The notes: a model not told the origin generated them from the letters alone. Shown: positions 1-64,000, numbered from the stretch's first letter. The stretch: DNA of 64,000 bases from an uncultured Alphaproteobacteria bacterium (GCA_902557145.1 CACDYZ010000002.1:1-64000); one strand, 5' to 3'. Translations and numbers: made by a program.

Positions 1-2
1 AT

Positions 3-365
3 GTAGCCTCTCTTTTTGGAGAAGTTAATATTTTTGAGTCAATTATCAAAAATAAAAAATGTAATACCCCACTAGGATTACTAGAGGCAAATAATTTTAG
101 AGATAATCAAAAAGTTAATGTAGTTGTAAGGCCAGAGGCCATAAAATTGAATGCAGAGAAATCTCCAGTTACAAATCCTAACTCAGGTGTTGTTGTTGAC
201 TCTAAATTTTTAGGCAATAACGCTATTGTTCATATGACTGTAATTGATAGTGACAATAATAAACATCATATACATAGTAAGTTAATTGGAGAATTTTTAC
301 CTTCTCCTGCTAGTTCAGTTTCTTTTTCTTTAGACTTAAATCATGTATTTATTTTTCCTAGATAA
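3..365 (+). CDS. ABC transporter ATP-binding protein, C-terminal part (5' truncated by window)
   Basis: The ORF track begins at an internal Met (147), but the frame is open back to base 3 and reads through the motif VRPEAIKL, which is typical of the C-terminal TOBE/regulatory region of importer ATPases of the PotA/FbpC/UgpC type. Only this C-terminal domain (about 120 residues) is visible; the Walker A, signature and Walker B motifs would lie upstream of the window. The substrate cannot be told from this fragment. It ends 28 bases before tatA, on the same strand. Confidence 0.75.
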   Translation, partial: VASLFGEVNIFESIIKNKKCNTPLGLLEANNFRDNQKVNVVVRPEAIKLNAEKSPVTNPNSGVVVDSKFLGNNAIVHMTVIDSDNNKHHIHSKLIGEFLPSPASSVSFSLDLNHVFIFPR

Positions 366-393
366 CATATCAATTATATAGTAATATTAATTT

Positions 394-588
394 ATGGGTA
401 CATTTAGCATTTGGCATTGGATAATAGTATTAATTATTGTCCTTCTACTATTTGGAAAAGGTAAAATACCATCTTTAATGGCTGACATGGCAAAAGGTAT
501 TAAGTCTTTTAAAAGTAATATGGCCGAAGATGAGAAACCTACCAACCCAGATCAAGATAACCCAGATAATCAAAATAAGGACCAGTAA
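394..588 (+). CDS. tatA: Sec-independent protein translocase subunit TatA
   Basis: TatA forms the protein-conducting pore of the twin-arginine export pathway for folded proteins. The 64-residue protein has one N-terminal membrane helix ([15 protein letters not shown]), the hinge FGKGKIP, an amphipathic helix ([15 protein letters not shown]) and an acidic, Asn/Asp-rich tail, as in the family. Its stop overlaps the start of tatB by one base (TAATG), and tatC follows, so the three genes form a translationally coupled tatABC operon. Confidence 0.93.
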
Positions 589-881
589 TGTTTTCTTTAG
601 GTTGGATGGAGATTTCCATCGTCCTAATTATAACAGTAATAGTAGTAGGTCCTAAAGAAATACCAACTGTAATTAAATTCATAAAAGGAATAACTTCAAG
701 TTTAGGAAAACTCTCCAGAGAGTTTAAATCAACTGTTAATGAAATATCTCACTTAGAAGAAGTAAAAGATATTAAAAAAGAAATTTTAGAAACAAAAGAG
801 TCAGTAGTTAAAGAAGGAAAAGAGTTGGATGAATTTATTGAAAAAAGTAATGATGAAATAATGAAAGATGAAAAAAAATGA
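588..881 (+). CDS. tatB: Sec-independent protein translocase subunit TatB
   Basis: TatB works with TatC as the receptor for twin-arginine signal peptides at the inner membrane. The 97-residue product has an N-terminal membrane helix (ISIVLIITVIVV), the diagnostic GPKEIP motif at the hinge, and a long charged amphipathic and coiled C-terminal part rich in Lys and Glu. It overlaps tatA by one base and tatC by four (ATGA). It is shorter than many alphaproteobacterial TatB proteins, which carry longer tails. Confidence 0.92.
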   Translation: MFSLGWMEISIVLIITVIVVGPKEIPTVIKFIKGITSSLGKLSREFKSTVNEISHLEEVKDIKKEILETKESVVKEGKELDEFIEKSNDEIMKDEKK

Positions 882-1642
882 CTGAAGTTGAAAGTTCAAT
901 GAATTTCTTTGATCATATAAAGGAGTTAAGACAAAAATTATTATATGTAATAATTTTCTTTCTAATAACATTCATTGTTTCTTTTTATTTCTCACAATCA
1001 ATATTTGAATTTCTAGCTAAGCCTTTAACTTCTATTTTAGGAGAGGGTAATGGATTAATTTATACTGCCTTACAAGAGGCATTTTTAACAAATGTTAAAG
1101 TTGCATTTTTTACAGCTGCTTTTATTTCATTTCCTTTTTTGTCAATTCAGATTTGGTCTTTTGTATCCCCAGGATTACTTAAAAAAGAAAAGCAAATTTC
1201 ATTACCAACCTTGGTAGCTATTCCGTTTTTATTCGTTTTAGGTGCAGCGGTTGTTTATTATGTAATATCTCCTGTAGCGTGGAAGTTTTTTTTGAGTTTT
1301 CAAAGTTCCCAAGCAGATGGAATCAATATTACTCTTCAAGCTAAAATGAATGAGTATTTGTCACTAATGATGACATTTATATTTGCTTTTGGACTAGCAT
1401 TTCAATTACCTGTAATTTTACTTCTACTTGTAAAATTTGGTGTACTTACTATTAAACAATTAGTTTCTTTTAGAAAATATGCGATTGTTTTATCATTTGT
1501 ATTTGCTGCAATAGTGACACCTCCTGATCCATTTTCACAAATTTCTCTAGCGTTACCAATAATAATTTTGTATGAAATATCTATTCTTGTTTCTAGATTT
1601 ATGGCTAAGCGACAAAATAAAAAGAATGAAAATAGTAAATAA
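878..1642 (+). CDS. tatC: Sec-independent protein translocase subunit TatC
   Basis: TatC is the polytopic core of the Tat signal-peptide receptor. The 254 residues contain about six membrane segments, an N-terminal FFDHIKELR segment matching the conserved cytoplasmic start of TatC, and the family motif VTPPDPFSQ near residue 210. It overlaps tatB (ATGA) and is followed 8 bases later by serS, the usual alphaproteobacterial arrangement. The antisense ORF at 1402-1656 is a shadow. Confidence 0.95.
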   Translation: MTEVESSMNFFDHIKELRQKLLYVIIFFLITFIVSFYFSQSIFEFLAKPLTSILGEGNGLIYTALQEAFLTNVKVAFFTAAFISFPFLSIQIWSFVSPGLLKKEKQISLPTLVAIPFLFVLGAAVVYYVISPVAWKFFLSFQSSQADGINITLQAKMNEYLSLMMTFIFAFGLAFQLPVILLLLVKFGVLTIKQLVSFRKYAIVLSFVFAAIVTPPDPFSQISLALPIIILYEISILVSRFMAKRQNKKNENSK

Positions 1643-1650
1643 AAACTTTT

Positions 1651-2910
1651 ATGCACGATATTAATTTTATTAGAGAAAATCCTGATTTATTTGATGAATT
1701 ATTAAAGAAGAGATACGTAACTTCAAAATCTAGTGAAATTATTTCTTTAGATACTGAAAAAAGAATTATTTTAACAAAATCCCAAGAATTACGAGCTGAA
1801 AGAAAAAGTTTATCCTCTTCATTTTCAAAATTGGATGAAAGTGAAAAAAGCGATCTTCAAAAAAAAGTTCAATTAATAAAAAATGAAATAGATGAGATTG
1901 AAAATAAAATTTTCAAGATAGATGAGCAACTCAAAAATATTCTATCTAGCCTACCAAATCTTCCACATAAAGATGTACCAGTAGGTGAAGATGAGTCATC
2001 AAATATATTAATTAAACAAGTTGGCAATTTACCTTCTTTTAATTTTACTCCTAAATCCCATTATGAGCTTGGAGAAGATTTAGAAATGATTGATTTTGAG
2101 CAAGCTAGCAAGGTATCAGGTACTAGGTTTGTTTATTTAAAAAAAAATATAGCTAAATTAGAAAGAGCTTTAGCTAATTTTATGTTAGATAAACACACTA
2201 GTGAATTTGGTTATACTGAGGTTAATCCACCTAATTTAGTAAGAGATGCTGCAGCTTTTGGAACAGGGCAACTACCAAAATTTTCTGAAGACCTTTTTAA
2301 AACAAATACAGATCATTGGTTGATACCCACTGCTGAGGTTCCTTTAACTAATTTAGTACTAGATGCTATTGTGCCTGAAAAACAATTGCCTCTTAGATAT
2401 ACAGCTTGGACTCCTTGTTATAGATCTGAAGCTGGAGCTGCTGGAAGGGATACAAGAGGAATGATAAGACAGCATCAATTTTCTAAAGTAGAATTGGTTA
2501 GCATAACCAAAGAAGATGAATCTGAAAATGAACTAGAAAGAATGGTGAATTGTGCAACTTCTATTCTAGATGATTTAAAAATTCCATATCAAATTATTTT
2601 ATTATCATCAGGAGATATGGGTTTTTCAGCAGAAAAAACATATGATATTGAAGTATGGCTACCAGGTGAGGGAAAATATAGAGAGATATCTTCTTGTAGT
2701 AATTGTAAATCTTTCCAAGCAAGGAGAATGAACGCTCGCTATAAAGCTAAAGATCAAAACAAATTTGTTCACACACTAAATGGATCAGGTCTAGCAGTAG
2801 GAAGAACATTAATTGCTGTATTAGAAAATTATCAAAATGAAGATGGCAGCATTGACATTCCAGAAGTACTTAAACTCTATATGGGAAATTTAAATAAAAT
2901 TTCTAAATAA
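1651..2910 (+). CDS. serS: seryl-tRNA synthetase
   Basis: Charges tRNA-Ser with serine (class II synthetase, homodimer, cytoplasm). The 419 residues show the N-terminal antiparallel coiled-coil arm (about residues 30-105, rich in Lys/Glu/Leu heptads) that grips the long variable arm of tRNA-Ser. The class II catalytic core follows, with motif 2 (YRSEAGAAGRDTRGM) and motif 3 (GSGLAVGRTLIAVLENYQ). Full length for the family. It ends tail to tail with the DUF815 gene, overlapping it by 8 bases. A matching tRNA-Ser gene lies at 56.9 kb. Confidence 0.97.
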   Translation: MHDINFIRENPDLFDELLKKRYVTSKSSEIISLDTEKRIILTKSQELRAERKSLSSSFSKLDESEKSDLQKKVQLIKNEIDEIENKIFKIDEQLKNILSSLPNLPHKDVPVGEDESSNILIKQVGNLPSFNFTPKSHYELGEDLEMIDFEQASKVSGTRFVYLKKNIAKLERALANFMLDKHTSEFGYTEVNPPNLVRDAAAFGTGQLPKFSEDLFKTNTDHWLIPTAEVPLTNLVLDAIVPEKQLPLRYTAWTPCYRSEAGAAGRDTRGMIRQHQFSKVELVSITKEDESENELERMVNCATSILDDLKIPYQIILLSSGDMGFSAEKTYDIEVWLPGEGKYREISSCSNCKSFQARRMNARYKAKDQNKFVHTLNGSGLAVGRTLIAVLENYQNEDGSIDIPEVLKLYMGNLNKISK

Positions 2911-3661
2911 TAATATTTTTACTTGAACTATAATATTTAAAAAATTGAAAAGCTGATCGACCAGTCCTGTTACCTCTTGAAAAAATCCATTTCAAAGCAT
3001 GATCTTCTATTTCTTTATCAAATTTTAAATTATAAAAATTACAATAATTTTTTATTATTAAGATAAAGTCTTTTTTACTTAAATTATGAAAGCTAATCCA
3101 CAATCCAAATCGATCAGATAAAGATAATTTTTCTTCAATTCCTTCATCTTGAGAAATTGCAGAAGACCTCTCATTATCTAACATATCCCTTTTCATTAAA
3201 TGTCTTCTATTACTTGTAACATAAATTAAAAATTCATAATTTGAATTATAGAAAGAGCCTTCAAGAAAAGATTTAAATTGAATATATCTTCTATCATCTT
3301 GTTCAAACGAAAGATCATCTATAAAGATAATTATTTTTTTATTAAACTTGTGATTTAAAAATATGTTAGGTAAATCAGATAGATCTTCACTATTTATTTC
3401 AATTGTCACAAAATTTTCATATTTCAAAGAATAATCTTTTAATATTCCTCTAATAATACTGCTTTTACCACTACCTCGCACACCCCATAAGAGACCATGG
3501 TTAAATGCTAATCCCTCTAAGAAGTTTTTTGTATTCTCTTCAATCTTAGCTATTTGTTCATCAACTCCATACAAAAGCTTTAAATCTAGGACCTTATTGT
3601 AGGGTATTTTATCCATTGAATTCTTTGAACTATTCCAGCAGAGTAAATGTTTATTTTTCAA
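2903..3661 (-). CDS. DUF815-family AAA+ ATPase
   Basis: An uncharacterised AAA-type ATPase family that often neighbours yajC in Alphaproteobacteria. Walker A is GVRGSGKSS (about residue 60), Walker B is IIFIDDLSF, and a later YVTSNRRHL segment matches sensor 1 of the family. The chosen start is a TTG at 3661, because the upstream residues (CWNSSKNSMDKIPYNKVLDL) align with the DUF815 N-terminal strand. The first ATG would be 45 bases further in and would remove part of that region. It is divergent from yajC. The biochemical role is unknown. Confidence 0.8.
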   Translation of the reverse strand: MKNKHLLCWNSSKNSMDKIPYNKVLDLKLLYGVDEQIAKIEENTKNFLEGLAFNHGLLWGVRGSGKSSIIRGILKDYSLKYENFVTIEINSEDLSDLPNIFLNHKFNKKIIIFIDDLSFEQDDRRYIQFKSFLEGSFYNSNYEFLIYVTSNRRHLMKRDMLDNERSSAISQDEGIEEKLSLSDRFGLWISFHNLSKKDFILIIKNYCNFYNLKFDKEIEDHALKWIFSRGNRTGRSAFQFFKYYSSSKNIII

Positions 3662-3730
3662 TTTTATGTTGACTTCATTGATGATTGTGAGATTTTAGTG
3701 CTTATTTTATTTATTTAAAGGATTTATATC

Positions 3731-3994
3731 ATGGACCAACTTGCAGGAATTTTACCATTAATACTTATTTTCGTTGTTTTTTACTTCTTACTTATAAGAC
3801 CACAACAAAAAAAACTAAAAGATCACAAAAACATGATCTCAAATTTAAAAAAAGGTGACCGAGTCGTAACACAAGGTGGTATTATTGGTAACATACATTA
3901 TGTAAATGACGATGGAACCCTTTCAGTTGAAATTGCTGATAATGTCCAAGTTAAAGTAGCTAAAGGTATGATAGCTGATATAGCAGCTAAATAG
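3731..3994 (+). CDS. yajC: preprotein translocase subunit YajC
   Basis: YajC is a small accessory of the SecDF complex in the inner membrane. The 87-residue protein has one membrane helix (ILPLILIFVVFYFLLIRPQQ) ending in the family signature RPQQKK, followed by the soluble KGDRVVTQGGIIG segment. It is followed after 22 bases by secD and secF, the standard yajC-secD-secF operon. Confidence 0.95.
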   Translation: MDQLAGILPLILIFVVFYFLLIRPQQKKLKDHKNMISNLKKGDRVVTQGGIIGNIHYVNDDGTLSVEIADNVQVKVAKGMIADIAAK

Positions 3995-4016
3995 TCTTAA
4001 TAAACAAAAATTAAAT

Positions 4017-5474
4017 ATGTTAATTCTTAAACAGTGGAGATTATGGATATCTTTATTACTGTTAATTGGGAGTTATTTATTTATTAAGCCTAACTTTGAA
4101 AGTCAAACCTCTGATAATAAAATCAATTTTGGATTAGATATTCAGGGAGGTTATTCGTATCTTTTAGAATTGAATGAGGAAGAATATCTTAATAACCTTT
4201 TAGTAAAAACATCTCAATATATTGAAAATACTTATTCTATAATCTCTAATATTAACAACGGACAAATAGTAATTTCTAAAAACCAGAATTTAGATGCCTT
4301 AAGTAATATAGTCATTCAAAATTTGGGTTTAGAAGTACAAGAAAAATCAGATAAAGAAAATAGTTATATTTTTTCTAAACAAAGTTTTAATAAGTCATTA
4401 TCAGATATGACTTTAAATGCTGTTGAAATAGTAAGATCTAGAGTTGATTTTTTAGGAAACAAAGAACTATCTATTCAAAAAGTTGGGTTAAATAAAATTT
4501 TATTAGAAATCCCAGGTGATTTAGATAACAATGTAAAAGAGGTTATATCTAAAACAGCTAAATTAACGTTGCACTTAGAAAAAAGTAATATTGTTGGTTC
4601 TAAGACTTTTACTAATGAAGAAACAGGTGAACAAGTAAGAGTTCAAGAAATCCCTAATATCACAGGTGACTTTATTCAAGATGCCTCCCTTCAGTACAAT
4701 CAAAATGAACCAGTTGTTGCTTTTTCTTTTAATAAAGAAGGTTCAGATTTATTTGCAAAAATGACTTCAGAAAATGTTGGTTCACGATTTGCTATAGTTC
4801 TTGATGGTTCGTTAATTACCGCACCTGTCATAAGAGAGTCAATTACTGGAGGTAGTGGTCAAATATCTGGTGGATTTACAAATGAAACAGCAAATAATCT
4901 TGCTATTATTCTTAAATCAGGATCTTTGCCGACTAAAATTAAAATTATTCAAGAAAAACAAATAGGTCCAACTCTTGGGCAGGAGGGCGTAGAAAAAGGG
5001 GTTATTGCATCAATTATTGCCCTTATCGCAATTACTCTTTTTATGATCCTTTATTATAAAATTTCAGGATTATTTACAGTCATAACTATTGTTAGTTGTT
5101 TGTCTTTGCTTTTTGCAATGATGTCTTTATTAAATACAACACTCACACTCCCAGGTGTTATTGGTATAGTTCTAACTATAGGAATGTGTGTAGACGCAAA
5201 TGTCTTAATATTTGAGAGGATTCGAGAAAATTTTAAACAGGATATTGAAGATCCTAAAAACCACGGCTTCAACTCTGCTTATGTTACAATTTTAGACTCT
5301 AATTTAACTACATTATTTGCTGCTATATTTTTATTTGCTTTTGGCTTTGGTCCTATAAGAGGTTTTTCAATATCTTTAATTATTGGTATTATTTCATCTT
5401 TAATAGTCACTTATATAATACTCAAACTATTTCTTAATATTACATCTATAAAATATTTAGGACTTCAAAAATGA
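4017..5474 (+). CDS. secD: protein translocase subunit SecD
   Basis: SecD uses the proton motive force to help pull exported proteins across the membrane at SecYEG. The 485 residues begin with a membrane anchor, then the motif FGLDIQGG, a periplasmic P1 region (about 60-300), and a C-terminal bundle of about five helices with the RND-type sequence GMCVDANVLIFERIRE. It overlaps secF by four bases (ATGA). Somewhat shorter than many alphaproteobacterial SecD proteins but with all domains present. Confidence 0.95.
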   Translation: MLILKQWRLWISLLLLIGSYLFIKPNFESQTSDNKINFGLDIQGGYSYLLELNEEEYLNNLLVKTSQYIENTYSIISNINNGQIVISKNQNLDALSNIVIQNLGLEVQEKSDKENSYIFSKQSFNKSLSDMTLNAVEIVRSRVDFLGNKELSIQKVGLNKILLEIPGDLDNNVKEVISKTAKLTLHLEKSNIVGSKTFTNEETGEQVRVQEIPNITGDFIQDASLQYNQNEPVVAFSFNKEGSDLFAKMTSENVGSRFAIVLDGSLITAPVIRESITGGSGQISGGFTNETANNLAIILKSGSLPTKIKIIQEKQIGPTLGQEGVEKGVIASIIALIAITLFMILYYKISGLFTVITIVSCLSLLFAMMSLLNTTLTLPGVIGIVLTIGMCVDANVLIFERIRENFKQDIEDPKNHGFNSAYVTILDSNLTTLFAAIFLFAFGFGPIRGFSISLIIGIISSLIVTYIILKLFLNITSIKYLGLQK

Positions 5475-6343
5475 TTAATTTTTATTCATTCAAAAACAAA
5501 TCTTACTTAGTCTCTTTAATCCTAATAATTTTAACAATAATTGTTATTTTTTTTAAAGGTTTAAATTTAGGTATAGATTTTAAAGGAGGTTTAAATTTTG
5601 AGGTAAAGACAAATTTAACAACTAGCCAACTCAATCAATATATAGACTTTGTAGACACTGAGAGAGAAGTTTTAATCAAAAGGGAGGTGGGCAGTGATGT
5701 TTATAGTATCAGAATAGAGTCAGGAGAAAACAACCCTGTTTTTATTGAAGAAATTAAAAATATAATTGCACAAAATCCTGATATACAAATTCTATTATCT
5801 GAATACATAGAACCAACTTTTAGTGAAGAACTAATTAAAAATTCTATTTATGCTTTAGCATCTTCTCTGTTAGTTATAGCTATTTATGTTTGGATTAGAT
5901 TTGATTGGCAGTTTGCAGCTTCAGGAATATTTGCATTATTACATGATGTTTTTGTAGCAATAGGTTTTATGTCTTTATTTAATATTGAATTTAATTTAAC
6001 TATGATCGCAGCTTTACTTTTAATTGCTGGTTACAGTATCAACGACACAATAGTTTTGTTTGACAGGCTAAGAAGTTTAACTTCAAATGAGGAAAATAAA
6101 GATAATTTTGAAACCAATGTTAATAAATCCATTAAATTAAATCTTCGTCGAACTATACTTACAAGTTTTACAACAATACTAGCATTGTTGTGTTTAGTAT
6201 TTTTAGCACCAGTTAATTTAACTGAAATGCCTATAGTATTCATTTTTGGAGTTTTAATTGGAACTTTTTCTTCATTATTTCTTGTATTAGGAATTGTAGG
6301 TGATTTAAATTATGAAGCAGTGCTTAAAGCAAGAGACTCCTGA
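5471..6343 (+). CDS. secF: protein translocase subunit SecF
   Basis: Partner of SecD in the Sec accessory complex. The 290 residues show an N-terminal helix, the GIDFKGGLNFEV motif, a short periplasmic domain and a C-terminal helical bundle carrying the family motif YSINDTIVLFDRLR. Translationally coupled to secD. Its 3' end runs past the stop codon of uvrA on the other strand (tail-to-tail overlap of 34 bases), leaving no room for a conventional terminator between them. Confidence 0.95.
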   Translation: MINFYSFKNKSYLVSLILIILTIIVIFFKGLNLGIDFKGGLNFEVKTNLTTSQLNQYIDFVDTEREVLIKREVGSDVYSIRIESGENNPVFIEEIKNIIAQNPDIQILLSEYIEPTFSEELIKNSIYALASSLLVIAIYVWIRFDWQFAASGIFALLHDVFVAIGFMSLFNIEFNLTMIAALLLIAGYSINDTIVLFDRLRSLTSNEENKDNFETNVNKSIKLNLRRTILTSFTTILALLCLVFLAPVNLTEMPIVFIFGVLIGTFSSLFLVLGIVGDLNYEAVLKARDS

Positions 6344-9111
6344 TATTTTTTTAAATATACACCTGTTTGATTATTTTTGTTTTTAATTAATTCGCTTGGT
6401 TTACCTTCAAATAAAATATTTCCACCTTTTTCTCCACCCTCAGGTCCCAAGTCTATAATCCAATCACTTGTATTAATAACATCCAAGTTGTGCTCTATGA
6501 CTATTACAGTATTACCGTAGGAAACTAATTTATGAAGTATCTCTAAAAGTTTCTTTATATCGTCAAAGTGAAGACCAGTTGTTGGCTCATCTAAGATGTA
6601 CAATGTTTTTCCTGTTTGTCTTTTGGACAATTCTTTCGATAGTTTAATTCTTTGGGCTTCACCACCTGATAAAGTTGTAGCCGATTGACCGATAGATATA
6701 TATCCCAAGCCAACATCTTTGAGTGTTTTTAATTTAGAATATACTTGAGGGTTATTAATAAAAAACTCTTCAGCGTCATCAACTGTCATTGATAAAATAT
6801 CATTTATATTTTTTTTATTATATTGAATACTAAGTGTCTCTTTATTATATCTTTTACCATCGCATACTTCACATTTAACATATACTGGAGCTAAAAAATG
6901 CATTTCAATTTTTTTTAATCCATCTCCTTCACAGCTTTCGCATCTACCTCCTTTGACATTAAAAGAAAATCTACCAGGCTTAAATCCTTTTACTTTAGCT
7001 TCAGGCAAATTAGCAAACCATTCTCTTATTGGTGTAAATAATCCAACATAAGTTGCTGGGTTTGATCTGGGTGTTCTTCCAATGGGGGATTGATCGATAT
7101 TTATAACTTTATCAATATTTTCAATTCCTTTAATGTCTTCATAAGGAAGTGTTTTAATTATTTTTTCATAAATTCTATTATTTGTTGCACCATACAAAGT
7201 TTCGTTAATCAATGTTGATTTTCCGCTACCAGAGACTCCCGTAATAGTGATAAATTTACTTAAAGGGAATTTTACGTTTACGTTTTTTAAATTATTTCCA
7301 TTTGCTTTTTTAATTTCAATAAACTGTTTTGATGGAATTTTGTTAACACTAGACGGGTACCTCCCAATTACACCTCTGATGTAGCTACTTGTTAAACTTT
7401 CTTTGCTATTTAGTATTTTGTTAAACTCACCAATAGCAACAATCGAACCACCTTTAATACCAGCGTATTTACCAATATCTACAACATAATCTGCTTCACG
7501 TATTATGTCTTCATCATGCTCAACAACTATTATAGTGTTACCTAAATCTCTTAGGTTTTTGAGAGTATTAATTAGCTTTTGATTATCTCTTTGATGAAGA
7601 CCTATTGAGGGCTCGTCTAAAACGTATGTGACACCGGTTAATCCAGAACCAATTTGACTGGCTAATCTAATTCTTTGTGACTCTCCTCCAGATAAAGTAG
7701 AACTTTTTCTGGATAAACTTAAATAATTAAGTCCAACTTCATTTAAAAAATTTAATCTAGAAAAAATTTCTTTTTTTAATGGGGCAGCTATTAATTTTTC
7801 TTGTTCTTTTAACTCTTTTTCAAATTTATTAATCCAATCTAATGATTTAGCTATACTCAAAGAAGTAAAATCTGAAATAGTTAAATTATTTATCTTAACA
7901 CACAGTGCTTTTTCATTAAGTCTTTGACCATTACATTCGTGACAGATTTTTGAATTTCTAAACTTTTCAAGTTCCCATTGCCTCCACCAACTTGAAGATC
8001 CATCATAAATATTATCCATAATGTTTATTAGACCTTCAAAAAGTCTTCCTCCAAAAAGAACTTCATTTTGAAAACTTTTAGGAGTTTTTGACCAAATTAC
8101 ATTTTCTAGTTTTTTTGATTGGAATATCTTTTTAAGCTTTGGATATATTCGTGCTTTTGACTTTTCTGACCAAAAATTAATTGCACCTTCATTAAAAGAT
8201 AAATTTTTATCAGGTATTATTATATCTTCATCGAACGCATCTATCTCACCAAGACCATCGCATGTTTTACATGCACCGTACGGATTATTAAAACTAAATA
8301 AGCGTGGTTCAATTTCATCTATACTAAATCCACTGACTGGACACATAAATTTATCTGACAATGTAATGATTTCATCTTTATCAATATTATAAATTTCAAC
8401 ACTTCCTTCACTCTCTTTTAAACTAATTTCAATACTATTTGCTAATCTGTCTCTGTTATCTTTTGAGGGCACAATTCTATCAATGACAACACTTATCGTA
8501 TGTTTATAGTTTTTACTTAATTCAGGGATCTCTTCTTTTTGATAAAGCTTATTATTTATTAGGAACCTTTCATAACCTTTCTTAAAATACTCCTCAAATA
8601 GTTTTTTATATTCTCCTTTTCTACCTTTTATCAATGGAGACATAATCATTATTTTTTTTGAATTAAACTTAGAATTAACTTCATCTATCATTTCAGAACT
8701 TGTTAAACCTTTGATTGGTTTTCCTGTTGCTGGTGAGTAGGGGATACCAACTCTTGAAAATAATACTCTCAGATAATCATAAATTTCAGTTACCGTCCCT
8801 ACTGTTGATCTTGGATTCTTGGATGTTGTTTTCTGGTCTATGGAAATAGCTGGTGACAATCCTTCTATTTTATCGACCTTAGGTTTGTCCATCATATCTA
8901 AAAATTGACGAGCATAGGCACTAAGTGATTCGATATATTTTCTCTGCCCCTCAGCATAAATAGTATCAAATGCTAATGTTGATTTACCTGAACCACTTAC
9001 ACCAGTTATGACAACAAGTTTATTCTTTGGTAAATTTAAGTTAATATTTTTTAAATTATGTTCATGAGCGTTATGAACTATGATGTGAGTAAGTGGTGAG
9101 TGTTTATCCAT
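6310..9111 (-). CDS. uvrA: excinuclease ABC subunit UvrA
   Basis: Damage-recognition ATPase of nucleotide excision repair. Two ABC modules are seen: an N-terminal Walker A GVSGSGKSTLAFDT and a second GVSGSGKSTLINET, two LSGGE signature motifs, and a C-terminal zinc finger of CESCEGDG...CEVCDG type. The first zinc site is the CPVS variant. The track start at 9126 is a TTG; I prefer the ATG at 9111 (MDKHSPLTH), which leads directly into the family start HNAHEHNLKNI, giving 933 residues. Divergent from ssb. Confidence 0.97.
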   Translation of the reverse strand: MDKHSPLTHIIVHNAHEHNLKNINLNLPKNKLVVITGVSGSGKSTLAFDTIYAEGQRKYIESLSAYARQFLDMMDKPKVDKIEGLSPAISIDQKTTSKNPRSTVGTVTEIYDYLRVLFSRVGIPYSPATGKPIKGLTSSEMIDEVNSKFNSKKIMIMSPLIKGRKGEYKKLFEEYFKKGYERFLINNKLYQKEEIPELSKNYKHTISVVIDRIVPSKDNRDRLANSIEISLKESEGSVEIYNIDKDEIITLSDKFMCPVSGFSIDEIEPRLFSFNNPYGACKTCDGLGEIDAFDEDIIIPDKNLSFNEGAINFWSEKSKARIYPKLKKIFQSKKLENVIWSKTPKSFQNEVLFGGRLFEGLINIMDNIYDGSSSWWRQWELEKFRNSKICHECNGQRLNEKALCVKINNLTISDFTSLSIAKSLDWINKFEKELKEQEKLIAAPLKKEIFSRLNFLNEVGLNYLSLSRKSSTLSGGESQRIRLASQIGSGLTGVTYVLDEPSIGLHQRDNQKLINTLKNLRDLGNTIIVVEHDEDIIREADYVVDIGKYAGIKGGSIVAIGEFNKILNSKESLTSSYIRGVIGRYPSSVNKIPSKQFIEIKKANGNNLKNVNVKFPLSKFITITGVSGSGKSTLINETLYGATNNRIYEKIIKTLPYEDIKGIENIDKVINIDQSPIGRTPRSNPATYVGLFTPIREWFANLPEAKVKGFKPGRFSFNVKGGRCESCEGDGLKKIEMHFLAPVYVKCEVCDGKRYNKETLSIQYNKKNINDILSMTVDDAEEFFINNPQVYSKLKTLKDVGLGYISIGQSATTLSGGEAQRIKLSKELSKRQTGKTLYILDEPTTGLHFDDIKKLLEILHKLVSYGNTVIVIEHNLDVINTSDWIIDLGPEGGEKGGNILFEGKPSELIKNKNNQTGVYLKKYQESLALSTAS

Positions 9112-9175
9112 TAAATTAGATATCAATTAAAGATGATTTAATATATATTAATAATATCTTTTAATAAAAAAATTC

Positions 9176-9646
9176 ATGGCTGGATCAGTAAATAAAGTAA
9201 TTCTTCTTGGTAACTTAGGTAAAGACCCTGACATTAGAGCAACTCAATCTGGCTCCAGATTGGCTAGTTTTTCTATCGCCACTTCAACTAAATATCGTAA
9301 CAAAGACACTCAGCAACTAGAGGATAAGACTGAATGGCATCGAGTCGTTGTATTTAACGATAAGCTTGCAGATATATGTGAAAAATATCTCAGAAAAGGT
9401 TCAAAGATATATATTGAAGGTCAGCTTCAAACAAGAAAATGGACAGATAACAATGGTGTAGATAAATACACAACTGAAGTAGTAATTCCAAACTATTCTG
9501 GAGTATTGACAATGTTAGATACTCGCTCCCAATCTTCTGTTAGTGAAGAAAGCAATAATAATCAATTAGACTCAGCTGCAGATGAAGCAATGGGTGGTTC
9601 AGAGACCTCAACAGCTGAACAACTCGATGATGATATTCCTTTTTAG
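9176..9646 (+). CDS. ssb: single-stranded DNA-binding protein
   Basis: Coats single-stranded DNA during replication and repair as a tetramer. The 156 residues hold an N-terminal OB fold (starting [15 protein letters not shown], with WHRVVVF and YIEGQL strands, about residues 5-110), then a Gln/Ser/Asn-rich linker and the acidic protein-interaction tip DDDIPF. The position divergent from uvrA and just upstream of gyrA is conserved in Alphaproteobacteria. Confidence 0.97.
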
Positions 9647-9654
9647 ATAAATCA

Positions 9655-12321
9655 TTGGCAAAAAAGAAAAAAACTAAAGCAAAACAACTAGATGTATTGG
9701 ATACTAAGATTTATCCAAACATTGATATAACAGATGAATTAGAAAAAAGTTACTTAGACTATGCCATGAGTGTCATAGTCTCTAGAGCTTTACCCGATGT
9801 TCGTGATGGACTTAAACCTGTGCACAGACGAATTTTGTATTCTATGTATGAGTCCTCTTATCATCATAACAAACCTTATAAAAAATCAGCAAGAATAGTT
9901 GGAGATGTTATGGGTAAGTATCATCCTCATGGTGACTCAGCTATCTATGAGTCTATGGTAAGAATGGCACAAGATTTTACAATGCGTTTACCCTTAATTG
10001 ACGGTCAAGGAAATTATGGTTCAATGGATGGAGATCCTGCAGCAGCTATGCGTTATACCGAGGCAAGATTAGATAAAATATCATCCTTTATGTTAGAAGA
10101 GTTAGAGTATGAAACAGTTCAGCTGAGAGCTAACTATGATGAAACATTAACTGAGCCTAAGGTTTTGCCATCCAGATTTCCAAATATATTTGTAAATGGT
10201 GCCAGTGGTATTGCAGTAGGCATGGCAACTAATATTCCACCTCACAATTTAGGAGAAATTATAGACGCCACTTTACTACTTATCGATGAACCAGATACAA
10301 CATCTAAACAACTTCATAAGATTGTAAAAGGTCCAGATTTTCCAACAGGAGGAATTATATCTGGTACAGCTGGCCTAAGCTCAATGTATGAGACTGGGAG
10401 AGGTAGTGTTACGGTACTTTCAAAATTACATGAAGAAAAAATAAAAAATAGAAATGCAATTGTTATTTCTGAAATACCTTATTTACAAAATAAATCAAAA
10501 TTATTAGAGCGTATTGCTGATGTGGTAAATAACAAAACTATAGAAGGCATAAATGATATTCGAGATGAGTCTAATAAAGAAGGTGTTAGAATTGTCGTAG
10601 AGTTAAAATCTTCTGCAGTTCCTGAAATTATAAAAAACCAGTTATTTCAATACACTCCTTTAAAAACTTCATTTAGCAGTAATATGTTAGCTTTAAAAGA
10701 GACAAAACCATTAACGTTAAACCTAAGAGACGGTCTATCATACTTTGTTAATTTTAGAAAAGACGTCATTACAAAAAGAACTGTTTATAAGCTTAATAAA
10801 GCGCGTGAAAAAGCAAATATTTTAATTGGATTATCAATAGCTGTTAACAATATCGATGCTGTTATAAATTTAATTAAAAAATCTAAGACACCTGCTGAAG
10901 CTAAAGAAAAATTATTATCAACCAAATGGACTATAAAATCTAATATAGCTCAATATATTAAACTCATAAGTTCTTCTAATAAGACCTCATCGTCTAAAGT
11001 TTCTTTAGACGAAGAACAAGCTAAAGCAATACTAGAACTTAGATTACAAAAATTAACTGCTTTAGAAAGAGACGATATACTCAATAATCTTAAATCATTA
11101 GTTGAAGACATTAATTCATACTTAAAAATATTAAATTCAGATAAGCAATTATTAAAGGTACTAAAAGGTGAGTTGACAGAAATTAAAGATGGCTTTGCTT
11201 CACCTAGGAAAACTGAGATTCAAAAGCATGATATAGAAGACATAGACACTGAAGATTTAATCATTGAAGAGGATGTTGTCGTTACAGTTTCACATCAGGG
11301 TTATATAAAAAGGGTATTAAAATCTTCATACAAGGTTCAAAAAAGAGGTGGTAAAGGGAAGAACGCAATGACTACACGAGACGAAGACTTTTTAGAACAA
11401 GTTTTTGCCGCAACAACAAGAGATACTATTTTATTCTTTACCTCAGTTGGTAAGGTTTACTCTATGAAAGCATATGAACTCCCAGCAGGAACTCCAACTT
11501 CGCGAGGTAAAGCTATAGTAAATTTAATACCAATTTCAAAAAATGAAAAAATCTCATCTATTCTCTCTCTTCCAAAAGAAATAAATGATTTTGATAATTA
11601 TAATTTGGTGTTTGCAACAAACCTTGGAAATATAAGAAAAAATAAATTAAAAGATGTAGCTATGAGTGGAACTAGAAAACTTTCTCGTTCTGGTAAAACA
11701 GCTATTAAACTAAAAACAGGGGATAGACTAATAGGCGTAATTTCAGTAATTGAAAATGATGACGTTCAATTAGCTACTACTAATGGAAAATCTATTAGAT
11801 TTGCAACAAAAGATCTAAGAGAATTTTCTGGTTTAGGTTCGGCTGGTGTTAGAGGTATCAAGCTTGCCAAGGATGATAAAGTAGTCTCAGTTTGTAGCCT
11901 TGTTCATAATAAAATATCTATCGATGTAAGAGAGTCTTATTTAAAGGCAAAGAACGAAGCTAAAAAAGACTTATCTAAAATTAATAAAAAATTTCAAGAA
12001 CTAGCTGACACTGAAGAGTATCTTCTATCCGTTACTGAAAATGGATATGGAAAATTAAGCTCTGCTTATGAATATAGAATTACCAATAGAGGAGGATCTG
12101 GAGTGACTAATATTACAATAACACCAAAAAATGGAAGAGTAATTCAATCTCTGAAAGTAAATTTAGATGATAATATAGCTTTAATATCAGACTCTGGTAA
12201 ATTATTAAGGTGTAATGTTGGAGATAATATTCGAGTTGTAGGTCGTGTATCACAGGGTGTATCTGTCTTTAAAATAGATGCAAAAGAAAAAATAGTATCA
12301 GTAGCTCGATTAGAGGATTAA
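9655..12321 (+). CDS. gyrA: DNA gyrase subunit A
   Basis: The breakage-reunion subunit of gyrase, which introduces negative supercoils. The catalytic tyrosine is Y134 in [10 protein letters not shown]; the quinolone region reads [11 protein letters not shown]. The C-terminal beta-pinwheel carries the GyrA box QKRGGKGK, which separates it from ParC. The only start compatible with the full N-terminus is a TTG at 9655, 8 bases after the ssb stop and without a clear Shine-Dalgarno, so it is probably coupled to ssb translation. 888 residues, normal length. Confidence 0.97.
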
Positions 12322-12328
12322 ATTATAA

Positions 12329-12817
12329 ATGTCAAAAATAGGTATCTATCCAGGATCATTTGATCCAATTACTTATGGTCATCTTGATATAATTCAAAGG
12401 AGTCTAAATGTTGTTGATGAATTGATAATTGCAGTATCAAACAATAAATCTAAAGACCATTTAATATCTGTTGATGATAGATTAGAATTGATAAATCAAT
12501 CCATACAATCATTACCAAAAGAGAATTTAAATAAAATTAAAGTTGAAAAATTTGATAATTTGCTTGTCCATTATGTTAAATCTAAAAATGCTTCTTTAAT
12601 CATAAGAGGTTTAAGAGCTGTTTCAGATTTTGAGTATGAGTTTTTAATGACAGGAATGAATAGAACTATAGACAAAGAAATAGAAACGATATTCTTAATG
12701 TCTTCAGAGAAATATCATTTTATTTCATCAAGATTTATAAAAGAAATTCAGAAACTAGGTGGGGATATTTCTAAAAGTGTTCCAAAACCAGTTCTTGATT
12801 TCTTATCAAAAATTTGA
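12329..12817 (+). CDS. coaD: pantetheine-phosphate adenylyltransferase
   Basis: Catalyses the penultimate step of coenzyme A synthesis (ATP + 4'-phosphopantetheine to dephospho-CoA). The 162-residue protein has the nucleotidyltransferase start YPGSFDPITYGHLD (the [T/H]xGH motif), the RGLRAVSDFEYE segment, and the ISSRFIKE phosphate-binding motif near the C-terminus. It starts 7 bases after gyrA, so ssb-gyrA-coaD look like one transcription unit. Confidence 0.97.
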   Translation: MSKIGIYPGSFDPITYGHLDIIQRSLNVVDELIIAVSNNKSKDHLISVDDRLELINQSIQSLPKENLNKIKVEKFDNLLVHYVKSKNASLIIRGLRAVSDFEYEFLMTGMNRTIDKEIETIFLMSSEKYHFISSRFIKEIQKLGGDISKSVPKPVLDFLSKI

Positions 12818-12837
12818 AATGTTCACATTTTCTACTT

Positions 12838-12913
12838 GGGCCCATAGCTCAGCCGGTAGAGCACCTGACTTTTAATCAGGGTGTCGCAGGTTCGAATCCT
12901 GCTGGGCTCACCA
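12838..12913 (+). tRNA. tRNA-Lys (anticodon UUU)
   Basis: The 76-base sequence folds as a standard cloverleaf: acceptor GGGCCCA paired with TGGGCTC, D arm AGCTCAGCCGGTAGAGC, anticodon stem CCTGA/TCAGG around the loop CTTTTAA (anticodon TTT), and T arm with GGTTCGAATCC. The CCA end is encoded. It lies 20 bases after coaD and 31 before the ytoQ-like gene. Confidence 0.97.
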
Positions 12914-12944
12914 CTTCTTTTACTAGAGGTTTTGAGGAAATCTA

Positions 12945-13391
12945 ATGATCACGATATATTTAGCTGGCGAAATTCATAGTAATTGGCGTGAAGAAATTAT
13001 TAATCTTTGTGAAGAAGATAAACTAGATATTAAATTTACCTACCCTGTAACAAATCACGATAACTCTGATAATGTTGGTATAGAGATATTAGGGAGTGAG
13101 GAAAAAAATTTTTGGAAAGACCAAAAAGGAGCTAATATAAATTCTATTAGAACAAAAAAGTGTATTCAAGATTGTGACTTAGTAATTGTTAAGTTTGGAG
13201 AAAAATATAAGCAATGGAATGCTGCCTTTGATGCAGGATATGCAGCAGCTCTTAATAAGTCATTAGTTGTCATACATAATGAAGATCAACAACATGCTTT
13301 GAAAGAAATTGATGCTGCTGCTTCAGCAGTGGCAAGTGATACAAAGCAGGTAGTTCGAATTTTAAAATATGTTTTAGAGGGGTCTTTATAA
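12945..13391 (+). CDS. YtoQ-family protein
   Basis: A conserved family of unproven function, named from Bacillus YtoQ and distantly like nucleoside 2-deoxyribosyltransferases. The 148 residues include the family start YLAGEIHSNWREEI, the segment KKCIQDCDLVIVKFGEKYKQWNAAFDAGYAAAL, and the HALKEIDAAA stretch. It directly follows tRNA-Lys and has an AGAGG-like ribosome binding site. No partner gene is obvious. Confidence 0.85.
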   Translation: MITIYLAGEIHSNWREEIINLCEEDKLDIKFTYPVTNHDNSDNVGIEILGSEEKNFWKDQKGANINSIRTKKCIQDCDLVIVKFGEKYKQWNAAFDAGYAAALNKSLVVIHNEDQQHALKEIDAAASAVASDTKQVVRILKYVLEGSL

Positions 13392-13551
13392 GTTTATTAT
13401 TAGGTTACATCTTGTTTGATTTAGTAACTTTACCAATATTTCACGATTATATTGTTTTTTCATTACCAACTTATAGTTAGATAAAAAGCAGTAGCTGTAA
13501 TATGCTAATATATAATATTATTTTAGTATTTTTATTATATTAATTAATTGA

Positions 13552-14400
13552 ATGAATGATTATCAGGTAAATAATTTAACACCAACGATTGGTGCAGAAA
13601 TTTCAGGTATAGATTTATCCAAAGATCTAAACTCGAAAAATCTTGATAATATTTATAAAAATTTAATAGATCACAAAGTTATTTTTTTTCGTAATCAGAA
13701 CTTAAAGCCAGAGGATCACATCGCATTTGCTAAGAGCTTTGGTGATATTGAACCCCCACATCCTATCTATCCACACGTAGAAAATTTCCCTGAAATTACT
13801 TTATTGGAGAATGATCCTTCTAACCCCCCTGACACAGATGAATGGCATACTGATGTAACTTTCAAAACAAAACCACCTTTCACTTCCATACTTTATAGTA
13901 AGGAAATACCACCATCGGGAGGAGATACATTATGGTGTTCATTAATAGCGATTTATGACGACCTCCCAGAAAATATTAAATCTGACTTAGAGACTAAAAG
14001 AGCAGTTCATGATATGGGAGCATTTAGAAATAACTTTAGTAGCGAAGATAATGAAGAATACTCAAAAAAATTGAATGCAGGCTTTGAAAAATTTGGAAAT
14101 GCTGTTCACCCAATCATTAAGGTTCATCCAATATCTAAGAAAAAATTTTTATATATTAATCCGAGCTTTACACGACATATTATTGGCTTAGACATGACAG
14201 ACTCTAATAATTTACTCTCTTATCTATTTAATTTTATGACAAAGCCACAGTATCAAGTTAGGTTTAAGTGGACCCCAAATACTTTAGCTTTATGGGATAA
14301 TAGATGTACCATGCATTATGCTATTGGTGATTACCTACCACATCGTAGAGTAATGAACAGAATAACTGTTCTTAATGATAAAAGAGAAATTTCACAATAA
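13552..14400 (+). CDS. TauD/TfdA-family Fe(II)/2-oxoglutarate dioxygenase
   Basis: Family members hydroxylate small acids such as taurine, 2,4-D or gamma-butyrobetaine using 2-oxoglutarate and O2. The 282 residues show the start TPTIGAEISGIDL, the iron-binding HTD (WHTDVTF, near residue 100), the distal His in TMHYA and the 2-oxoglutarate-binding Arg in HRRVMNRI. It is the first gene of a plus-strand run with an aldehyde dehydrogenase, a VOC protein and a homocysteine methyltransferase, so hydroxylation that releases an aldehyde or a demethylated product fits the context. The substrate is unknown. Confidence 0.88.
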   Translation: MNDYQVNNLTPTIGAEISGIDLSKDLNSKNLDNIYKNLIDHKVIFFRNQNLKPEDHIAFAKSFGDIEPPHPIYPHVENFPEITLLENDPSNPPDTDEWHTDVTFKTKPPFTSILYSKEIPPSGGDTLWCSLIAIYDDLPENIKSDLETKRAVHDMGAFRNNFSSEDNEEYSKKLNAGFEKFGNAVHPIIKVHPISKKKFLYINPSFTRHIIGLDMTDSNNLLSYLFNFMTKPQYQVRFKWTPNTLALWDNRCTMHYAIGDYLPHRRVMNRITVLNDKREISQ

Positions 14401-14460
14401 TTAAGTTTAGTTTTTTATTAATAATTTTAACATTGAATATATTATGTTAATAATCTTCCT

Positions 14461-15891
14461 ATGATTGATAAAAGAAAATTTTATATAAATGGTGATTGGG
14501 TGGATCCTGTAAATAAAAATGATTGTAACGTAATTGATCCATCGACAGAAGAACCATATGTTACTATTTCACTAGGAAGTGCAGATGATACCAATAAAGC
14601 TGTTGAAGCTGCAAAAAACTCTTTTTTAACATGGAAAAATACCTCTAAAGAAGAGCGTATTGAACTTTTAGAAAAACTTTTAAAAATTTATAGAAATCGC
14701 TCTGAAGAAATGACAAATGCAATATCAAAAGAACTTGGGGCACCTTTAGACTGGGCATCATCGGCGCAGATGGGTTCTGGTGAGTCTCATATAGAGGACT
14801 TTATTAAAAGATTAAAAGAATTTGAATTTGAGTCAAAGTTTGATGAGAACTCTGACAATTATATTGTCTATGAACCAATAGGAGTTTGCGGTTTAATAAC
14901 CCCATGGAATTGGCCAATTAATCAAATTGCTTTAAAAGTTATACCTGCCTTTGCTACTGGGTGTACGATGATCTTAAAACCATCTGAGATGGCACCTTTA
15001 TCAGGTTTATTATTTGCTGAAATGATTCATGAAGCCGGTTTTCCTGCTGGTGTTTTCAATTTAGTAAATGGTGACGGCGCTGGTGTTGGATCACAAATCT
15101 CAGGGCATCCAGATATAGATATGGTTTCTTTTACTGGTTCAACTCGTGCTGGGAAACTTATTTCTAAGAATGCTGCCGATACAATTAAAAGAGTTTGTTT
15201 AGAACTTGGTGGAAAGGGCGGTAATATAATTTTTGCAGATGCATACCCAGATGCTGTTAGAGATGGTGTAAGAAATATTATGAGCAATGCTGGTCAATCG
15301 TGTGATGCTCCAACCCGTATGTTAGTTGAAAAATCTATTTATGAAAAAGCTGTTAAAGAAGCTGCAGATGAAGCTAACAAGATAGGTGTAGACTTACCCT
15401 CTAAATCAGGTGACCATATTGGCCCTGTTATTAATAAATCACAATTTGATAAAATACAGGCATTAATTCAAAGCGGTATAGATGAAGGGGCAACTCTTGT
15501 AGCTGGTGGAGCTGGTAGACCATCTAATTTTGAAAAAGGTTATTATGTTAAACCAACAGTATTTACAAATGTTAAAAATGAAATGAGAATAGCTAAAGAA
15601 GAGATTTTTGGTCCAGTACTTTCTATTATTCCATTTGACTCTGAAGAAGAAGCAATCTTAATCACTAATGATACCCCTTATGGTCTTGGTAACTTTTTGC
15701 AAACAGAAGATAAAGAGAGAGCTAGAAGAGTATCAAAGCAACTTAGAGCTGGTGTAGTTCAAATTAATGGAAATGCTCCAGACTCAGGAACACCTTTTGG
15801 TGGATACAATCAATCTGGTAATGGTCGAGAGGGTGGAACATGGGGCCTTCATGAATACTTGGAAGTTAAAGCAATAAGTGGGTGGAAGTAG
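14461..15891 (+). CDS. NAD(P)-dependent aldehyde dehydrogenase
   Basis: Oxidises an aldehyde to its acid. The 476 residues carry the ALDH motifs: TPWNWPINQ, KPSEMAPLSG, GSTRAGKLI (coenzyme binding), LELGGKG with the general-base Glu, and the nucleophile in NAGQSCDAPTRM (about residue 280). It sits 60 bases downstream of the TauD-type dioxygenase and is followed with no gap by the VOC gene, implying one operon. Related to broad betaine-aldehyde/semialdehyde-type enzymes; the specific substrate is not assignable. Confidence 0.93.
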   Translation: MIDKRKFYINGDWVDPVNKNDCNVIDPSTEEPYVTISLGSADDTNKAVEAAKNSFLTWKNTSKEERIELLEKLLKIYRNRSEEMTNAISKELGAPLDWASSAQMGSGESHIEDFIKRLKEFEFESKFDENSDNYIVYEPIGVCGLITPWNWPINQIALKVIPAFATGCTMILKPSEMAPLSGLLFAEMIHEAGFPAGVFNLVNGDGAGVGSQISGHPDIDMVSFTGSTRAGKLISKNAADTIKRVCLELGGKGGNIIFADAYPDAVRDGVRNIMSNAGQSCDAPTRMLVEKSIYEKAVKEAADEANKIGVDLPSKSGDHIGPVINKSQFDKIQALIQSGIDEGATLVAGGAGRPSNFEKGYYVKPTVFTNVKNEMRIAKEEIFGPVLSIIPFDSEEEAILITNDTPYGLGNFLQTEDKERARRVSKQLRAGVVQINGNAPDSGTPFGGYNQSGNGREGGTWGLHEYLEVKAISGWK

Positions 15892-16272
15892 ATGATAGGA
15901 TTTGTCATGGTTGGAACAAACGATTTAGACAGAGCTATTGATTTCTATGACACAATTCTAGAAATAATCGATTTAAAAAGAGTTGAAAAAACAGAAACAT
16001 ACGGATCTTATGCTCCAAAATCAAATTCTGAAGCTATAGAATTCTATGTTACTATTCCTCACAATAAAGAAAATGCCACTGTGGGTAATGGAACTCAAAT
16101 TTCTTTTTACATTGACAAAAAAGAGACTGTCGACATGTTTCATTCAACTGCAATAAAACTAGGCGCTAAAGATGAAGGCGCACCTGGCGAAAGATATGAG
16201 GGTGAGTATTACTCATACCTTAGAGACTTAGATGGTAACAAGATTTGTGGTTACACTTATTTCACTAAGTAG
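15892..16272 (+). CDS. VOC-superfamily (glyoxalase/bleomycin-resistance-like) protein
   Basis: The 126 residues form one vicinal-oxygen-chelate module with two beta-alpha-beta halves: FVMVGTNDLDRAIDFYDTIL at the start and YYSYLRDLDGNKICGY at the end. Members bind a metal and act on varied substrates (glyoxalase, dioxygenase, epimerase). The start codon directly abuts the stop of the aldehyde dehydrogenase, so the two are co-translated. The role in the pathway is unknown. Confidence 0.85.
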   Translation: MIGFVMVGTNDLDRAIDFYDTILEIIDLKRVEKTETYGSYAPKSNSEAIEFYVTIPHNKENATVGNGTQISFYIDKKETVDMFHSTAIKLGAKDEGAPGERYEGEYYSYLRDLDGNKICGYTYFTK

Positions 16273-16289
16273 AAATATAATTAATTTCA

Positions 16290-17210
16290 ATGTCTTACTC
16301 TAATATTGAAAATAAATTAAATTCTGGTGACGTTGTAATATTAGATGGTGGGATGGGTGCAGAATTAGAAAACCTTGGAGCTTCTATGGATAAAGATCTT
16401 TGGTCGGGGAGATGCTCTATTGATGAACCTGATATTGTATACAAAGCACATCAAAACTTTATAAATTCAGGCGCTGATATTATAACTACTAACACATATG
16501 CTAGCACTCCCATTTCTATGAGAGAGTATGGTTACGAACATCATATTGAAGATTGGAATAATGCCAGTGTAAATATAGCAAAATCAGTGGCAAATAATTC
16601 TGACCGTGAAATTGCTATAGCTGGTTCAGTATCAACATATGGAAGTTGGGATAAAATTGAACCTGAATATTTAAAGCCAGGTTTTATTCAACATATAAAT
16701 ATTTTATCTAATGGTGGTGTAGATTTAATTATTCTTGAGGCAATGACTTCATCAACCAGAACTATTGAGTCATTATTAGATAGTTCTGATCAATTTGATC
16801 TACCAGTATGGCTTTCAATATCTTGTGCTTTAGATAGAGAAAGTAATAAGCTTATGCTTGGCTATCAAGAGAGTTTTAATAACTCTGAAGCTTTTTTTTA
16901 TGATGATTTTGAAAGTACGATAATTAAATTTAATGATATTCACAATGGACCTATTTTAATAGCTCACTCTGATATTAAGGTTGTTAATCAAGCAGTTATG
17001 ATTGCTAAAAACAACTATGATGGAATTATTGGTGTGTACCCTAATAATGGTTTTTTTAAAAAACCTAAGTGGAATGTAATTGAAAGTATTTCTCCAAAAG
17101 ATTATTTAGAAGAAGCACAACAGTGGGTTGAAAATGGTGCTCAAATAGTAGGGGGCTGTTGTGGAATTAGTCCAAACCATATCAAAGCACTATCAAACTT
17201 AAAAAATTAA
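16290..17210 (+). CDS. homocysteine S-methyltransferase family protein (copy A)
   Basis: Zinc enzymes of this family move a methyl group from betaine, S-methylmethionine or a similar donor onto homocysteine to give methionine. The 306 residues form the TIM barrel with the start ILDGGMGAELENLG, a first zinc Cys in SISCALD (about residue 175) and the C-terminal pair in VGGCCGISPNHI. It is last in a plus-strand operon with dioxygenase, ALDH and VOC genes. It ends sharing a TTAA with the oppositely oriented enolase-family gene. A second, divergent paralogue lies at 18345-19331. Donor inferred from context only. Confidence 0.9.
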   Translation: MSYSNIENKLNSGDVVILDGGMGAELENLGASMDKDLWSGRCSIDEPDIVYKAHQNFINSGADIITTNTYASTPISMREYGYEHHIEDWNNASVNIAKSVANNSDREIAIAGSVSTYGSWDKIEPEYLKPGFIQHINILSNGGVDLIILEAMTSSTRTIESLLDSSDQFDLPVWLSISCALDRESNKLMLGYQESFNNSEAFFYDDFESTIIKFNDIHNGPILIAHSDIKVVNQAVMIAKNNYDGIIGVYPNNGFFKKPKWNVIESISPKDYLEEAQQWVENGAQIVGGCCGISPNHIKALSNLKN

Positions 17211-18337
17211 TTTTTATTTATCATTGAAAATTTATAAGAAGATGTATTTTCCATTAGTAAATTTGTATCTATGCTTACTCCTAATCCTTCTCTATTTTCT
17301 AATTCAATAAATCCTTTATTTATTTCAAAGTTTTTATTATAAAATTTTGAAGTATAGGCAATGTACTCTGGAAAAAATTCAGCCATTTCTGTTTTAGGAA
17401 AACTCATACACAAATGGATCATTGCTGATGCTGCTATTGACATAGAATTCCAACAATGAGGGGTAACTCTAACATTTTTTTTATTTGATAGTTCTATTAT
17501 TTTAATCATATCAATAATTCCCCCAACACTCGAAATATCTGGATTAAAAATATCAACAGCATCTGCAGCTAGAGTTTCAATAAAATGATTTATTCCGCAT
17601 TGTTTTTCTCCTGTAACAATTCTTAAACCCGTTTGATTTTTAATTTCTTTTAGAGCTCGAGTAGCTTCACCATCAACTGGCTCTTCAAACCAATATGGTT
17701 TAAATTCCTTTACAAGTGGAGCTAATTTTAAAGAAACATTTGTGTCATTAGGACAAGCTAGATCTAACATTAGAGGTACATTAAATCCTAATGTCTTTCT
17801 TATTTTTGAGACACATATAGCAGCTTGATCTATTGTTCTTTTTTGAAGAGGATATATTTTTATACCACCATAACCCTGATTTAATATTTCTTCACATCTA
17901 GATGATAAAGTCTCATCACTTTTAAAATCTTCACTCCAAATAGTTGCGTAAACAGGTACTTTATCTCTATATTCACTTGATAAAATTTTATATAGAGGTT
18001 TTTTTTTCTTTTTACCTTCAATATCCCAAAGACTCATTTCAATAGCACTTGTTGCAGCAGAAAAATCAATTCCACGATGCCCATCCGCTATGACTTCAAC
18101 TTCCTTATGAAATCTGTCTGGTGTTAAATTTTCTATATGTGAAAGTGAATTAACAAGATTATGAATAATTTCTACAATACCTTTTTCTCTTGTAGGCAAT
18201 GTAAATGCTTCACCCCATCCATAATATCCTCCATCGGTAGTCAGCTTAAGAAATATAAAAGGTTTTATTTGCGACCATCCATCATCACTTGGTTTAGATT
18301 TGGTAATCCAGGTTTCTATTTTATTTAAAAAACTCAT
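17207..18337 (-). CDS. enolase-superfamily protein, mandelate racemase/muconate lactonizing type
   Basis: These enzymes abstract a proton next to a carboxylate (racemases, epimerases, acid-sugar dehydratases). The 376 residues show the capping domain, a lysine in GGIKIYPL, three metal ligands (Asp in MLDLACPND, Glu in FEEPVD, Glu in VTGEKQCG), and an Asp (NPDISSVGG) plus His (TPHCWNS) that would form the MR-type His-Asp dyad. It is last in a five-gene minus-strand operon (Fe-ADH, amidase, DMT, HMT, this gene). Given the context, epimerisation of a betaine-like acid is possible, but an acid-sugar substrate is not excluded. Confidence 0.87.
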   Translation of the reverse strand: MSFLNKIETWITKSKPSDDGWSQIKPFIFLKLTTDGGYYGWGEAFTLPTREKGIVEIIHNLVNSLSHIENLTPDRFHKEVEVIADGHRGIDFSAATSAIEMSLWDIEGKKKKKPLYKILSSEYRDKVPVYATIWSEDFKSDETLSSRCEEILNQGYGGIKIYPLQKRTIDQAAICVSKIRKTLGFNVPLMLDLACPNDTNVSLKLAPLVKEFKPYWFEEPVDGEATRALKEIKNQTGLRIVTGEKQCGINHFIETLAADAVDIFNPDISSVGGIIDMIKIIELSNKKNVRVTPHCWNSMSIAASAMIHLCMSFPKTEMAEFFPEYIAYTSKFYNKNFEINKGFIELENREGLGVSIDTNLLMENTSSYKFSMINKN

Positions 18338-18344
18338 TTATTTA

Positions 18345-19331
18345 TTAAAATTTTTCAATTAATCTCTTTAAGTGTGTGTCACTAACACCACAACACCCAC
18401 CAATTATTTGTATTTGATCGTCAATAAATTCTAAACAGGAATTTGCAAACTCATCTTCTGTGCTCATAGCAATAGCTTCATGAGTACTTGTATCAAATTT
18501 ATGTATTTCTGGATAATACATCATTGGACCCTTCCAATGATCTTTTATTATTTTCAATCCACCATAACTATCTTGAAACCATGTGTGCATAATACCATAA
18601 ACATCTCCACCAATGTTTGTAAGTGTTTTTATTATGTCTTCAAATTGAATAATATCATCTTCAGGTAAAAATTTTGGTTGTTCCTTGTACTTTTTCTCAT
18701 CATAAATTAATGATTTTTCTTTTTCTGCTCTAAAATTTCTTCCAACTATACTGTTGTCAAATTTACTTTCACAACAACTTAGACCAACCCATACAGGAAG
18801 ACCGGTTTGTAAAGCTGCATTTAGTAATATTTCAGAATGGTTTATATCAAGTAACATTTCTAAAATTAATAGGTCTACTCCAGTGTCTTTTAGTATGTTA
18901 GCAGCTTCAATATAATTTCTCTCTTCTTGTTTATATGAAGGTATAAATTTTGGGTTAGGTACAAATTCATTTTCTTTTAATGCAAAAAAATTTGACAGGC
19001 TTCCAGCTATAGCAACTTTTTCATTTTTATTAGTGTTTTTGATTGCTTTTCTTGCTAATTCAACAGATTTAATTAAAAACCTTTCTGTTTCATTTTTGCG
19101 ATTCAAACTATCTAGTACATGTCTACTTGTTGCAAATGTATTTGCAGTAATGATATCACAACCTACATTTATAAAATTTTCATGAACTTTGACTACTATA
19201 TCAGGTGAAGTAATTGTAGCTAGCGCAGCAAATGCTGGACTCATATCTCCACCTAGTTTTGCTATCTCTGAACCATTTCCACCATCTAAAAAAATTTTTG
19301 ATTTATTTTTTAATTTTTCTTTAAATATCAT
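18345..19331 (-). CDS. homocysteine S-methyltransferase family protein (copy B)
   Basis: A second member of the zinc-dependent homocysteine methyltransferase family, 328 residues and clearly diverged from copy A. Conserved points are the start IFLDGGNGSEI, ITANTFATSRHVL, the zinc Cys in GLSCCESK and the C-terminal IGGCCGVSDTHLK. Compared with copy A it has an insertion around the middle (KEKSLIYDEKKYKEQP). It overlaps the upstream EamA gene (ATGA) and precedes the enolase-family gene by 7 bases. A betaine-like methyl donor is inferred from the neighbours. Confidence 0.9.
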   Translation of the reverse strand: MIFKEKLKNKSKIFLDGGNGSEIAKLGGDMSPAFAALATITSPDIVVKVHENFINVGCDIITANTFATSRHVLDSLNRKNETERFLIKSVELARKAIKNTNKNEKVAIAGSLSNFFALKENEFVPNPKFIPSYKQEERNYIEAANILKDTGVDLLILEMLLDINHSEILLNAALQTGLPVWVGLSCCESKFDNSIVGRNFRAEKEKSLIYDEKKYKEQPKFLPEDDIIQFEDIIKTLTNIGGDVYGIMHTWFQDSYGGLKIIKDHWKGPMMYYPEIHKFDTSTHEAIAMSTEDEFANSCLEFIDDQIQIIGGCCGVSDTHLKRLIEKF

Positions 19332-20221
19332 GTGTTTTTTGGATTTGGTGCTAGAACAACTGCTAAAATTCCTCCAATCACAATCATCGAGCTTCCAATT
19401 ATTTCTCGTAAACCAAATGGTTCATCCGTAAGAATACTTGAGCTTGTGACTCCAACTAATATTTCGGATAAAAAAAGTATTGAACATAAACCAGCTCCTA
19501 ATTTACTTGGTGACCAAAATATAACCACACCTGTAGGTATAAAATAAAAAACAGATATAAAGAAAAGAAATGAGGACATAGCAATAAATGAATCTATTGT
19601 AGGCATTGGTCCTAGATAATCTGTTAAAAAGAAGCCAGCTACTATGTTGAACAAAGTACCATAAAAAAAGAAAGAAAAAATTGTAGGAAATACACCATCA
19701 GTCTTAACTATTTCCAAACGTATCATTCCTGCAGCAAATAATGCTCCACCAGCAAGAGCCAACCAATCACCGGCATTCTCTGGTAATGGAATGATTGTTT
19801 GTTTACTAAATACAATCCATAATCCACCAAGAGCTAAACCAAGTGTTAATGCTCTTTCTACCCCAGGTTTTTTCTTTAAAAATAAAATCTCAAAAATAGT
19901 TGTCCAAATAGGAGTCATATAAAAAAGAATTAATGCACGAACTACGTCCGTTAGAAGAAAACTTAGTGCGTAACAAATAAAACCACCTCCACAAAGTAAC
20001 CCTGTTATTGGTAACTCTAAACCAAAAGTCCTTCCTTTAACTTTTCGCCATAATGCAATAGGGGATAATATTAGAACTCCAATAATCATTTGTGCAATAG
20101 TTCCCCAACCACCTGTTAGTCCACCATCTTCTAAAATTCTTTGTGGTAACCAATATATTCCCCATGATCCAGCTGATATAGCTAATGCAAATGCTATTTT
20201 GTAATGATGAGGATGTCTCAT
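19328..20221 (-). CDS. EamA/DMT-family transporter
   Basis: A ten-helix drug/metabolite-transporter superfamily protein (297 residues, two EamA repeats); such proteins usually export metabolites or amino acids, some import. Hydrophobic helices run the full length, e.g. ALILFYMTPIWTTIFEILFL and GEIIGSSMIVIGG-type ends. Unusually rich in Gly/Leu for this genome. It lies inside the minus-strand catabolic operon between the amidase (6 bases) and homocysteine methyltransferase B (4-base overlap), so it probably moves a substrate or product of that pathway. Confidence 0.88.
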   Translation of the reverse strand: MRHPHHYKIAFALAISAGSWGIYWLPQRILEDGGLTGGWGTIAQMIIGVLILSPIALWRKVKGRTFGLELPITGLLCGGGFICYALSFLLTDVVRALILFYMTPIWTTIFEILFLKKKPGVERALTLGLALGGLWIVFSKQTIIPLPENAGDWLALAGGALFAAGMIRLEIVKTDGVFPTIFSFFFYGTLFNIVAGFFLTDYLGPMPTIDSFIAMSSFLFFISVFYFIPTGVVIFWSPSKLGAGLCSILFLSEILVGVTSSSILTDEPFGLREIIGSSMIVIGGILAVVLAPNPKNT

Positions 20222-20227
20222 GATTAA

Positions 20228-21640
20228 TTAATCTAGCAGAGGTTTAAACTTACTAAAGTTAAATATCTCTTCATACTTTTTTGCAAAAGCAAATAATTTC
20301 AAATCACTTTTGTTTTTTCCAATTATTTGCATACCCATAGGCATACCTTTCTCATCAAACCCTACAGGAACAGTAATTGTGGGTAATTCAAGAAGACTTG
20401 ATAATATGAAAATTTCTAACCAACGATGATAGGTATCTAGTTCAAGAGAATTTATTTTTTTTGGAAATTGAAGAGTTTTATCAAATGGAAAAATTTGTGC
20501 AGATGGAAGGGCAAGAAAATCAAAATTTTTAAATATATTTTCTATCTGTTCATAACATTTATTTTTTTGATCTTTTGCAATTTGTAAATCTTTATCACTT
20601 ATATTTTTACCATTATTGTATTCCCATATGGCTTGATAAGTCATTGTATTGATATCTTTTATATTCATTGCCAAGGTATCTTCATAAATACTTTTTGATC
20701 TAAAGACAATCCAACTGCTCCATAAGGCATCATGATCGAAATCTAGCTTTAGTTTTTCAATTTTAATATTTAAATCTTCTAATTTTTTAAGTTGTTTTTC
20801 ACAAATATCTAAAATTTTATTCTCAATTTTATAATTAGAACTCATATTTGATAACCATCCAATTTTGATATTAATAAAATCCTTTTCATCTATTTTTTGA
20901 TTTTTAAAAGGCTGATTTAAATCAAATGAATAATCATCTTTAATGTCACTTCCAACTATCTCGTCTAATAAAATTGCCATATCATTTGGAGTTCGTGCCA
21001 AACATCCAGGTGTTGTGAGGACAGGTATTTTTCTGTCTTTGCCTCTATCTACAGAAATTAAACCTGGTGTAGGTCTATACCCATATATATTAGCATACGC
21101 TGCTGGCCCTCTGCATGATCCCATCTGATCTGTACCATCTGCAAATGGCAGTAATCCTGCAGCAACAGCGGTACTAGCTCCACCACTAGAACCTGCAGCA
21201 GATTTTGAAAAATCATAACAATTTGATGTAGGGCCAAACAATCTATTAATAGTATGACCACCTACACCCAATTCTGCGGTATTAGTCTTACCTATGATAA
21301 TAGCACCACTTTTAATAAGGCGATCAACAAACAAAGAATTTTTTTTTGGTAAATAATTTTTGGTTCCAGGAAAACCATAAGTTGTTCTAAGGCCAACTAC
21401 ATCACTCAAATCTTTTATAGCTATCGGAATACCGTTTAAAGGTTTATGAGTTTCTTTTAAATTATCTTTTTTAACAGCTTCTGAAATTAAAGTTTCTTTA
21501 TCCTTAAGAAGAATTATAGCATTTAAATTTGGATTATATTTCTCAATTCTATCTAAATAGTATTGCATCAATTCTTTAATTGATAATTGATTGCTTTTAA
21601 TATTTTGTATTATTTTTTCAACTGATTGATCTTCAAGCAT
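20228..21640 (-). CDS. amidase-signature-family hydrolase
   Basis: Hydrolyses a C-N amide bond with a Ser-cisSer-Lys triad. The 470 residues show the Lys in PIAIKDLSD (about residue 75), the Gly/Ser loop AAGSSGGAS with the cis-Ser, and the nucleophile region GTDQMGSCRGPA, which departs from the common GGSIR form but keeps the Ser. No signal peptide, so it acts in the cytoplasm. It sits 6 bases after the iron alcohol dehydrogenase in a five-gene operon. An amide or carbamoyl derivative of a small acid is a likely substrate, but this is inference. Confidence 0.9.
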   Translation of the reverse strand: MLEDQSVEKIIQNIKSNQLSIKELMQYYLDRIEKYNPNLNAIILLKDKETLISEAVKKDNLKETHKPLNGIPIAIKDLSDVVGLRTTYGFPGTKNYLPKKNSLFVDRLIKSGAIIIGKTNTAELGVGGHTINRLFGPTSNCYDFSKSAAGSSGGASTAVAAGLLPFADGTDQMGSCRGPAAYANIYGYRPTPGLISVDRGKDRKIPVLTTPGCLARTPNDMAILLDEIVGSDIKDDYSFDLNQPFKNQKIDEKDFINIKIGWLSNMSSNYKIENKILDICEKQLKKLEDLNIKIEKLKLDFDHDALWSSWIVFRSKSIYEDTLAMNIKDINTMTYQAIWEYNNGKNISDKDLQIAKDQKNKCYEQIENIFKNFDFLALPSAQIFPFDKTLQFPKKINSLELDTYHRWLEIFILSSLLELPTITVPVGFDEKGMPMGMQIIGKNKSDLKLFAFAKKYEEIFNFSKFKPLLD

Positions 21641-21646
21641 AAATGC

Positions 21647-22837
21647 TTAACGTGCTTGATTTATACTTTGAAGAACGATTTCTTTTAATTCTAACAATGA
21701 TGCCTTTTTAGGATTAGTTGCATAGGCTTGATCTTGCATTGCTTTTTGTGCAATTCTCTCAGCACAGTCTTCAGGAACATTGATTTCATTTAATCCTCTA
21801 GGAATATCTAATCTGTCCAGTATCTGTTCTATATTTTTGATAAACATTTCTACTGAATGATTTTCAAATTGCATTGCCTCAGACATTCTTTTAACTTTTT
21901 CATCCATACCAGGCAAATTAAAATTTAGAACAGGTGGTAAAACTATTGCATTAGTTAAACCATGATGAGTATTAAATTCTGCACCAACCATATGTGAGAT
22001 AGAGTGAACATTACCAAGACCTTTTAGAAATGATATTCCACCTAAATAAGAACCTATTATCATACCACCTCTGGCTAATAAATTACTTGGTTCTTCAACG
22101 GCTAAGACAAGAGACTTTGATATTAGATTGAGACTCTCTAAAGCGGCTCCATCACAAAGAGGATTAAAACCTGGCACACAATACCCTTCAATACTATGAA
22201 CCATAGCATCTACTCCTGTCCAAGCAGTTAATTTAGGTGGTAGTTCTAAAGTTAATTCCGGGTCAACTAATGTAAAGATAGGCCTTACATCAGGGTGCCA
22301 AATACAAAATTTCATCCCTTTCTCTAGATGTGTTACCATTGCTGTTATTTCAGTCTCAGCACCAGTTCCTGATGTTGTAGGAATTGTTATTATTTTTGGA
22401 AAGGCATTTTCTTTTGTAATTTTTGGAACAGGTTGTTCGAACTCAAAATCCCATAATGGTGTATCACTATTTACTGTTAAACATATTGATTTCCCACCAT
22501 CCATCGCACTCCCACCTCCAATAGCAATAATAGCATCATGTTTACCATTTCTAAACTGATCACATCCTTTGGATATTTCATCATCACGTGGATTTGGCGA
22601 TATATCATAAAAAATATCAGATTTGATATTATTTTTGGACAGTAACGTTTCTAATTTATTAATAAATGGAAGATCTTTACTGCCACTATCTGTAACAATT
22701 AATGGATTTTTAATCTCAGATTCTTCACAAAATTTTCCAATCTCATTAAATCTTCCAGGGCCGTAGTATGTTGTTGTTGGAAATGTCCAATCTTGATTAG
22801 AGAGAATGTCAGTTTCACTTAGTTTAAAGTTTTTCAT
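21647..22837 (-). CDS. iron-containing alcohol dehydrogenase
   Basis: NAD(P)-dependent, iron-type dehydrogenase of about 396 residues. The coenzyme loop is GGGSAMDGGKS, followed by IPTTSGTGAE; iron ligands are the Asp and His in GVDAMVHSIE and the His residues in GNVHSISHMVGAEFNTHHG. It is the first gene of the minus-strand operon, divergent from the second EamA transporter with only 41 bases between. Oxidation of a hydroxyl group on an imported substrate is the simplest role; the substrate is unknown. Confidence 0.93.
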   Translation of the reverse strand: MKNFKLSETDILSNQDWTFPTTTYYGPGRFNEIGKFCEESEIKNPLIVTDSGSKDLPFINKLETLLSKNNIKSDIFYDISPNPRDDEISKGCDQFRNGKHDAIIAIGGGSAMDGGKSICLTVNSDTPLWDFEFEQPVPKITKENAFPKIITIPTTSGTGAETEITAMVTHLEKGMKFCIWHPDVRPIFTLVDPELTLELPPKLTAWTGVDAMVHSIEGYCVPGFNPLCDGAALESLNLISKSLVLAVEEPSNLLARGGMIIGSYLGGISFLKGLGNVHSISHMVGAEFNTHHGLTNAIVLPPVLNFNLPGMDEKVKRMSEAMQFENHSVEMFIKNIEQILDRLDIPRGLNEINVPEDCAERIAQKAMQDQAYATNPKKASLLELKEIVLQSINQAR

Positions 22838-22878
22838 TTAAGATAATAAAGTTTATAACAAGTTCATAGCGATATTAA

Positions 22879-23790
22879 ATGATTAATTTTATAAATAATC
22901 AAAAAAATACATTTCTAGCAATCACCGCAATGGTAGTTGGAGTTATATTTATCGATATACATGGATTGATTGTAAAATATTTAGGAGGTGAGTATTCAAC
23001 AATTCAATTGGCACTTTTCAGAAATACTTTTGCTATTATTCCATTAATACTTTTATTAGTTTATAACAAAGAAAGTTCAGATCTCTTTAAAAATTTAAGC
23101 AAAAAATTTATTTTGTTTTGTTTTATTAGAGGCTCTTGTTTTTTAGCAATCAATATTCTTTATTACATTGCTATTAATAATATGGAATTTGCAACAGCAT
23201 CTACTCTTACTTTCTCATCAACTTTTTTTATAGTTATATTGTCTATTTTTTTTTTAGGGGATAAGGTTGGCATATATAGATGGTCTGCTGTCATAATTGG
23301 TTTTGTTGGTGTTGTTATGATAATGAGACCAAATAGTAGTATTTTCTCTTATTACTCAATTTTACCAATACTTGTTGCGTTTTTATGGGCAGTCCAAGTA
23401 ATTATATTAAAATTTATTCCAGATAACTTTTCTACAGGTAAAATACAGTTTTACTCTTTATTTTCATCTTTTCTTGGTTCTTTAATTTTTATTTTTTTTA
23501 CAACAGGTCATACTTATATTGAGACCCAAAGTGACTTTTTTATTTTATCATTAATTGGTATTTTTGGTGGTACTGCTGCCATCCTTTTTATTTACTCGTA
23601 TAGGTTGATTGCAGCAAGTAAAATAGCTGTCTTTGAATATTTAGCAATACCATCTTCATTTATTCTGGCTTGGATATTTTTTGGTGAAGCACCCTTTGAT
23701 CAACTTTTTCCTGGAGTATTATTAATAGTTTTTGCTGGTTTAATTATTATATGGAGAGATAAAAATAAAAAGATTAATAAGCCAAATTAG
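22879..23790 (+). CDS. EamA/DMT-family transporter
   Basis: A 303-residue protein with about ten hydrophobic helices in two EamA repeats, e.g. the segment TLTFSSTFFIVILSIFFLGD in the first repeat and IAVFEYLAIPSSFILAWIFFGE in the second. Only distantly like the other DMT protein at 19.3 kb. It stands alone between two minus-strand genes, divergent from the Fe-ADH operon and convergent with proV (9 bases apart). The substrate is unknown. Confidence 0.88.
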   Translation: MINFINNQKNTFLAITAMVVGVIFIDIHGLIVKYLGGEYSTIQLALFRNTFAIIPLILLLVYNKESSDLFKNLSKKFILFCFIRGSCFLAINILYYIAINNMEFATASTLTFSSTFFIVILSIFFLGDKVGIYRWSAVIIGFVGVVMIMRPNSSIFSYYSILPILVAFLWAVQVIILKFIPDNFSTGKIQFYSLFSSFLGSLIFIFFTTGHTYIETQSDFFILSLIGIFGGTAAILFIYSYRLIAASKIAVFEYLAIPSSFILAWIFFGEAPFDQLFPGVLLIVFAGLIIIWRDKNKKINKPN

Positions 23791-23799
23791 AAATTAAAA

Positions 23800-24834
23800 T
23801 TATTTTGATTTCATAGATTTCATAACAATAGTCCGATCAATTTCACCAACTAACTCTCCTGAATTGGTGCTTATAATAGGGTAGGCGGTGTCATCTTCAC
23901 AAATTTGATCGATTAAAGATTCAATTTTAGCATTTTCATCAATGCACTTTGTTTTATCTAAAAATAAGTTTTTAGACTCGTCAGAGCATTCTTTACGCAT
24001 AACTTTTCCTGCACTTAGCACTTTATATTTTGGAACATCTTCACAAAAATCTTTAACATATTGATCGACAGGATTTGCTACTATTTCCTCAGGTGTTCCT
24101 ACTTGGGATATTTCACCATCTTTCATGATAGCAATATGATCTCCCATTTTTATGGCTTCTAAAAAATCATGTGTAATAAAAACCATCGTTCTTTGAAGTT
24201 TTTTTTGTATGTCTAAAAGTTCATCTTGCATTTCTCTTCTAATAAGAGGGTCTAATGCAGAAAAAGGTTCATCGAATATTAATATTTCAGGTTCAACTGC
24301 CATAGCACGAGCTAAACCAACTCTTTGTTGCATACCACCAGATAATTCTCTTGGATAATTGTTGTGCCATCCTTTTAAACCAACAAGATTTAAAGACTCC
24401 ATTGCCTTGTCTAACCTATCTTGTTTTTTCTCTCCTCTAATTTCTAAACCGTAAGAAATATTCTCAAGCACAGTTCTGTGTGGGAAAAGTCCAAAGTGTT
24501 GAAAAACCATACTCATTTTATTCCTTCTAAGATTTAATAAGCTATTTCTGCTAATCTTAGTAACATCTGTGTCATCAATAATCACAGATCCTGATGTAGG
24601 TTCAATTAATCTTGTCAAACATCTTACCAAAGTTGATTTACCACTTCCTGAAAGGCCCATAACAACAAAAGTCTCTCCTTTTTGTATGGAGAAACTAACA
24701 TCCTTTACAGCAACTACATGACCTGTTTTTTCTTGAACTTCATCTCTAGTTAAATTTGGATCAAGATTTTCTAATATTTTCTTTTCATCATTTCCAAAAA
24801 TTTTCCATATATTTGAGCAAATAATTTTATCCAT
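23800..24834 (-). CDS. proV: glycine betaine/proline-type ABC transporter ATP-binding protein
   Basis: Energises import of betaine-like osmolytes. The 344 residues begin with the ProV/OpuAA-specific region (WKIFGNDEKK...VAVKDVSFSI), then Walker A GLSGSGKSTLVRCL, signature LSGGMQQRVGLARA and Walker B ILIFDEPFSALDP. It ends with a short CBS-like region (AYPIISTNSGELVGEIDR), reduced compared with enzymes that carry two full CBS domains. It is transcribed away from the fused permease gene (97-base divergent gap) and separated from proX by six genes, which is unusual for this transporter class. Confidence 0.93.
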   Translation of the reverse strand: MDKIICSNIWKIFGNDEKKILENLDPNLTRDEVQEKTGHVVAVKDVSFSIQKGETFVVMGLSGSGKSTLVRCLTRLIEPTSGSVIIDDTDVTKISRNSLLNLRRNKMSMVFQHFGLFPHRTVLENISYGLEIRGEKKQDRLDKAMESLNLVGLKGWHNNYPRELSGGMQQRVGLARAMAVEPEILIFDEPFSALDPLIRREMQDELLDIQKKLQRTMVFITHDFLEAIKMGDHIAIMKDGEISQVGTPEEIVANPVDQYVKDFCEDVPKYKVLSAGKVMRKECSDESKNLFLDKTKCIDENAKIESLIDQICEDDTAYPIISTNSGELVGEIDRTIVMKSMKSK

Positions 24835-24931
24835 ACCAAAGCGATTTGTTGATATTATATTGTGAATTAATACTATTAAAATAAAATTATTTTTATAAAT
24901 TCATTAATTGAGGTTTATATATAAGTAAGTA

Positions 24932-27055
24932 ATGTCTTTAGATCAAAATTTAGAAGTAAATAAAAAGCTTAATAAAAATATAATCTTATATTTAAGTATT
25001 TTTATTATTGGAGCTATTGCTTATTATCTTTCAATTACAAACGAAGATCCTACTGTTTTTCCTAAATCTATTACCGATGAATTTAAATTTACTGCATGGA
25101 TAAATGCCGGTGAAGATTATTTAAAAGATAATTATAGATGGATAACTAGATTATTTGCTTCATTTTTACAGGCTGGTTACATGGCATTAGAAAATTTTTT
25201 CGTTGAGTCTCCCTGGATTTTAATAATGTCCTTGATGACTCTCCCTGCACTAGCATACGGAGGAATAAGATTAGCCTTATTTTGTATGTTCACAGTTTAC
25301 TTTTGGGGAGCTGTTGATATGTGGGAAGTCTCAATGCAAACTTTAGCCTTGATGGGGTTATCAGTAATTTTATCTGTAATTTTTGGAGTAATTCTAGGAA
25401 TACTCAGCTCACAAAATGATAGGTTTGAGAGTTTTCTCAAACCCATTTTAGATACTATGCAAGTGATGCCTGCCTTCGTCTACTTATTCCCTGCAATGTT
25501 CTTTTTTGGAATTGGTGGAGCTCCTGCAATACTCGCTACTCTAATTTATGCCATGCCACCAATTATAAGATTAACTAATTTGGGTATCAGACAAGTATCG
25601 AAAGAAACAATTGAGTCAGCTGAGTCATTTGGTTCAAACAAGTATCAACTTTTATTTAAAATTAAAATCCCGATGGCCTTACCAAGTATTATGATGGGAG
25701 TTAATCAAACAATAATGATGGCATTAGCGCTAGTTGTTCTTGCTACTTTTATTGGTGCTGAGGGTCTAGGTGGTCAAGTATGGCAGGCTATAAGAAAATT
25801 AGACGTAGGATGGGCTATGGAAGGTGGCCTTTGTATTCTATTTATGGCAATTATGTTTGACAGATTAAGTAGCGCAATTAGTAAAGATAAAGAAACTTTA
25901 CCAGATGATGTTGAAAAATTTTACTTATTACCCCAAAGTTTACAAAGATACCCTTTAGCTAATATAATAGAATTACCATTGAGGATAATAGTTAAATTTA
26001 CATATTTAATTTTTTCAAATGTTATTAATCTCTTAGCTCATTTTTTAGATAGCTCAATTTCAATCTTCAATAAATCATATGCTGGTATAGTTAAAAATTT
26101 TATGAACCAAAGATATTTTTTATTTTCCTCATTATTAATATTCGTTTTAATTTATATTTTTGACGCTTACTTTTTTACTGTTGGAACATTTCCAGAAACT
26201 TGGACTATTGAAATACAAAAACCAATTGAAAATGCTGTAAAGGCTATGACTCTTGATCCAGGATTTATTGCATTTGCAAAAGGTTTGAAATACTTCATTT
26301 ATTTGTATCTGCTCAAACCATTAAATGTATTTCTCACGCAAATACCTTGGTGGTACACAATGACTGTATTTATAATTATAGGGTACGTAACTGTGGGTTT
26401 AAGGTTTGCAACAATTACAGCAATTTTATTAGCTTTTATTGGAGCTACTGGAATGTGGATGCATTCAATGATTACATTATCTTCTGTATTAGTCTCAGTA
26501 TTAATTTGTTTTGTAATAGGAGTTCCGCTTGGAGTGCTAGCTTCTTATAACAAATGGTATAGAGATATTCAAAATGTCGTTCTAGATGCCATGCAAACTT
26601 TACCTTATTTCTGTTATTTAATTCCTGTTTTAATGTTTTTTGGTGGCAATATAGTATCAGCTGTCATAGCAACTGTTATTTATTCTGTACCACCAATCAT
26701 AAGATTAACAGCACTTGGTTTATCACAAGTATCGGGTGGCTATTCAGAGGTTTCAAAATCTTTTGGTGGCACAGGTATTCAAACTTTAAATAAAGTAAAA
26801 TTTCCATTAGCTGTTCCCAGTTTAGTAATGGGCTTCAATCAAACTGTTATAATGGCTTTTGCTATGCAAATCGTTACTCCTTTAATTGGAGGTAAAGGAC
26901 TTGGCCTACAAGTATTTAATGCACTCCAAAGGTCTGACACAGGCAGAGGGTTGTCAGCTGGTTTAGCTATTGTGCTTCTTGCTATTATTATAGATAGAAT
27001 TACTCACGCCTGGACTAAAAAACAAAGACAAGCACTTGGACTAGACCAGTCTTAA
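24932..27055 (+). CDS. betaine-type ABC transporter permease, two ProW domains fused
   Basis: At 707 residues this is about twice the length of a single ProW. Two binding-protein-dependent permease domains are visible, each with its own ATPase-coupling loop: ESAESFGSNKYQLLFKIKIP (about 230) and EVSKSFGGTGIQTLNKVKFP (about 605). They are followed by matching GAEGLGGQVW and GGKGLGLQVF segments. A single chain would therefore supply both halves of the channel. The stop overlaps the start of the molybdoenzyme gene by one base (TAATG). Substrate presumed betaine-like from the ProV/ProX partners. Confidence 0.92.
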   Translation: MSLDQNLEVNKKLNKNIILYLSIFIIGAIAYYLSITNEDPTVFPKSITDEFKFTAWINAGEDYLKDNYRWITRLFASFLQAGYMALENFFVESPWILIMSLMTLPALAYGGIRLALFCMFTVYFWGAVDMWEVSMQTLALMGLSVILSVIFGVILGILSSQNDRFESFLKPILDTMQVMPAFVYLFPAMFFFGIGGAPAILATLIYAMPPIIRLTNLGIRQVSKETIESAESFGSNKYQLLFKIKIPMALPSIMMGVNQTIMMALALVVLATFIGAEGLGGQVWQAIRKLDVGWAMEGGLCILFMAIMFDRLSSAISKDKETLPDDVEKFYLLPQSLQRYPLANIIELPLRIIVKFTYLIFSNVINLLAHFLDSSISIFNKSYAGIVKNFMNQRYFLFSSLLIFVLIYIFDAYFFTVGTFPETWTIEIQKPIENAVKAMTLDPGFIAFAKGLKYFIYLYLLKPLNVFLTQIPWWYTMTVFIIIGYVTVGLRFATITAILLAFIGATGMWMHSMITLSSVLVSVLICFVIGVPLGVLASYNKWYRDIQNVVLDAMQTLPYFCYLIPVLMFFGGNIVSAVIATVIYSVPPIIRLTALGLSQVSGGYSEVSKSFGGTGIQTLNKVKFPLAVPSLVMGFNQTVIMAFAMQIVTPLIGGKGLGLQVFNALQRSDTGRGLSAGLAIVLLAIIIDRITHAWTKKQRQALGLDQS

Positions 27056-29403
27056 TGAATTTCAAAAAAGATTTTCCTTTAACTAGTTCACATTGGGGAA
27101 CTTATAGGGCCAAAGTAAAGAATGGTAAAGTTAAAGAATTAATAGGATGGGAAAATGATAAAGATCCTTCTCCTATAGGACAAGGAATTGTAGATGTTCA
27201 TAATCATCAAACACGAATAGACTCACCTATGATAAGAAAAAGTTGGATGGATAAAGGTCCAGGTTCAAATAATAATTCAAGAGGAACAGATCCTTTTATA
27301 TCAATTTCTTGGGACGAGGCAGAGAAAATTGTATCCAATGAATTGAATAGAGTTAAGAATGATTTTGGTAATGCATCCATATTTGGAGGATCTTATGGAT
27401 GGGCTAGTGCTGGTAGATTTCATCATGCTCAAAGTCAACTCCATCGTTTTTTAAATTGTATTGGAGGTTACACAAGATCAAAATTTACATATAGTTTTGC
27501 TGCGGCAGAAGCAATGGTTCCTCATATACTGGGAAGTTATAGAGCTTATCTTGACACATGCACTAGTTGGGAATCAATTGAGGAGAATACTGAACTATTT
27601 ATATGTTTTGGTGGGGTTCCATTAAAAAATGGTCAAATAGCTCAAGGCGGAACTGGAAGCCACAAACAGAAAGAAAAGCTTATTCGTTCAGCTAATGCAG
27701 GAATAAAATTTGTTAATTTTAGTCCACTAAATAGTGACCTATTGGATGAGGTTAATGGGGAATGGCTAGCGTTAAGACCTAACACTGACGTTGCCATCAT
27801 GCTAGCTTTGGCACATACACTTTATAAAGAGAAATTGTATGATGATAAATTTATTGAAAAATACACGGAGGGTTTTGATAAGTTTCTTCCATATCTTCAA
27901 GGCGATATTGATGGAATTGTAAAAGATGCTAATTGGGCTTCATCAATTAGTGAAATTCCATCAGAAAAAATCATATCACTGGCAAAGGAGATGTCATCTA
28001 AGCGTACTATGATCTCTGTTAGTTGGTCTTTGACAAGACAAGATCACGGAGAACAACCTTTTTGGGCAGCTATAATGTTAGCATCCATGGTAGGACAAAT
28101 TGGTTTACCTGGAGGAGGTTTTGGATTTGGTTACAGCGCAACAAATCATATTGGAGGTCAATTTTCAATAATACCTGGAGCAGCCTTTCCTCAAACTCAA
28201 AATAAAATTGAAGACTTCATTCCTGTAGCAAGGATAAGTGATTTACTTTTAAATCCTGGCGGCAGTTTTGATTTTGATGGTAAAGAATATAAATACCCTG
28301 ATATTAAATTAATTTATTGGGCAGGGGGTAACCCATTTCACCATCATCAAGATATAAATAGGCTTTTACAAGCTTGGCAAAAACCTGAAACAATTATTTC
28401 AAATGAATGGTGTTGGAATTCATTAGCTAAATATTCTGATATTATTCTACCATGTACCACCTCACTTGAAAGACAAGATATAATGCTTACTCCTCGCGAT
28501 CCTTATGTTGTTTCAATGTCAAAATTAGTTGAACCTTTTGGTCTTGCAAAAAATGATTTTGATATTTTTAAAGGAATAGCAAATAAAATGGGTATTGAAA
28601 AAATATTTACAGAAGGTAGAGATGAAGAAGAATGGCAGAAATGGATCTATCAAGAAACGTCTATTAAATCCAAGTCATCAAACATAAATTTTCCAAGCTA
28701 TGAAGAGTTCAGAGATATAGGTTGGTTCAAAGTGCCTCCACCTCATGAAAATACATTAATGTTAAAAGATTTTAGAAAAGATCCAATCAACAATCCTTTG
28801 GCTACCCCTAGTGGAAAAATTGAAATATTTTCAAAAACAGTTGATAGCTTTAATTATGATGATTGCCCTGGACATCCCTCATGGTTAGAGCCATGTGAGT
28901 GGCTTGGACTTAAAAATAAAAAATATCCCTTACACCTAATTTCTAATCAACCCAAAAATAAACTTCATAGTCAAATGGACCATGGTAGTTACAGCCAATC
29001 GTTTAAGATCAAAGATCGAGAGCCCATTGAAATGCATTCAAATGATGCTAGTAGTCGAGGTATAAAAGATGGTGATATTGTAAAACTTTTTAACGATAGA
29101 GGTGCTTGTTTAGCTGGAGTTAATATAAACAATAAAATACGCCCAGGTGTTGTCCAAATTAGTACAGGTGCTTGGTACGATCCAGATAATCCAAAACATT
29201 TAAATACTATTTGTAAACATGGCAATCCAAATGTGCTCACAAAAGACAAGGGAACGTCTAAACTGGGTCAGGGGCCTATTGCACATTCATGTCTTATTGA
29301 AGTAGAATTAGTAAAAGATAATATCTCACCTGTGACAGCGTATGATCCCCCAACAATAATTAGAGATAATAAAAATGATTTCAATACATCTATAGACAAA
29401 TAA
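27055..29403 (+). CDS. cytoplasmic molybdopterin oxidoreductase, DMSO/TMAO/biotin-sulfoxide reductase family
   Basis: The 782-residue protein begins at the catalytic domain (HWGTYRAKVKNGKV), with no twin-arginine leader and no N-terminal [4Fe-4S] cysteine motif, as in cytoplasmic BisC rather than periplasmic TorA/DorA. The active-site GSYGW places Tyr at 114 and Trp at 116, and the likely molybdenum ligand Ser is at 147 in TYSFAAA; the same numbers are known for mature Rhodobacter DMSO reductase. The C-terminal cofactor-binding domain (HLISNQPKNKLHSQMD) is intact. It is coupled to the fused permease upstream and the DmdA-like gene downstream. Reduction of an S- or N-oxide is the family reaction; the true substrate is unknown. 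Confidence 0.88.
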   Translation: MNFKKDFPLTSSHWGTYRAKVKNGKVKELIGWENDKDPSPIGQGIVDVHNHQTRIDSPMIRKSWMDKGPGSNNNSRGTDPFISISWDEAEKIVSNELNRVKNDFGNASIFGGSYGWASAGRFHHAQSQLHRFLNCIGGYTRSKFTYSFAAAEAMVPHILGSYRAYLDTCTSWESIEENTELFICFGGVPLKNGQIAQGGTGSHKQKEKLIRSANAGIKFVNFSPLNSDLLDEVNGEWLALRPNTDVAIMLALAHTLYKEKLYDDKFIEKYTEGFDKFLPYLQGDIDGIVKDANWASSISEIPSEKIISLAKEMSSKRTMISVSWSLTRQDHGEQPFWAAIMLASMVGQIGLPGGGFGFGYSATNHIGGQFSIIPGAAFPQTQNKIEDFIPVARISDLLLNPGGSFDFDGKEYKYPDIKLIYWAGGNPFHHHQDINRLLQAWQKPETIISNEWCWNSLAKYSDIILPCTTSLERQDIMLTPRDPYVVSMSKLVEPFGLAKNDFDIFKGIANKMGIEKIFTEGRDEEEWQKWIYQETSIKSKSSNINFPSYEEFRDIGWFKVPPPHENTLMLKDFRKDPINNPLATPSGKIEIFSKTVDSFNYDDCPGHPSWLEPCEWLGLKNKKYPLHLISNQPKNKLHSQMDHGSYSQSFKIKDREPIEMHSNDASSRGIKDGDIVKLFNDRGACLAGVNINNKIRPGVVQISTGAWYDPDNPKHLNTICKHGNPNVLTKDKGTSKLGQGPIAHSCLIEVELVKDNISPVTAYDPPTIIRDNKNDFNTSIDK

Positions 29404-30600
29404 ATGGGAAATTTACAAGAAGAAGTTGATTTAAAAAAGACAATTAAAATAAGTGCGCGTAGATTTGAGGAGTCACCATATATTGAGAGAACTCAAACTT
29501 CAAATATGGTAAGAGGTGTTTATGCAGGTAGATACTTTCCAATGCAAATTGATGAAGATCCCATAGAAAAATATTGGTTGTTAAGACAAAAGGCACTAAT
29601 ATTTGATGTACCAGAAAAACCTATTGAAATATCTGGAAAAGACTCAGTTTCTTTTTTAAATAAAGTATTAACAAGAGAAATTTCAAACACGAAAAAGGGT
29701 AGAGGTTACTACGCTCTTGCTTGTACACCACAAGGTGGAATTTTTATGGACGGTGTTCTATTTAGATTTGATGAAAATAAATTTTGGTATGTTCAAGCAG
29801 ATGGTCCATTTGAAGATTGGTTGATTGCTCACAGCTCTGGTTACGACATTAAAATAAAAGATCCTAAATCTAGAGTTCTTCAAATTCAAGGTCCTGCATC
29901 AATTGATATTATGAAAGCAGCATCGAATGGCAAGATTGATGAAAAAATGCCATACTTCAGCTCTGATTTTTTTGATCTCGGTGGCCAAGAACTATATGTT
30001 TCCAGAACTGGTTTTACAAATGAACTTGGTTTTGAAATATTTTCAGATGGTTTTGAAACTGAACATTTAGCTTTATGGGACCATCTTAGTGAATGTGGTA
30101 AACCCTATGGTATGCAGTTTTCTGCTTCCAGAGCTATGACCATTAGGCGAATAGAAGGAGGTATTTTAGGTAATTTAACTGACATTGATACAACCACGAC
30201 TCCTTTTGAGGCTGGTCTTGGGTATTTTGTAAATATGAATAAAGATTTTATTGGAAGAGACGCACTAATCAATAAAGATAAAAGAACATGTCTGTTTGGA
30301 ATAACTTGTAAATCAGCTATTCCATCAGCTAAAAGTAAAATTAAATATAACGGAATAGGTATAGGCTACATAACAGCAGGTGTTCCATCACCGACACTTC
30401 AACAGGGTATTGGCTACGTAAGATTTTATAATCCTGGTAATTGGAAAAATAAAGAAGTAGAAATATTGCTGCCGGATAAATCATCACATAAGGGAATTAT
30501 TGTTGATTTACCATTTTATGATAAAGAAAAAAAAATTGTTAAAGGAATAGATAGATCAATTCCCTCCAAACCTGATAATATTTCTTTTGATGCTAAATAA
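29404..30600 (+). CDS. DmdA/GcvT-like tetrahydrofolate-dependent C1 transferase
   Basis: Belongs to the aminomethyltransferase family, which moves methyl or methylene groups to tetrahydrofolate. The 398 residues include GxDSVSFLNKVLTREI, the LQIQGPAS segment, RTGFTNELGFEIF, RRIEGG and TPFEAGLGYFV. The N-terminal portion (ARRFEESPYIERTQ) resembles the DMSP demethylase start more than classic GcvT. No gcvH or gcvP is near. It begins immediately after the molybdoenzyme stop and overlaps the SDR gene, so the three proteins should be made together. A demethylase for the imported compound is inferred, not shown. Confidence 0.85.
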   Translation: MGNLQEEVDLKKTIKISARRFEESPYIERTQTSNMVRGVYAGRYFPMQIDEDPIEKYWLLRQKALIFDVPEKPIEISGKDSVSFLNKVLTREISNTKKGRGYYALACTPQGGIFMDGVLFRFDENKFWYVQADGPFEDWLIAHSSGYDIKIKDPKSRVLQIQGPASIDIMKAASNGKIDEKMPYFSSDFFDLGGQELYVSRTGFTNELGFEIFSDGFETEHLALWDHLSECGKPYGMQFSASRAMTIRRIEGGILGNLTDIDTTTTPFEAGLGYFVNMNKDFIGRDALINKDKRTCLFGITCKSAIPSAKSKIKYNGIGIGYITAGVPSPTLQQGIGYVRFYNPGNWKNKEVEILLPDKSSHKGIIVDLPFYDKEKKIVKGIDRSIPSKPDNISFDAK

Positions 30601-31378
30601 TTTACTTAAGAATAAAAAAATCATTATATCTGCAGGAGCTTCAGGAATAGGTCTAGCATCTGTAAAATTATTATTATCTCAAGGTGCTATAGTTTATACT
30701 TGTGACATTGATAAAAAACACATTAACAAACTAAAAAGACACTCAAAGTTTAATAAAAAACTATTTATCTTTGAATGTGATGCTTCTAAAGAAATTGAAG
30801 TTAAACATTTGTTTAAACAAATTTCAAATAAAACTAACAAAATAGATGGTTTGATAAATAATATAGGTATTGCTGGACCTACAGCTCCCTTAGATAAAAT
30901 TAATTCTGATGATTGGGAAAAGACTTTGCATATAAATATTAATAGTCATTTTTATTTTACTAAATATGCAATACCTTTGATTAAAAAATCAAAATTTGGA
31001 TCAGTAGTTAATATTTCTTCTACTGCGGGAATTGATGGCTTTCCAAACAGATCTCCGTATGCAGCTAGTAAATGGGCTTTAATAGGTATTACTAAAACTT
31101 TAGCAATGGAATTAGGAAAATTTAATATTCGAGTTAATGCTATATGCCCAGGATCTGTTAAAGGCTCTAGAATGAATAGAGTAATAAAAGCTAAAGCCAA
31201 AATTTTAAATCAATCTATTAAATCAATTGAAAAAGATTTTGTATCAATGAGCTCTTTAAAACAGTGGGTATACGAAGATGACATTGCAAAAATGTGCTCC
31301 TTTTTAATTTCTAATGACTCACTCAGAGTTTCTGGTCAAGTGATCTCAGTTGATGGTAATACTGAGAGAATGGATTAA
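30590..31378 (+). CDS. short-chain dehydrogenase/reductase
   Basis: NAD(P)-dependent SDR of 262 residues: nucleotide-binding SAGASGIG at the N-terminus, NNIGIAG, the catalytic Ser in VNISSTAG, and YAASK with the catalytic Tyr and Lys, followed by VNAICPGSV. The track start is a TTG at 30587; the ATG one codon later is preferred. Last gene of the operon with the permease, molybdoenzyme and DmdA-like gene, and convergent with the BKACE gene, sharing TTAA at the stops. A 3-hydroxyacid dehydrogenase that feeds the BKACE is attractive but unproven. Confidence 0.9.
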   Translation: MLNNLLKNKKIIISAGASGIGLASVKLLLSQGAIVYTCDIDKKHINKLKRHSKFNKKLFIFECDASKEIEVKHLFKQISNKTNKIDGLINNIGIAGPTAPLDKINSDDWEKTLHININSHFYFTKYAIPLIKKSKFGSVVNISSTAGIDGFPNRSPYAASKWALIGITKTLAMELGKFNIRVNAICPGSVKGSRMNRVIKAKAKILNQSIKSIEKDFVSMSSLKQWVYEDDIAKMCSFLISNDSLRVSGQVISVDGNTERMD

Positions 31379-32259
31379 TTTTTATTAAGTTTTAAATATT
31401 CACGAGTTTCTTCAGGGCTCATTATAGAGGAACCTAATTCATGAACTATGTTAATTGCCTTTTCAACTAACTGTGGGTTAGTTGCAAGTTTTCCTTTTGA
31501 TAAATATAAATTGTCTTCAAGTCCAACTCTTGGATTGCCACCAAGTAAAACTGTTTGTGCAACAAATGGCATTTCATTTCTTGAAATTGCAAAACCAGAC
31601 CAAATTGCATTTTTAGGCATGACATCTAACATTGCTATCATAGCTGATGTTTTAGCTGGTGCTCCCCATGGAATACCCAAACACATTTGATATAATGGTG
31701 GATCACTAAGAAGACCCTCTTCATAAAGTTGTGCACCAAACCACATGTTACCTAAATCAAAAGCCTCAACTTCAGGTTTAACACCTATTTCTTTTAATCG
31801 CTTAGCTGCTTTTCTCAAATCATTAGGTGTATTAACTGCTAACACCGAGCTATCACCAAAATTTAAAGTACCAGCATCAAGTGTGCAAATTTCTGGAAGC
31901 AACTCCTCTACATGTGATATTCTTTCCATAATATTGGCCATATCAGTATATGGTCCAAAATCCATTGGATTTTCTCCTTCACCGATATCTAAATCTCCAC
32001 CCATTCCTGTTGTCAGATTTATAATTACATCAGTATCGCTTGATCTAATAGTTTCAACCACTTCTTTATAAAATTCAAACTTACGGCTTGGTGTTCCGTC
32101 TTCCTCTCTGACATGAATATGAACTATAGAGGCACCAGCTTGAGCTGACTCTATTGAAGACTTGGCAATCTGTTTTGGTGTTTTAGGAAGATCAGGGTGT
32201 TTTGAAGCAGTATCACCTGAGCCATTTACTGCACAAGTAAGAAAAACTTTATTTTGCAT
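31375..32259 (-). CDS. beta-keto acid cleavage enzyme (BKACE, DUF849), dehydrocarnitine-cleavage type
   Basis: BKACEs condense a beta-keto acid with acetyl-CoA to give acetoacetate and a new acyl-CoA, using a zinc in a TIM barrel. The 294 residues show GSGDTASKHPDLPKTPKQIA, HIHVREEDGTPSRK with the zinc His pair, NLTTGMGGD, and CLGIPWGAPA. By recollection these match the branch acting on 3-dehydrocarnitine (giving betainyl-CoA). The track start is a TTG at 32268; the ATG at 32259 (MQNKVFLTCAV) fits the family. It is transcribed divergently from proX, consistent with a carnitine or related betaine substrate. Confidence 0.88.
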   Translation of the reverse strand: MQNKVFLTCAVNGSGDTASKHPDLPKTPKQIAKSSIESAQAGASIVHIHVREEDGTPSRKFEFYKEVVETIRSSDTDVIINLTTGMGGDLDIGEGENPMDFGPYTDMANIMERISHVEELLPEICTLDAGTLNFGDSSVLAVNTPNDLRKAAKRLKEIGVKPEVEAFDLGNMWFGAQLYEEGLLSDPPLYQMCLGIPWGAPAKTSAMIAMLDVMPKNAIWSGFAISRNEMPFVAQTVLLGGNPRVGLEDNLYLSKGKLATNPQLVEKAINIVHELGSSIMSPEETREYLKLNKN

Positions 32260-32380
32260 GAAAATCAATACTATTACACTTAATTAATATTTAAAAATCA
32301 AATCTTAATTAAAATTATATCTATTGATGAATAAATTGCATATGTACTTTGCTATTTTTTTGATAAAATAAACAATAAAT

Positions 32381-32387
32381 GGGAGGA
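32381..32387 (+). promoter_or_regulatory. strong ribosome binding site of proX
   Basis: GGGAGGA lies 7 bases before the proX ATG. Most genes in this window have weak or no Shine-Dalgarno sequence, so this near-perfect match marks proX for high expression, as expected for a periplasmic binding protein. Confidence 0.7.
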
Positions 32388-32394
32388 ATAATCA

Positions 32395-33423
32395 ATGAGA
32401 TTATCTAAAACAATTATTACTTTTATTCTATCCTCTATTCTTTTTACTGCAACTTTCAGTAAAGCTAATGCAGAAAAATTATTAGCTGCTATTGCTGACT
32501 GGACTGGTGGAGAGATTTCATGCCAAGTTGCTGTAAGTATACTTGAAGATGAGTTGGGATATGAAATTGATAGAATAGTATTTGCTTCAGGAACAGGCCT
32601 CTGGGAGGCTATTGCTGCAGGAGATATTGATTTTGCTTGTGAGTCTTGGCCTAGTTATGCTGAAGCAGATGAGGTTATGTTAAACGGTGATTTAATTCAT
32701 GGTGGAGAAGTTAAAATGACTTACTCTGGTGATGGAAGTGTCAAACTTTTAGGAACTGTTGGTATCACTGGTATGTCCGATTACTATGTTCCAAAATATT
32801 GGGCTGATGCTAACCCAGACTTTTCTGGTGTCGCTGATTTAAATAATTATAAATCTGATTTTGCAACTATGGAAAGTGGTGACAAAGGAAGACTAATTGG
32901 TTGTCCAGTTGCTGGATGGAACTGTCACGATCAAAAAAGATTAGACCTACTTGGTTTAGACTTTGTTGCTGATGAATTAGGTACCGAAACAGCTGCTCTT
33001 GCTGAAGCTCAAGGTATGTATGACAGAGGAGAGCCTTTTTTAATGTATCTTTGGGAACCACATTGGTTCTTTGGTGTTAACGATTTGGTTGGTGTAAAAT
33101 TAGCTCCAAACCAATCTTGTGATACATTTACAGAGGCTAACAACTGGGAAACTTGTGGTGCTGACTATTGGCCAGCTACAGGTTGGGCTGTTGACTATCC
33201 AATGAACTACGGTAATCCTGAAACATTTGCAAAACCTGAAAATCAACTAGCATTAGAATTTTTTGGTAAGATGGCTTTATCAAATGCTGATCAAGCTGCA
33301 ATGTTAGTTCAGGTTCGTGAAGGTGGAGAACTTAATGACGTAGTAGCTGAGTGGAAAGCAAATAATAAATCTACTTGGGAAAAATGGTTGCCTACTTCAG
33401 TAGAAGGTCTAACAGGATCTTAG
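32395..33423 (+). CDS. proX: glycine betaine-type ABC transporter substrate-binding protein
   Basis: Periplasmic receptor of the ProX/OpuAC type. The 342 residues start with a Sec signal peptide (LSKTIITFILSSILFTATFSKANA, cleavage likely after ANA). Aromatic residues that could form the quaternary-ammonium cage occur in motifs such as ADWTGGE, CESWPSYAEA, YLWEPHWFFG and YWPATGWAV. It is monocistronic, with a strong ribosome binding site and a downstream hairpin. Carnitine, glycine betaine or DMSP-like ligands are all possible; the binding site cannot be resolved further from sequence. Confidence 0.92.
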   Translation: MRLSKTIITFILSSILFTATFSKANAEKLLAAIADWTGGEISCQVAVSILEDELGYEIDRIVFASGTGLWEAIAAGDIDFACESWPSYAEADEVMLNGDLIHGGEVKMTYSGDGSVKLLGTVGITGMSDYYVPKYWADANPDFSGVADLNNYKSDFATMESGDKGRLIGCPVAGWNCHDQKRLDLLGLDFVADELGTETAALAEAQGMYDRGEPFLMYLWEPHWFFGVNDLVGVKLAPNQSCDTFTEANNWETCGADYWPATGWAVDYPMNYGNPETFAKPENQLALEFFGKMALSNADQAAMLVQVREGGELNDVVAEWKANNKSTWEKWLPTSVEGLTGS

Positions 33424-33437
33424 AATCATAAACTTAA

Positions 33438-33464
33438 AAGGCTCTGTTTAAAAGGCAGAGCCTT
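33438..33464 (+). terminator. hairpin after proX (terminator or mRNA-stabilising stem)
   Basis: AAGGCTCTG and CAGAGCCTT form a perfect 9-bp stem with a 9-base loop, 15 bases after the proX stop. The following bases (AACTAACTTTCTTT) give only a weak U-tract, so it may act as an inefficient terminator or as a 3' stabiliser of the abundant proX message. Confidence 0.7.
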
Positions 33465-33537
33465 AACTAACTTTCTTTAAAAAACTTTGTATTTAATAAT
33501 TTTTAATTTAAAAATAAATCAAATTATTTGATTTATT

Positions 33538-35034
33538 TTGACCAATTATCTCTATAAACACCTTATACAACCAAATATAAACAATAAAAAAACATTTTTA
33601 TTACTAGACGATGGAACTGAGATTTCTTATGAAGATTTTATATCTCTTGCTTCAAAAATTTCTTATAAATTAACTAATCTAGGACTAAAATCAGGTGATC
33701 GTATTCTTGTAAAGTCGCCCAAGTGTAAAGAAACATTATCTCTTTATTTGTCATCAATTCAAACAGGATCTGTTTTTTTTCCCCTAAATTCCAGTTATAC
33801 TTTAAATGAAACCATCTATTTTATTGAGGACTCAAAACCATCTATCTTAATTTGTGAAAGTTCAGAAGTTAAAAGTATTAAACCAATTTGTGATAAAATT
33901 GGATGTAAAATTTTATCCTTAAATGCAAACGGTGAGGGAGAAGTTACTGATGATCTGGAAGATCTAGATAGTTTTTTTGAACCTAACAATAGAGTAAATG
34001 ACGATTTAGCAGCTCTTCTATATACATCAGGAACTACTGGTAAACCAAAAGGTGCCATGCTAACTCATCAAAATTTAGTATCAAATGCTTATCAGCTTAT
34101 AAATTTATGGAATATTGATAAGAGTGACACTCTTATCCATGCACTTCCTATTTATCACACTCATGGATTATTTGTTGCTATAAACACTTCTTTGATGAGT
34201 GGAGCTTCCATCAGATTTATTAAAAATTTTAATATAGATTTAGTAATTGAGGCATTTAAGTATTCCACTCTTATGATGGGAGTGCCTACTTTTTATACAA
34301 GATTGATCAAAGATAAAAGGCTAGATAAGTCACTAACAAAAAATATGAAATTATTTATTTCAGGTAGTGCTCCTTTATTAACTGAAACACATCAAGATTT
34401 TTATAACATTACTGGTCATCGAATATTAGAGCGTTACGGCATGACTGAAACAAATATGAATACTTCTAATCCTTTTCATGGAGAAAGAAAAGCTGGATCA
34501 GTAGGTAAGCCTTTAAAAGATATAAATATAAGAATTAATAATACTAAGGGTGACAAAGATACAGTGCTTAGTAAAATTGGTATGATTGAAATTAAAGGTC
34601 CTAATGTTTTTAAAGGCTATTTAAATAATCCTAAAAAAACTCAAGATGCGTTTACTAAAGATGGGTATTTTATTACAGGAGATATTGGTTACTTTGACAA
34701 AGATGGATACTTATTTATATCAGGAAGAAATAAAGATCTAATTATAAGTGGAGGTTTTAATGTATATCCTAAAGAAATAGAAGATGTTATAAATCAACAT
34801 AAATCTGTAATTGAGTCTGCTGTATTTGGTATAAAAGATAATGATTTAGGAGAAGTTCCTATAGCAGCAGTAGTTATGATTAATGATAAAACAGAAATAA
34901 AAGATCTTTCAGTATATGTAGATAATAATTTAGTTAAATATAAAATTCCAAAGAAGTATATAGTACTAAATGAACTTCCAAAAAACGTAATGGGAAAAGT
35001 TCAAAAAAATATCTTAAAAGATAAATATTCTTAA
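33538..35034 (+). CDS. matB: malonyl-CoA synthetase-like acyl-CoA ligase
   Basis: AMP-forming ligase that activates a carboxylic acid with CoA. The 498 residues carry the P-loop YTSGTTGKPKGAML, ALPIYHTHGLFVA, YGMTETNMNTSNPF (A5 region), GDIGYFDKDGYLFISGR and the C-terminal Lys region PKNVMGKVQK. The HTHGLF and TETNMNTSNPF segments are typical of MatB, which makes malonyl-CoA from malonate. The only plausible start is a TTG at 33538. It follows proX by 114 bases. In this setting it could also activate a related dicarboxylate or betaine-derived acid. Confidence 0.85.
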   Translation: MTNYLYKHLIQPNINNKKTFLLLDDGTEISYEDFISLASKISYKLTNLGLKSGDRILVKSPKCKETLSLYLSSIQTGSVFFPLNSSYTLNETIYFIEDSKPSILICESSEVKSIKPICDKIGCKILSLNANGEGEVTDDLEDLDSFFEPNNRVNDDLAALLYTSGTTGKPKGAMLTHQNLVSNAYQLINLWNIDKSDTLIHALPIYHTHGLFVAINTSLMSGASIRFIKNFNIDLVIEAFKYSTLMMGVPTFYTRLIKDKRLDKSLTKNMKLFISGSAPLLTETHQDFYNITGHRILERYGMTETNMNTSNPFHGERKAGSVGKPLKDINIRINNTKGDKDTVLSKIGMIEIKGPNVFKGYLNNPKKTQDAFTKDGYFITGDIGYFDKDGYLFISGRNKDLIISGGFNVYPKEIEDVINQHKSVIESAVFGIKDNDLGEVPIAAVVMINDKTEIKDLSVYVDNNLVKYKIPKKYIVLNELPKNVMGKVQKNILKDKYS

Positions 35035-35062
35035 ACTTTAAATTATAATATATAAAATTATA

Positions 35063-35713
35063 ATGTCTTCTGCAGTAGTTTTTGGTGGTACTGGACTTGT
35101 TGGAAATTATTTAATTAAAACTTTGGTTAACGATGAATATTATACTAAAGTTAAAGTATTCACTCGGTCAGAAATCAATATTACAAATTCAAAATTAGAA
35201 ATTATTAATACAAATTTTGATAACCTTGAAGAGGTTAAAGATTTAATACTAGCTGATAGTTGCTTTTTTTGTATTGGTACAACAAAAAAAAATTCTCCTA
35301 ATAAATATGACTATCAGAAAGTTGAACTCGAATTACCTAAAAAAATTGCTCAAATTTGTAAAAAAAACTCAATAAAATCCTTTGTTTTCGTCTCATCTGG
35401 TTTTGCAGACCCTAAAAATAAAGGAGAATACTTAAGATTTAAAGGGTTAGTTGAGGAAGAATTAAAACGTTTAGATTTTTATAATCTTGGTATTTTAAGA
35501 CCATCTTTTTTACTAGGTGAAAGAAAAGAGTTTAGAATTGCAGAGAAAATAGGAATACCTATTTTCAAATTATTAACACCATTATTTATCGGACCACTTA
35601 AAAAAATGAGACCAATTCACGCTAACACTGTAGCTAAAGCAATGTCCAATATTGTAAAGCAAAATTTAGATCAAGTAACATACGAGTCTGATGAAATAGT
35701 AAAAATCAGTTAA
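35063..35713 (+). CDS. NAD(P)-binding Rossmann-fold protein (HTATIP2/atypical SDR-like)
   Basis: A 216-residue protein with an N-terminal dinucleotide-binding motif VVFGGTGLVGNYLI, CIGTTKKNS, FVFVSSGFADP and a C-terminal MRPIHANTVAKAM. It resembles the small NAD(P)H-binding proteins related to HTATIP2/TIP30 and nucleoside-diphosphate-sugar epimerases. A full SDR YxxxK is not evident in the usual place (YLRFKG may substitute). Same strand as the matB-like gene (28 bases away). The substrate is unknown. Confidence 0.8.
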   Translation: MSSAVVFGGTGLVGNYLIKTLVNDEYYTKVKVFTRSEINITNSKLEIINTNFDNLEEVKDLILADSCFFCIGTTKKNSPNKYDYQKVELELPKKIAQICKKNSIKSFVFVSSGFADPKNKGEYLRFKGLVEEELKRLDFYNLGILRPSFLLGERKEFRIAEKIGIPIFKLLTPLFIGPLKKMRPIHANTVAKAMSNIVKQNLDQVTYESDEIVKIS

Positions 35714-35738
35714 TACAAAATTAATAAATGTATGATAA

Positions 35739-36647
35739 ATGAATAAACTTAATGTTGTTTACAATCAGAACTACGACATCCCCTTACCAAGCGGTCACAG
35801 ATTTGTGGGTACAAAATTTTCTGACCTATATCATTTTATTAAAGACTCTAATCTATTTAAAGATTTGATTGTTCATCAAAGTGTATCTGCACCTATAAAA
35901 GATGTTCAAAATGTCCATGATAGTGAATATGTAATTAATGTTAAAAAGGGTAGTCTATTGAGAAATCAAGAGAGGAGAATAAATCTACCTTGGAGTGAGA
36001 GATTAGCTATGAGATCTTTTTTAGCAATACAAGGAACACTACAAACATCTTATTTGGCTTTAGAGAATGGTGTAGCATGTCATTTGGCAGGAGGAACACA
36101 TCATGCCTTTAAAGATTGTGGATCTGGTTTTTGTGTGTTTAACGATTTAGCCTTTGCTTCAATAAATTTACTTAATCAAAAAAAAGTTAATAAAATTTTA
36201 ATTTTAGATTTAGATGTCCATCAAGGTGATGGTACAGCTTCAATTTGTCAAAATATTGACGATATTTTTACATGCTCGATACATTGTAAAAACAATTTTC
36301 CTTTTGATAAAAAAACAAGCAATTTAGATATACCTATTGATGACGGTATAGGAGATGATGAATATTTAAATATCCTTAAACACACTCTTGATCAAGTGAA
36401 TGCAAAGATTGAACCTGATATTGTATTTTATGATGCAGGAGTTGATGTTCACTATAATGACGATCTTGGAAACTTAAACCTTACTGATGAAGGTATAAAA
36501 AAAAGAGATGAAATTGTATGCAATTATTTTAAGGACAAAAAAATACCCTTATGTACGGTTATTGGTGGTGGTTACAGTAAAAGCAGAAAGGAATTAGCCT
36601 CGAGGCACTTCTCTATATTTAATACTGTATTTGAAGTTTATTTATGA
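35739..36647 (+). CDS. histone deacetylase-family (acetylpolyamine amidohydrolase-like) hydrolase
   Basis: Zinc-dependent deacylase of the HDAC/AcuC/APAH superfamily, 302 residues. Motifs in order: LPSGHRF, the active-site His pair in AGGTHHAF, GSGFCVFND, zinc ligands in DLDVHQGDGT and DAGVDVH, and the catalytic Tyr region GGGYS. In bacteria such proteins deacetylate polyamines or other small acyl amides, sometimes lysine side chains. It overlaps the convergent bioY gene by 10 bases at the 3' ends. The link to the betaine genes upstream is only positional. Confidence 0.9.
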   Translation: MNKLNVVYNQNYDIPLPSGHRFVGTKFSDLYHFIKDSNLFKDLIVHQSVSAPIKDVQNVHDSEYVINVKKGSLLRNQERRINLPWSERLAMRSFLAIQGTLQTSYLALENGVACHLAGGTHHAFKDCGSGFCVFNDLAFASINLLNQKKVNKILILDLDVHQGDGTASICQNIDDIFTCSIHCKNNFPFDKKTSNLDIPIDDGIGDDEYLNILKHTLDQVNAKIEPDIVFYDAGVDVHYNDDLGNLNLTDEGIKKRDEIVCNYFKDKKIPLCTVIGGGYSKSRKELASRHFSIFNTVFEVYL

Positions 36648-37195
36648 TTTTTTGAATTAACTCTTTGAATCAACCCAAAAATTATTGCTATAGCTAATAT
36701 AATCTTTAGAAACTCACTATATAAAAAGGGCATTAAACCAAGAGTAACTGCTTGTTCATAACCTACAAAGAACGATAGGTGACTTACACCACATAAGAAT
36801 ATTATAAGAGCACCAATAAAAACTGTAAGAGATAATTTAATTAAATTAGTGGTTACTTCCTTGTTGAAAACGAAAGATATGAAGAAGGCAGCAACTACCA
36901 TACCGTATAAAAACCCGAAAGTAGGAGAGAATATATAACCAATTCCTCCACCATTGGCAAAAATAGGCAAACCAAGTGTACCTAAAACTACATAAATAAA
37001 AGTTGAGTAAAATCCAACCATTCCCATTGAAGCTGCTATGAAATAAACCACGAGTGTTTGTAATGTCATTGGTACAGGGTAAAAAGGAATTGAAATCTTT
37101 GATGATACGGTAAGTAAAATCACACCTAATATAGTTAAATAGTATTTGGAGAAGAAATGGGTACCAAAAATATTTTCTGAAATTGTTCTACTCAT
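36638..37195 (-). CDS. bioY: biotin transporter BioY
   Basis: Membrane S-component that imports biotin, alone or with an ECF module. The 185 residues form about six helices with the family motifs IPFYPVPMTLQTLVVY and GGGIGYIFSPTFGFLYG. No bioM/bioN genes are adjacent, so either it works alone or it shares an ECF module encoded elsewhere. It follows a small unknown gene by 6 bases. Suggests the cell relies on external biotin, though biotin synthesis genes could lie outside the window. Confidence 0.94.
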   Translation of the reverse strand: MSRTISENIFGTHFFSKYYLTILGVILLTVSSKISIPFYPVPMTLQTLVVYFIAASMGMVGFYSTFIYVVLGTLGLPIFANGGGIGYIFSPTFGFLYGMVVAAFFISFVFNKEVTTNLIKLSLTVFIGALIIFLCGVSHLSFFVGYEQAVTLGLMPFLYSEFLKIILAIAIIFGLIQRVNSKNHK

Positions 37196-37201
37196 TTAAT
37201 T

Positions 37202-37414
37202 TTATCTTACTTTATCTTCGTCCTTATAAAATCTTGGATCAAATTCATCTAATTTAATACCTCTAAATGTCTTATAAAATGAACCAAATTTATAACTACC
37301 AAGCTGTTCTAATGGTGTGCTTGTAAATTTAGCTTTGGCTTCTTCTTCTGATTCAGCCTCAATAGTGACTTGAAAGTCGTATGACATAGTCATATCAATA
37401 ACAAATTTTCTCAT
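37202..37414 (-). CDS. small conserved-looking protein of unknown function (70 aa)
   Basis: I do not recognise a named family. The 70 residues are predicted soluble, with a beta strand (KFVIDMTMSYDFQVTIEA), an acidic helix (ESEEEAKAKFTS) and an aromatic segment (YKFGSFYKTFRG). This loosely recalls small YcfA/DpnD-like beta-alpha folds. It is preceded by a perfect AGGAGG ribosome binding site, one of the strongest in the window, so it is probably abundant. It lies upstream of bioY in the same direction (6 bases), hinting at a shared transcript. Confidence 0.7.
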   Translation of the reverse strand: MRKFVIDMTMSYDFQVTIEAESEEEAKAKFTSTPLEQLGSYKFGSFYKTFRGIKLDEFDPRFYKDEDKVR

Positions 37415-37420
37415 AAGTAA

Positions 37421-37426
37421 CCTCCT
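37421..37426 (-). promoter_or_regulatory. strong ribosome binding site of the 70-aa gene
   Basis: On the minus strand AGGAGG stands 6 bases before the ATG at 37414. It is one of only a few full anti-Shine-Dalgarno matches in a window where most genes have weak sites. Confidence 0.65.
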
Positions 37427-37543
37427 AGTTTTTAAATACCTTAAATATCATTAAAAAAGCTCATTTGAACTAAAAAAATATAAAAATATTGATAAATAAT
37501 ACGTATTGGGATTGTTAAAATCTTTGATATAAAATTGATAATT

Positions 37544-37978
37544 ATGGATAAAAAAATTGCAATAATAAATGGACCAAATCTTGAAATGTTAGGTAAGCGC
37601 AAAGAAAGTGTTTATGGAAATTTCACCTTAAAAGACTTAGAAAACGAGTTACTTAAAGAGTCAGAGTCACTTGGCTATAGTCTTGATTTCTACCAAAGCA
37701 ATATCGAAGGTGAAATCATAAATAAAATAAATGGTCTTGATGAGTCATATGTTGGAATTATCATAAATCCAGGCGGTCTTACTCATACCTCAGTTTCATT
37801 ACACGACTCATTAGAAATTAAATCAATTTTGAAAATCGAAGTTCATTTATCTAATATATACTCAAGAGAGGACTTCAGGAGAAAGTCTTTAATAGCTCCA
37901 GCGTGTGATTGTTCAATTATTGGAATGGGTAAAGACGGATTTATTTATGCGTTAAGATATTTAACAAAAAAGCTCTAA
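37544..37978 (+). CDS. aroQ: type II 3-dehydroquinate dehydratase
   Basis: Third step of the shikimate pathway (dehydroquinate to dehydroshikimate), a dodecameric cytoplasmic enzyme. The 144 residues contain NGPNLEMLGKRKESVYG with the catalytic Tyr region, YQSNIEGEIINKI, INPGGLTHTSVSL, and EVHLSNIYSREDFR. The track starts at a TTG (37535); the ATG at 37544 (MDKKIAIINGPN) gives the normal family N-terminus. It stands alone on the plus strand, divergent from the 70-aa gene. Confidence 0.95.
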   Translation: MDKKIAIINGPNLEMLGKRKESVYGNFTLKDLENELLKESESLGYSLDFYQSNIEGEIINKINGLDESYVGIIINPGGLTHTSVSLHDSLEIKSILKIEVHLSNIYSREDFRRKSLIAPACDCSIIGMGKDGFIYALRYLTKKL

Positions 37979-38054
37979 TCCAATACTATTTCATAAATAT
38001 TTAATATTTTTTCCTTAAGTTATACACAAGCAATCTGTTCCAGAGTTAAAATAT

Positions 38055-38094
38055 TATAATATAATATTAACCTAAGAACGTTCCTATAGGAGGA
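38055..38094 (+). promoter_or_regulatory. ugpB leader: candidate -10 box and strong ribosome binding site
   Basis: A TATAAT at 38055-38060 is a good -10 candidate, with no convincing -35. The leader then carries the short palindrome GAACGTTC and the ribosome binding site AGGAGGA (38088-38094), which sits 4 bases before the ATG. The assignment of the promoter is tentative; the ribosome binding site is clear. Confidence 0.5.
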
Positions 38095-38098
38095 TATA

Positions 38099-39406
38099 AT
38101 GAAAAAACTAATTAGTATTTTTGTACTTTTAGTTTCTTTTGCATTCACATCAAACAGTTACAGTAAAACCGAAATTCATTGGTGGTATGGTAATAGTGGT
38201 TTTTTAGGTGATGTAATCATAGAAATAGCTAATCGATTCAACGACTCACAAGATGAATATATGGTTATTCCTACTGGTAAAGGAAGCTATGAGGACAACA
38301 TGGCAGCAACTATTGCTGCTTTTAGAGCAGGGGACCAACCTCACTACTCACAAGTCTATGACGCAGGTGCAGCTATCATGGTAGCACAAGTTAAAAATGG
38401 AGTTGTAATCGGCTTTGAAGAGATGGCTGAGAAATATGGTATTAGCGTTGATGCTGATAATTACATCCCAGGTATAAAAAACTTTTATGCAGACGGTGAT
38501 GGAAAAATGATCGGTGTTCCTTTTAATAGCTCTACTTGTTTAATGTATGCAAATATGGATATTTTAAATGAAGTTGGTATTGAAGAAGTTCCAAAAACAT
38601 ATGAAGAGTTTGAAGGCATGGCACAAAAGATACTTGATGCTGGTTATATACCACTTCTTCAAAGTCACAGCCCTTGGATCTGGACCGAAAACTTTTTTTC
38701 AAGACATAACTTACTAATGACTGATGGAAATAATGGTTACGACGATGTACCTACAACAACTCTTTTTGCTGATACAGAAGCGTTTGTTTACCATTGGACA
38801 AAAGTTAAGGAGTGGTATGAAAAAGGTTACTATGGTTATAAAGGAAGAGCATGGGGAGACAATCAAGCGCCTTTCACTAATGGTGAAGCTGCATTTTGGT
38901 TTGGATCTGCTGCCTCTTTTGGAGGTATGAAAGGCGTACTTCCAAACTTTACAACTAATCCAATTCCATATTGGGACTCCGTAACTGGTGGTAAAGAATA
39001 TCCAACATTCATTGGTGGTGCTGCTAATTGGATCTTAAATGGTCATACTGAAGAGGAGTACAAAGGACTTGCTAAATTTATTGAATTTATGGGTTCACCA
39101 GAAATGGATCTTTACTATCACAATATGACAGGTTACGCAGCAGTAACAAAAGGTGGAATTGAGCTTGCAGAAACAATTAATTTCTACAGAGCCTCACCTT
39201 ATCACAAAGCTGTTGGTGATCAATTAGGTCTAGAGGGTTCTACTATTCCAGGTGGATATAGAGCAGGAAACTGGCCTCAAATTCGTGAAGTAATTTATGA
39301 AAATGTTGAGCCAATGCTTAACGGAGATATTTCTGTCGAAAAAGCTCTAGGTAACATGGATAAGGGTGCAGCAAAGCTTTTAAAACAGTTTGCAAAAACT
39401 TTATAA
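38099..39406 (+). CDS. ugpB: sn-glycerol-3-phosphate ABC transporter substrate-binding protein
   Basis: Periplasmic receptor for glycerol-3-phosphate and its diesters. The 435 residues start with a Sec signal peptide (ending SNSYS), followed by the UgpB hallmark IHWWYGNSGFLGDVI, then GSYEDNMAATIAAFRAG, and the C-terminal half with QIREVIYENVEPML. Strong ribosome binding site and relatively G-rich codons (GGT, GCT) suggest high expression. First gene of ugpB-A-E-E-C, separated from ugpA by a hairpin. Provides phosphate and glycerol from membrane-lipid debris. Confidence 0.95.
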   Translation: MKKLISIFVLLVSFAFTSNSYSKTEIHWWYGNSGFLGDVIIEIANRFNDSQDEYMVIPTGKGSYEDNMAATIAAFRAGDQPHYSQVYDAGAAIMVAQVKNGVVIGFEEMAEKYGISVDADNYIPGIKNFYADGDGKMIGVPFNSSTCLMYANMDILNEVGIEEVPKTYEEFEGMAQKILDAGYIPLLQSHSPWIWTENFFSRHNLLMTDGNNGYDDVPTTTLFADTEAFVYHWTKVKEWYEKGYYGYKGRAWGDNQAPFTNGEAAFWFGSAASFGGMKGVLPNFTTNPIPYWDSVTGGKEYPTFIGGAANWILNGHTEEEYKGLAKFIEFMGSPEMDLYYHNMTGYAAVTKGGIELAETINFYRASPYHKAVGDQLGLEGSTIPGGYRAGNWPQIREVIYENVEPMLNGDISVEKALGNMDKGAAKLLKQFAKTL

Positions 39407-39420
39407 ATTATAATCTTTAG

Positions 39421-39450
39421 TTAAGGAGGGTATTTATATATCCTCCTTAA
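39421..39450 (+). terminator. hairpin between ugpB and ugpA (attenuator or mRNA-stabilising stem)
   Basis: TTAAGGAGG pairs perfectly with CCTCCTTAA (9 bp, 12-base AT-rich loop), beginning 14 bases after the ugpB stop and ending 6 bases before the ugpA ATG. It has no U-tract, so it is more likely to stabilise the ugpB message or reduce downstream expression. It also hides the only Shine-Dalgarno-like GGAGG upstream of ugpA. Confidence 0.72.
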
Positions 39451-39456
39451 ACACCC

Positions 39457-40335
39457 ATGAAAAAAGTTCAATTTAAATCATATTATTCTCAATATTTTTT
39501 TTTAGCACCGCAGTTATTAATTCTATTAATTTTTTTATATTGGCCAATCATTCAAACATTTAAAGATGCTTTTACAATGCAAGATGCTTTTGGCTTTGGC
39601 TCTCAGTTTGCAGGTTTTGATAATTTTTTATTTGTTTTTTCTGATCCGTCATACTTTACAGCTTTCAAATTTACTATAATTTATAGTTTTGTTATAACCC
39701 TTATTACTGGTTCAATTGGTTTATTACTTGCAGTACAAGCTAATAAAGTACTGCATGGTAAAAATGTTTATAAAACACTTTTAATTTGGCCTTATGCAAT
39801 TGCTCCTGCAGTTGTAGGTGTTATGGCAAATTATTTCTTTAGTGAAAGGTATGGCCTTTTACATCATTTGTTTAATAATCTGTGGGGATTTAACTGGTAT
39901 GAGGATGTCTTCGATGCTTATATTTATGTAATTATCGCAGGTTCTTGGAAACAAATAAGCGCTAACTTTATTTTCTTTCTTGCAGGTCTTCAAGCCATTC
40001 AAAAAACAGTTATAGAAGCTTCTATTATAGACTGTAAAAGCAATATTAGACGATTTTGGACAATTACATTTCCTTTACTAATGCCCACAACATTTTTTTT
40101 GATAATAATTAATATTACCTATGCTTTTTTTGATACATTTGGAATTATAGACACTACAACAATAGGTGCTCCTGGTAGTGAAACAAAAACATTAGTTTAT
40201 AAAGCGTATATTGATGGTTTTAAGGGATTAGACCTTGGTAGTGCAGGTGCCCAGTCAATTATGATGATGATAATCGTTTTATTTATAACGATTTTCCAAT
40301 TTAGATACATAGAAGGGAAAATTCATTACAATTAA
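39457..40335 (+). CDS. ugpA: sn-glycerol-3-phosphate ABC transporter permease UgpA
   Basis: Inner-membrane half of the Ugp channel (MalF-like). The 292 residues have six helices; the N-terminal FFLAPQLLILLIFLYWP and the ATPase-coupling loop EASIIDCKSNIRRFWTITFPLL are typical, though the latter has Cys instead of the usual Gly-containing loop. No ribosome binding site is seen directly before the ATG; the GGAGG upstream lies in a hairpin. It overlaps ugpE copy 1 by one base. Confidence 0.93.
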   Translation: MKKVQFKSYYSQYFFLAPQLLILLIFLYWPIIQTFKDAFTMQDAFGFGSQFAGFDNFLFVFSDPSYFTAFKFTIIYSFVITLITGSIGLLLAVQANKVLHGKNVYKTLLIWPYAIAPAVVGVMANYFFSERYGLLHHLFNNLWGFNWYEDVFDAYIYVIIAGSWKQISANFIFFLAGLQAIQKTVIEASIIDCKSNIRRFWTITFPLLMPTTFFLIIINITYAFFDTFGIIDTTTIGAPGSETKTLVYKAYIDGFKGLDLGSAGAQSIMMMIIVLFITIFQFRYIEGKIHYN

Positions 40336-41156
40336 TGACAAGGTATATCTCATCAACTATCAATCATTGTATTCTTTTAATCGGACTTCTGATTATGATT
40401 GTTCCAGTATGGATTATTTTTGCAAGTTCAACACATTCAAGCTTATTTATTAACACAAATGGTTTACAATTTTTTTTAGGAGATAATTTTATTGAAAATT
40501 ACTCAAGAGTTTTATTTAAAAAATCAGGTTTTTTTAATGAAATAACAGCTCTTAAAATGTTTTTTAACAGTTTTGTTATGGCAACGGGCATTGCAGCTCT
40601 CTCAGTAATTACATCTTTAATGGCTGCTTATGGTTTAGTTTATTTTAAAATTAAGTATGCAACTATAATATTTTGGTTAATTTTTATTACTCTATTAGTT
40701 CCTTTGGAGCTAAGAATTATGCCTTCATACATTGTTATGTCAAAATTAAATCTTGTAAATACATTTGCAGGTTTAATTCTTCCTATCTCAGCTTCAGCAA
40801 TTGCAACATTCTTTTTTCGTCAATTTTACAAATCAATTCCAGATGAGTTATTAGAAGCAGCTAAATTAGATGGAACTAGTAGTTGGAGATTTTTTATCGA
40901 TTTCTTAGTTCCTTTATCTAAAACAATGATAGCTGCAGTTTTTATTTTTATGTTTGTTTTTGGTTACAATCAATATTTATGGCCACTAATTATGACAACG
41001 AGTGAACAATATTGGACTGTTGTGATGGGTCTTAAGACAATGTACGGATCTATATCCGATCGTTTTGCATTTGTAATTATGTCAATGATACCACCAGTAG
41101 TAATAATAGTCTTTCTTCAAAAGTTATTTATTCAAGGGATATTTCAAAACAAATGA
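40335..41156 (+). CDS. ugpE: sn-glycerol-3-phosphate ABC transporter permease UgpE, copy 1
   Basis: MalG-type channel subunit that pairs with UgpA. The 273 residues show six helices and the coupling loop EAAKLDGTSSWRFFIDFLVPLSK. It is clearly a paralogue of the next gene: shared blocks include FWLIFITLLVPLE, TFFFRQFYK and QYLWPLIMTT. Compared with copy 2 it lacks the loop before the last helix (YGSISDRFAF instead of a longer GVALPRTGERFAY stretch). It overlaps copy 2 by four bases (ATGA). Confidence 0.93.
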   Translation: MTRYISSTINHCILLIGLLIMIVPVWIIFASSTHSSLFINTNGLQFFLGDNFIENYSRVLFKKSGFFNEITALKMFFNSFVMATGIAALSVITSLMAAYGLVYFKIKYATIIFWLIFITLLVPLELRIMPSYIVMSKLNLVNTFAGLILPISASAIATFFFRQFYKSIPDELLEAAKLDGTSSWRFFIDFLVPLSKTMIAAVFIFMFVFGYNQYLWPLIMTTSEQYWTVVMGLKTMYGSISDRFAFVIMSMIPPVVIIVFLQKLFIQGIFQNK

Positions 41157-42004
41157 AAATTAAACCTATAGAAATACTTTCACATATTATTTTAATTTTA
41201 GGTGTATTATTAATGGTACTACCAATTTGGTTTTCTTTTGCAACCTCCACCCACGATAATGTCTCGATAATGACTGAGGGTATGAAATTCTTTCTAGGTG
41301 AGAGTTTTTCTCAAAATTATAACGAAGTTCTCAATGAAAAAGGAGGATGGTCTGAAGAAGTTACAGCAGCCAGAATGTTTATGAATAGTTTCATCATGGC
41401 TCTTGGTATAGCTACTCTGAAAGTTGTAATTTCTGCAATGTCAGCTTATGCACTAGTTTATTTCAGATTTAAACTTGCTGTACCAATCTTTTGGTTAATT
41501 TTTATTACATTGTTAGTTCCGTTAGAGGTAAGAATTTTTCCAAGTTATAAAATAGTATCTGATCTTGGTCTTACAAATACTTATACGGGACTCATATTGC
41601 CCTTAGTTGCATCTGCTACTGCTACTTTTTTCTTTAGGCAATTTTATAAAACAATACCTGATGAATTATTAGAGTCTGCTAAGTTAGATGGTGCTAATAG
41701 CTGGAGATTTTTTATTGATTTTCTTTTGCCGCTCTCAAAGACAATGTTAGCTGCGATGTTTATTTTTATGTTTGTCTATGGTTATAGTCAGTATTTATGG
41801 CCTTTAATTATGACTACAGATGAAAAATATTGGACTGTTGTGATGGGAATGAAAATAATTTTTACAGAAAACTATGAGGGTGTTGCTTTACCTAGAACAG
41901 GGGAGAGATTTGCATATATAATCTTATCTATGTTACCTCCTGTGTTAGTTGTTGTAATTCTTCAAAGATGGTTTATCAAAGGTTTAATCCAAACAGAAAA
42001 ATAA
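41153..42004 (+). CDS. ugpE: sn-glycerol-3-phosphate ABC transporter permease UgpE, copy 2
   Basis: Second, tandem UgpE of 283 residues with the coupling loop ESAKLDGANSWRFFIDFLLPLSK intact, so it looks functional. The N-terminal region (WFSFATSTHDN) and the C-terminal GVALPRTGERFAYIIL resemble canonical UgpE somewhat better than copy 1. It is followed after one base by ugpC. Having both copies in one operon suggests either alternative UgpA-UgpE pairs or a recent duplication under divergence. Confidence 0.93.
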   Translation: MKIKPIEILSHIILILGVLLMVLPIWFSFATSTHDNVSIMTEGMKFFLGESFSQNYNEVLNEKGGWSEEVTAARMFMNSFIMALGIATLKVVISAMSAYALVYFRFKLAVPIFWLIFITLLVPLEVRIFPSYKIVSDLGLTNTYTGLILPLVASATATFFFRQFYKTIPDELLESAKLDGANSWRFFIDFLLPLSKTMLAAMFIFMFVYGYSQYLWPLIMTTDEKYWTVVMGMKIIFTENYEGVALPRTGERFAYIILSMLPPVLVVVILQRWFIKGLIQTEK

Positions 42005-42005
42005 A

Positions 42006-43052
42006 ATGAGTTTTTTAGAATTACAAAATATTACAAAAATTTATCCTAACGGAACAAAGGCTGTGAATGAAACATCTTTGAATATTGATAACGGTGAATT
42101 TGTTGTATTTGTCGGTCCTAGTGGATGTGGTAAATCAACATTATTAAGAATGATTGCTGGTTTAGAGGATATCACAAGTGGTGAAATATCATTAGATGGT
42201 AATATAATTAATAATATTGACCCTTCAGAAAGAGACGTGGCTATGGTTTTTCAAAATTATGCTCTCTATCCACATATGTCTGTATTCAATAATATGTCTT
42301 ATGGTCTGAAAAATAGGGGGATATCTAAAGATGAAATCAATAATAAAGTTAATGATGTTGCTAAACTATTAGAAATAGATCAATTACTCACAAGAAAACC
42401 AAGTATGCTTTCTGGTGGGCAAAGACAAAGAGTTGCAATGGGGAGAGCTATTGTCAGAAATCCAAAAATATTTTTATTTGATGAACCATTATCTAATCTA
42501 GATGCAAAACTCAGAAATCAAATGAGATTAGAAATAAAAAAATTACAGCGTCAAATGGGTGTAACAAGTATTTTTGTAACACATGATCAAACTGAAGCTA
42601 TGACCTTGGGTGATAGAATTGTAGTTATTAATAATGGAGTAGTTGAACAAGTTGGCACTCCTAAAGAGATTTACTCTAAACCAAATACTAAGTTTGTTGC
42701 AGAATTTATAGGTTCACCTCAGATGAATTTATTTCAATGCAAAATAGAAAATGGATTAGCTAAAATTTCAGATATGCAAATTAATTTAAATAATTCACTA
42801 AATATTCAAGATGCATGTATTGGCGTTAGACCAGATGACATTTTAATATCAGATCAAGGAGAATATTCTAGTTCAGCTAATCTAGTTGAGTATTTAGGTT
42901 CTGATATGATCATCTATTCAAGTGTCGGAGGACAAGAGTTTAGCTGCAAATTATCATCTAAAATTAATTTGAAAGCTGGTGATAATTTTAAATTCAACAT
43001 TTCTCCATCAGCACTACATGTTTTTGACAATAACTCAGGACAAAGAGTTTAA
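42006..43052 (+). CDS. ugpC: sn-glycerol-3-phosphate ABC transporter ATP-binding protein
   Basis: Energises the Ugp importer. The 348 residues have Walker A GPSGCGKSTLLRMIAGLE, the Q-loop MVFQNYALYPHMSV, signature LSGGQRQRVAMGRA, Walker B IFLFDEPLSNLDAKLR, and a C-terminal TOBE/MalK-like regulatory domain with GVRPDDI. It ends the operon; no ugpQ phosphodiesterase gene follows. Convergent with nadE, 28 bases away. Confidence 0.94.
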   Translation: MSFLELQNITKIYPNGTKAVNETSLNIDNGEFVVFVGPSGCGKSTLLRMIAGLEDITSGEISLDGNIINNIDPSERDVAMVFQNYALYPHMSVFNNMSYGLKNRGISKDEINNKVNDVAKLLEIDQLLTRKPSMLSGGQRQRVAMGRAIVRNPKIFLFDEPLSNLDAKLRNQMRLEIKKLQRQMGVTSIFVTHDQTEAMTLGDRIVVINNGVVEQVGTPKEIYSKPNTKFVAEFIGSPQMNLFQCKIENGLAKISDMQINLNNSLNIQDACIGVRPDDILISDQGEYSSSANLVEYLGSDMIIYSSVGGQEFSCKLSSKINLKAGDNFKFNISPSALHVFDNNSGQRV

Positions 43053-43080
43053 TTATTTCGAAATATAAAATTTTATAAAT

Positions 43081-43812
43081 TTACTTAGGTAAGATACAAA
43101 CAGGGATTGGGTTCATTTTATGAATATTATTTTTTCTTATCTCTAGATATTTATCTCTATTAGTGGAGTTATCATTAATCATTGCTTCTTCAATTTCAGC
43201 ATAATTTAATCCTACTTGATCTTCATCTGATCTTCCATCAGACCATAAACCATCTGTTGGTGCAGCATCAATAATATCTTGGTTGATCATTAATTCTTTA
43301 CCCATGTCCCATATCTCAGTCTTTAAACAATCTGCAATAGGAGATATATCAACACCTCCGTCACCGTACTTAGTATAAAAACCTATACCAAAATCCTCTA
43401 CTTTATTTCCTGTACCAACAACAATACCATTATTGCTAGCAGCGATTTGATATAAAGTTGTCATTCTTATTCGTGCTTGAGAATTTGCATAACCGTGTTC
43501 TGAATTATTTGAGTTTAGAGCTGTTTTGAAATTTTCAAAAACAGCTGATAAATCTATTTTTAAATCTTCAATATTTTCAAAGTTTTTCTTTAACCATGAT
43601 ATATGAGATAAGCCTCTGTCATTTGTAGCTTTATGATCCAAAATAGGCATATTAGCTACAATAGTTTTCAATCCTGTTTTAGCACTCAAAGTACTTGTTA
43701 CTGCTGAGTCTATACCGCCAGAAATACCTATCACTAAAGACTTAAAATTGTTGGAGTCTGCATAGGTTTTGATCCAATCACTAATATAATTTATCTTATC
43801 AATTGTGTTCAT
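43081..43812 (-). CDS. nadE: NAD+ synthase, ammonia-dependent type
   Basis: Final step of NAD synthesis (amidation of deamido-NAD with ATP). The 243 residues begin IDKINYISDWIKTY and contain the pyrophosphatase P-loop GISGGIDSAVTS (about residue 30), GTGNKVEDFGIGFYTKYGDGGVDISPI and PTDGLWSDGRSDEDQ. There is no glutaminase (nitrilase) domain, so it uses free ammonia. The gene is monocistronic and divergent from cfa. Confidence 0.94.
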   Translation of the reverse strand: MNTIDKINYISDWIKTYADSNNFKSLVIGISGGIDSAVTSTLSAKTGLKTIVANMPILDHKATNDRGLSHISWLKKNFENIEDLKIDLSAVFENFKTALNSNNSEHGYANSQARIRMTTLYQIAASNNGIVVGTGNKVEDFGIGFYTKYGDGGVDISPIADCLKTEIWDMGKELMINQDIIDAAPTDGLWSDGRSDEDQVGLNYAEIEEAMINDNSTNRDKYLEIRKNNIHKMNPIPVCILPK

Positions 43813-43943
43813 TTTTATAAAATTACGATAGTTTTCTTAACTAGTTTACAAAATAGTTTCATATTTTAATTCATTTTATCAATCAATATATGATAAAATT
43901 CTATAAATTTAACTGATATATATTTATTAATCATATATAGCTT

Positions 43944-45131
43944 ATGTCTTTTAGAATACTTAAATTTATCCTTAAAAAATTAATCAAATCTAAATCTATA
44001 TTAATAAAATCAGATAATTCAGAGTATTTAATCGATAATGGTAATGATGCTGTAATTCTTAAAATTAATAATAAAAACTTTCTTAAAAAAATTTATTATG
44101 CCCCTTCATTGGTGCTAACTGAGGGATACATGGATAAAAATTATGAGTTAGAAAATATCTCTTTTTATGAATTTTCAGAGTTATTAATTGATAATTATAA
44201 TAAATATCTAGAAAAAGTATCAAATAGTATTTTCTTTAAAATTTTTCTTATTATCAATCCTTTGTTTCAACTCAATTTTATAAAGAGTTCTAAAAATAAT
44301 GTTGCCAGTCATTATGACTTATCTGACAAACTTTATGACTTATTTTTAGATGAAACTAGACAATATTCATGTGCCTATTTTGAAAAAGATACTGATACTT
44401 TGAGCGATGCTCAAAACAATAAAATGAATAGATTAGCTGATAAACTTTTACTTAATTCATCTGATTATGTTTTGGATATTGGTTGTGGTTGGGGTTCTTT
44501 GAGTAAAAATTTTGTAAACAATTATAATTGTAATGTTAAAGGAATATCTCTATCTGAAGAACAAATTAAATACTGCAATGAACAACTTGAAAATAATAAA
44601 AATAAGGAAAAATTAAATTATTCTCTCCAAGATTATAGAGATGAAAATAATAGTTACTCAAAAATAGTATCAGTTGGTATGTTTGAACATGTTGGAAAGC
44701 CTTTTTATAAAACTTATTTTAAGAAAATAAATGAATTGTTATCAGATGAAGGAATAGCTGTAGTCCACACTATTGGTAATATAAGAACTCCTAAGCTAAC
44801 CCCAACTTTTATAAGAAAATATATATTTCCTGGTGGATATATTCCATCACTATCAGAAATTATGCCTGCAATAGAAAGTTCAGGATTAATAATATCTGAT
44901 ATTGAGGTTTTAAGATTACATTATGCTAAAACTCTCTCACATTGGTTTCAAAATTTTAAAAATTCTAAAGATGAAGTTTTAAAATTATATGATGAACGTT
45001 TTATTAGAATGTGGGAGGCTTATTTAAATTTAAGTGAATTATCTTTTTTAAAGGGAGATAATGTTATTTTTCAGCTTGTATTAACAAAAAAAAGAGACTC
45101 TTTTCCTTTGGTCCGAAAAAAAATAAATTAA
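43944..45131 (+). CDS. cfa: cyclopropane-fatty-acyl-phospholipid synthase
   Basis: SAM-dependent methylenation of unsaturated acyl chains in membrane phospholipids. The 395 residues contain the N-terminal lipid-binding region, SHYDLSDKLYDLFLDE, the methyltransferase motif VLDIGCGWGSLSKNF, MFEHVGKPFYKTYF, and IFPGGYIPSLSE, all typical of Cfa. Full length. The upstream gap of 131 bases is AT-rich with no evident regulatory structure. Confidence 0.93.
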   Translation: MSFRILKFILKKLIKSKSILIKSDNSEYLIDNGNDAVILKINNKNFLKKIYYAPSLVLTEGYMDKNYELENISFYEFSELLIDNYNKYLEKVSNSIFFKIFLIINPLFQLNFIKSSKNNVASHYDLSDKLYDLFLDETRQYSCAYFEKDTDTLSDAQNNKMNRLADKLLLNSSDYVLDIGCGWGSLSKNFVNNYNCNVKGISLSEEQIKYCNEQLENNKNKEKLNYSLQDYRDENNSYSKIVSVGMFEHVGKPFYKTYFKKINELLSDEGIAVVHTIGNIRTPKLTPTFIRKYIFPGGYIPSLSEIMPAIESSGLIISDIEVLRLHYAKTLSHWFQNFKNSKDEVLKLYDERFIRMWEAYLNLSELSFLKGDNVIFQLVLTKKRDSFPLVRKKIN

Positions 45132-45173
45132 TTATTATTATTTTTTAAGAATATACTTAAATATATCTACAAA

Positions 45174-46124
45174 ATGTCAAACGAGGGTAAAATAATAAAT
45201 TATTTTATAAAAAATTATAAAAAAATTGGAGATGACTGTGCCTATTTAAGTCAAACTAAACAGTTAATTTCATCAGATACACTCGTTGAAAACATACACT
45301 TTGACTCAAAGTATTTTACACCTAAAAATATAGCTCATAGACTATTTACTACAAATTACAGTGATATCCAATCATCAGGTGGAAAACCTAAGTACGTACT
45401 TTTAAATTTAAGTTTTCCAAATAAAAATTTTAAATTTGTAAACCAAATAATTAATAATTTTCATAGATATTGTTTAAAATATGGAATTGAAATAATAGGA
45501 GGTGACACAACTGCTTCTGATAAAATCTTTCTATCTCTGACCATTATTAGTGACGTAATAAATAAAAACGAGATAATAAAAAGATCTAATGCTAAAATTA
45601 ACGATAAAGTTTATACATTTTCTGGTATTGGATATTCAAAACTTGGTTATATGAATATTTACAATAATTTAAAATTACCCAAAAACATAAGTGCATTCTC
45701 AAAAAAGCAATTTTTAAGCCCTAAGATTTTTACTTATTATGATTTATTTAAAAAATTTAAATTAAATAGCTGTATGGATTTATCTGATAGTCTTTTAACT
45801 ACATTAAGAACTATTTCATCTCAATCAAATAAAAAAATTGTATTAAATAAGCTTTTAAATATTAATAAAAAATTACATGGTTACTTTAAAAATGATCAAC
45901 ATTACAATTCATTAATATTATCTAGTGGTGAAGAATTTGTCCCAGTTTTTAGCTCTCCTATGGATCTATTAAAATTTAATAATGAAGAGTCTTTTAAGAA
46001 GAGAGGTATTAAAATAACTTGTATTGGTCATATAGAAAAAGGGCAGGGTGTTTATCTTAAAAATTTTAATCTTAACAAAGTTAAAACATTTGATCATTTT
46101 AAAAGTAATTATTCCGCTTTATAG
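45174..46124 (+). CDS. thiL: thiamine-monophosphate kinase
   Basis: Phosphorylates thiamine monophosphate to thiamine diphosphate. The 316 residues show the PurM/ThiL fold motifs: KIGDDCAYL near the start, SSDTLVENIHF with metal-binding Asp, NYSDIQSSGG, EIIGGDTTAS, MDLSDSLL and SSGEEF. SelD belongs to the same superfamily, but the catalytic Cys/Sec loop of SelD is absent, so ThiL is the better call. It overlaps the selU gene tail to tail by 26 bases. Confidence 0.88.
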   Translation: MSNEGKIINYFIKNYKKIGDDCAYLSQTKQLISSDTLVENIHFDSKYFTPKNIAHRLFTTNYSDIQSSGGKPKYVLLNLSFPNKNFKFVNQIINNFHRYCLKYGIEIIGGDTTASDKIFLSLTIISDVINKNEIIKRSNAKINDKVYTFSGIGYSKLGYMNIYNNLKLPKNISAFSKKQFLSPKIFTYYDLFKKFKLNSCMDLSDSLLTTLRTISSQSNKKIVLNKLLNINKKLHGYFKNDQHYNSLILSSGEEFVPVFSSPMDLLKFNNEESFKKRGIKITCIGHIEKGQGVYLKNFNLNKVKTFDHFKSNYSAL

Positions 46125-47139
46125 CTTTTTTAATATTTAAAAGATTAATTTTATCTAAATATATTTCATTAAAAATATTAGTCACATTTTCAGCTCTTGT
46201 CTTTTTGTAAACTCTATCATAGTGATACTCAATTAAAGACTTTACAAACTGAAAGTATTCTTTCTTTTTTAAATTCTCCTCTATCATTAAAAATTCTTCT
46301 TTTGGAATTATTTTTTTTAAAACCTTTAATGCTTCTTTCATTAGTGTAGGTGTATTTGTGAAATATTTATAATCTTTGAGTATAAATCTGACACGTTCCT
46401 CTAAACTACTAATAACTTTTACATTCTTACCTAATGGCATATTTTTCCAAACTTTACTGGGTATACTTAATTTACCAACTTTTATACTTTCAGCTTCTAC
46501 CCATATATTTTTTTTGGAGTTAAATGAGTTAAGTTTCTCGTATATTAAAGTCTCGAAGTATTTTTGTGAGGGTTGATTTTTATTAGGAATATTTCCTAAT
46601 ATTGATCCTTTGTGATTTGCCAACCCTTCAAAATCTATTACCTGATAATTTTTTGATAACTCTTTAATAAATAATGTTTTACCAACTCCAGTAACTCCCA
46701 TGATTTGATTAAATTTAAATTTTTCACAACTTGTTTCAAAAAATTTTACAACAAATCTTCTATAATTTTTATAACCACCATCAAGAAGTGTGACGTCATA
46801 TCCAATTTGTTTAAGAACTAAATATAAACTAAGAGACCTTAAGCCACCTCTCCAACAATAAATTAATATTTTTTGTTTCTTATCAAATTTAATTTTATTG
46901 ATAATTTTAGAAATATTTAAGCTAATTATACTAGCACCCACTTTTTTTGCTAAAAATGAATTTTCTTTATATTCAATACCTATTTCATGTCGTTGTTTGT
47001 TAGTTAAAACAGGATAATTGATTGAATTTGGAATATGGTCCTCTTTGAATTCTAAAGAAGTTCTTACATCAATAATTATGTTATATTCTTGTTGAGAGGT
47101 ATTTTTATATACAGTTTTATTAATGCGCATATTTTTCAT
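46099..47139 (-). CDS. selU: tRNA 2-selenouridine synthase
   Basis: Also called MnmH or YbbB; replaces sulfur by selenium (or geranylates) at the wobble 2-thiouridine of Lys, Glu and Gln tRNAs. The 346 residues hold an N-terminal rhodanese domain with the active Cys in IYCWRGGLRS (about residue 92) and a C-terminal P-loop module (GVTGVGKTLFI). The start at 47139 or the ATG three codons later (47130) is possible. Its start region overlaps the divergent DUF3108 gene. No selD is present in the window. Confidence 0.9.
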   Translation of the reverse strand: MKNMRINKTVYKNTSQQEYNIIIDVRTSLEFKEDHIPNSINYPVLTNKQRHEIGIEYKENSFLAKKVGASIISLNISKIINKIKFDKKQKILIYCWRGGLRSLSLYLVLKQIGYDVTLLDGGYKNYRRFVVKFFETSCEKFKFNQIMGVTGVGKTLFIKELSKNYQVIDFEGLANHKGSILGNIPNKNQPSQKYFETLIYEKLNSFNSKKNIWVEAESIKVGKLSIPSKVWKNMPLGKNVKVISSLEERVRFILKDYKYFTNTPTLMKEALKVLKKIIPKEEFLMIEENLKKKEYFQFVKSLIEYHYDRVYKKTRAENVTNIFNEIYLDKINLLNIKKAIKRNNYF

Positions 47140-47872
47140 AATAATTTTATTAATATATCCATATTACCTTAACTCTAAAGTAATTAATCTTAAATATGAA
47201 ATAGACTGGCAATCTATACATTTAGCAGATCTTAATTGGATTATTAAACTTGAAGAAAGTAAATATGAAATCAATTTTATTATTAAGAGTTTTGGACTTA
47301 CTGATAAAATTTATAATTATGAGTCAGTTACTAACATTACTGGTAATATTGAAAATAATCATCTAAGACCTGAAAAATACATTAGTAAAACTAAAAGTAC
47401 GAAACAAGATAGGTATGAAAATATTTTCTTCAGTAAAAATGGTTTAATCACAAAACTTGATATATCAAAAGAATTAAGTTCTGATCAAATTGAACTCAAA
47501 AATAATAGAATTACTGAACATCAATATTTTACTGATCCTATATCTCAGTTAACTCAATATATCCTACATAATAAAGACTCAGATAGAATAATTATAGATG
47601 GTCTCAATATTTATGAGTTACTTAAAAGCTCTAAGGAAAATGATATTTTACAAAAGAACAATCCCAGTGTTTATAGTGGTGAGGTAAGTTTATTAGATTT
47701 AACTTTTCCTTTTTTTAAAGGTCTATTTAAAGAAAATAAAAAAAACAATCTCAAACTAATAAGAATGACTTATTACAAAGATGAATTAAATAATATCCCA
47801 GTAATATTTGAAATTAAATCTAGAAAATTTGACGCAAACCTTTATTTAAAAGATTACAATGTAATTGAATAA
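47123..47872 (+). CDS. DUF3108 domain-containing exported protein
   Basis: The 249 residues start with a signal peptide (IFFIIILLIYPYYLNS) followed by YEIDWQSIHLADLNWIIK, which fits the DUF3108 beta-rich periplasmic fold. The function of the family is unknown; an envelope location is likely. The ATG lies inside the palindrome ATGCGCAT that also contains a start codon of selU on the other strand. It is followed after 9 bases by a small membrane protein gene. Confidence 0.78.
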   Translation: MRIFFIIILLIYPYYLNSKVINLKYEIDWQSIHLADLNWIIKLEESKYEINFIIKSFGLTDKIYNYESVTNITGNIENNHLRPEKYISKTKSTKQDRYENIFFSKNGLITKLDISKELSSDQIELKNNRITEHQYFTDPISQLTQYILHNKDSDRIIIDGLNIYELLKSSKENDILQKNNPSVYSGEVSLLDLTFPFFKGLFKENKKNNLKLIRMTYYKDELNNIPVIFEIKSRKFDANLYLKDYNVIE

Positions 47873-47881
47873 TGATAGTTA

Positions 47882-48235
47882 ATGTTTGTGAGTTATATAG
47901 TTAGAGTTGAAAAAAATTTAATAGAGCTATTTAAAGGTAATCTACCCCTTTATAAAAGCTATTGGATTTATTATGTTTTAGTAAATTTCTTAATATCAGC
48001 CCCGCTTTTATTAGTTACAAAGATACATATTCAAAAATTTATATATTCATTTTCAATGTACCTAGTTCTGAATCTTATTTACTATTTTACATCTTGTATT
48101 GGTGTATGGAGAAGTTCTCAAAAATATAAAGGAAATAAATTACTATCGTTCTTAGCAAGATTAATTGTTGTAATAGGTATATCTACAACAATTTTAGAGT
48201 TAAAAACTATTATGACCATTATTTATAGTATTTGA
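47882..48235 (+). CDS. small membrane protein of unknown function (117 aa)
   Basis: Not recognised as a named family. Three to four hydrophobic helices are visible (YWIYYVLVNFLISAPLLLV, FIYSFSMYLVLNLIYYFTSCIGVW, LLSFLARLIVVIGISTTIL), with a short cytoplasmic start KNLIELFKGNLPLYKSYW. The middle YxxSxxxGVWRSSxKYKG pattern resembles small inner-membrane proteins of marine Alphaproteobacteria. Between the DUF3108 and DUF6494 genes on the same strand. Confidence 0.65.
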   Translation: MFVSYIVRVEKNLIELFKGNLPLYKSYWIYYVLVNFLISAPLLLVTKIHIQKFIYSFSMYLVLNLIYYFTSCIGVWRSSQKYKGNKLLSFLARLIVVIGISTTILELKTIMTIIYSI

Positions 48236-48274
48236 TTTGTTAAAACTCTTCAAATATGAAAAAAAAACCATATT

Positions 48275-48463
48275 ATGAGAAATATGGATGATGAGACACA
48301 ACTCAAGGTAAGAAAATTTTTAAAAAGACTTGGAATTAGTTCACAACAAGAACTTAATCAATTTATTGAAAATAATCCTGATGTTCAGGACCTATCAATA
48401 AAAGTATCATTTGAAATCAATGATAAACATGTTTTTGAATTTGAAGATAATATAAAAAAATAG
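48275..48463 (+). CDS. DUF6494-family small protein
   Basis: A 62-residue soluble protein whose core DDETQLKVRKFLKRLGISSQ matches the DUF6494 start (acidic residues, then RKFLKxxGxxSQ). A short strand region with EINDKHVFEFE follows. The start may be the second ATG (48284), giving MDDETQLK, which fits the family better. Six bases upstream of the DUF502 gene; the two are often near each other in Alphaproteobacteria. Function unknown. Confidence 0.72.
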   Translation: MRNMDDETQLKVRKFLKRLGISSQQELNQFIENNPDVQDLSIKVSFEINDKHVFEFEDNIKK

Positions 48464-48469
48464 TTTCAA

Positions 48470-49117
48470 ATGAAAAAAATACAAAATCATTTTATTAGTG
48501 GTATTTTAATTGTTGCACCTTTGGCATTGTCTATTTATGTTGCTTGGTTTGTCGTTGGTATTGCTGATAAAATCTTTAGACCTTTCATCCCTTTAAATAA
48601 ATTTGGCATTCCATCTGAAATACCTGGTGTGGGTTTAATAGTTGCTTTTTTATTCTTCACTATTTTGGGAGCTATTGCTGGAAGTTTTTTTGGTAAGCTT
48701 TATCACAGAGTTGTTGATGCTGTTTTATCAAAAATACCTGGGTTAAATTCAATTTATAATACGGTAAAACAAATAATTGATACTTTTGCTACTACACAAT
48801 CCAATGCTTTTAAAGAAGTTGTATTAATTGAATATCCTCAAAAAGATATTTATGCACTTGCATTTTTAACTAGTGAAACAAAAGGGGAGATAGCAAAAAG
48901 AAAAAATCAAAAAATGATTAATGTTTTTATGCCATCCACACCTAATCCTACAACCGGTTTTTTAATGTTTGTTCCCTTATCTAAATGCATCAAACTCGAT
49001 ATGTCTGTTGATCAAGCAATTAAATACATTATTTCTGCTGGATTGGTTACTCCAAAGGCACCAGAAATTAAAAAAGCTCTTCCAAAAAAGAAAAAAGTTA
49101 AAAAATTAGCTAAATAA
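48470..49117 (+). CDS. DUF502 domain-containing membrane protein
   Basis: A 215-residue inner-membrane protein with two helices (FISGILIVAPLALSIYVAWFV and VGLIVAFLFFTILGAIAGSF) and the family segment SKIPGLNSIYNTVKQIIDTF. It ends with a strongly basic KKALPKKKKVKK tail. The DUF502 family is widespread and of unproven function. Its 3' end overlaps recG by 12 bases tail to tail. Confidence 0.85.
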   Translation: MKKIQNHFISGILIVAPLALSIYVAWFVVGIADKIFRPFIPLNKFGIPSEIPGVGLIVAFLFFTILGAIAGSFFGKLYHRVVDAVLSKIPGLNSIYNTVKQIIDTFATTQSNAFKEVVLIEYPQKDIYALAFLTSETKGEIAKRKNQKMINVFMPSTPNPTTGFLMFVPLSKCIKLDMSVDQAIKYIISAGLVTPKAPEIKKALPKKKKVKKLAK

Positions 49118-51175
49118 CAATTTTATAGCTTCTTGTTGTTTAAAAAATAATAATAGGTTGTATATATTTTTTTTAAATTTTTCATCTTCGTATTCTTGAT
49201 TTTCAATAATTTTTTTTACATATTGAAGTGAGTCAATAATTAATTCTTGGTCTTGATAAACATTGACAAATTTAAATAAGGAGTCGCCACTTTGACGATA
49301 TCCCAATATATCCCCAGTTCCTCTTAGTTCGAGATCTTTTTCAGACAACTTAAAACCATCTAAATTATCTTTAAATATTTTTAGTCTCTCAATTGAATTA
49401 TCTGGGATATCTTTGCCATACAGAGCAAAACAATAACCTTGATTATTGCCTCTACCAACTCTTCCTCTTAACTGATGTAATTGAGATAATCCAAATTTTT
49501 CAGCATTTTCGATAACTATATAATCTGCATTTTTATTATCTATACCTACTTCAACAACTGTTGTAGCAACTAATAATTTTATTTTTCCCTTTTGAAAATT
49601 TTGAATTATGTTTTCTTTTTGATTGCTCTTAATTTTTCCATGTAACATTTCTACTTCGGAGCCGAATATCTTTTTTAATGATTTAAAACGAGTTTCTACA
49701 TCTTTATATTGTTGAGTCTCTGAAGCCTCAACTAAAGGACATATCCAGTATACTTGCGATATGTTTGAAATATTTTTTTTTAATAAAATTTCAATATCTT
49801 TAATTTTATCAACATTTGATACTTTAGTGATAATAGGTTTTTGAAAAGCTGGTCTTTCTTTGAGTATTACTTGCTCTATTTCACCATACTGTGCCAAAGC
49901 TAATGTTCTAGGTATTGGTGTAGCAGACATTAAAAGAATATTAGTATTTATACCTTTTTCAGCTAAATAGAGTCTTTGCTGAACACCAAAACGATGTTGT
50001 TCATCAATTATTACATAAGCTAAAGCGGAGAAATATAAATTTTCTTGAAATACAGCATGCGTACCAATTATAAAATTATAAGAGCTTTTTTTAATTTTAT
50101 CATAAATCTCATCTTTGTTTTTAGTACTACCAGTGAGTAAAATAGGTTTTACCACATCATTATTCAAAAATTTAATTACATTATTATATATTTGATTGGC
50201 TAATATTTCAGTAGGAGCCATATAGGCAACTTGCAAACCTTTTTGAAGAAATGGAATTGCTGTTAATAAAGATACAATAGTTTTACCTGAACCAACATCG
50301 CCTTGTAATAAGACTGTTTCTCTATACTGGGTATTATTTAAGTCATTTATATTATTGATAACTTGTTGTTGATTTGTAGTTAATTTAAAAGGTAATTTTT
50401 CTAATAATCTTTGTTGTAAAATGAAGTCTAGATTTAAGCTTTCATTTTTCTTTTTTGTCTTTTCTTTTAAGTATCTAATAGCAAAATAATTTGAAACTAG
50501 TTCATCAACTGCTAGTCTTTTTCTATATAAATCTCTATTTTCAATATCCTCTTTTACTAAGGGAAAGTGCATTTTTATGAGTGAGTCATTAAAGGATAAA
50601 AAATTATATTTTTTTATCAAATTACTATTAAGCCATTCATCAAAGTTTTCTAAATAATTTTTAGCTTCCTTTAAAATTATTCTTATATCTTTTAATGTTA
50701 TTCCTCTTGTAAGAGGGTAAATATTTTCAAATGTTCTTAATTTATCCTCATTTTCAATTTCTTCTATATAATCAGGGTGCGCAATACTTAGATTACTTTT
50801 ATAAAAAGAAACTTTCCCACTGATTATTAACTCTTTATTTACAGGGTACTTGGTTCTGAGAAAATTACCTTTTATTGAAAAATAAATAATATTTATAATC
50901 AAAGATCCCTTCACGCATTCAATCACATAGGGTAACTTAGTGTTAAAAGGATAGTGATGCTTTTTGACTTTTACTAAAGTTGTAATAGTTTGCCCTTTTT
51001 CTAGATTTTTAAAATTAATATCTTGGGTGCGATCAATTGATCTACTTGGTAAATTGTAAAATGCATCAATTACTGCATTTATATTTAAGTTTCTAAAATA
51101 TGATGCTTTCTTTGGACCTATTCCTTTAAGTTTGTCTACATTTTGATATAAGAAATCGAAACTATTGTCACTCAT
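49106..51175 (-). CDS. recG: ATP-dependent DNA helicase RecG
   Basis: Remodels stalled replication forks and branched DNA. The 689 residues contain the N-terminal wedge (LKGIGPKKASYFRNL helix-hairpin-helix, OB fold), the helicase Walker A LLQGDVGSGKTIVS, DEQHRFGVQQR (DExH), SATPIPRTLAL and the C-terminal RGRVGRGNNQGYC with ELRGTGDILGYRQSG. The ATG at 51175 shares the CATG with the start of sdhE on the opposite strand. The recG/sdhE/mfd neighbourhood is conserved in Alphaproteobacteria. Confidence 0.96.
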   Translation of the reverse strand: MSDNSFDFLYQNVDKLKGIGPKKASYFRNLNINAVIDAFYNLPSRSIDRTQDINFKNLEKGQTITTLVKVKKHHYPFNTKLPYVIECVKGSLIINIIYFSIKGNFLRTKYPVNKELIISGKVSFYKSNLSIAHPDYIEEIENEDKLRTFENIYPLTRGITLKDIRIILKEAKNYLENFDEWLNSNLIKKYNFLSFNDSLIKMHFPLVKEDIENRDLYRKRLAVDELVSNYFAIRYLKEKTKKKNESLNLDFILQQRLLEKLPFKLTTNQQQVINNINDLNNTQYRETVLLQGDVGSGKTIVSLLTAIPFLQKGLQVAYMAPTEILANQIYNNVIKFLNNDVVKPILLTGSTKNKDEIYDKIKKSSYNFIIGTHAVFQENLYFSALAYVIIDEQHRFGVQQRLYLAEKGINTNILLMSATPIPRTLALAQYGEIEQVILKERPAFQKPIITKVSNVDKIKDIEILLKKNISNISQVYWICPLVEASETQQYKDVETRFKSLKKIFGSEVEMLHGKIKSNQKENIIQNFQKGKIKLLVATTVVEVGIDNKNADYIVIENAEKFGLSQLHQLRGRVGRGNNQGYCFALYGKDIPDNSIERLKIFKDNLDGFKLSEKDLELRGTGDILGYRQSGDSLFKFVNVYQDQELIIDSLQYVKKIIENQEYEDEKFKKNIYNLLLFFKQQEAIKLLFS

Positions 51176-51419
51176 GATAAATAACGAAGATAAATTAAAA
51201 AAATTAAAATATCGATGTCAAACATTAGGTATAAAAGAATTAGACGTAATTTTTGAGAAAATTTACATAAAACTTGAAAATACTAACGATGTTGAACTAA
51301 TTGATCTCTTAGATGATTTATTAAAGAACGAAACACAATATATATTTGATGTATTTTTTAATGAGTCTTTTAAAGAGGATAAAGTCAAATACCTAAAAAT
51401 TATAAATCTATCTAAATAG
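51174..51419 (+). CDS. sdhE: succinate dehydrogenase assembly factor SdhE-like protein
   Basis: SdhE helps attach FAD to succinate dehydrogenase. The 81-residue helical protein has the family start KLKKLKYRCQTLGIKELDVIF. The normally conserved RGxxE motif reads LGIKE here, so the arginine is replaced while the Gly and Glu remain. The track starts at a TTG (51165); the ATG at 51174 is preferred. Position between recG and mfd is the usual alphaproteobacterial locus, which supports the identity. Confidence 0.78.
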   Translation: MINNEDKLKKLKYRCQTLGIKELDVIFEKIYIKLENTNDVELIDLLDDLLKNETQYIFDVFFNESFKEDKVKYLKIINLSK

Positions 51420-51421
51420 TA

Positions 51422-54400
51422 TTGGAAAACCAGGATATCAATTTTAGTAAGAAATCTATTTTATTGTGTGAGGACGATAAAATAGCACTTGATTATGAAA
51501 ATATACTTAAGTTTCACTATCCTCAAAAAAAAATTTGCTATTTTCCAGCTCATGACTCTCTTCCTTTTAGTTTTGAAAAATCAGCATCAGACATTTTACT
51601 TGATAGATCAGATAAACTAAGAGCCTTAACTGATAACGATATAATTATTTTAACATGTAATAACTTACTAAAAAAATTTCAAATTAAAAATGATGTAGAT
51701 CATTTTCTATTTCTTTCTAAGAATCAAATAATTGACTCAAATTTAATACTAAATAAATTAATCGAATTTAATCATTCAAATCAAGCAAATGCTTATAATA
51801 AACTCGAATTCTCACTTAGAGGAGATATCTTAGATATCTACAACAACAATAATAATCCATATCGAATTTCTTTTTTTGATAACATGATTGAGTCTATAAA
51901 AGAATTCAATCCCCAAACACAACTTACTTATAAAGAAGAGAAAGAAAATGTTGTGATTATTAATCCTAATATTGAAGCCTTAGAACCAAATACAAACAAT
52001 AGTTACTTAGAAGATATTATAACGGGATATGAAATATATACGATTAATAGAAGTGATATAATATTAAAAGAAAAACTAAATTCTCTTAAAGCTATTTATA
52101 GTCAAATCAACACTGAGACACCTTTTTCAAATTACTACTTAGATGAAGATAAAATTAAAAATTTTAAATTAACGAATATTTTATCTAGTTCGCCGAAATC
52201 ATTAAAAATTACATCTAATACTTCTTTAGATGATTTGTCTAAGATGAGTAATTCTATTTATTTTCATACTGGTAATAATCCCGCTCCAATTGAAAAAGAA
52301 TTCCATCAAAAACTTAAAATAAATACAAAATATGGTGAAAACTTTTATTTTAATAAGACTGTAATATCTAAAGATTATTTATTTGATGGAATTATACATT
52401 TAAACAAAAATTCTTATTCAACCAAAAAAACAAACCTAGATACAATTATAAATTTTAATGACCTTTCCTTAGGAGATGCGGTAGTTCACCAAAAGCATGG
52501 TATTGGAAGATTTGTTTCTATTGATAATATTGAAGTCAGTAACCGTATCAGAGAATTTATTCGATTAATTTATCGAGGTAACGATAAGCTTTTATTACCA
52601 ATTGAAAATTTAAATTTTATTACAAGGTACGGTTTTGATGATAGCAGCCTTCTTCTTGATAAATTAGGCACAAATGACTGGTTGTTAAGAAAAACATCAG
52701 TTAAGAAAAAAATTAGATTTCTTGCCAATAAGTTATTAAAAAATGCAGCTAAGAGATCGACTATAAATATTAAAGAATTTCAATATAATAACTCTGATCT
52801 TGAAAAGTTTAATAAACAATTTCCATTTGTTGAAACAGAAGATCAATTAAATTCTATAGAACAATCCTTAAATGACTTAAGACTAGAGAAGCCAGCTAAT
52901 CGCTTAATATGTGGTGATGTTGGTTTTGGTAAAACAGAAGTAGCATTAAGAATAGCCTGCGCAACATATTTGTCAGGTTTTCAATTTGTAATCGTTGTGC
53001 CAACAACTTTACTTGCAATGCAGCATGCCAATACTTTCAATGAAAGATTCTCAATTTTTAATATTAAAGTTGCATCTCTATCTAGGTTTACTTCGGTTAA
53101 AGATAAAAAAGAAATTCTGCTTTCATTAAAATCAGGAGATATTCAAGTGCTTATTGCAACACATAGTCTTTTTAAAAAAGATATTGAATTTAATAATTTA
53201 GGTACGCTAGTAATAGATGAAGAACAGAAATTTGGTGTAGATCAGAAAGAATATTTAATTAATAAATATCCAAATATTCATTTGTTTTCTTTATCAGCCA
53301 CACCCATACCAAGAACACTTCAAATGTCTTTATTAGGATTAAAAGATTTAAGTGTAATTGGAACACCCCCATCAAATAGAATAAGTATTAGAACCTATGT
53401 TCAAAAGTATGAATCTGTTGCTCTTTTGTCTGCAATCAAGAATGAATTAGAGAGAGATGGTCAAATCTTTATTGTTGTTCCTAGAATAAGTCATATCCCT
53501 TTTGTAGAAAGTGAAATTAAAAAATTAAATATTGAACTCTCCTATGGTGTTGGTCACAGTAAAATGAAAGAAAAAGACATTGAAGATGTATTTATATCTT
53601 TTACTAAAGGGGAAATTCAGTGCCTTATATCCACTAATATTATTGAATCAGGTATAGATATTAAAAATGCTAATACTCTTATAATCTTTAACTCAAACTT
53701 ATTTGGCTTATCTCAATTATATCAATTAAGAGGAAGAGTAGGTCGATCAAATAAAAGAGCTTACGCCTATTTATTTCATGATAGTGAAAAATTAATCAAC
53801 AAAACTGCTCTAAAGAAACTTCAAGTTTTAGCTAATTATGAAAATTTAGGATCTAATTTTCAGTTAGCAAATGAAGATTTAGAAATACGTGGTGCTGGTA
53901 ACCTACTTGGTGATGAACAAAGTGGGCACGTAAAAGACATCGGTATTGAACTTTATCAAAGCATGTTAAAAGAAGAAGTTGAAAGACAAAAAAATAATAA
54001 TTCAGAAATAGAGGATGATTATGAAGAATTTGAATTTGATGCATTTTTTGAGTATTACATTCCAAAGACCTATATATCAGATGATATCTCTAGATTGATT
54101 ATTTATCGAAAATTTACTAATTCAAAAAATATTCAAGAATTGAAAAGTGTTTTAGATGAAATATATGATCGTTATGGCAATTATCCTGCTGAAGTAACTA
54201 ATTTATTTAATTTACTTACAATTAAAATAAAATCTTTAACATTAGGAATATCTAAAATAAACATCAAAAGAAACTTTATTGATATTACTTTTAAAAAAGC
54301 TAGTCAAAAAATATTAGATAATCTTATTCAAATGACACAAGAAAAAATAATTAAAATGAAAAGTTCTAGGTCTATCCAAATTAAAAATAATGAAAATGAA

Positions 54401-54451
54401 GATTTATTTTATACTGTAAATCTTTTCTATAAAAAGTTAGGATTAAAATAA
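51422..54451 (+). CDS. mfd: transcription-repair coupling factor
   Basis: Removes stalled RNA polymerase at DNA lesions and recruits UvrA. In order: a shortened N-terminal UvrB-like region, the RNA-polymerase-interaction domain (LSLGDAVVHQKHGIGRF, about 350), helicase Walker A CGDVGFGKTEVALR, DEEQKFGV, SATPIPRTLQMSL, RGRVGRSNKRAYAY and a C-terminal TRCF domain. It has 1009 residues, against about 1150 in typical homologues. The start is a TTG two bases after the sdhE stop. Confidence 0.95.
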   Translation: MENQDINFSKKSILLCEDDKIALDYENILKFHYPQKKICYFPAHDSLPFSFEKSASDILLDRSDKLRALTDNDIIILTCNNLLKKFQIKNDVDHFLFLSKNQIIDSNLILNKLIEFNHSNQANAYNKLEFSLRGDILDIYNNNNNPYRISFFDNMIESIKEFNPQTQLTYKEEKENVVIINPNIEALEPNTNNSYLEDIITGYEIYTINRSDIILKEKLNSLKAIYSQINTETPFSNYYLDEDKIKNFKLTNILSSSPKSLKITSNTSLDDLSKMSNSIYFHTGNNPAPIEKEFHQKLKINTKYGENFYFNKTVISKDYLFDGIIHLNKNSYSTKKTNLDTIINFNDLSLGDAVVHQKHGIGRFVSIDNIEVSNRIREFIRLIYRGNDKLLLPIENLNFITRYGFDDSSLLLDKLGTNDWLLRKTSVKKKIRFLANKLLKNAAKRSTINIKEFQYNNSDLEKFNKQFPFVETEDQLNSIEQSLNDLRLEKPANRLICGDVGFGKTEVALRIACATYLSGFQFVIVVPTTLLAMQHANTFNERFSIFNIKVASLSRFTSVKDKKEILLSLKSGDIQVLIATHSLFKKDIEFNNLGTLVIDEEQKFGVDQKEYLINKYPNIHLFSLSATPIPRTLQMSLLGLKDLSVIGTPPSNRISIRTYVQKYESVALLSAIKNELERDGQIFIVVPRISHIPFVESEIKKLNIELSYGVGHSKMKEKDIEDVFISFTKGEIQCLISTNIIESGIDIKNANTLIIFNSNLFGLSQLYQLRGRVGRSNKRAYAYLFHDSEKLINKTALKKLQVLANYENLGSNFQLANEDLEIRGAGNLLGDEQSGHVKDIGIELYQSMLKEEVERQKNNNSEIEDDYEEFEFDAFFEYYIPKTYISDDISRLIIYRKFTNSKNIQELKSVLDEIYDRYGNYPAEVTNLFNLLTIKIKSLTLGISKINIKRNFIDITFKKASQKILDNLIQMTQEKIIKMKSSRSIQIKNNENEDLFYTVNLFYKKLGLK

Positions 54452-54646
54452 ATGGAAGAACAGCAACAACTACCAAAAACTAACGCTGAATGGGCCAATT
54501 ATTATGAATCAATAATTGCTGAGCTTAGTGATAATCAAAAAAAAATAGGAGAGCCTATTTCTATTGATGAATTTTATGAACTTCCTATTAAAAGAAAACA
54601 AAAGTATATCAAAAAGCTTTATTTTAAAATTGGTGATGCAGAATAA
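54452..54646 (+). CDS. small protein of unknown function (64 aa)
   Basis: Not recognised. The ATG follows the mfd stop codon with no gap, suggesting co-translation. The protein is hydrophilic and mainly helical, with the segments NAEWANYYESIIAEL and ISIDEFYELPIKRKQKYIKKLY and a basic C-terminus. It overlaps the start of the dioxygenase gene by 11 bases in another frame. Coding status is supported by position and length only. Confidence 0.55.
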   Translation: MEEQQQLPKTNAEWANYYESIIAELSDNQKKIGEPISIDEFYELPIKRKQKYIKKLYFKIGDAE

Positions 54647-55613
54647 TTATATTCCAAATATTGATCTATCTGAAATTATTAACAAAGGCTTAAATAGTGA
54701 TGCTGCTAAACAAATAGCAAAAAGTATAAAAGAAGCATCTGAAGATATTGGTTTTTTTACGGTAACAAATCATGGTATTCCAATTTCTAAAATTAATAAT
54801 CTTTTAAAAACTTGTAAAAAATTTTTTTATTTACCGGAAGAAGATAAACTGAAAATTGCCCCAAAAAAATGGAATCCTAATACAAATACAGTTTATAGGG
54901 GATACTTTCCTAGCTCAGTTAATGGTAAAGAGGGATTAGATATAGGAGACCCTCTTTTAAAACAAGATATGGCTGAATTATTAAAAAAAGAAAAATTTGA
55001 GGTAAATCATGATATGACATTTTTAGATCCATCCTGGCAAGCTACTATAAATAACTATTTTGATGATCTTCATAACCTTGGAATGATTATATTTAAAACT
55101 ATTATATCTTCATTCTCCTCTAATTTATCTATCGCTGATCGAGCATTTCAAAGACCAAAGACACTCTCTACTTTAAGATTTAACTACTATCCCAAACAGG
55201 ACAAACCTGTTGAAGTTTCCTCGCAAGACGGTGTTGCTTTAGGTTGTGAGACTCATGTTGACAGCGGAATAATGACTATTTTATATCAAGATAAAAAAGG
55301 TGGTTTGCAAGTTCAAAATAGACACTCTCTTGAATGGCATGATGTTCCTCATGATCCTAATGCTTTTGTAATTAATACAGGGTTGGCATTAGAATATTTA
55401 ACTAATGGTAGAATGAAAGCTACTAACCACAGAGTACTTTTTAATCAAGAAGAACGTATTTCAATACCTTTCTTTTTTGAACCTTCTTACGACTTTAAAT
55501 TAGATCCAAAATATTTGGATATTAATGAAAATTTAATTTATAATATTGATAGCTATGAAGATTTTCTCACTAATTCACTCAAAAAATTTGTTGAATATGA
55601 CAGGCCTGCCTAA
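54636..55613 (+). CDS. isopenicillin N synthase-like Fe(II)/2-oxoglutarate dioxygenase
   Basis: Bacterial relatives of plant and fungal 2OG oxygenases with unknown small-molecule substrates. The 325 residues start MQNNYIPNIDLSE (ATG at 54636; the longer track start would lie inside the preceding gene and adds an unlikely basic leader). They show GFFTVTNHGIP, the iron-binding HVD in CETHVDSGIMTIL, and the second His and RxS in TNHRVLFNQEERISIPFF. Its last codons overlap the lipoprotein gene by 17 bases. Confidence 0.87.
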   Translation: MQNNYIPNIDLSEIINKGLNSDAAKQIAKSIKEASEDIGFFTVTNHGIPISKINNLLKTCKKFFYLPEEDKLKIAPKKWNPNTNTVYRGYFPSSVNGKEGLDIGDPLLKQDMAELLKKEKFEVNHDMTFLDPSWQATINNYFDDLHNLGMIIFKTIISSFSSNLSIADRAFQRPKTLSTLRFNYYPKQDKPVEVSSQDGVALGCETHVDSGIMTILYQDKKGGLQVQNRHSLEWHDVPHDPNAFVINTGLALEYLTNGRMKATNHRVLFNQEERISIPFFFEPSYDFKLDPKYLDINENLIYNIDSYEDFLTNSLKKFVEYDRPA

Positions 55614-56055
55614 ATTAATCTTCTTATCTCTTTTTGTATTTATATCAGCTTGTGGTGGATTTAATACAGGAGTAAAAAAATCAGATACCCAAAAAATAAA
55701 TACAGTTAAATATGGCACGCTTGTTGCTGCTGAACCAGTCAAAATTACTGGTGAAAGCTCTGGTTTAGGGGCCCTTACAGGAGGTTTAGTAGGTTTTGTT
55801 GTCGGATGCGGAGAAGGCATTTTAGATGATGACTGCAGAGATGCTGCAGCAGTGGTTGGAACTATTGGTGGAGCAATAGTAGGTTATGTCGCTGGTTCAT
55901 CATTAGGAGATCATACAGGTTTTCAATATGTTGTAGACGTTGATGACACAGATGATGATATTTCAATAGTTCAATCAGGCGCAGAACAAATACCAATTGG
56001 TTCTAGAGTGACTATTGCTATTGGAACTAACACTAGAATTATTATATCAGAATAA
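55597..56055 (+). CDS. glycine-zipper lipoprotein (SlyB/Pcp-like)
   Basis: An envelope lipoprotein: signal peptide LIFLSLFVFISACGG with a lipobox Cys, then a KYGTLVAAEPVKI strand typical of SlyB-like outer-membrane proteins. Two glycine-rich zipper helices follow (GLGALTGGLVGFVVGCGEG and VVGTIGGAIVGYVAGSSLG) and a C-terminal beta region ending VTIAIGTNTRIIIS. The ATG at 55597 (MTGLPK) is preferred over the upstream in-frame ATGs because it gives a proper signal peptide; 152 residues. Confidence 0.82.
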   Translation: MTGLPKLIFLSLFVFISACGGFNTGVKKSDTQKINTVKYGTLVAAEPVKITGESSGLGALTGGLVGFVVGCGEGILDDDCRDAAAVVGTIGGAIVGYVAGSSLGDHTGFQYVVDVDDTDDDISIVQSGAEQIPIGSRVTIAIGTNTRIIISE

Positions 56056-56072
56056 CTTACAGGAGATAAAGA

Positions 56073-56375
56073 ATGTTTATTGCAATGAATAGATTCAAAG
56101 TAAAATTAGGTGAGGAGAAATATTTTGAAGATATTTGGAAGAATAGGGATACTCATTTAAACGAGGTACCTGGTTTTAAAAAATTTAATTTAATAAAAAG
56201 TGAGTCTAATGAAGAATATACACTTTATGCCTCTCATAGTGAGTGGGGTTCAAAACAAGATTTTATAAATTGGACTAAGTCTGAAGCTTTTAGGATGGCA
56301 CATAAAAATGCAGGTGGACATAAAACAGTATATTTAGATCACCCACAGTTTGAAGGTTTTGAGGTAGTAATTTAA
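56073..56375 (+). CDS. antibiotic biosynthesis monooxygenase-fold protein, IsdG/HmuD heme-monooxygenase-like
   Basis: A 100-residue ferredoxin-like-fold protein. The N-terminal FIAMNRFKVKLG has an Asn, and WTKSEAFRMAHKNAG has the Trp and His in the spacing known for IsdG-type heme-degrading monooxygenases, so heme cleavage is plausible. A good ribosome binding site (AGGAGA) precedes the ATG. No heme uptake genes are nearby. General ABM-family function cannot be excluded. Confidence 0.8.
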   Translation: MFIAMNRFKVKLGEEKYFEDIWKNRDTHLNEVPGFKKFNLIKSESNEEYTLYASHSEWGSKQDFINWTKSEAFRMAHKNAGGHKTVYLDHPQFEGFEVVI

Positions 56376-56399
56376 GAAAATATTACCTATTTTTTACAA

Positions 56400-56840
56400 A
56401 TGGACATAGTAAATCACGAAATATTATTGAGTGGTAATGTGATGGGAACAATGTTCTTTGCTTGTACTATTTATATTACATTGGTTATAGCTAGGTATGC
56501 AACTCTTGCAAAATTAATTAGAGATTCTAGATCTAATATTGAAACAAATAAATTAAAGTTTAAAAATCAAAGTGAATATTCTTTTCATATCTTGCATTAT
56601 GAAAAAAGACTTAAACTATTACGATACACACTTTACTTATCCCTTTTTGGAGGGATAGCATTGTGTACAAGCTTATTATTTTTGTTATTAAATTACAGCT
56701 TCATTGCTGCTATAAGTTTTGGTATTCATCTTTGTTTAGTATTAAGCGCATTAGTAACTCTTGTATATGAACTAGCTGTATCTTTTGAGGCATTAACTGA
56801 GCATTTAGACATAATGAGAACCTTAAAAGATAAATTTTAA
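56400..56840 (+). CDS. DUF2721 domain-containing membrane protein
   Basis: A 146-residue inner-membrane protein with three predicted helices: GTMFFACTIYITLVIARYATL, YTLYLSLFGGIALCTSLLFLLL and FGIHLCLVLSALVTLVYELAVS. A basic loop (LHYEKRLKLLRY) links the first two, and SFEALTEHLD lies near the end, as in DUF2721. Function unknown. Followed by tRNA-Ser on the opposite strand. Confidence 0.72.
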   Translation: MDIVNHEILLSGNVMGTMFFACTIYITLVIARYATLAKLIRDSRSNIETNKLKFKNQSEYSFHILHYEKRLKLLRYTLYLSLFGGIALCTSLLFLLLNYSFIAAISFGIHLCLVLSALVTLVYELAVSFEALTEHLDIMRTLKDKF

Positions 56841-56865
56841 AATAAAAAAAATAAATTAGATTTTA

Positions 56866-56955
56866 TGGCGGAAGGACTGGGATTCGAACCCAGGAAAGAG
56901 TTGCCCCTTTGCCGGTTTTCAAGACCGGTGCTTTCAACCGCTCAGCCATCCTTCC
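56866..56955 (-). tRNA. tRNA-Ser (anticodon UGA)
   Basis: Read on the minus strand, the 90-base sequence has the acceptor GGAAGGA paired with TCCTTCC, discriminator G and encoded CCA. The D arm is GGCTGAGCGGTTGAAAGC, the anticodon stem ACCGG/CCGGC-type around CTTGAAA (anticodon TGA), and there is a long variable arm and a T arm with GGTTCGAATCC. The long variable arm is the class II feature of serine tRNAs. Confidence 0.96.
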
Positions 56956-57004
56956 AAAGCGATTTGTATTTAATAAAGAAAATTAGAAAAAAAACAACTT
57001 GTAT

Positions 57005-57391
57005 TTAGCTATTTTGAGTACCATCAATTCGTCTTGTGCTAGAGATAACTCCAAGCATAAAAACAATAATTGATGATGGAAATAGGAAATAACCAATAGT
57101 ATAGGTGTCTGGATAATACTGCATACCAGTGTATAAAACGATACCGTTCATGAGACAAAGAATTAAAAATACAACATTTGTACCAATTCTACTTAGTATC
57201 ATACCTAAGGGCTTCAAAACAACAATAGCTGCTGCACATACAAAGATTATGGCTGGAATAATATTCATGAGCAATCCCATCGACTCGGAGTAGGTGTAGT
57301 CCTCTAATGAGTCCCAAGGCAGTAGCATTGAAGCTAGCATCATTAAAATAGAGACATAAACAAATCTCTTACCTATACTTGTTAAAATCAT
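57005..57391 (-). CDS. small membrane protein of unknown function (128 aa)
   Basis: Not recognised. Four hydrophobic helices are seen: FVYVSILMMLASMLLPW, MNIIPAIIFVCAAAIVVLKP, NVVFLILCLMNGIVLYTGM and IGYFLFPSSIIVFMLGVIS, with short loops and a polar tail TRRIDGTQ. It is read from an ATG at 57391, divergent from mltB. A membrane integrity or sensing role is possible, but nothing specific can be said. Confidence 0.65.
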   Translation of the reverse strand: MILTSIGKRFVYVSILMMLASMLLPWDSLEDYTYSESMGLLMNIIPAIIFVCAAAIVVLKPLGMILSRIGTNVVFLILCLMNGIVLYTGMQYYPDTYTIGYFLFPSSIIVFMLGVISSTRRIDGTQNS

Positions 57392-57504
57392 TGGATAGTT
57401 ATAACAAATGATAAAATTTTTAATAGTTTAATGATTTGATAAATTTTAAGAAATAACTATTAGATGAATGGATGTATAATAGATTTATATCTAGGAATCA
57501 GAAT

Positions 57505-58557
57505 ATGTTAAAAATTTATCTTTATATTTGCCTTTGCTTTTTTTTTACTCTCAATATTAATGCTCACGATGCTAAAAACTGTGATGTCCTTGAAAATTAC
57601 GACTTTTCTGGCTTTGATGACTGGAAATCCGAAGTAGTCCAAAGATCTGATGAATTTGGTCTAGATCGGGGTTTTGTGTCTGAATTAATTGCTCCGTACG
57701 AGGTAAATAAAAGGGTGATTGAAAATGATAAATGCCAACCTGAATTTACTTTAACATTCTCAGAATATATTGAAAAACGAATTTCCGATTTAAGAATTAA
57801 AAATGGACTTAATAATAAAAGTAAATACAATGGTTTATTAAATAAAATTGATAAATATTATAATGTTCAATCAAGATTTATATTATCAATCTGGGGCTTA
57901 GAGACAGCATACGGGAAAATTACAGGTAATTATCCAGTGTTAGAGAGTCTTTTAACTATGTCTTATGATGAGAGAAGAAGACGATATTTTACAAAAGAAC
58001 TCTATAATGCTTTAAAAATATTAGAACAAGGTCACATTAATCTTACTGACTTCAAAGGCTCATGGGCTGGGGCAATGGGTCAAAACCAATTTATGCCCAC
58101 AAGTTTCTTAAATTATGCTCAAGATTTTAATAATGATGGTAAAAAGAACATTTGGACTGACACTGAAGACTCTTTAGCCTCCATTGCAAGATATCTTCAA
58201 GGTGTAGGATCTAATAAATGGGACCCTAATTATACTTGGGGTAGGGAAGTTATACCCCCAGATAATATTAAATCATTAGAACCTGAATTATTTATCAAGA
58301 GAGAAAAAGGCTGTTTAGCTGTTAAAAAACTCTCTAAAAAACTACCTTTGAGAGATTTTAAACAGATGAATTTTAAAAAAATGGACGGTAGTTCACTAGA
58401 TAGCTTAGATATAAGTAGTTATTTACTCAGAATGGGAAGAGAAGAGGGAGATTTCAGGTATTTTATCGTCTATAACAATTATCTTAATATTCTCTCATAT
58501 AATTGTTCTAATTATTATGGTCTTTCAGTTGGATTATTAAGTGATAAATTTAAATAA
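57505..58557 (+). CDS. lytic murein transglycosylase (MltB/SLT-domain 2 type)
   Basis: Cleaves peptidoglycan between MurNAc and GlcNAc in the periplasm. A signal peptide (LKIYLYICLCFFFTLNINA) is followed by the MltB-like core: the catalytic Glu in SIWGLETAYGKITGNYPVLESLLTM, SWAGAMGQNQFMPTSFLNYAQDFNNDG and the late YLLRMGREEGDFRYF. The track start (57472) adds 11 residues; the ATG at 57505 with an upstream AGGAA gives the cleaner signal peptide. First gene of a run with the RlpA-like and DacA genes, all peptidoglycan enzymes. Confidence 0.92.
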   Translation: MLKIYLYICLCFFFTLNINAHDAKNCDVLENYDFSGFDDWKSEVVQRSDEFGLDRGFVSELIAPYEVNKRVIENDKCQPEFTLTFSEYIEKRISDLRIKNGLNNKSKYNGLLNKIDKYYNVQSRFILSIWGLETAYGKITGNYPVLESLLTMSYDERRRRYFTKELYNALKILEQGHINLTDFKGSWAGAMGQNQFMPTSFLNYAQDFNNDGKKNIWTDTEDSLASIARYLQGVGSNKWDPNYTWGREVIPPDNIKSLEPELFIKREKGCLAVKKLSKKLPLRDFKQMNFKKMDGSSLDSLDISSYLLRMGREEGDFRYFIVYNNYLNILSYNCSNYYGLSVGLLSDKFK

Positions 58558-59314
58558 TTTAATTAGAATATTGTTTTTACTAATTTTATCCTCTTGTACG
58601 ATTAGCTCTATTGAAACAGTTGAGGATAAAAAAATAACTAAGGAAGTGCCATCTCAGGAGTACTTTAAAAAAGCTGACGTAAATATATCTCCTTTAGCAG
58701 AATATAATATAGATTTTACAGTTTTAGAAAAATTTGTTTTTGATGAGAGGATTAATGGGAATAATATTCATCATTCGAAGTTACCTATACCAAGTGTTAT
58801 TAAGCTCTCTGATCCTAAAAACTTAAATAATAGCATTATTGTTAGAAATATTAAGTTAGAAACAGAAAATAGACTTTCTCTGAGCAAAGATATTATTGAT
58901 AAAATATCACTAAATACAAATGTCTATTTAGAATTCTTAAAAGATGAATCAATAATACTAAGGAATGTTGTTGATTCTAAAGAGGAAAGTAAAATAAAAA
59001 TGGATGATACAGAGATATCATTTGAAAATCTTGACGAAGATCAAACTGAAATTAGTGAAAAACTTGATTATGAAAAAATTAAATCCCTAGAAATTAAAAA
59101 CTCAGAGAAAATAAATACTATTTTAGTTAATATTTATGAGAACATAAAAACGGCTAAGCTGAAAACAAATAAAATTAAGAATTTAGGACTCTTTTATGAA
59201 GAAAATGATGAGGGTGTTATGGTTTTTGCTGGCCCATTTCCTAACAATGATATAGATCTTAAGTTGGATTTCTTGATTAAAAATGGATATATAAATGCTA
59301 AAAAAACCCGCTAA
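58541..59314 (+). CDS. degenerate RlpA-like lipoprotein with C-terminal SPOR-like segment
   Basis: It starts at a GTG (58541) inside the mltB 3' end. A lipoprotein signal (LFLLILSSC) is followed by a long polar region. The stretch SKLPIPSVIKLSDPKNLNNS (about 80-100) parallels the RlpA barrel segment usually written LPLPSxVxVTNLxNGRS, but the catalytic NDRGP that should follow is absent (NIKLE). The C-terminus (VFAGPFPNNDIDLKLDFL) looks like the last half of a SPOR domain. The locus between mltB and dacA is the normal rlpA place. Probably a catalytically dead, peptidoglycan-binding relative. Confidence 0.62.
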   Translation: MINLNNLIRILFLLILSSCTISSIETVEDKKITKEVPSQEYFKKADVNISPLAEYNIDFTVLEKFVFDERINGNNIHHSKLPIPSVIKLSDPKNLNNSIIVRNIKLETENRLSLSKDIIDKISLNTNVYLEFLKDESIILRNVVDSKEESKIKMDDTEISFENLDEDQTEISEKLDYEKIKSLEIKNSEKINTILVNIYENIKTAKLKTNKIKNLGLFYEENDEGVMVFAGPFPNNDIDLKLDFLIKNGYINAKKTR

Positions 59315-60422
59315 ATTATTACTATTAATTGTATTTCTTCTACTAACAAGACAATCATCCGCTATTGAAAGTATTGCAAAAACTGCACTTGTTATTGATT
59401 TATCGACCAACGAAATTCTTCTAGAAAAAAATTCAACAGAAAAAACTTACCCATCAAGTATGACTAAAATGATGACTGCTCTTGTGGCATTTGAAAAAAT
59501 TAAAGATGGTAGTTTATCATTAGATCAAGAGTTCCTAATTAGTAAAAAAGCATGGAAAATGGGTGGCTCAAAGATGTTTATAGAGGTTGATAAACTTGTG
59601 AGTGTTTATGATCTTCTTCTCGGCGTTGTGGTTCAGAGTGGAAATGATGCATCTATTGCTATTGCTGAGGGCATATCAGGTTCTGAAGAGATATTTGCAA
59701 TAGAGATGAATAATTTAGGTAAAAAAATTGGTTTAACTGGAAGCAATTTTACTAATAGCAGTGGATGGCCTGATGATAATCATTACACGACTTCTGAAGA
59801 TTTAGCTAAAATAGCCCAATATACTATTGAAAATCACTATGAATTGTATCAGATGTATAAAATCAGTGATTTTACTTATAACGGTATTAAGCAGGACAAT
59901 AGAAACCCTCTTCTCTATACATTTGAGGGTGCTGATGGCTTTAAAACTGGTTACACAGAGGCTGCAGGATATGGACTAGTAGGATCTGCGGAAAGAGGGG
60001 ATAGGCGCCTTATTGTAGTTCTAAATGGGCTAGAGTCCTCTAAATCAAGAGCTCAAGAGTCTTTGAGGTTAATGGATTGGGGTTTTAATAATTTTCAGTT
60101 GGTAGATTTTTATAAAAAAAATGAGGTCATACAAGAGGTTGATACTTGGTTAGGTAAAGAGGATAAAGTAGACCTTGTTGCGTTAGAAGACATTAGTGTA
60201 AGCATACCAAAAGCCCAATTATCTTCAGCTAAAGTTACTGTACTCGTAGAAGAGCCAATAGCAACACCGATTAAAATAGGAGACCAAATAGCAAAGTTAC
60301 AAATATCTTTTGCAGATAAGCAAGTAGATTTTCCTTTATATTCTGGTGAAGACATTGATCAAAAGAATTTCTTTTCAAGAATATTTTCAGCTATTTATTA
60401 TATCATTCTTGGATCTAACTAA
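59295..60422 (+). CDS. dacA: D-alanyl-D-alanine carboxypeptidase (penicillin-binding protein 5/6 family)
   Basis: Trims the terminal D-Ala from peptidoglycan stem peptides. The 375 residues include a signal peptide (LLLLIVFLLLTRQSSA), the active-site SxxK in YPSSMTKMMTA (Ser55/Lys58), SGND for the SxN motif and KTGYTEAAGYG for KTG. A C-terminal beta domain and a terminal amphipathic helix (FSRIFSAIYYIILGS) that may anchor it to the inner membrane follow. It overlaps the RlpA-like gene by 20 bases. Confidence 0.95.
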   Translation: MLKKPAKLLLLIVFLLLTRQSSAIESIAKTALVIDLSTNEILLEKNSTEKTYPSSMTKMMTALVAFEKIKDGSLSLDQEFLISKKAWKMGGSKMFIEVDKLVSVYDLLLGVVVQSGNDASIAIAEGISGSEEIFAIEMNNLGKKIGLTGSNFTNSSGWPDDNHYTTSEDLAKIAQYTIENHYELYQMYKISDFTYNGIKQDNRNPLLYTFEGADGFKTGYTEAAGYGLVGSAERGDRRLIVVLNGLESSKSRAQESLRLMDWGFNNFQLVDFYKKNEVIQEVDTWLGKEDKVDLVALEDISVSIPKAQLSSAKVTVLVEEPIATPIKIGDQIAKLQISFADKQVDFPLYSGEDIDQKNFFSRIFSAIYYIILGSN

Positions 60423-60437
60423 ATAATATCTAAATAA

Positions 60438-61037
60438 ATGAAAGTGATTAGTTTTGAAGGTTTTGAGTATTCAGGGAAGTCTACCCAAATTAAACTATTA
60501 AAAAAATATTTTATAAAAAATAAAATTAAGTCTACTTTTACTAGAGAACCAGGGGGTAATAAAGACTTAGAAAAAATTAGAAATATAATTATTAAATCTA
60601 ATTTTGATAATTTGAGTTTAATAATGTTTTTCTTTGCCTCTAGGTTTTCACTTCTATCTTCACTTAAAAATAATGATTTAATTGTATTTGATAGGTTTTT
60701 TGACTCAACATATGCCTACCAAAAATATAATTTAAAAGAAAAAAAACTAATAATTAGATTAATCAATTTAATTGATCAAAAATTTATCCCAAATATTACT
60801 TTTTATTTAAAATTAGATAAAAAAAATTTAATGGAAAGGAAAAATAAAAGAGTTTATTCGAATAAATTTGATAAGAAGTATTTTGGACAATTTTCAAGAA
60901 TTCAAAAAAATTATAATGAAATATCAAAAATAAAAATAGGAAAACGAAAGTTTGTTACAATTGATGCTTCGCTATCATCTAATGAAATACACGAAAAAAT
61001 TATAGTACATCTAAAGAAATGCAAATTAATAAGATAA
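60438..61037 (+). CDS. tmk: thymidylate kinase
   Basis: dTMP to dTDP for DNA synthesis. The 199 residues start KVISFEGFEYSGKSTQIKLL, a P-loop in which the common GGEGAGKST is FEYSGKST. They carry the TREPGG loop and the DR motif in VFDRFFDSTYAYQ. The LID region is very Lys/Asn rich, in keeping with the AT content. It overlaps holB by 19 bases. Confidence 0.92.
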   Translation: MKVISFEGFEYSGKSTQIKLLKKYFIKNKIKSTFTREPGGNKDLEKIRNIIIKSNFDNLSLIMFFFASRFSLLSSLKNNDLIVFDRFFDSTYAYQKYNLKEKKLIIRLINLIDQKFIPNITFYLKLDKKNLMERKNKRVYSNKFDKKYFGQFSRIQKNYNEISKIKIGKRKFVTIDASLSSNEIHEKIIVHLKKCKLIR

Positions 61038-61810
61038 TTAATACAATAAAATCTGAGAGTAGTGGGTTCTATTTATTAGAAGTTACAAATGTTGATACTA
61101 TTTCAACTATTGAAGATGAAATTTTAAATTGCTTTTATGAGAAGCAATATGAAATAGATACAAGTTTTATTAACTTACAGCCTGAAGAAAATACTAAATT
61201 TATAACAATTGACCAAATCAGAAAAATGAAAAAAGATTTTCTTCACACTAATGTTTTAAATTTAAATCGAGTTATATTTGTCAAAGAAGTGAATAATTTA
61301 AATATAAATGCTTTAAACGGCCTTTTAAAAATAATAGAGGAAATACCTTCAAAAACTTATTTTATATTTTGTTCCTCTAACTTAATTAGTCTGCCTGAAA
61401 CTATTATTTCTAGGGCTAGGGTTATAAGGGATAATAACACTCTAATGAATTTCGATGACTTAAATACTATGATGAAAGATATAGTAAATCAAAATCAAAA
61501 TATATCAGAAGACTTGATTCATTCTCTTATAAATCCATTTATCAATTTAAAAAAAACAGATTTTTTTGATAAAATTAAACTTTTTAGTAAAGATCAAATA
61601 AATATATGTTCATCAATATTCTTAAAAATACTTAATTATCATTTAAAAAAGAATTTAACTAATAAAAAGCTCTATAAGTACCTTTTTAAACTACATTCTG
61701 ATTACTTAATTGATGTCGACGAAAGTATAAAATTTAATACATTAACAAATGATTTAATATCGATATATTTTACAAGATTAAATTCTAACCTCATAAAATA
61801 TGTCAAATAA
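61019..61810 (+). CDS. holB: DNA polymerase III delta'-like subunit, degenerate
   Basis: Part of the clamp loader by position (tmk-holB-metG is conserved) and by the sequence ITIDQIRKMKKDFLHTN, RVIFVKEVNNLNINALNGLLKIIEEIP, and SRARVI, which match the delta' sensor and AAA lid regions. Only 263 residues. The N-terminal P-loop and the four-Cys zinc module expected in the first 100 residues are not seen. Delta' is a non-catalytic subunit in known loaders, so loss of these motifs need not abolish function. Confidence 0.8.
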   Translation: MQINKIINTIKSESSGFYLLEVTNVDTISTIEDEILNCFYEKQYEIDTSFINLQPEENTKFITIDQIRKMKKDFLHTNVLNLNRVIFVKEVNNLNINALNGLLKIIEEIPSKTYFIFCSSNLISLPETIISRARVIRDNNTLMNFDDLNTMMKDIVNQNQNISEDLIHSLINPFINLKKTDFFDKIKLFSKDQINICSSIFLKILNYHLKKNLTNKKLYKYLFKLHSDYLIDVDESIKFNTLTNDLISIYFTRLNSNLIKYVK

Positions 61811-63320
61811 GTATTTTACAACTCCAATTTATTATGTGAATGACAAACCTCATATAGGTCATGCATATACATCCATCGCTGTTGATATTTTAAAAAGATT
61901 TTACAATTGTAGAGGATTAAATTCTTATTTTTTAACAGGGACTGATGAACATGGACAGAAAGTAGAAAAAGCAGCACTAGAAAAAAATATAGATCCTCAA
62001 AAATTTACTGATACCGTATCTGAAAATTTCCGTGATTTGAGTAGTTTATTAAATCTATCTAATGATGATTTCATAAGAACAACTGAGGATAGACATAAAA
62101 AATCTGTTCAAAATTTATGGAAAGTTCTTTTAGAGAAAGATGAAATTTATTTATCTAAGTATAGTGGTTGGTATTCTGTTAGAGATGAAGCTTTTGTTGC
62201 AGATAACGAAATAATAGAAAAAAATGGAAAAAAATATAATGGTTTTGGATCTGAACTATCCTGGGTAGAAGAAGAGTCTTATTTTTTTAGACTTTCTAAA
62301 TGGCAGAATAAGCTTTTAGATTTTTATAAAAATAACCCTGATTTCATTGTTCCTAAATCTAGATCAAACGAAGTGATAAAGTTTGTTGAGTCAGGTTTAA
62401 AAGATCTTTCTGTATCAAGGACTACATTTAAATGGGGAATAGATGTACCAACCGATGAAAAACATATTGTTTATGTTTGGCTAGATGCACTAACCAATTA
62501 CATATCTGCATTAGAATATCCTAATACAGACTCTGAGTTATATCAAAAATATTGGCCTGGGATACACGTAGTAGGGAAGGATATAATTAGATTTCACGCC
62601 ATTTTCTGGCCAGCTTTTTTGATGGCTGCTGATCTTCATCCACCAAAACAGATTGTAGCACATGGTTGGTGGACAAATGAGGGTCAAAAGATTAGTAAAA
62701 GCCTTGGGAATGTCATAGATCCCAAAGAATTAATTGATATTTATGGCCTTGACTCAGTTAGATATTTTTTATTCAGAGAGGTCCCGTTTGGCAATGATGG
62801 AGATTTTTCAAAAGTTGCTATCAAAAATAGAATAAACGGTGAATTAGCAAATAATTATGGCAATCTAATTCAAAGAATACTTAGTTTTATTTATAAAAAT
62901 TTAGATCAAAATATTGATTTAACTAAGGATAATTTTGATTTTGATATCTTAAAAAAAATTAATGAATCTGAAAAAAGGTTATTTGAATTTATAGAAAATT
63001 ATAAGTACGACGAATACCTAAAAACATTATTTTTATTTATGAATGATTTAAACAATTATGTTGATAAATCTGCTCCATGGGTATTAAAGAAAACAGATCC
63101 TGATGAGATGAAAAGGGTTTTAGCTAATATTTGTTTATGTATTATAAGAGTTAGTCAGTTCTTAGTGCCTTTTATGCCATCAAAAACCTCGGAAGTTTTT
63201 AGTTTATTTGAAAATACAAACAATATTGATTTAAATACCTTTGATAACTTTAAGGAAATCATTAACCTTAAATTTCTTAAAATTCAAAAACCTGAGCCAT
63301 TATTTATTAAAATTGAATAA
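61800..63320 (+). CDS. metG: methionyl-tRNA synthetase
   Basis: Class I synthetase charging tRNA-Met. The 506 residues contain the HIGH-type motif KPHIGHAYTS, TGTDEHGQKVEKAA, the KMSKS-type loop GQKISKSLGNVIDP, and an anticodon-binding helical domain with SAPWVLKK. The region usually containing zinc knuckles lacks Cys pairs, as in the shorter MetG form. No C-terminal tRNA-binding domain. Overlaps holB by 11 bases and tatD by 8. Confidence 0.96.
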   Translation: MSNKYFTTPIYYVNDKPHIGHAYTSIAVDILKRFYNCRGLNSYFLTGTDEHGQKVEKAALEKNIDPQKFTDTVSENFRDLSSLLNLSNDDFIRTTEDRHKKSVQNLWKVLLEKDEIYLSKYSGWYSVRDEAFVADNEIIEKNGKKYNGFGSELSWVEEESYFFRLSKWQNKLLDFYKNNPDFIVPKSRSNEVIKFVESGLKDLSVSRTTFKWGIDVPTDEKHIVYVWLDALTNYISALEYPNTDSELYQKYWPGIHVVGKDIIRFHAIFWPAFLMAADLHPPKQIVAHGWWTNEGQKISKSLGNVIDPKELIDIYGLDSVRYFLFREVPFGNDGDFSKVAIKNRINGELANNYGNLIQRILSFIYKNLDQNIDLTKDNFDFDILKKINESEKRLFEFIENYKYDEYLKTLFLFMNDLNNYVDKSAPWVLKKTDPDEMKRVLANICLCIIRVSQFLVPFMPSKTSEVFSLFENTNNIDLNTFDNFKEIINLKFLKIQKPEPLFIKIE

Positions 63321-64000
63321 TTTAATTGATAGTCACGTTAATTTTGGTCATGAATTACTTAAAAATTCTGTCTCAGATATTTGTAAGGAAGCTCTTGAAA
63401 ATAACATAGAAAGAATTTTAAGTATTAATTCCAATATCTTCGAGTTTCAAAAAGATATTAATTTGATCAAAGACTTCAATTTTGTTGATATTACTTTAGG
63501 ACATCACCCTAATAATACTCTTGATACCAATGCAGAAGAAATAAAGTTGCTTTTAAATGAAAATATTAAAAAATTTGAAGATAGAATTGTTGGAATAGGG
63601 GAAACAGGTTTAGATTATCACTATAATATACCAAAAAATAATCAAATTGAATGCTTTAAGGCCCATTTAGATGTAGCCAGTGCTCATAAACTACCATGTG
63701 TTATTCATATGAGAGATGCGGAGACAGATATGATTGAAATTTTAAGCGAATATTCTAAAAAAATGGGTAAAATTCTTATTCATTGCTTCACTGGAAGTCA
63801 GGAATTTGCAGAAAAATGTATTGATTTAGATTGTTTTTTTTCTTTGTCTGGCATTATTACATTCAAAAATGCAAATAAGCTCAGAGAAACAATCAAAATA
63901 CTCCCATTAGAAAGAATTATATTTGAAACTGACAGTCCATATCTGACACCTGATCCTTATAGAGGTAAGGTTAATAAACCTGGTTATCTTAAAATTATTA
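63313..64000 (+). CDS. TatD-family metal-dependent hydrolase (3' truncated by window)
   Basis: Not in the ORF track because it runs off the end. The open frame begins at a TTG (63313) inside the metG end and reads NNLIDSHVNFGHELL. TatD motifs follow in order: LGHHPN, GIGETGLDYHY, CVIHMRDAE, ILIHCFTGS and ETDSPYLTPDPYRGK. Of the first metal-binding HxH, only the first His remains (DSHVN). The family has 3'-5' DNase/metallohydrolase activity. 229 codons are visible; the last roughly 30-40 are missing. Confidence 0.9.
   Translation, partial: MNNLIDSHVNFGHELLKNSVSDICKEALENNIERILSINSNIFEFQKDINLIKDFNFVDITLGHHPNNTLDTNAEEIKLLLNENIKKFEDRIVGIGETGLDYHYNIPKNNQIECFKAHLDVASAHKLPCVIHMRDAETDMIEILSEYSKKMGKILIHCFTGSQEFAEKCIDLDCFFSLSGIITFKNANKLRETIKILPLERIIFETDSPYLTPDPYRGKVNKPGYLKII

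What the first reader, a model, noticed from the sequence alone, without database searches (positions are those of the whole stretch)
24932..31378. Coupled operon joins a betaine-type permease to a cytoplasmic DMSO-reductase-family enzyme, a DmdA-like C1 transferase and an SDR
Seen: proWW stop and molybdoenzyme start overlap (TAATG), the DmdA-like gene starts right at the next stop, and the SDR overlaps it by 11 bases. The molybdoenzyme has Tyr114, Trp116 and Ser147 as in DMSO reductase but no Tat leader. Established: family members reduce S- or N-oxides; DmdA relatives demethylate onto tetrahydrofolate. Inference: the cell imports an oxidised methylated compound (for example a DMSP sulfoxonium form, a betaine N-oxide-like acid or a methyl sulfoxide), reduces it in the cytoplasm and passes the methyl to folate. 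I know of no described pathway with this set of genes.
Basis: partly seen in the sequence, partly recalled or inferred. Interest (0 to 1): 0.72.

Follow-up and report, generated by a model that had tools for sequence, protein, structure and literature searches.

The report
Transporter–molybdoenzyme–folate C1-transferase operon
Two groups of abundant ocean bacteria carry the same tightly packed gene set: an importer for betaine-like compounds, a cytoplasmic molybdenum oxide-reductase and a folate-linked one-carbon transferase; it is kept or lost as one block and probably feeds on an oxidised methylated osmolyte, although its substrate is unknown.

Summary
In detail: proWW, the molybdoenzyme, a GcvT-like transferase and an SDR are coupled as described. 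The block is not private to this genome. The proWW–molybdoenzyme–GcvT order, with proX and proV, recurs in 28 HIMB59-type and 18 Pelagibacteraceae contigs, where truncation allows. In 37 same-genus genomes permease and molybdoenzyme are both present (24) or both missing (13). Corrections: (1) the transferase is not DmdA; it is sister to the GcvT-like gene beside TMAO demethylase, and this genome has its own dmdA and TMAO operon; (2) the SDR is peripheral; (3) the molybdoenzyme keeps Tyr114, Trp116 and Ser147, but its clade is separate from DorA/TorA/BisC and has Gln where DorA has His643; (4) proX, proV, Fe-ADH and an amidase belong to the block. The ProX pocket keeps the four Trp, the Thr and the Tyr of the DMSP-binding protein DmpX, which favours a carboxylated zwitterion over TMAO. 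Best model: import, C1 transfer to folate, and cytosolic oxide reduction of one osmolyte. For DMSOP, demethylation first and sulfoxide reduction second makes better chemical sense. Substrate and step order are inference.

The parts
20228..21640 (-). Amidase, conserved neighbour
   Evidence: NF005686 over cut-off; kept in both lineages
21647..22837 (-). Iron-containing alcohol dehydrogenase; conserved member of the block
   Evidence: PF00465/PF25137; kept in HIMB59-type and Pelagibacteraceae contigs; no close copy in genomes without the block, only a 53-54% paralogue in three of them
23800..24834 (-). ProV-type ATPase of the importer
   Evidence: TIGR01186 367 bits, cut-off 326.6; synteny
24932..27055 (+). 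Tandem-duplicated ProW permease (two permease domains)
   Evidence: two stretches of TIGR03416, 426 bits in sum, cut-off 363; PF00528 two stretches
27055..29403 (+). Cytoplasmic DMSO-reductase/BisC-family molybdoenzyme (Ser147 Mo ligand by alignment)
   Evidence: TIGR00509 961 bits; its curated cut-off 1017 is not reached; DorA 1dms E=5e-207; residues; tree
29404..30600 (+). GcvT-like aminomethyltransferase (predicted THF-dependent C1 transferase), sister to the TMAO-operon GcvT-like protein
   Evidence: PF01571+PF08669; tree
30587..31378 (+). SDR; overlaps the GcvT-like gene here but peripheral in other lineages (ATG start at 30590)
   Evidence: PF13561/PF00106; position varies; absent from genomes without the block
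31375..32268 (-). BKACE beta-keto acid cleavage enzyme, peripheral (carnitine-type accessory)
   Evidence: PF05853 300 bits; lies beside a 3-hydroxyacyl-CoA-dehydrogenase-family gene in L069
32395..33423 (+). ProX-type periplasmic binding protein of the importer; follows GcvT directly in Pelagibacteraceae contigs
   Evidence: PF04069; pocket W36, T67, W85, W175, Y218, W220 invariant

Best explanation
The block is an uptake-and-demethylation module for one methylated, oxidised zwitterionic osmolyte. ProX-ProV-ProWW imports a carboxylated sulfonium- or ammonium-type betaine. The GcvT-like protein moves a C1 unit from it, or from its oxidation product, to tetrahydrofolate. The molybdoenzyme removes an S- or N-bound oxygen in the cytoplasm. 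The leading candidate is dimethylsulfoxonium propionate (DMSOP): GcvT-like demethylation would give 3-methylsulfinylpropionate, which the BisC-type enzyme would reduce to methylmercaptopropionate, an intermediate of the ordinary DMSP route. Shown: conserved coupling, co-occurrence as a unit, family assignments and the betaine-type pocket. Inferred: that transporter and enzymes share a substrate, the reductive direction, the step order and the identity of the substrate.
For: proWW-molybdoenzyme-GcvT(-proX) order in 28 HIMB59-type and 18 Pelagibacteraceae contigs, several truncated, and molybdoenzyme-GcvT in a third lineage, L093. Permease and molybdoenzyme both present in 24 and both absent in 13 of 37 same-genus genomes; SDR, Fe-ADH and ProX follow the same pattern in a test set. 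Paired molybdoenzymes form one clade and so do their GcvT partners. ProX keeps the DmpX residues that bind DMSP. The same genome has a parallel operon proX-proV-proWW-Tdm-GcvT-like, with tmm next to it, so a betaine-type importer joined to a GcvT-like protein is an established layout here. Whether DMSOP is demethylated is stated as an open question (PMC10686828).
Against: No substrate was tested. The molybdoenzyme family is widespread in Alphaproteobacteria (82 of 385 genomes with a match at E<=1e-100) and the close homologues mostly have no GcvT neighbour, so its basic reaction need not involve methyl transfer. DorA His643 is Gln in the whole subfamily. The genome already has dmdA, so DMSP itself needs no second demethylase. 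ProX has Ser128 where DmpX and TmoX have Glu. The neighbours include carnitine-type genes. No dmdB/dmdC/dmdD search was made in this genome.
Confidence: 0.42

Rival explanations
1. The importer brings in carnitine, gamma-butyrobetaine or a related quaternary ammonium acid; SDR and BKACE take part in its breakdown to glycine betaine, and the molybdoenzyme acts on a nitrogen-linked oxidised intermediate rather than on sulfur.
For: BKACE and SDR next to the operon; in SAR11 contigs the flanks hold 3HCDH, BKACE, CoA-transferase III and a gamma-butyrobetaine-hydroxylase-like gene. ProX pocket fits a trimethylammonium acid.
Against: These genes are not in the conserved core: most Pelagibacteraceae contigs have proX right after GcvT and no SDR or BKACE between them. 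No known carnitine route needs a molybdoenzyme (own knowledge).
Confidence: 0.17
2. The molybdoenzyme is a general repair enzyme for methionine or biotin sulfoxide and only shares a promoter with the transporter.
For: TIGR00509 (BisC family) is its best profile; cytosolic, no Tat motif; a BioY-like (biotin transporter) gene lies at 36638-37195 (named from the translation only).
Against: It comes and goes with the permease, Fe-ADH, SDR and ProX, and the permease junction is kept across lineages. BioY is not conserved beside it in Pelagibacteraceae contigs. It is outside the BisC/TorZ clade.
Confidence: 0.13
3. A TMAO system: the importer takes up TMAO or another amine N-oxide and the molybdoenzyme reduces it as a cytoplasmic TMAO reductase.
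For: Family reduces N-oxides (TorA profile 733 bits); the closest solved binding protein is TmoX; the GcvT partner is sister to the TMAO-operon GcvT.
Against: The genome has a separate Tmo-type importer with Tdm and Tmm over their curated cut-offs, and a TMAO reductase would run against Tmm. ProX has Tyr218 as in DmpX where TmoX has Phe, and lacks the TmoX Glu131.
Confidence: 0.1
4. The molybdoenzyme runs oxidatively or as a transhydroxylase and yields a formaldehyde-level unit that the GcvT-like protein places on THF, as proposed for DmmD.
For: A DmmD-like role, formaldehyde onto H4F, is proposed for the stand-alone GcvT protein of amine operons (PMC5520151). The family also holds a transhydroxylase, matched weakly.
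Against: Tyr114, Trp116, Ser147, Trp and Arg of the oxide-reductase site are kept; reduction is the usual direction of this subgroup (own knowledge).
Confidence: 0.08
5. A passenger island: genes inherited together without a shared pathway.
For: Whole block present or absent together; its flanks vary between lineages.
Against: Overlapping junctions and the order proV, proWW, molybdoenzyme, GcvT, proX persist at 60-80% protein identity; a molybdoenzyme is an expensive gene to keep in streamlined genomes (inference).
Confidence: 0.1

Closest known systems
TMAO operon TmoX/V/WW-Tdm-GcvT-like with Tmm in HIMB59-type genomes
   Same: Betaine-type ABC importer with doubled permease followed by a catabolic enzyme and a stand-alone GcvT-like protein; the GcvT proteins are sisters.
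   Different: A molybdoenzyme stands where Tdm stands; GcvT only 47% identical; binding-protein pocket differs; both operons occur in this genome.
DMSP demethylation by DmdA
   Same: GcvT fold, folate-dependent C1 chemistry predicted; DMSP-type binding pocket in ProX.
   Different: DmdA profile score 155 against cut-off 410; no Asn-Asp-Pro signature; separate dmdA in the genome.
DMSO/TMAO/biotin-sulfoxide reductases (DorA, TorA, BisC, TorZ)
   Same: Fold and active-site Tyr114, Trp116, Ser147 and the equivalents of DorA Trp322 and Arg326.
   Different: Own clade with 100/100 support; Asp145 to Thr, WAADP to FGGVP, His643 to Gln; no Tat motif.
DmpXWV DMSP importer
   Same: Four-Trp cage, Thr and Tyr residues conserved.
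   Different: Glu113 is Ser128; weak overall similarity (E=3e-6 by profile); specificity unmeasured.
Roseobacter plasmid cluster (Tritonibacter NZ_CP136707, Phaeobacter NZ_CP010709)
   Same: Molybdoenzyme (60%) and a GcvT-like gene (35%) in one cluster of about 15 kb.
   Different: The two genes are about 11 kb apart; TRAP importer, CoA ligase, crotonase, aldehyde dehydrogenase; GcvT only distantly related.

Membership tests
DmdA (DMSP demethylase) | Score over the curated NF009133 cut-off (410 bits) | tested here: not met
   155.2 bits; the genome's own DmdA scores 505.6
DmdA (DMSP demethylase) | Falls with P. ubique DmdA in a tree | tested here: not met
   Separate starred clade
DmdA (DMSP demethylase) | THF-dependent demethylation of DMSP | not testable with these tools
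   needs enzyme assay
GcvT-like stand-alone aminomethyltransferase (TMAO-operon type) | GCV_T and GCV_T_C domains, clade with the TMAO-operon GcvT-like protein | tested here: met
   PF01571, PF08669; joint clade 99/97
DMSO reductase family (BisC/DorA/TorA type) | Molybdopterin domains and Ser ligand at position 147 | tested here: met
   PF00384, PF01568, PF18364; Ser147 aligned
DorA / TorA / BisC proper | Within the clade of the characterised enzymes | tested here: not met
   100/100 split; TIGR00509 cut-off 1017.55 not reached at 961
DorA / TorA / BisC proper | S- or N-oxide reductase activity | not testable with these tools
   needs enzyme assay
Betaine/choline-family ABC importer (ProXVW) | ProV, ProW and OpuAC-type ProX parts | tested here: met
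   TIGR01186 and TIGR03416 over cut-off, PF04069 over cut-off
DmpX (DMSP-binding protein) | RnDmpX residues W35, T64, W84, W152, Y200, W202 and E113 | tested here: inconclusive
   Six of seven conserved and invariant in 15 sequences; E113 is Ser128
TmoX (TMAO-binding protein) | Glu131 kept (residue role from own knowledge) | tested here: not met
   Ser128 at that column, Asp129 next
TMAO demethylase operon | Tdm beside the importer | tested here: not met
   No Tdm in this operon; Tdm lies in G000:C5

The most novel reading that the evidence does not exclude
A dedicated DMSOP assimilation pathway in SAR11-like bacteria: specific import, folate-dependent demethylation of the sulfoxonium to 3-methylsulfinylpropionate, and reduction by a cytosolic molybdoenzyme to methylmercaptopropionate, which would keep DMSOP sulfur in the cell instead of releasing DMSO.
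Probability: 0.17. Interest if true: 0.87.

Novelty: new variant of a known kind. Interest (0 to 1): 0.62.

Why it matters
HIMB59- and SAR11-type cells are abundant in surface oceans and turn over methylated osmolytes. A conserved importer–molybdoenzyme–C1-transferase block in streamlined genomes points to a methylated compound that these cells use but that has not been assigned to them. If the substrate is DMSOP or a relative, it would fill a gap named in the literature (whether DMSOP is demethylated, PMC10686828) and bear on marine sulfur and DMSO budgets. The hypothesis can be tested directly with a few recombinant proteins.

Tried and rejected
DmdA assignment: rejected by cut-off, signature and tree. 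SDR as a core member: rejected, position varies. Acid–CoA ligase at 33538 as part of the pathway: it is a malonyl-CoA synthase by curated cut-off and not found in the Pelagibacteraceae contigs. Molybdoenzyme as the reason for molybdenum-cofactor genes: the MoaA-type family is also found in genomes without the block. Roseobacter plasmid cluster as a DmdABCD-like route: its crotonase and ligase did not point to DMSP enzymes. DmmD identity: no DmmA-type gene (PF11927) found in G000, and the weak matches in three genus genomes lie elsewhere. AlphaFold model of ProX had pLDDT 63 and was not used for a fold search. Searches for papers on this set, on DMSOP reduction and on methylsulfinylpropionate found none; PMC11485210 is not held.

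Full report
Observation. Profile searches give a betaine/choline-type permease with two permease domains, a BisC-family molybdoenzyme, a GcvT-like protein and an SDR. Against DorA (PDB 1dms) the molybdoenzyme aligns in register, with Tyr114, Trp116 and Ser147 conserved, and no twin-arginine motif lies in its first 45 residues.

The unit is wider than the coordinates. ProV (23800-24834, minus strand) and ProX (32395-33423) complete the importer. Iron alcohol dehydrogenase, amidase and two EamA-type permeases flank it in the same order in related contigs.

Conservation. A scan of public genomes returned 62 loci. Twenty-eight are HIMB59-type contigs (molybdoenzyme 85-97% identical) and 18 are Pelagibacteraceae contigs (about 71-75%; one partial gene 67%). 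One further single-cell genome (L093, about 65%) has molybdoenzyme and GcvT adjacent. Several contigs are truncated inside the block. The proWW–molybdoenzyme junction is a one-base overlap in all HIMB59-type contigs where it can be read, and -4 to +1 in Pelagibacteraceae; molybdoenzyme–GcvT spacing is mostly -1 to 21 bases, with a few larger apparent overlaps. In Pelagibacteraceae proX follows GcvT directly, so SDR and BKACE are insertions in the HIMB59 version or losses elsewhere. In a sample of 399 genomes of the phylum only the window's own genome had a GcvT match as strong as E<=1e-95, so the pair appears restricted to a few marine lineages.

Co-occurrence. Of 37 same-genus genomes, 24 have both the molybdoenzyme and the permease and 13 have neither (Fisher p=3e-10). 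This p-value ignores shared ancestry and incomplete genomes, so it is descriptive. In a test set SDR, Fe-ADH and ProX follow the same pattern. One exception, G008, has ProX 769 bases from a contig start and may have lost the rest to an assembly gap. A genome of the genus (G030) is one contig of 1,410,127 bases, the size I recall for HIMB59; the genus name rests on that recollection and was not checked against a named record. It lacks the block.

The transferase. In a tree the GcvT-like protein and its partners from the other lineages form a clade whose sister is the GcvT-like protein beside TMAO demethylase (99/97 for the joint clade), apart from DmdA, E. coli GcvT and the Tdm C-terminal domain (some long branches). 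It has Met-Asp-Gly where DmdA has Asn-Asp-Pro. The genome has its own DmdA (505.6 bits over a cut-off of 410) and its own TMAO operon proX-proV-proWW-Tdm-GcvT-like, with tmm beside it. The stand-alone GcvT protein DmmD of amine operons is proposed to put formaldehyde on H4F (PMC5520151), so both methyl and methylene transfer remain possible.

The molybdoenzyme. It falls in a large, mainly alphaproteobacterial clade separated from DorA, TorA, BisC and TorZ with 100/100 support. The wider family is common (82 of 385 class genomes have a match at E<=1e-100) and the neighbours of its homologues vary: methanethiol-oxidase-family SBP56 in L077 (family function from own knowledge), dimethylformamidase in Sulfitobacter, a CoA-ligase and GcvT-like cluster on Roseobacter plasmids. 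Trp and Arg equivalents of DorA 322 and 326 are kept, but His643 is Gln throughout and Asp145 is usually Thr. An oxide reductase is the natural reading of the retained residues; the substrate cannot be transferred from DorA.

The binding protein. Profile alignment to 7yle places W36, T67, W85, W175, Y218 and W220 on the DMSP-binding residues W35, T64, W84, W152, Y200 and W202 described for RnDmpX in PMC10030565. All six are invariant in 15 homologues. Tyr200 to Phe abolishes DMSP binding in DmpX; TmoX has Phe there. Glu113 of DmpX and Glu131 of TmoX are replaced by Ser128. That 7yle is RnDmpX is my inference from the match of residue numbers, not a record I read. The pocket favours a carboxylated sulfonium or ammonium zwitterion.

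Mechanism. Putting these together: import of a zwitterionic osmolyte, C1 transfer to folate, and oxide reduction in the cytoplasm. Whether DmdA demethylates DMSOP is listed as an open question (PMC10686828). The steps after import are inference.

Limits. The open-access library omits most subscription journals. Gene neighbourhood does not prove a shared substrate. The tree of the molybdoenzyme has composition bias in 13 rows. I did not search for dmdB/C/D. Pair counts across contigs are not independent events, since many contigs come from close relatives.

Noticed in passing
L093:2476-7380 (contig of SAG AG-343-N19): Next to molybdoenzyme-GcvT, on the other strand, lie a luciferase-like oxidoreductase, an NADP:F420 oxidoreductase-type gene and an F420-0 ligase gene, so a marine single-cell genome probably makes coenzyme F420.
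   Followed up: partly
L057:5571-8545: 3HCDH-type gene, an FrhB-like (F420 hydrogenase beta) gene and the SDR follow proX in a Pelagibacteraceae contig.
   Followed up: no
L059:14749-22215: CoA-transferase III, aldehyde dehydrogenase (56% to the Tritonibacter plasmid one), a gamma-butyrobetaine-hydroxylase-like gene and a second proVWX set lie downstream.
   Followed up: partly
L077:9971-15594: Rhizobiaceae MAG: molybdoenzyme homologue beside an SBP56 gene (family of methanethiol oxidase) and a ferredoxin-type gene.
   Followed up: no
L203:14491-19034: Sulfitobacter plasmid: molybdoenzyme homologue divergent from an N,N-dimethylformamidase beta-subunit gene.
   Followed up: no
L211:1774-2943 and 8920-10026: The genome has a true DmdA and, 6 kb away, a second DmdA-profile protein below the cut-off (379.6 bits), which groups with DmdA in the tree.
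   Followed up: partly
window 33538-35034: Acyl-CoA ligase scores as malonyl-CoA synthase over the curated cut-off.
   Followed up: yes
window 35739-37195: Histone-deacetylase-family protein next to a BioY-like ORF (BioY named from the translated ORF, not scanned).
   Followed up: no
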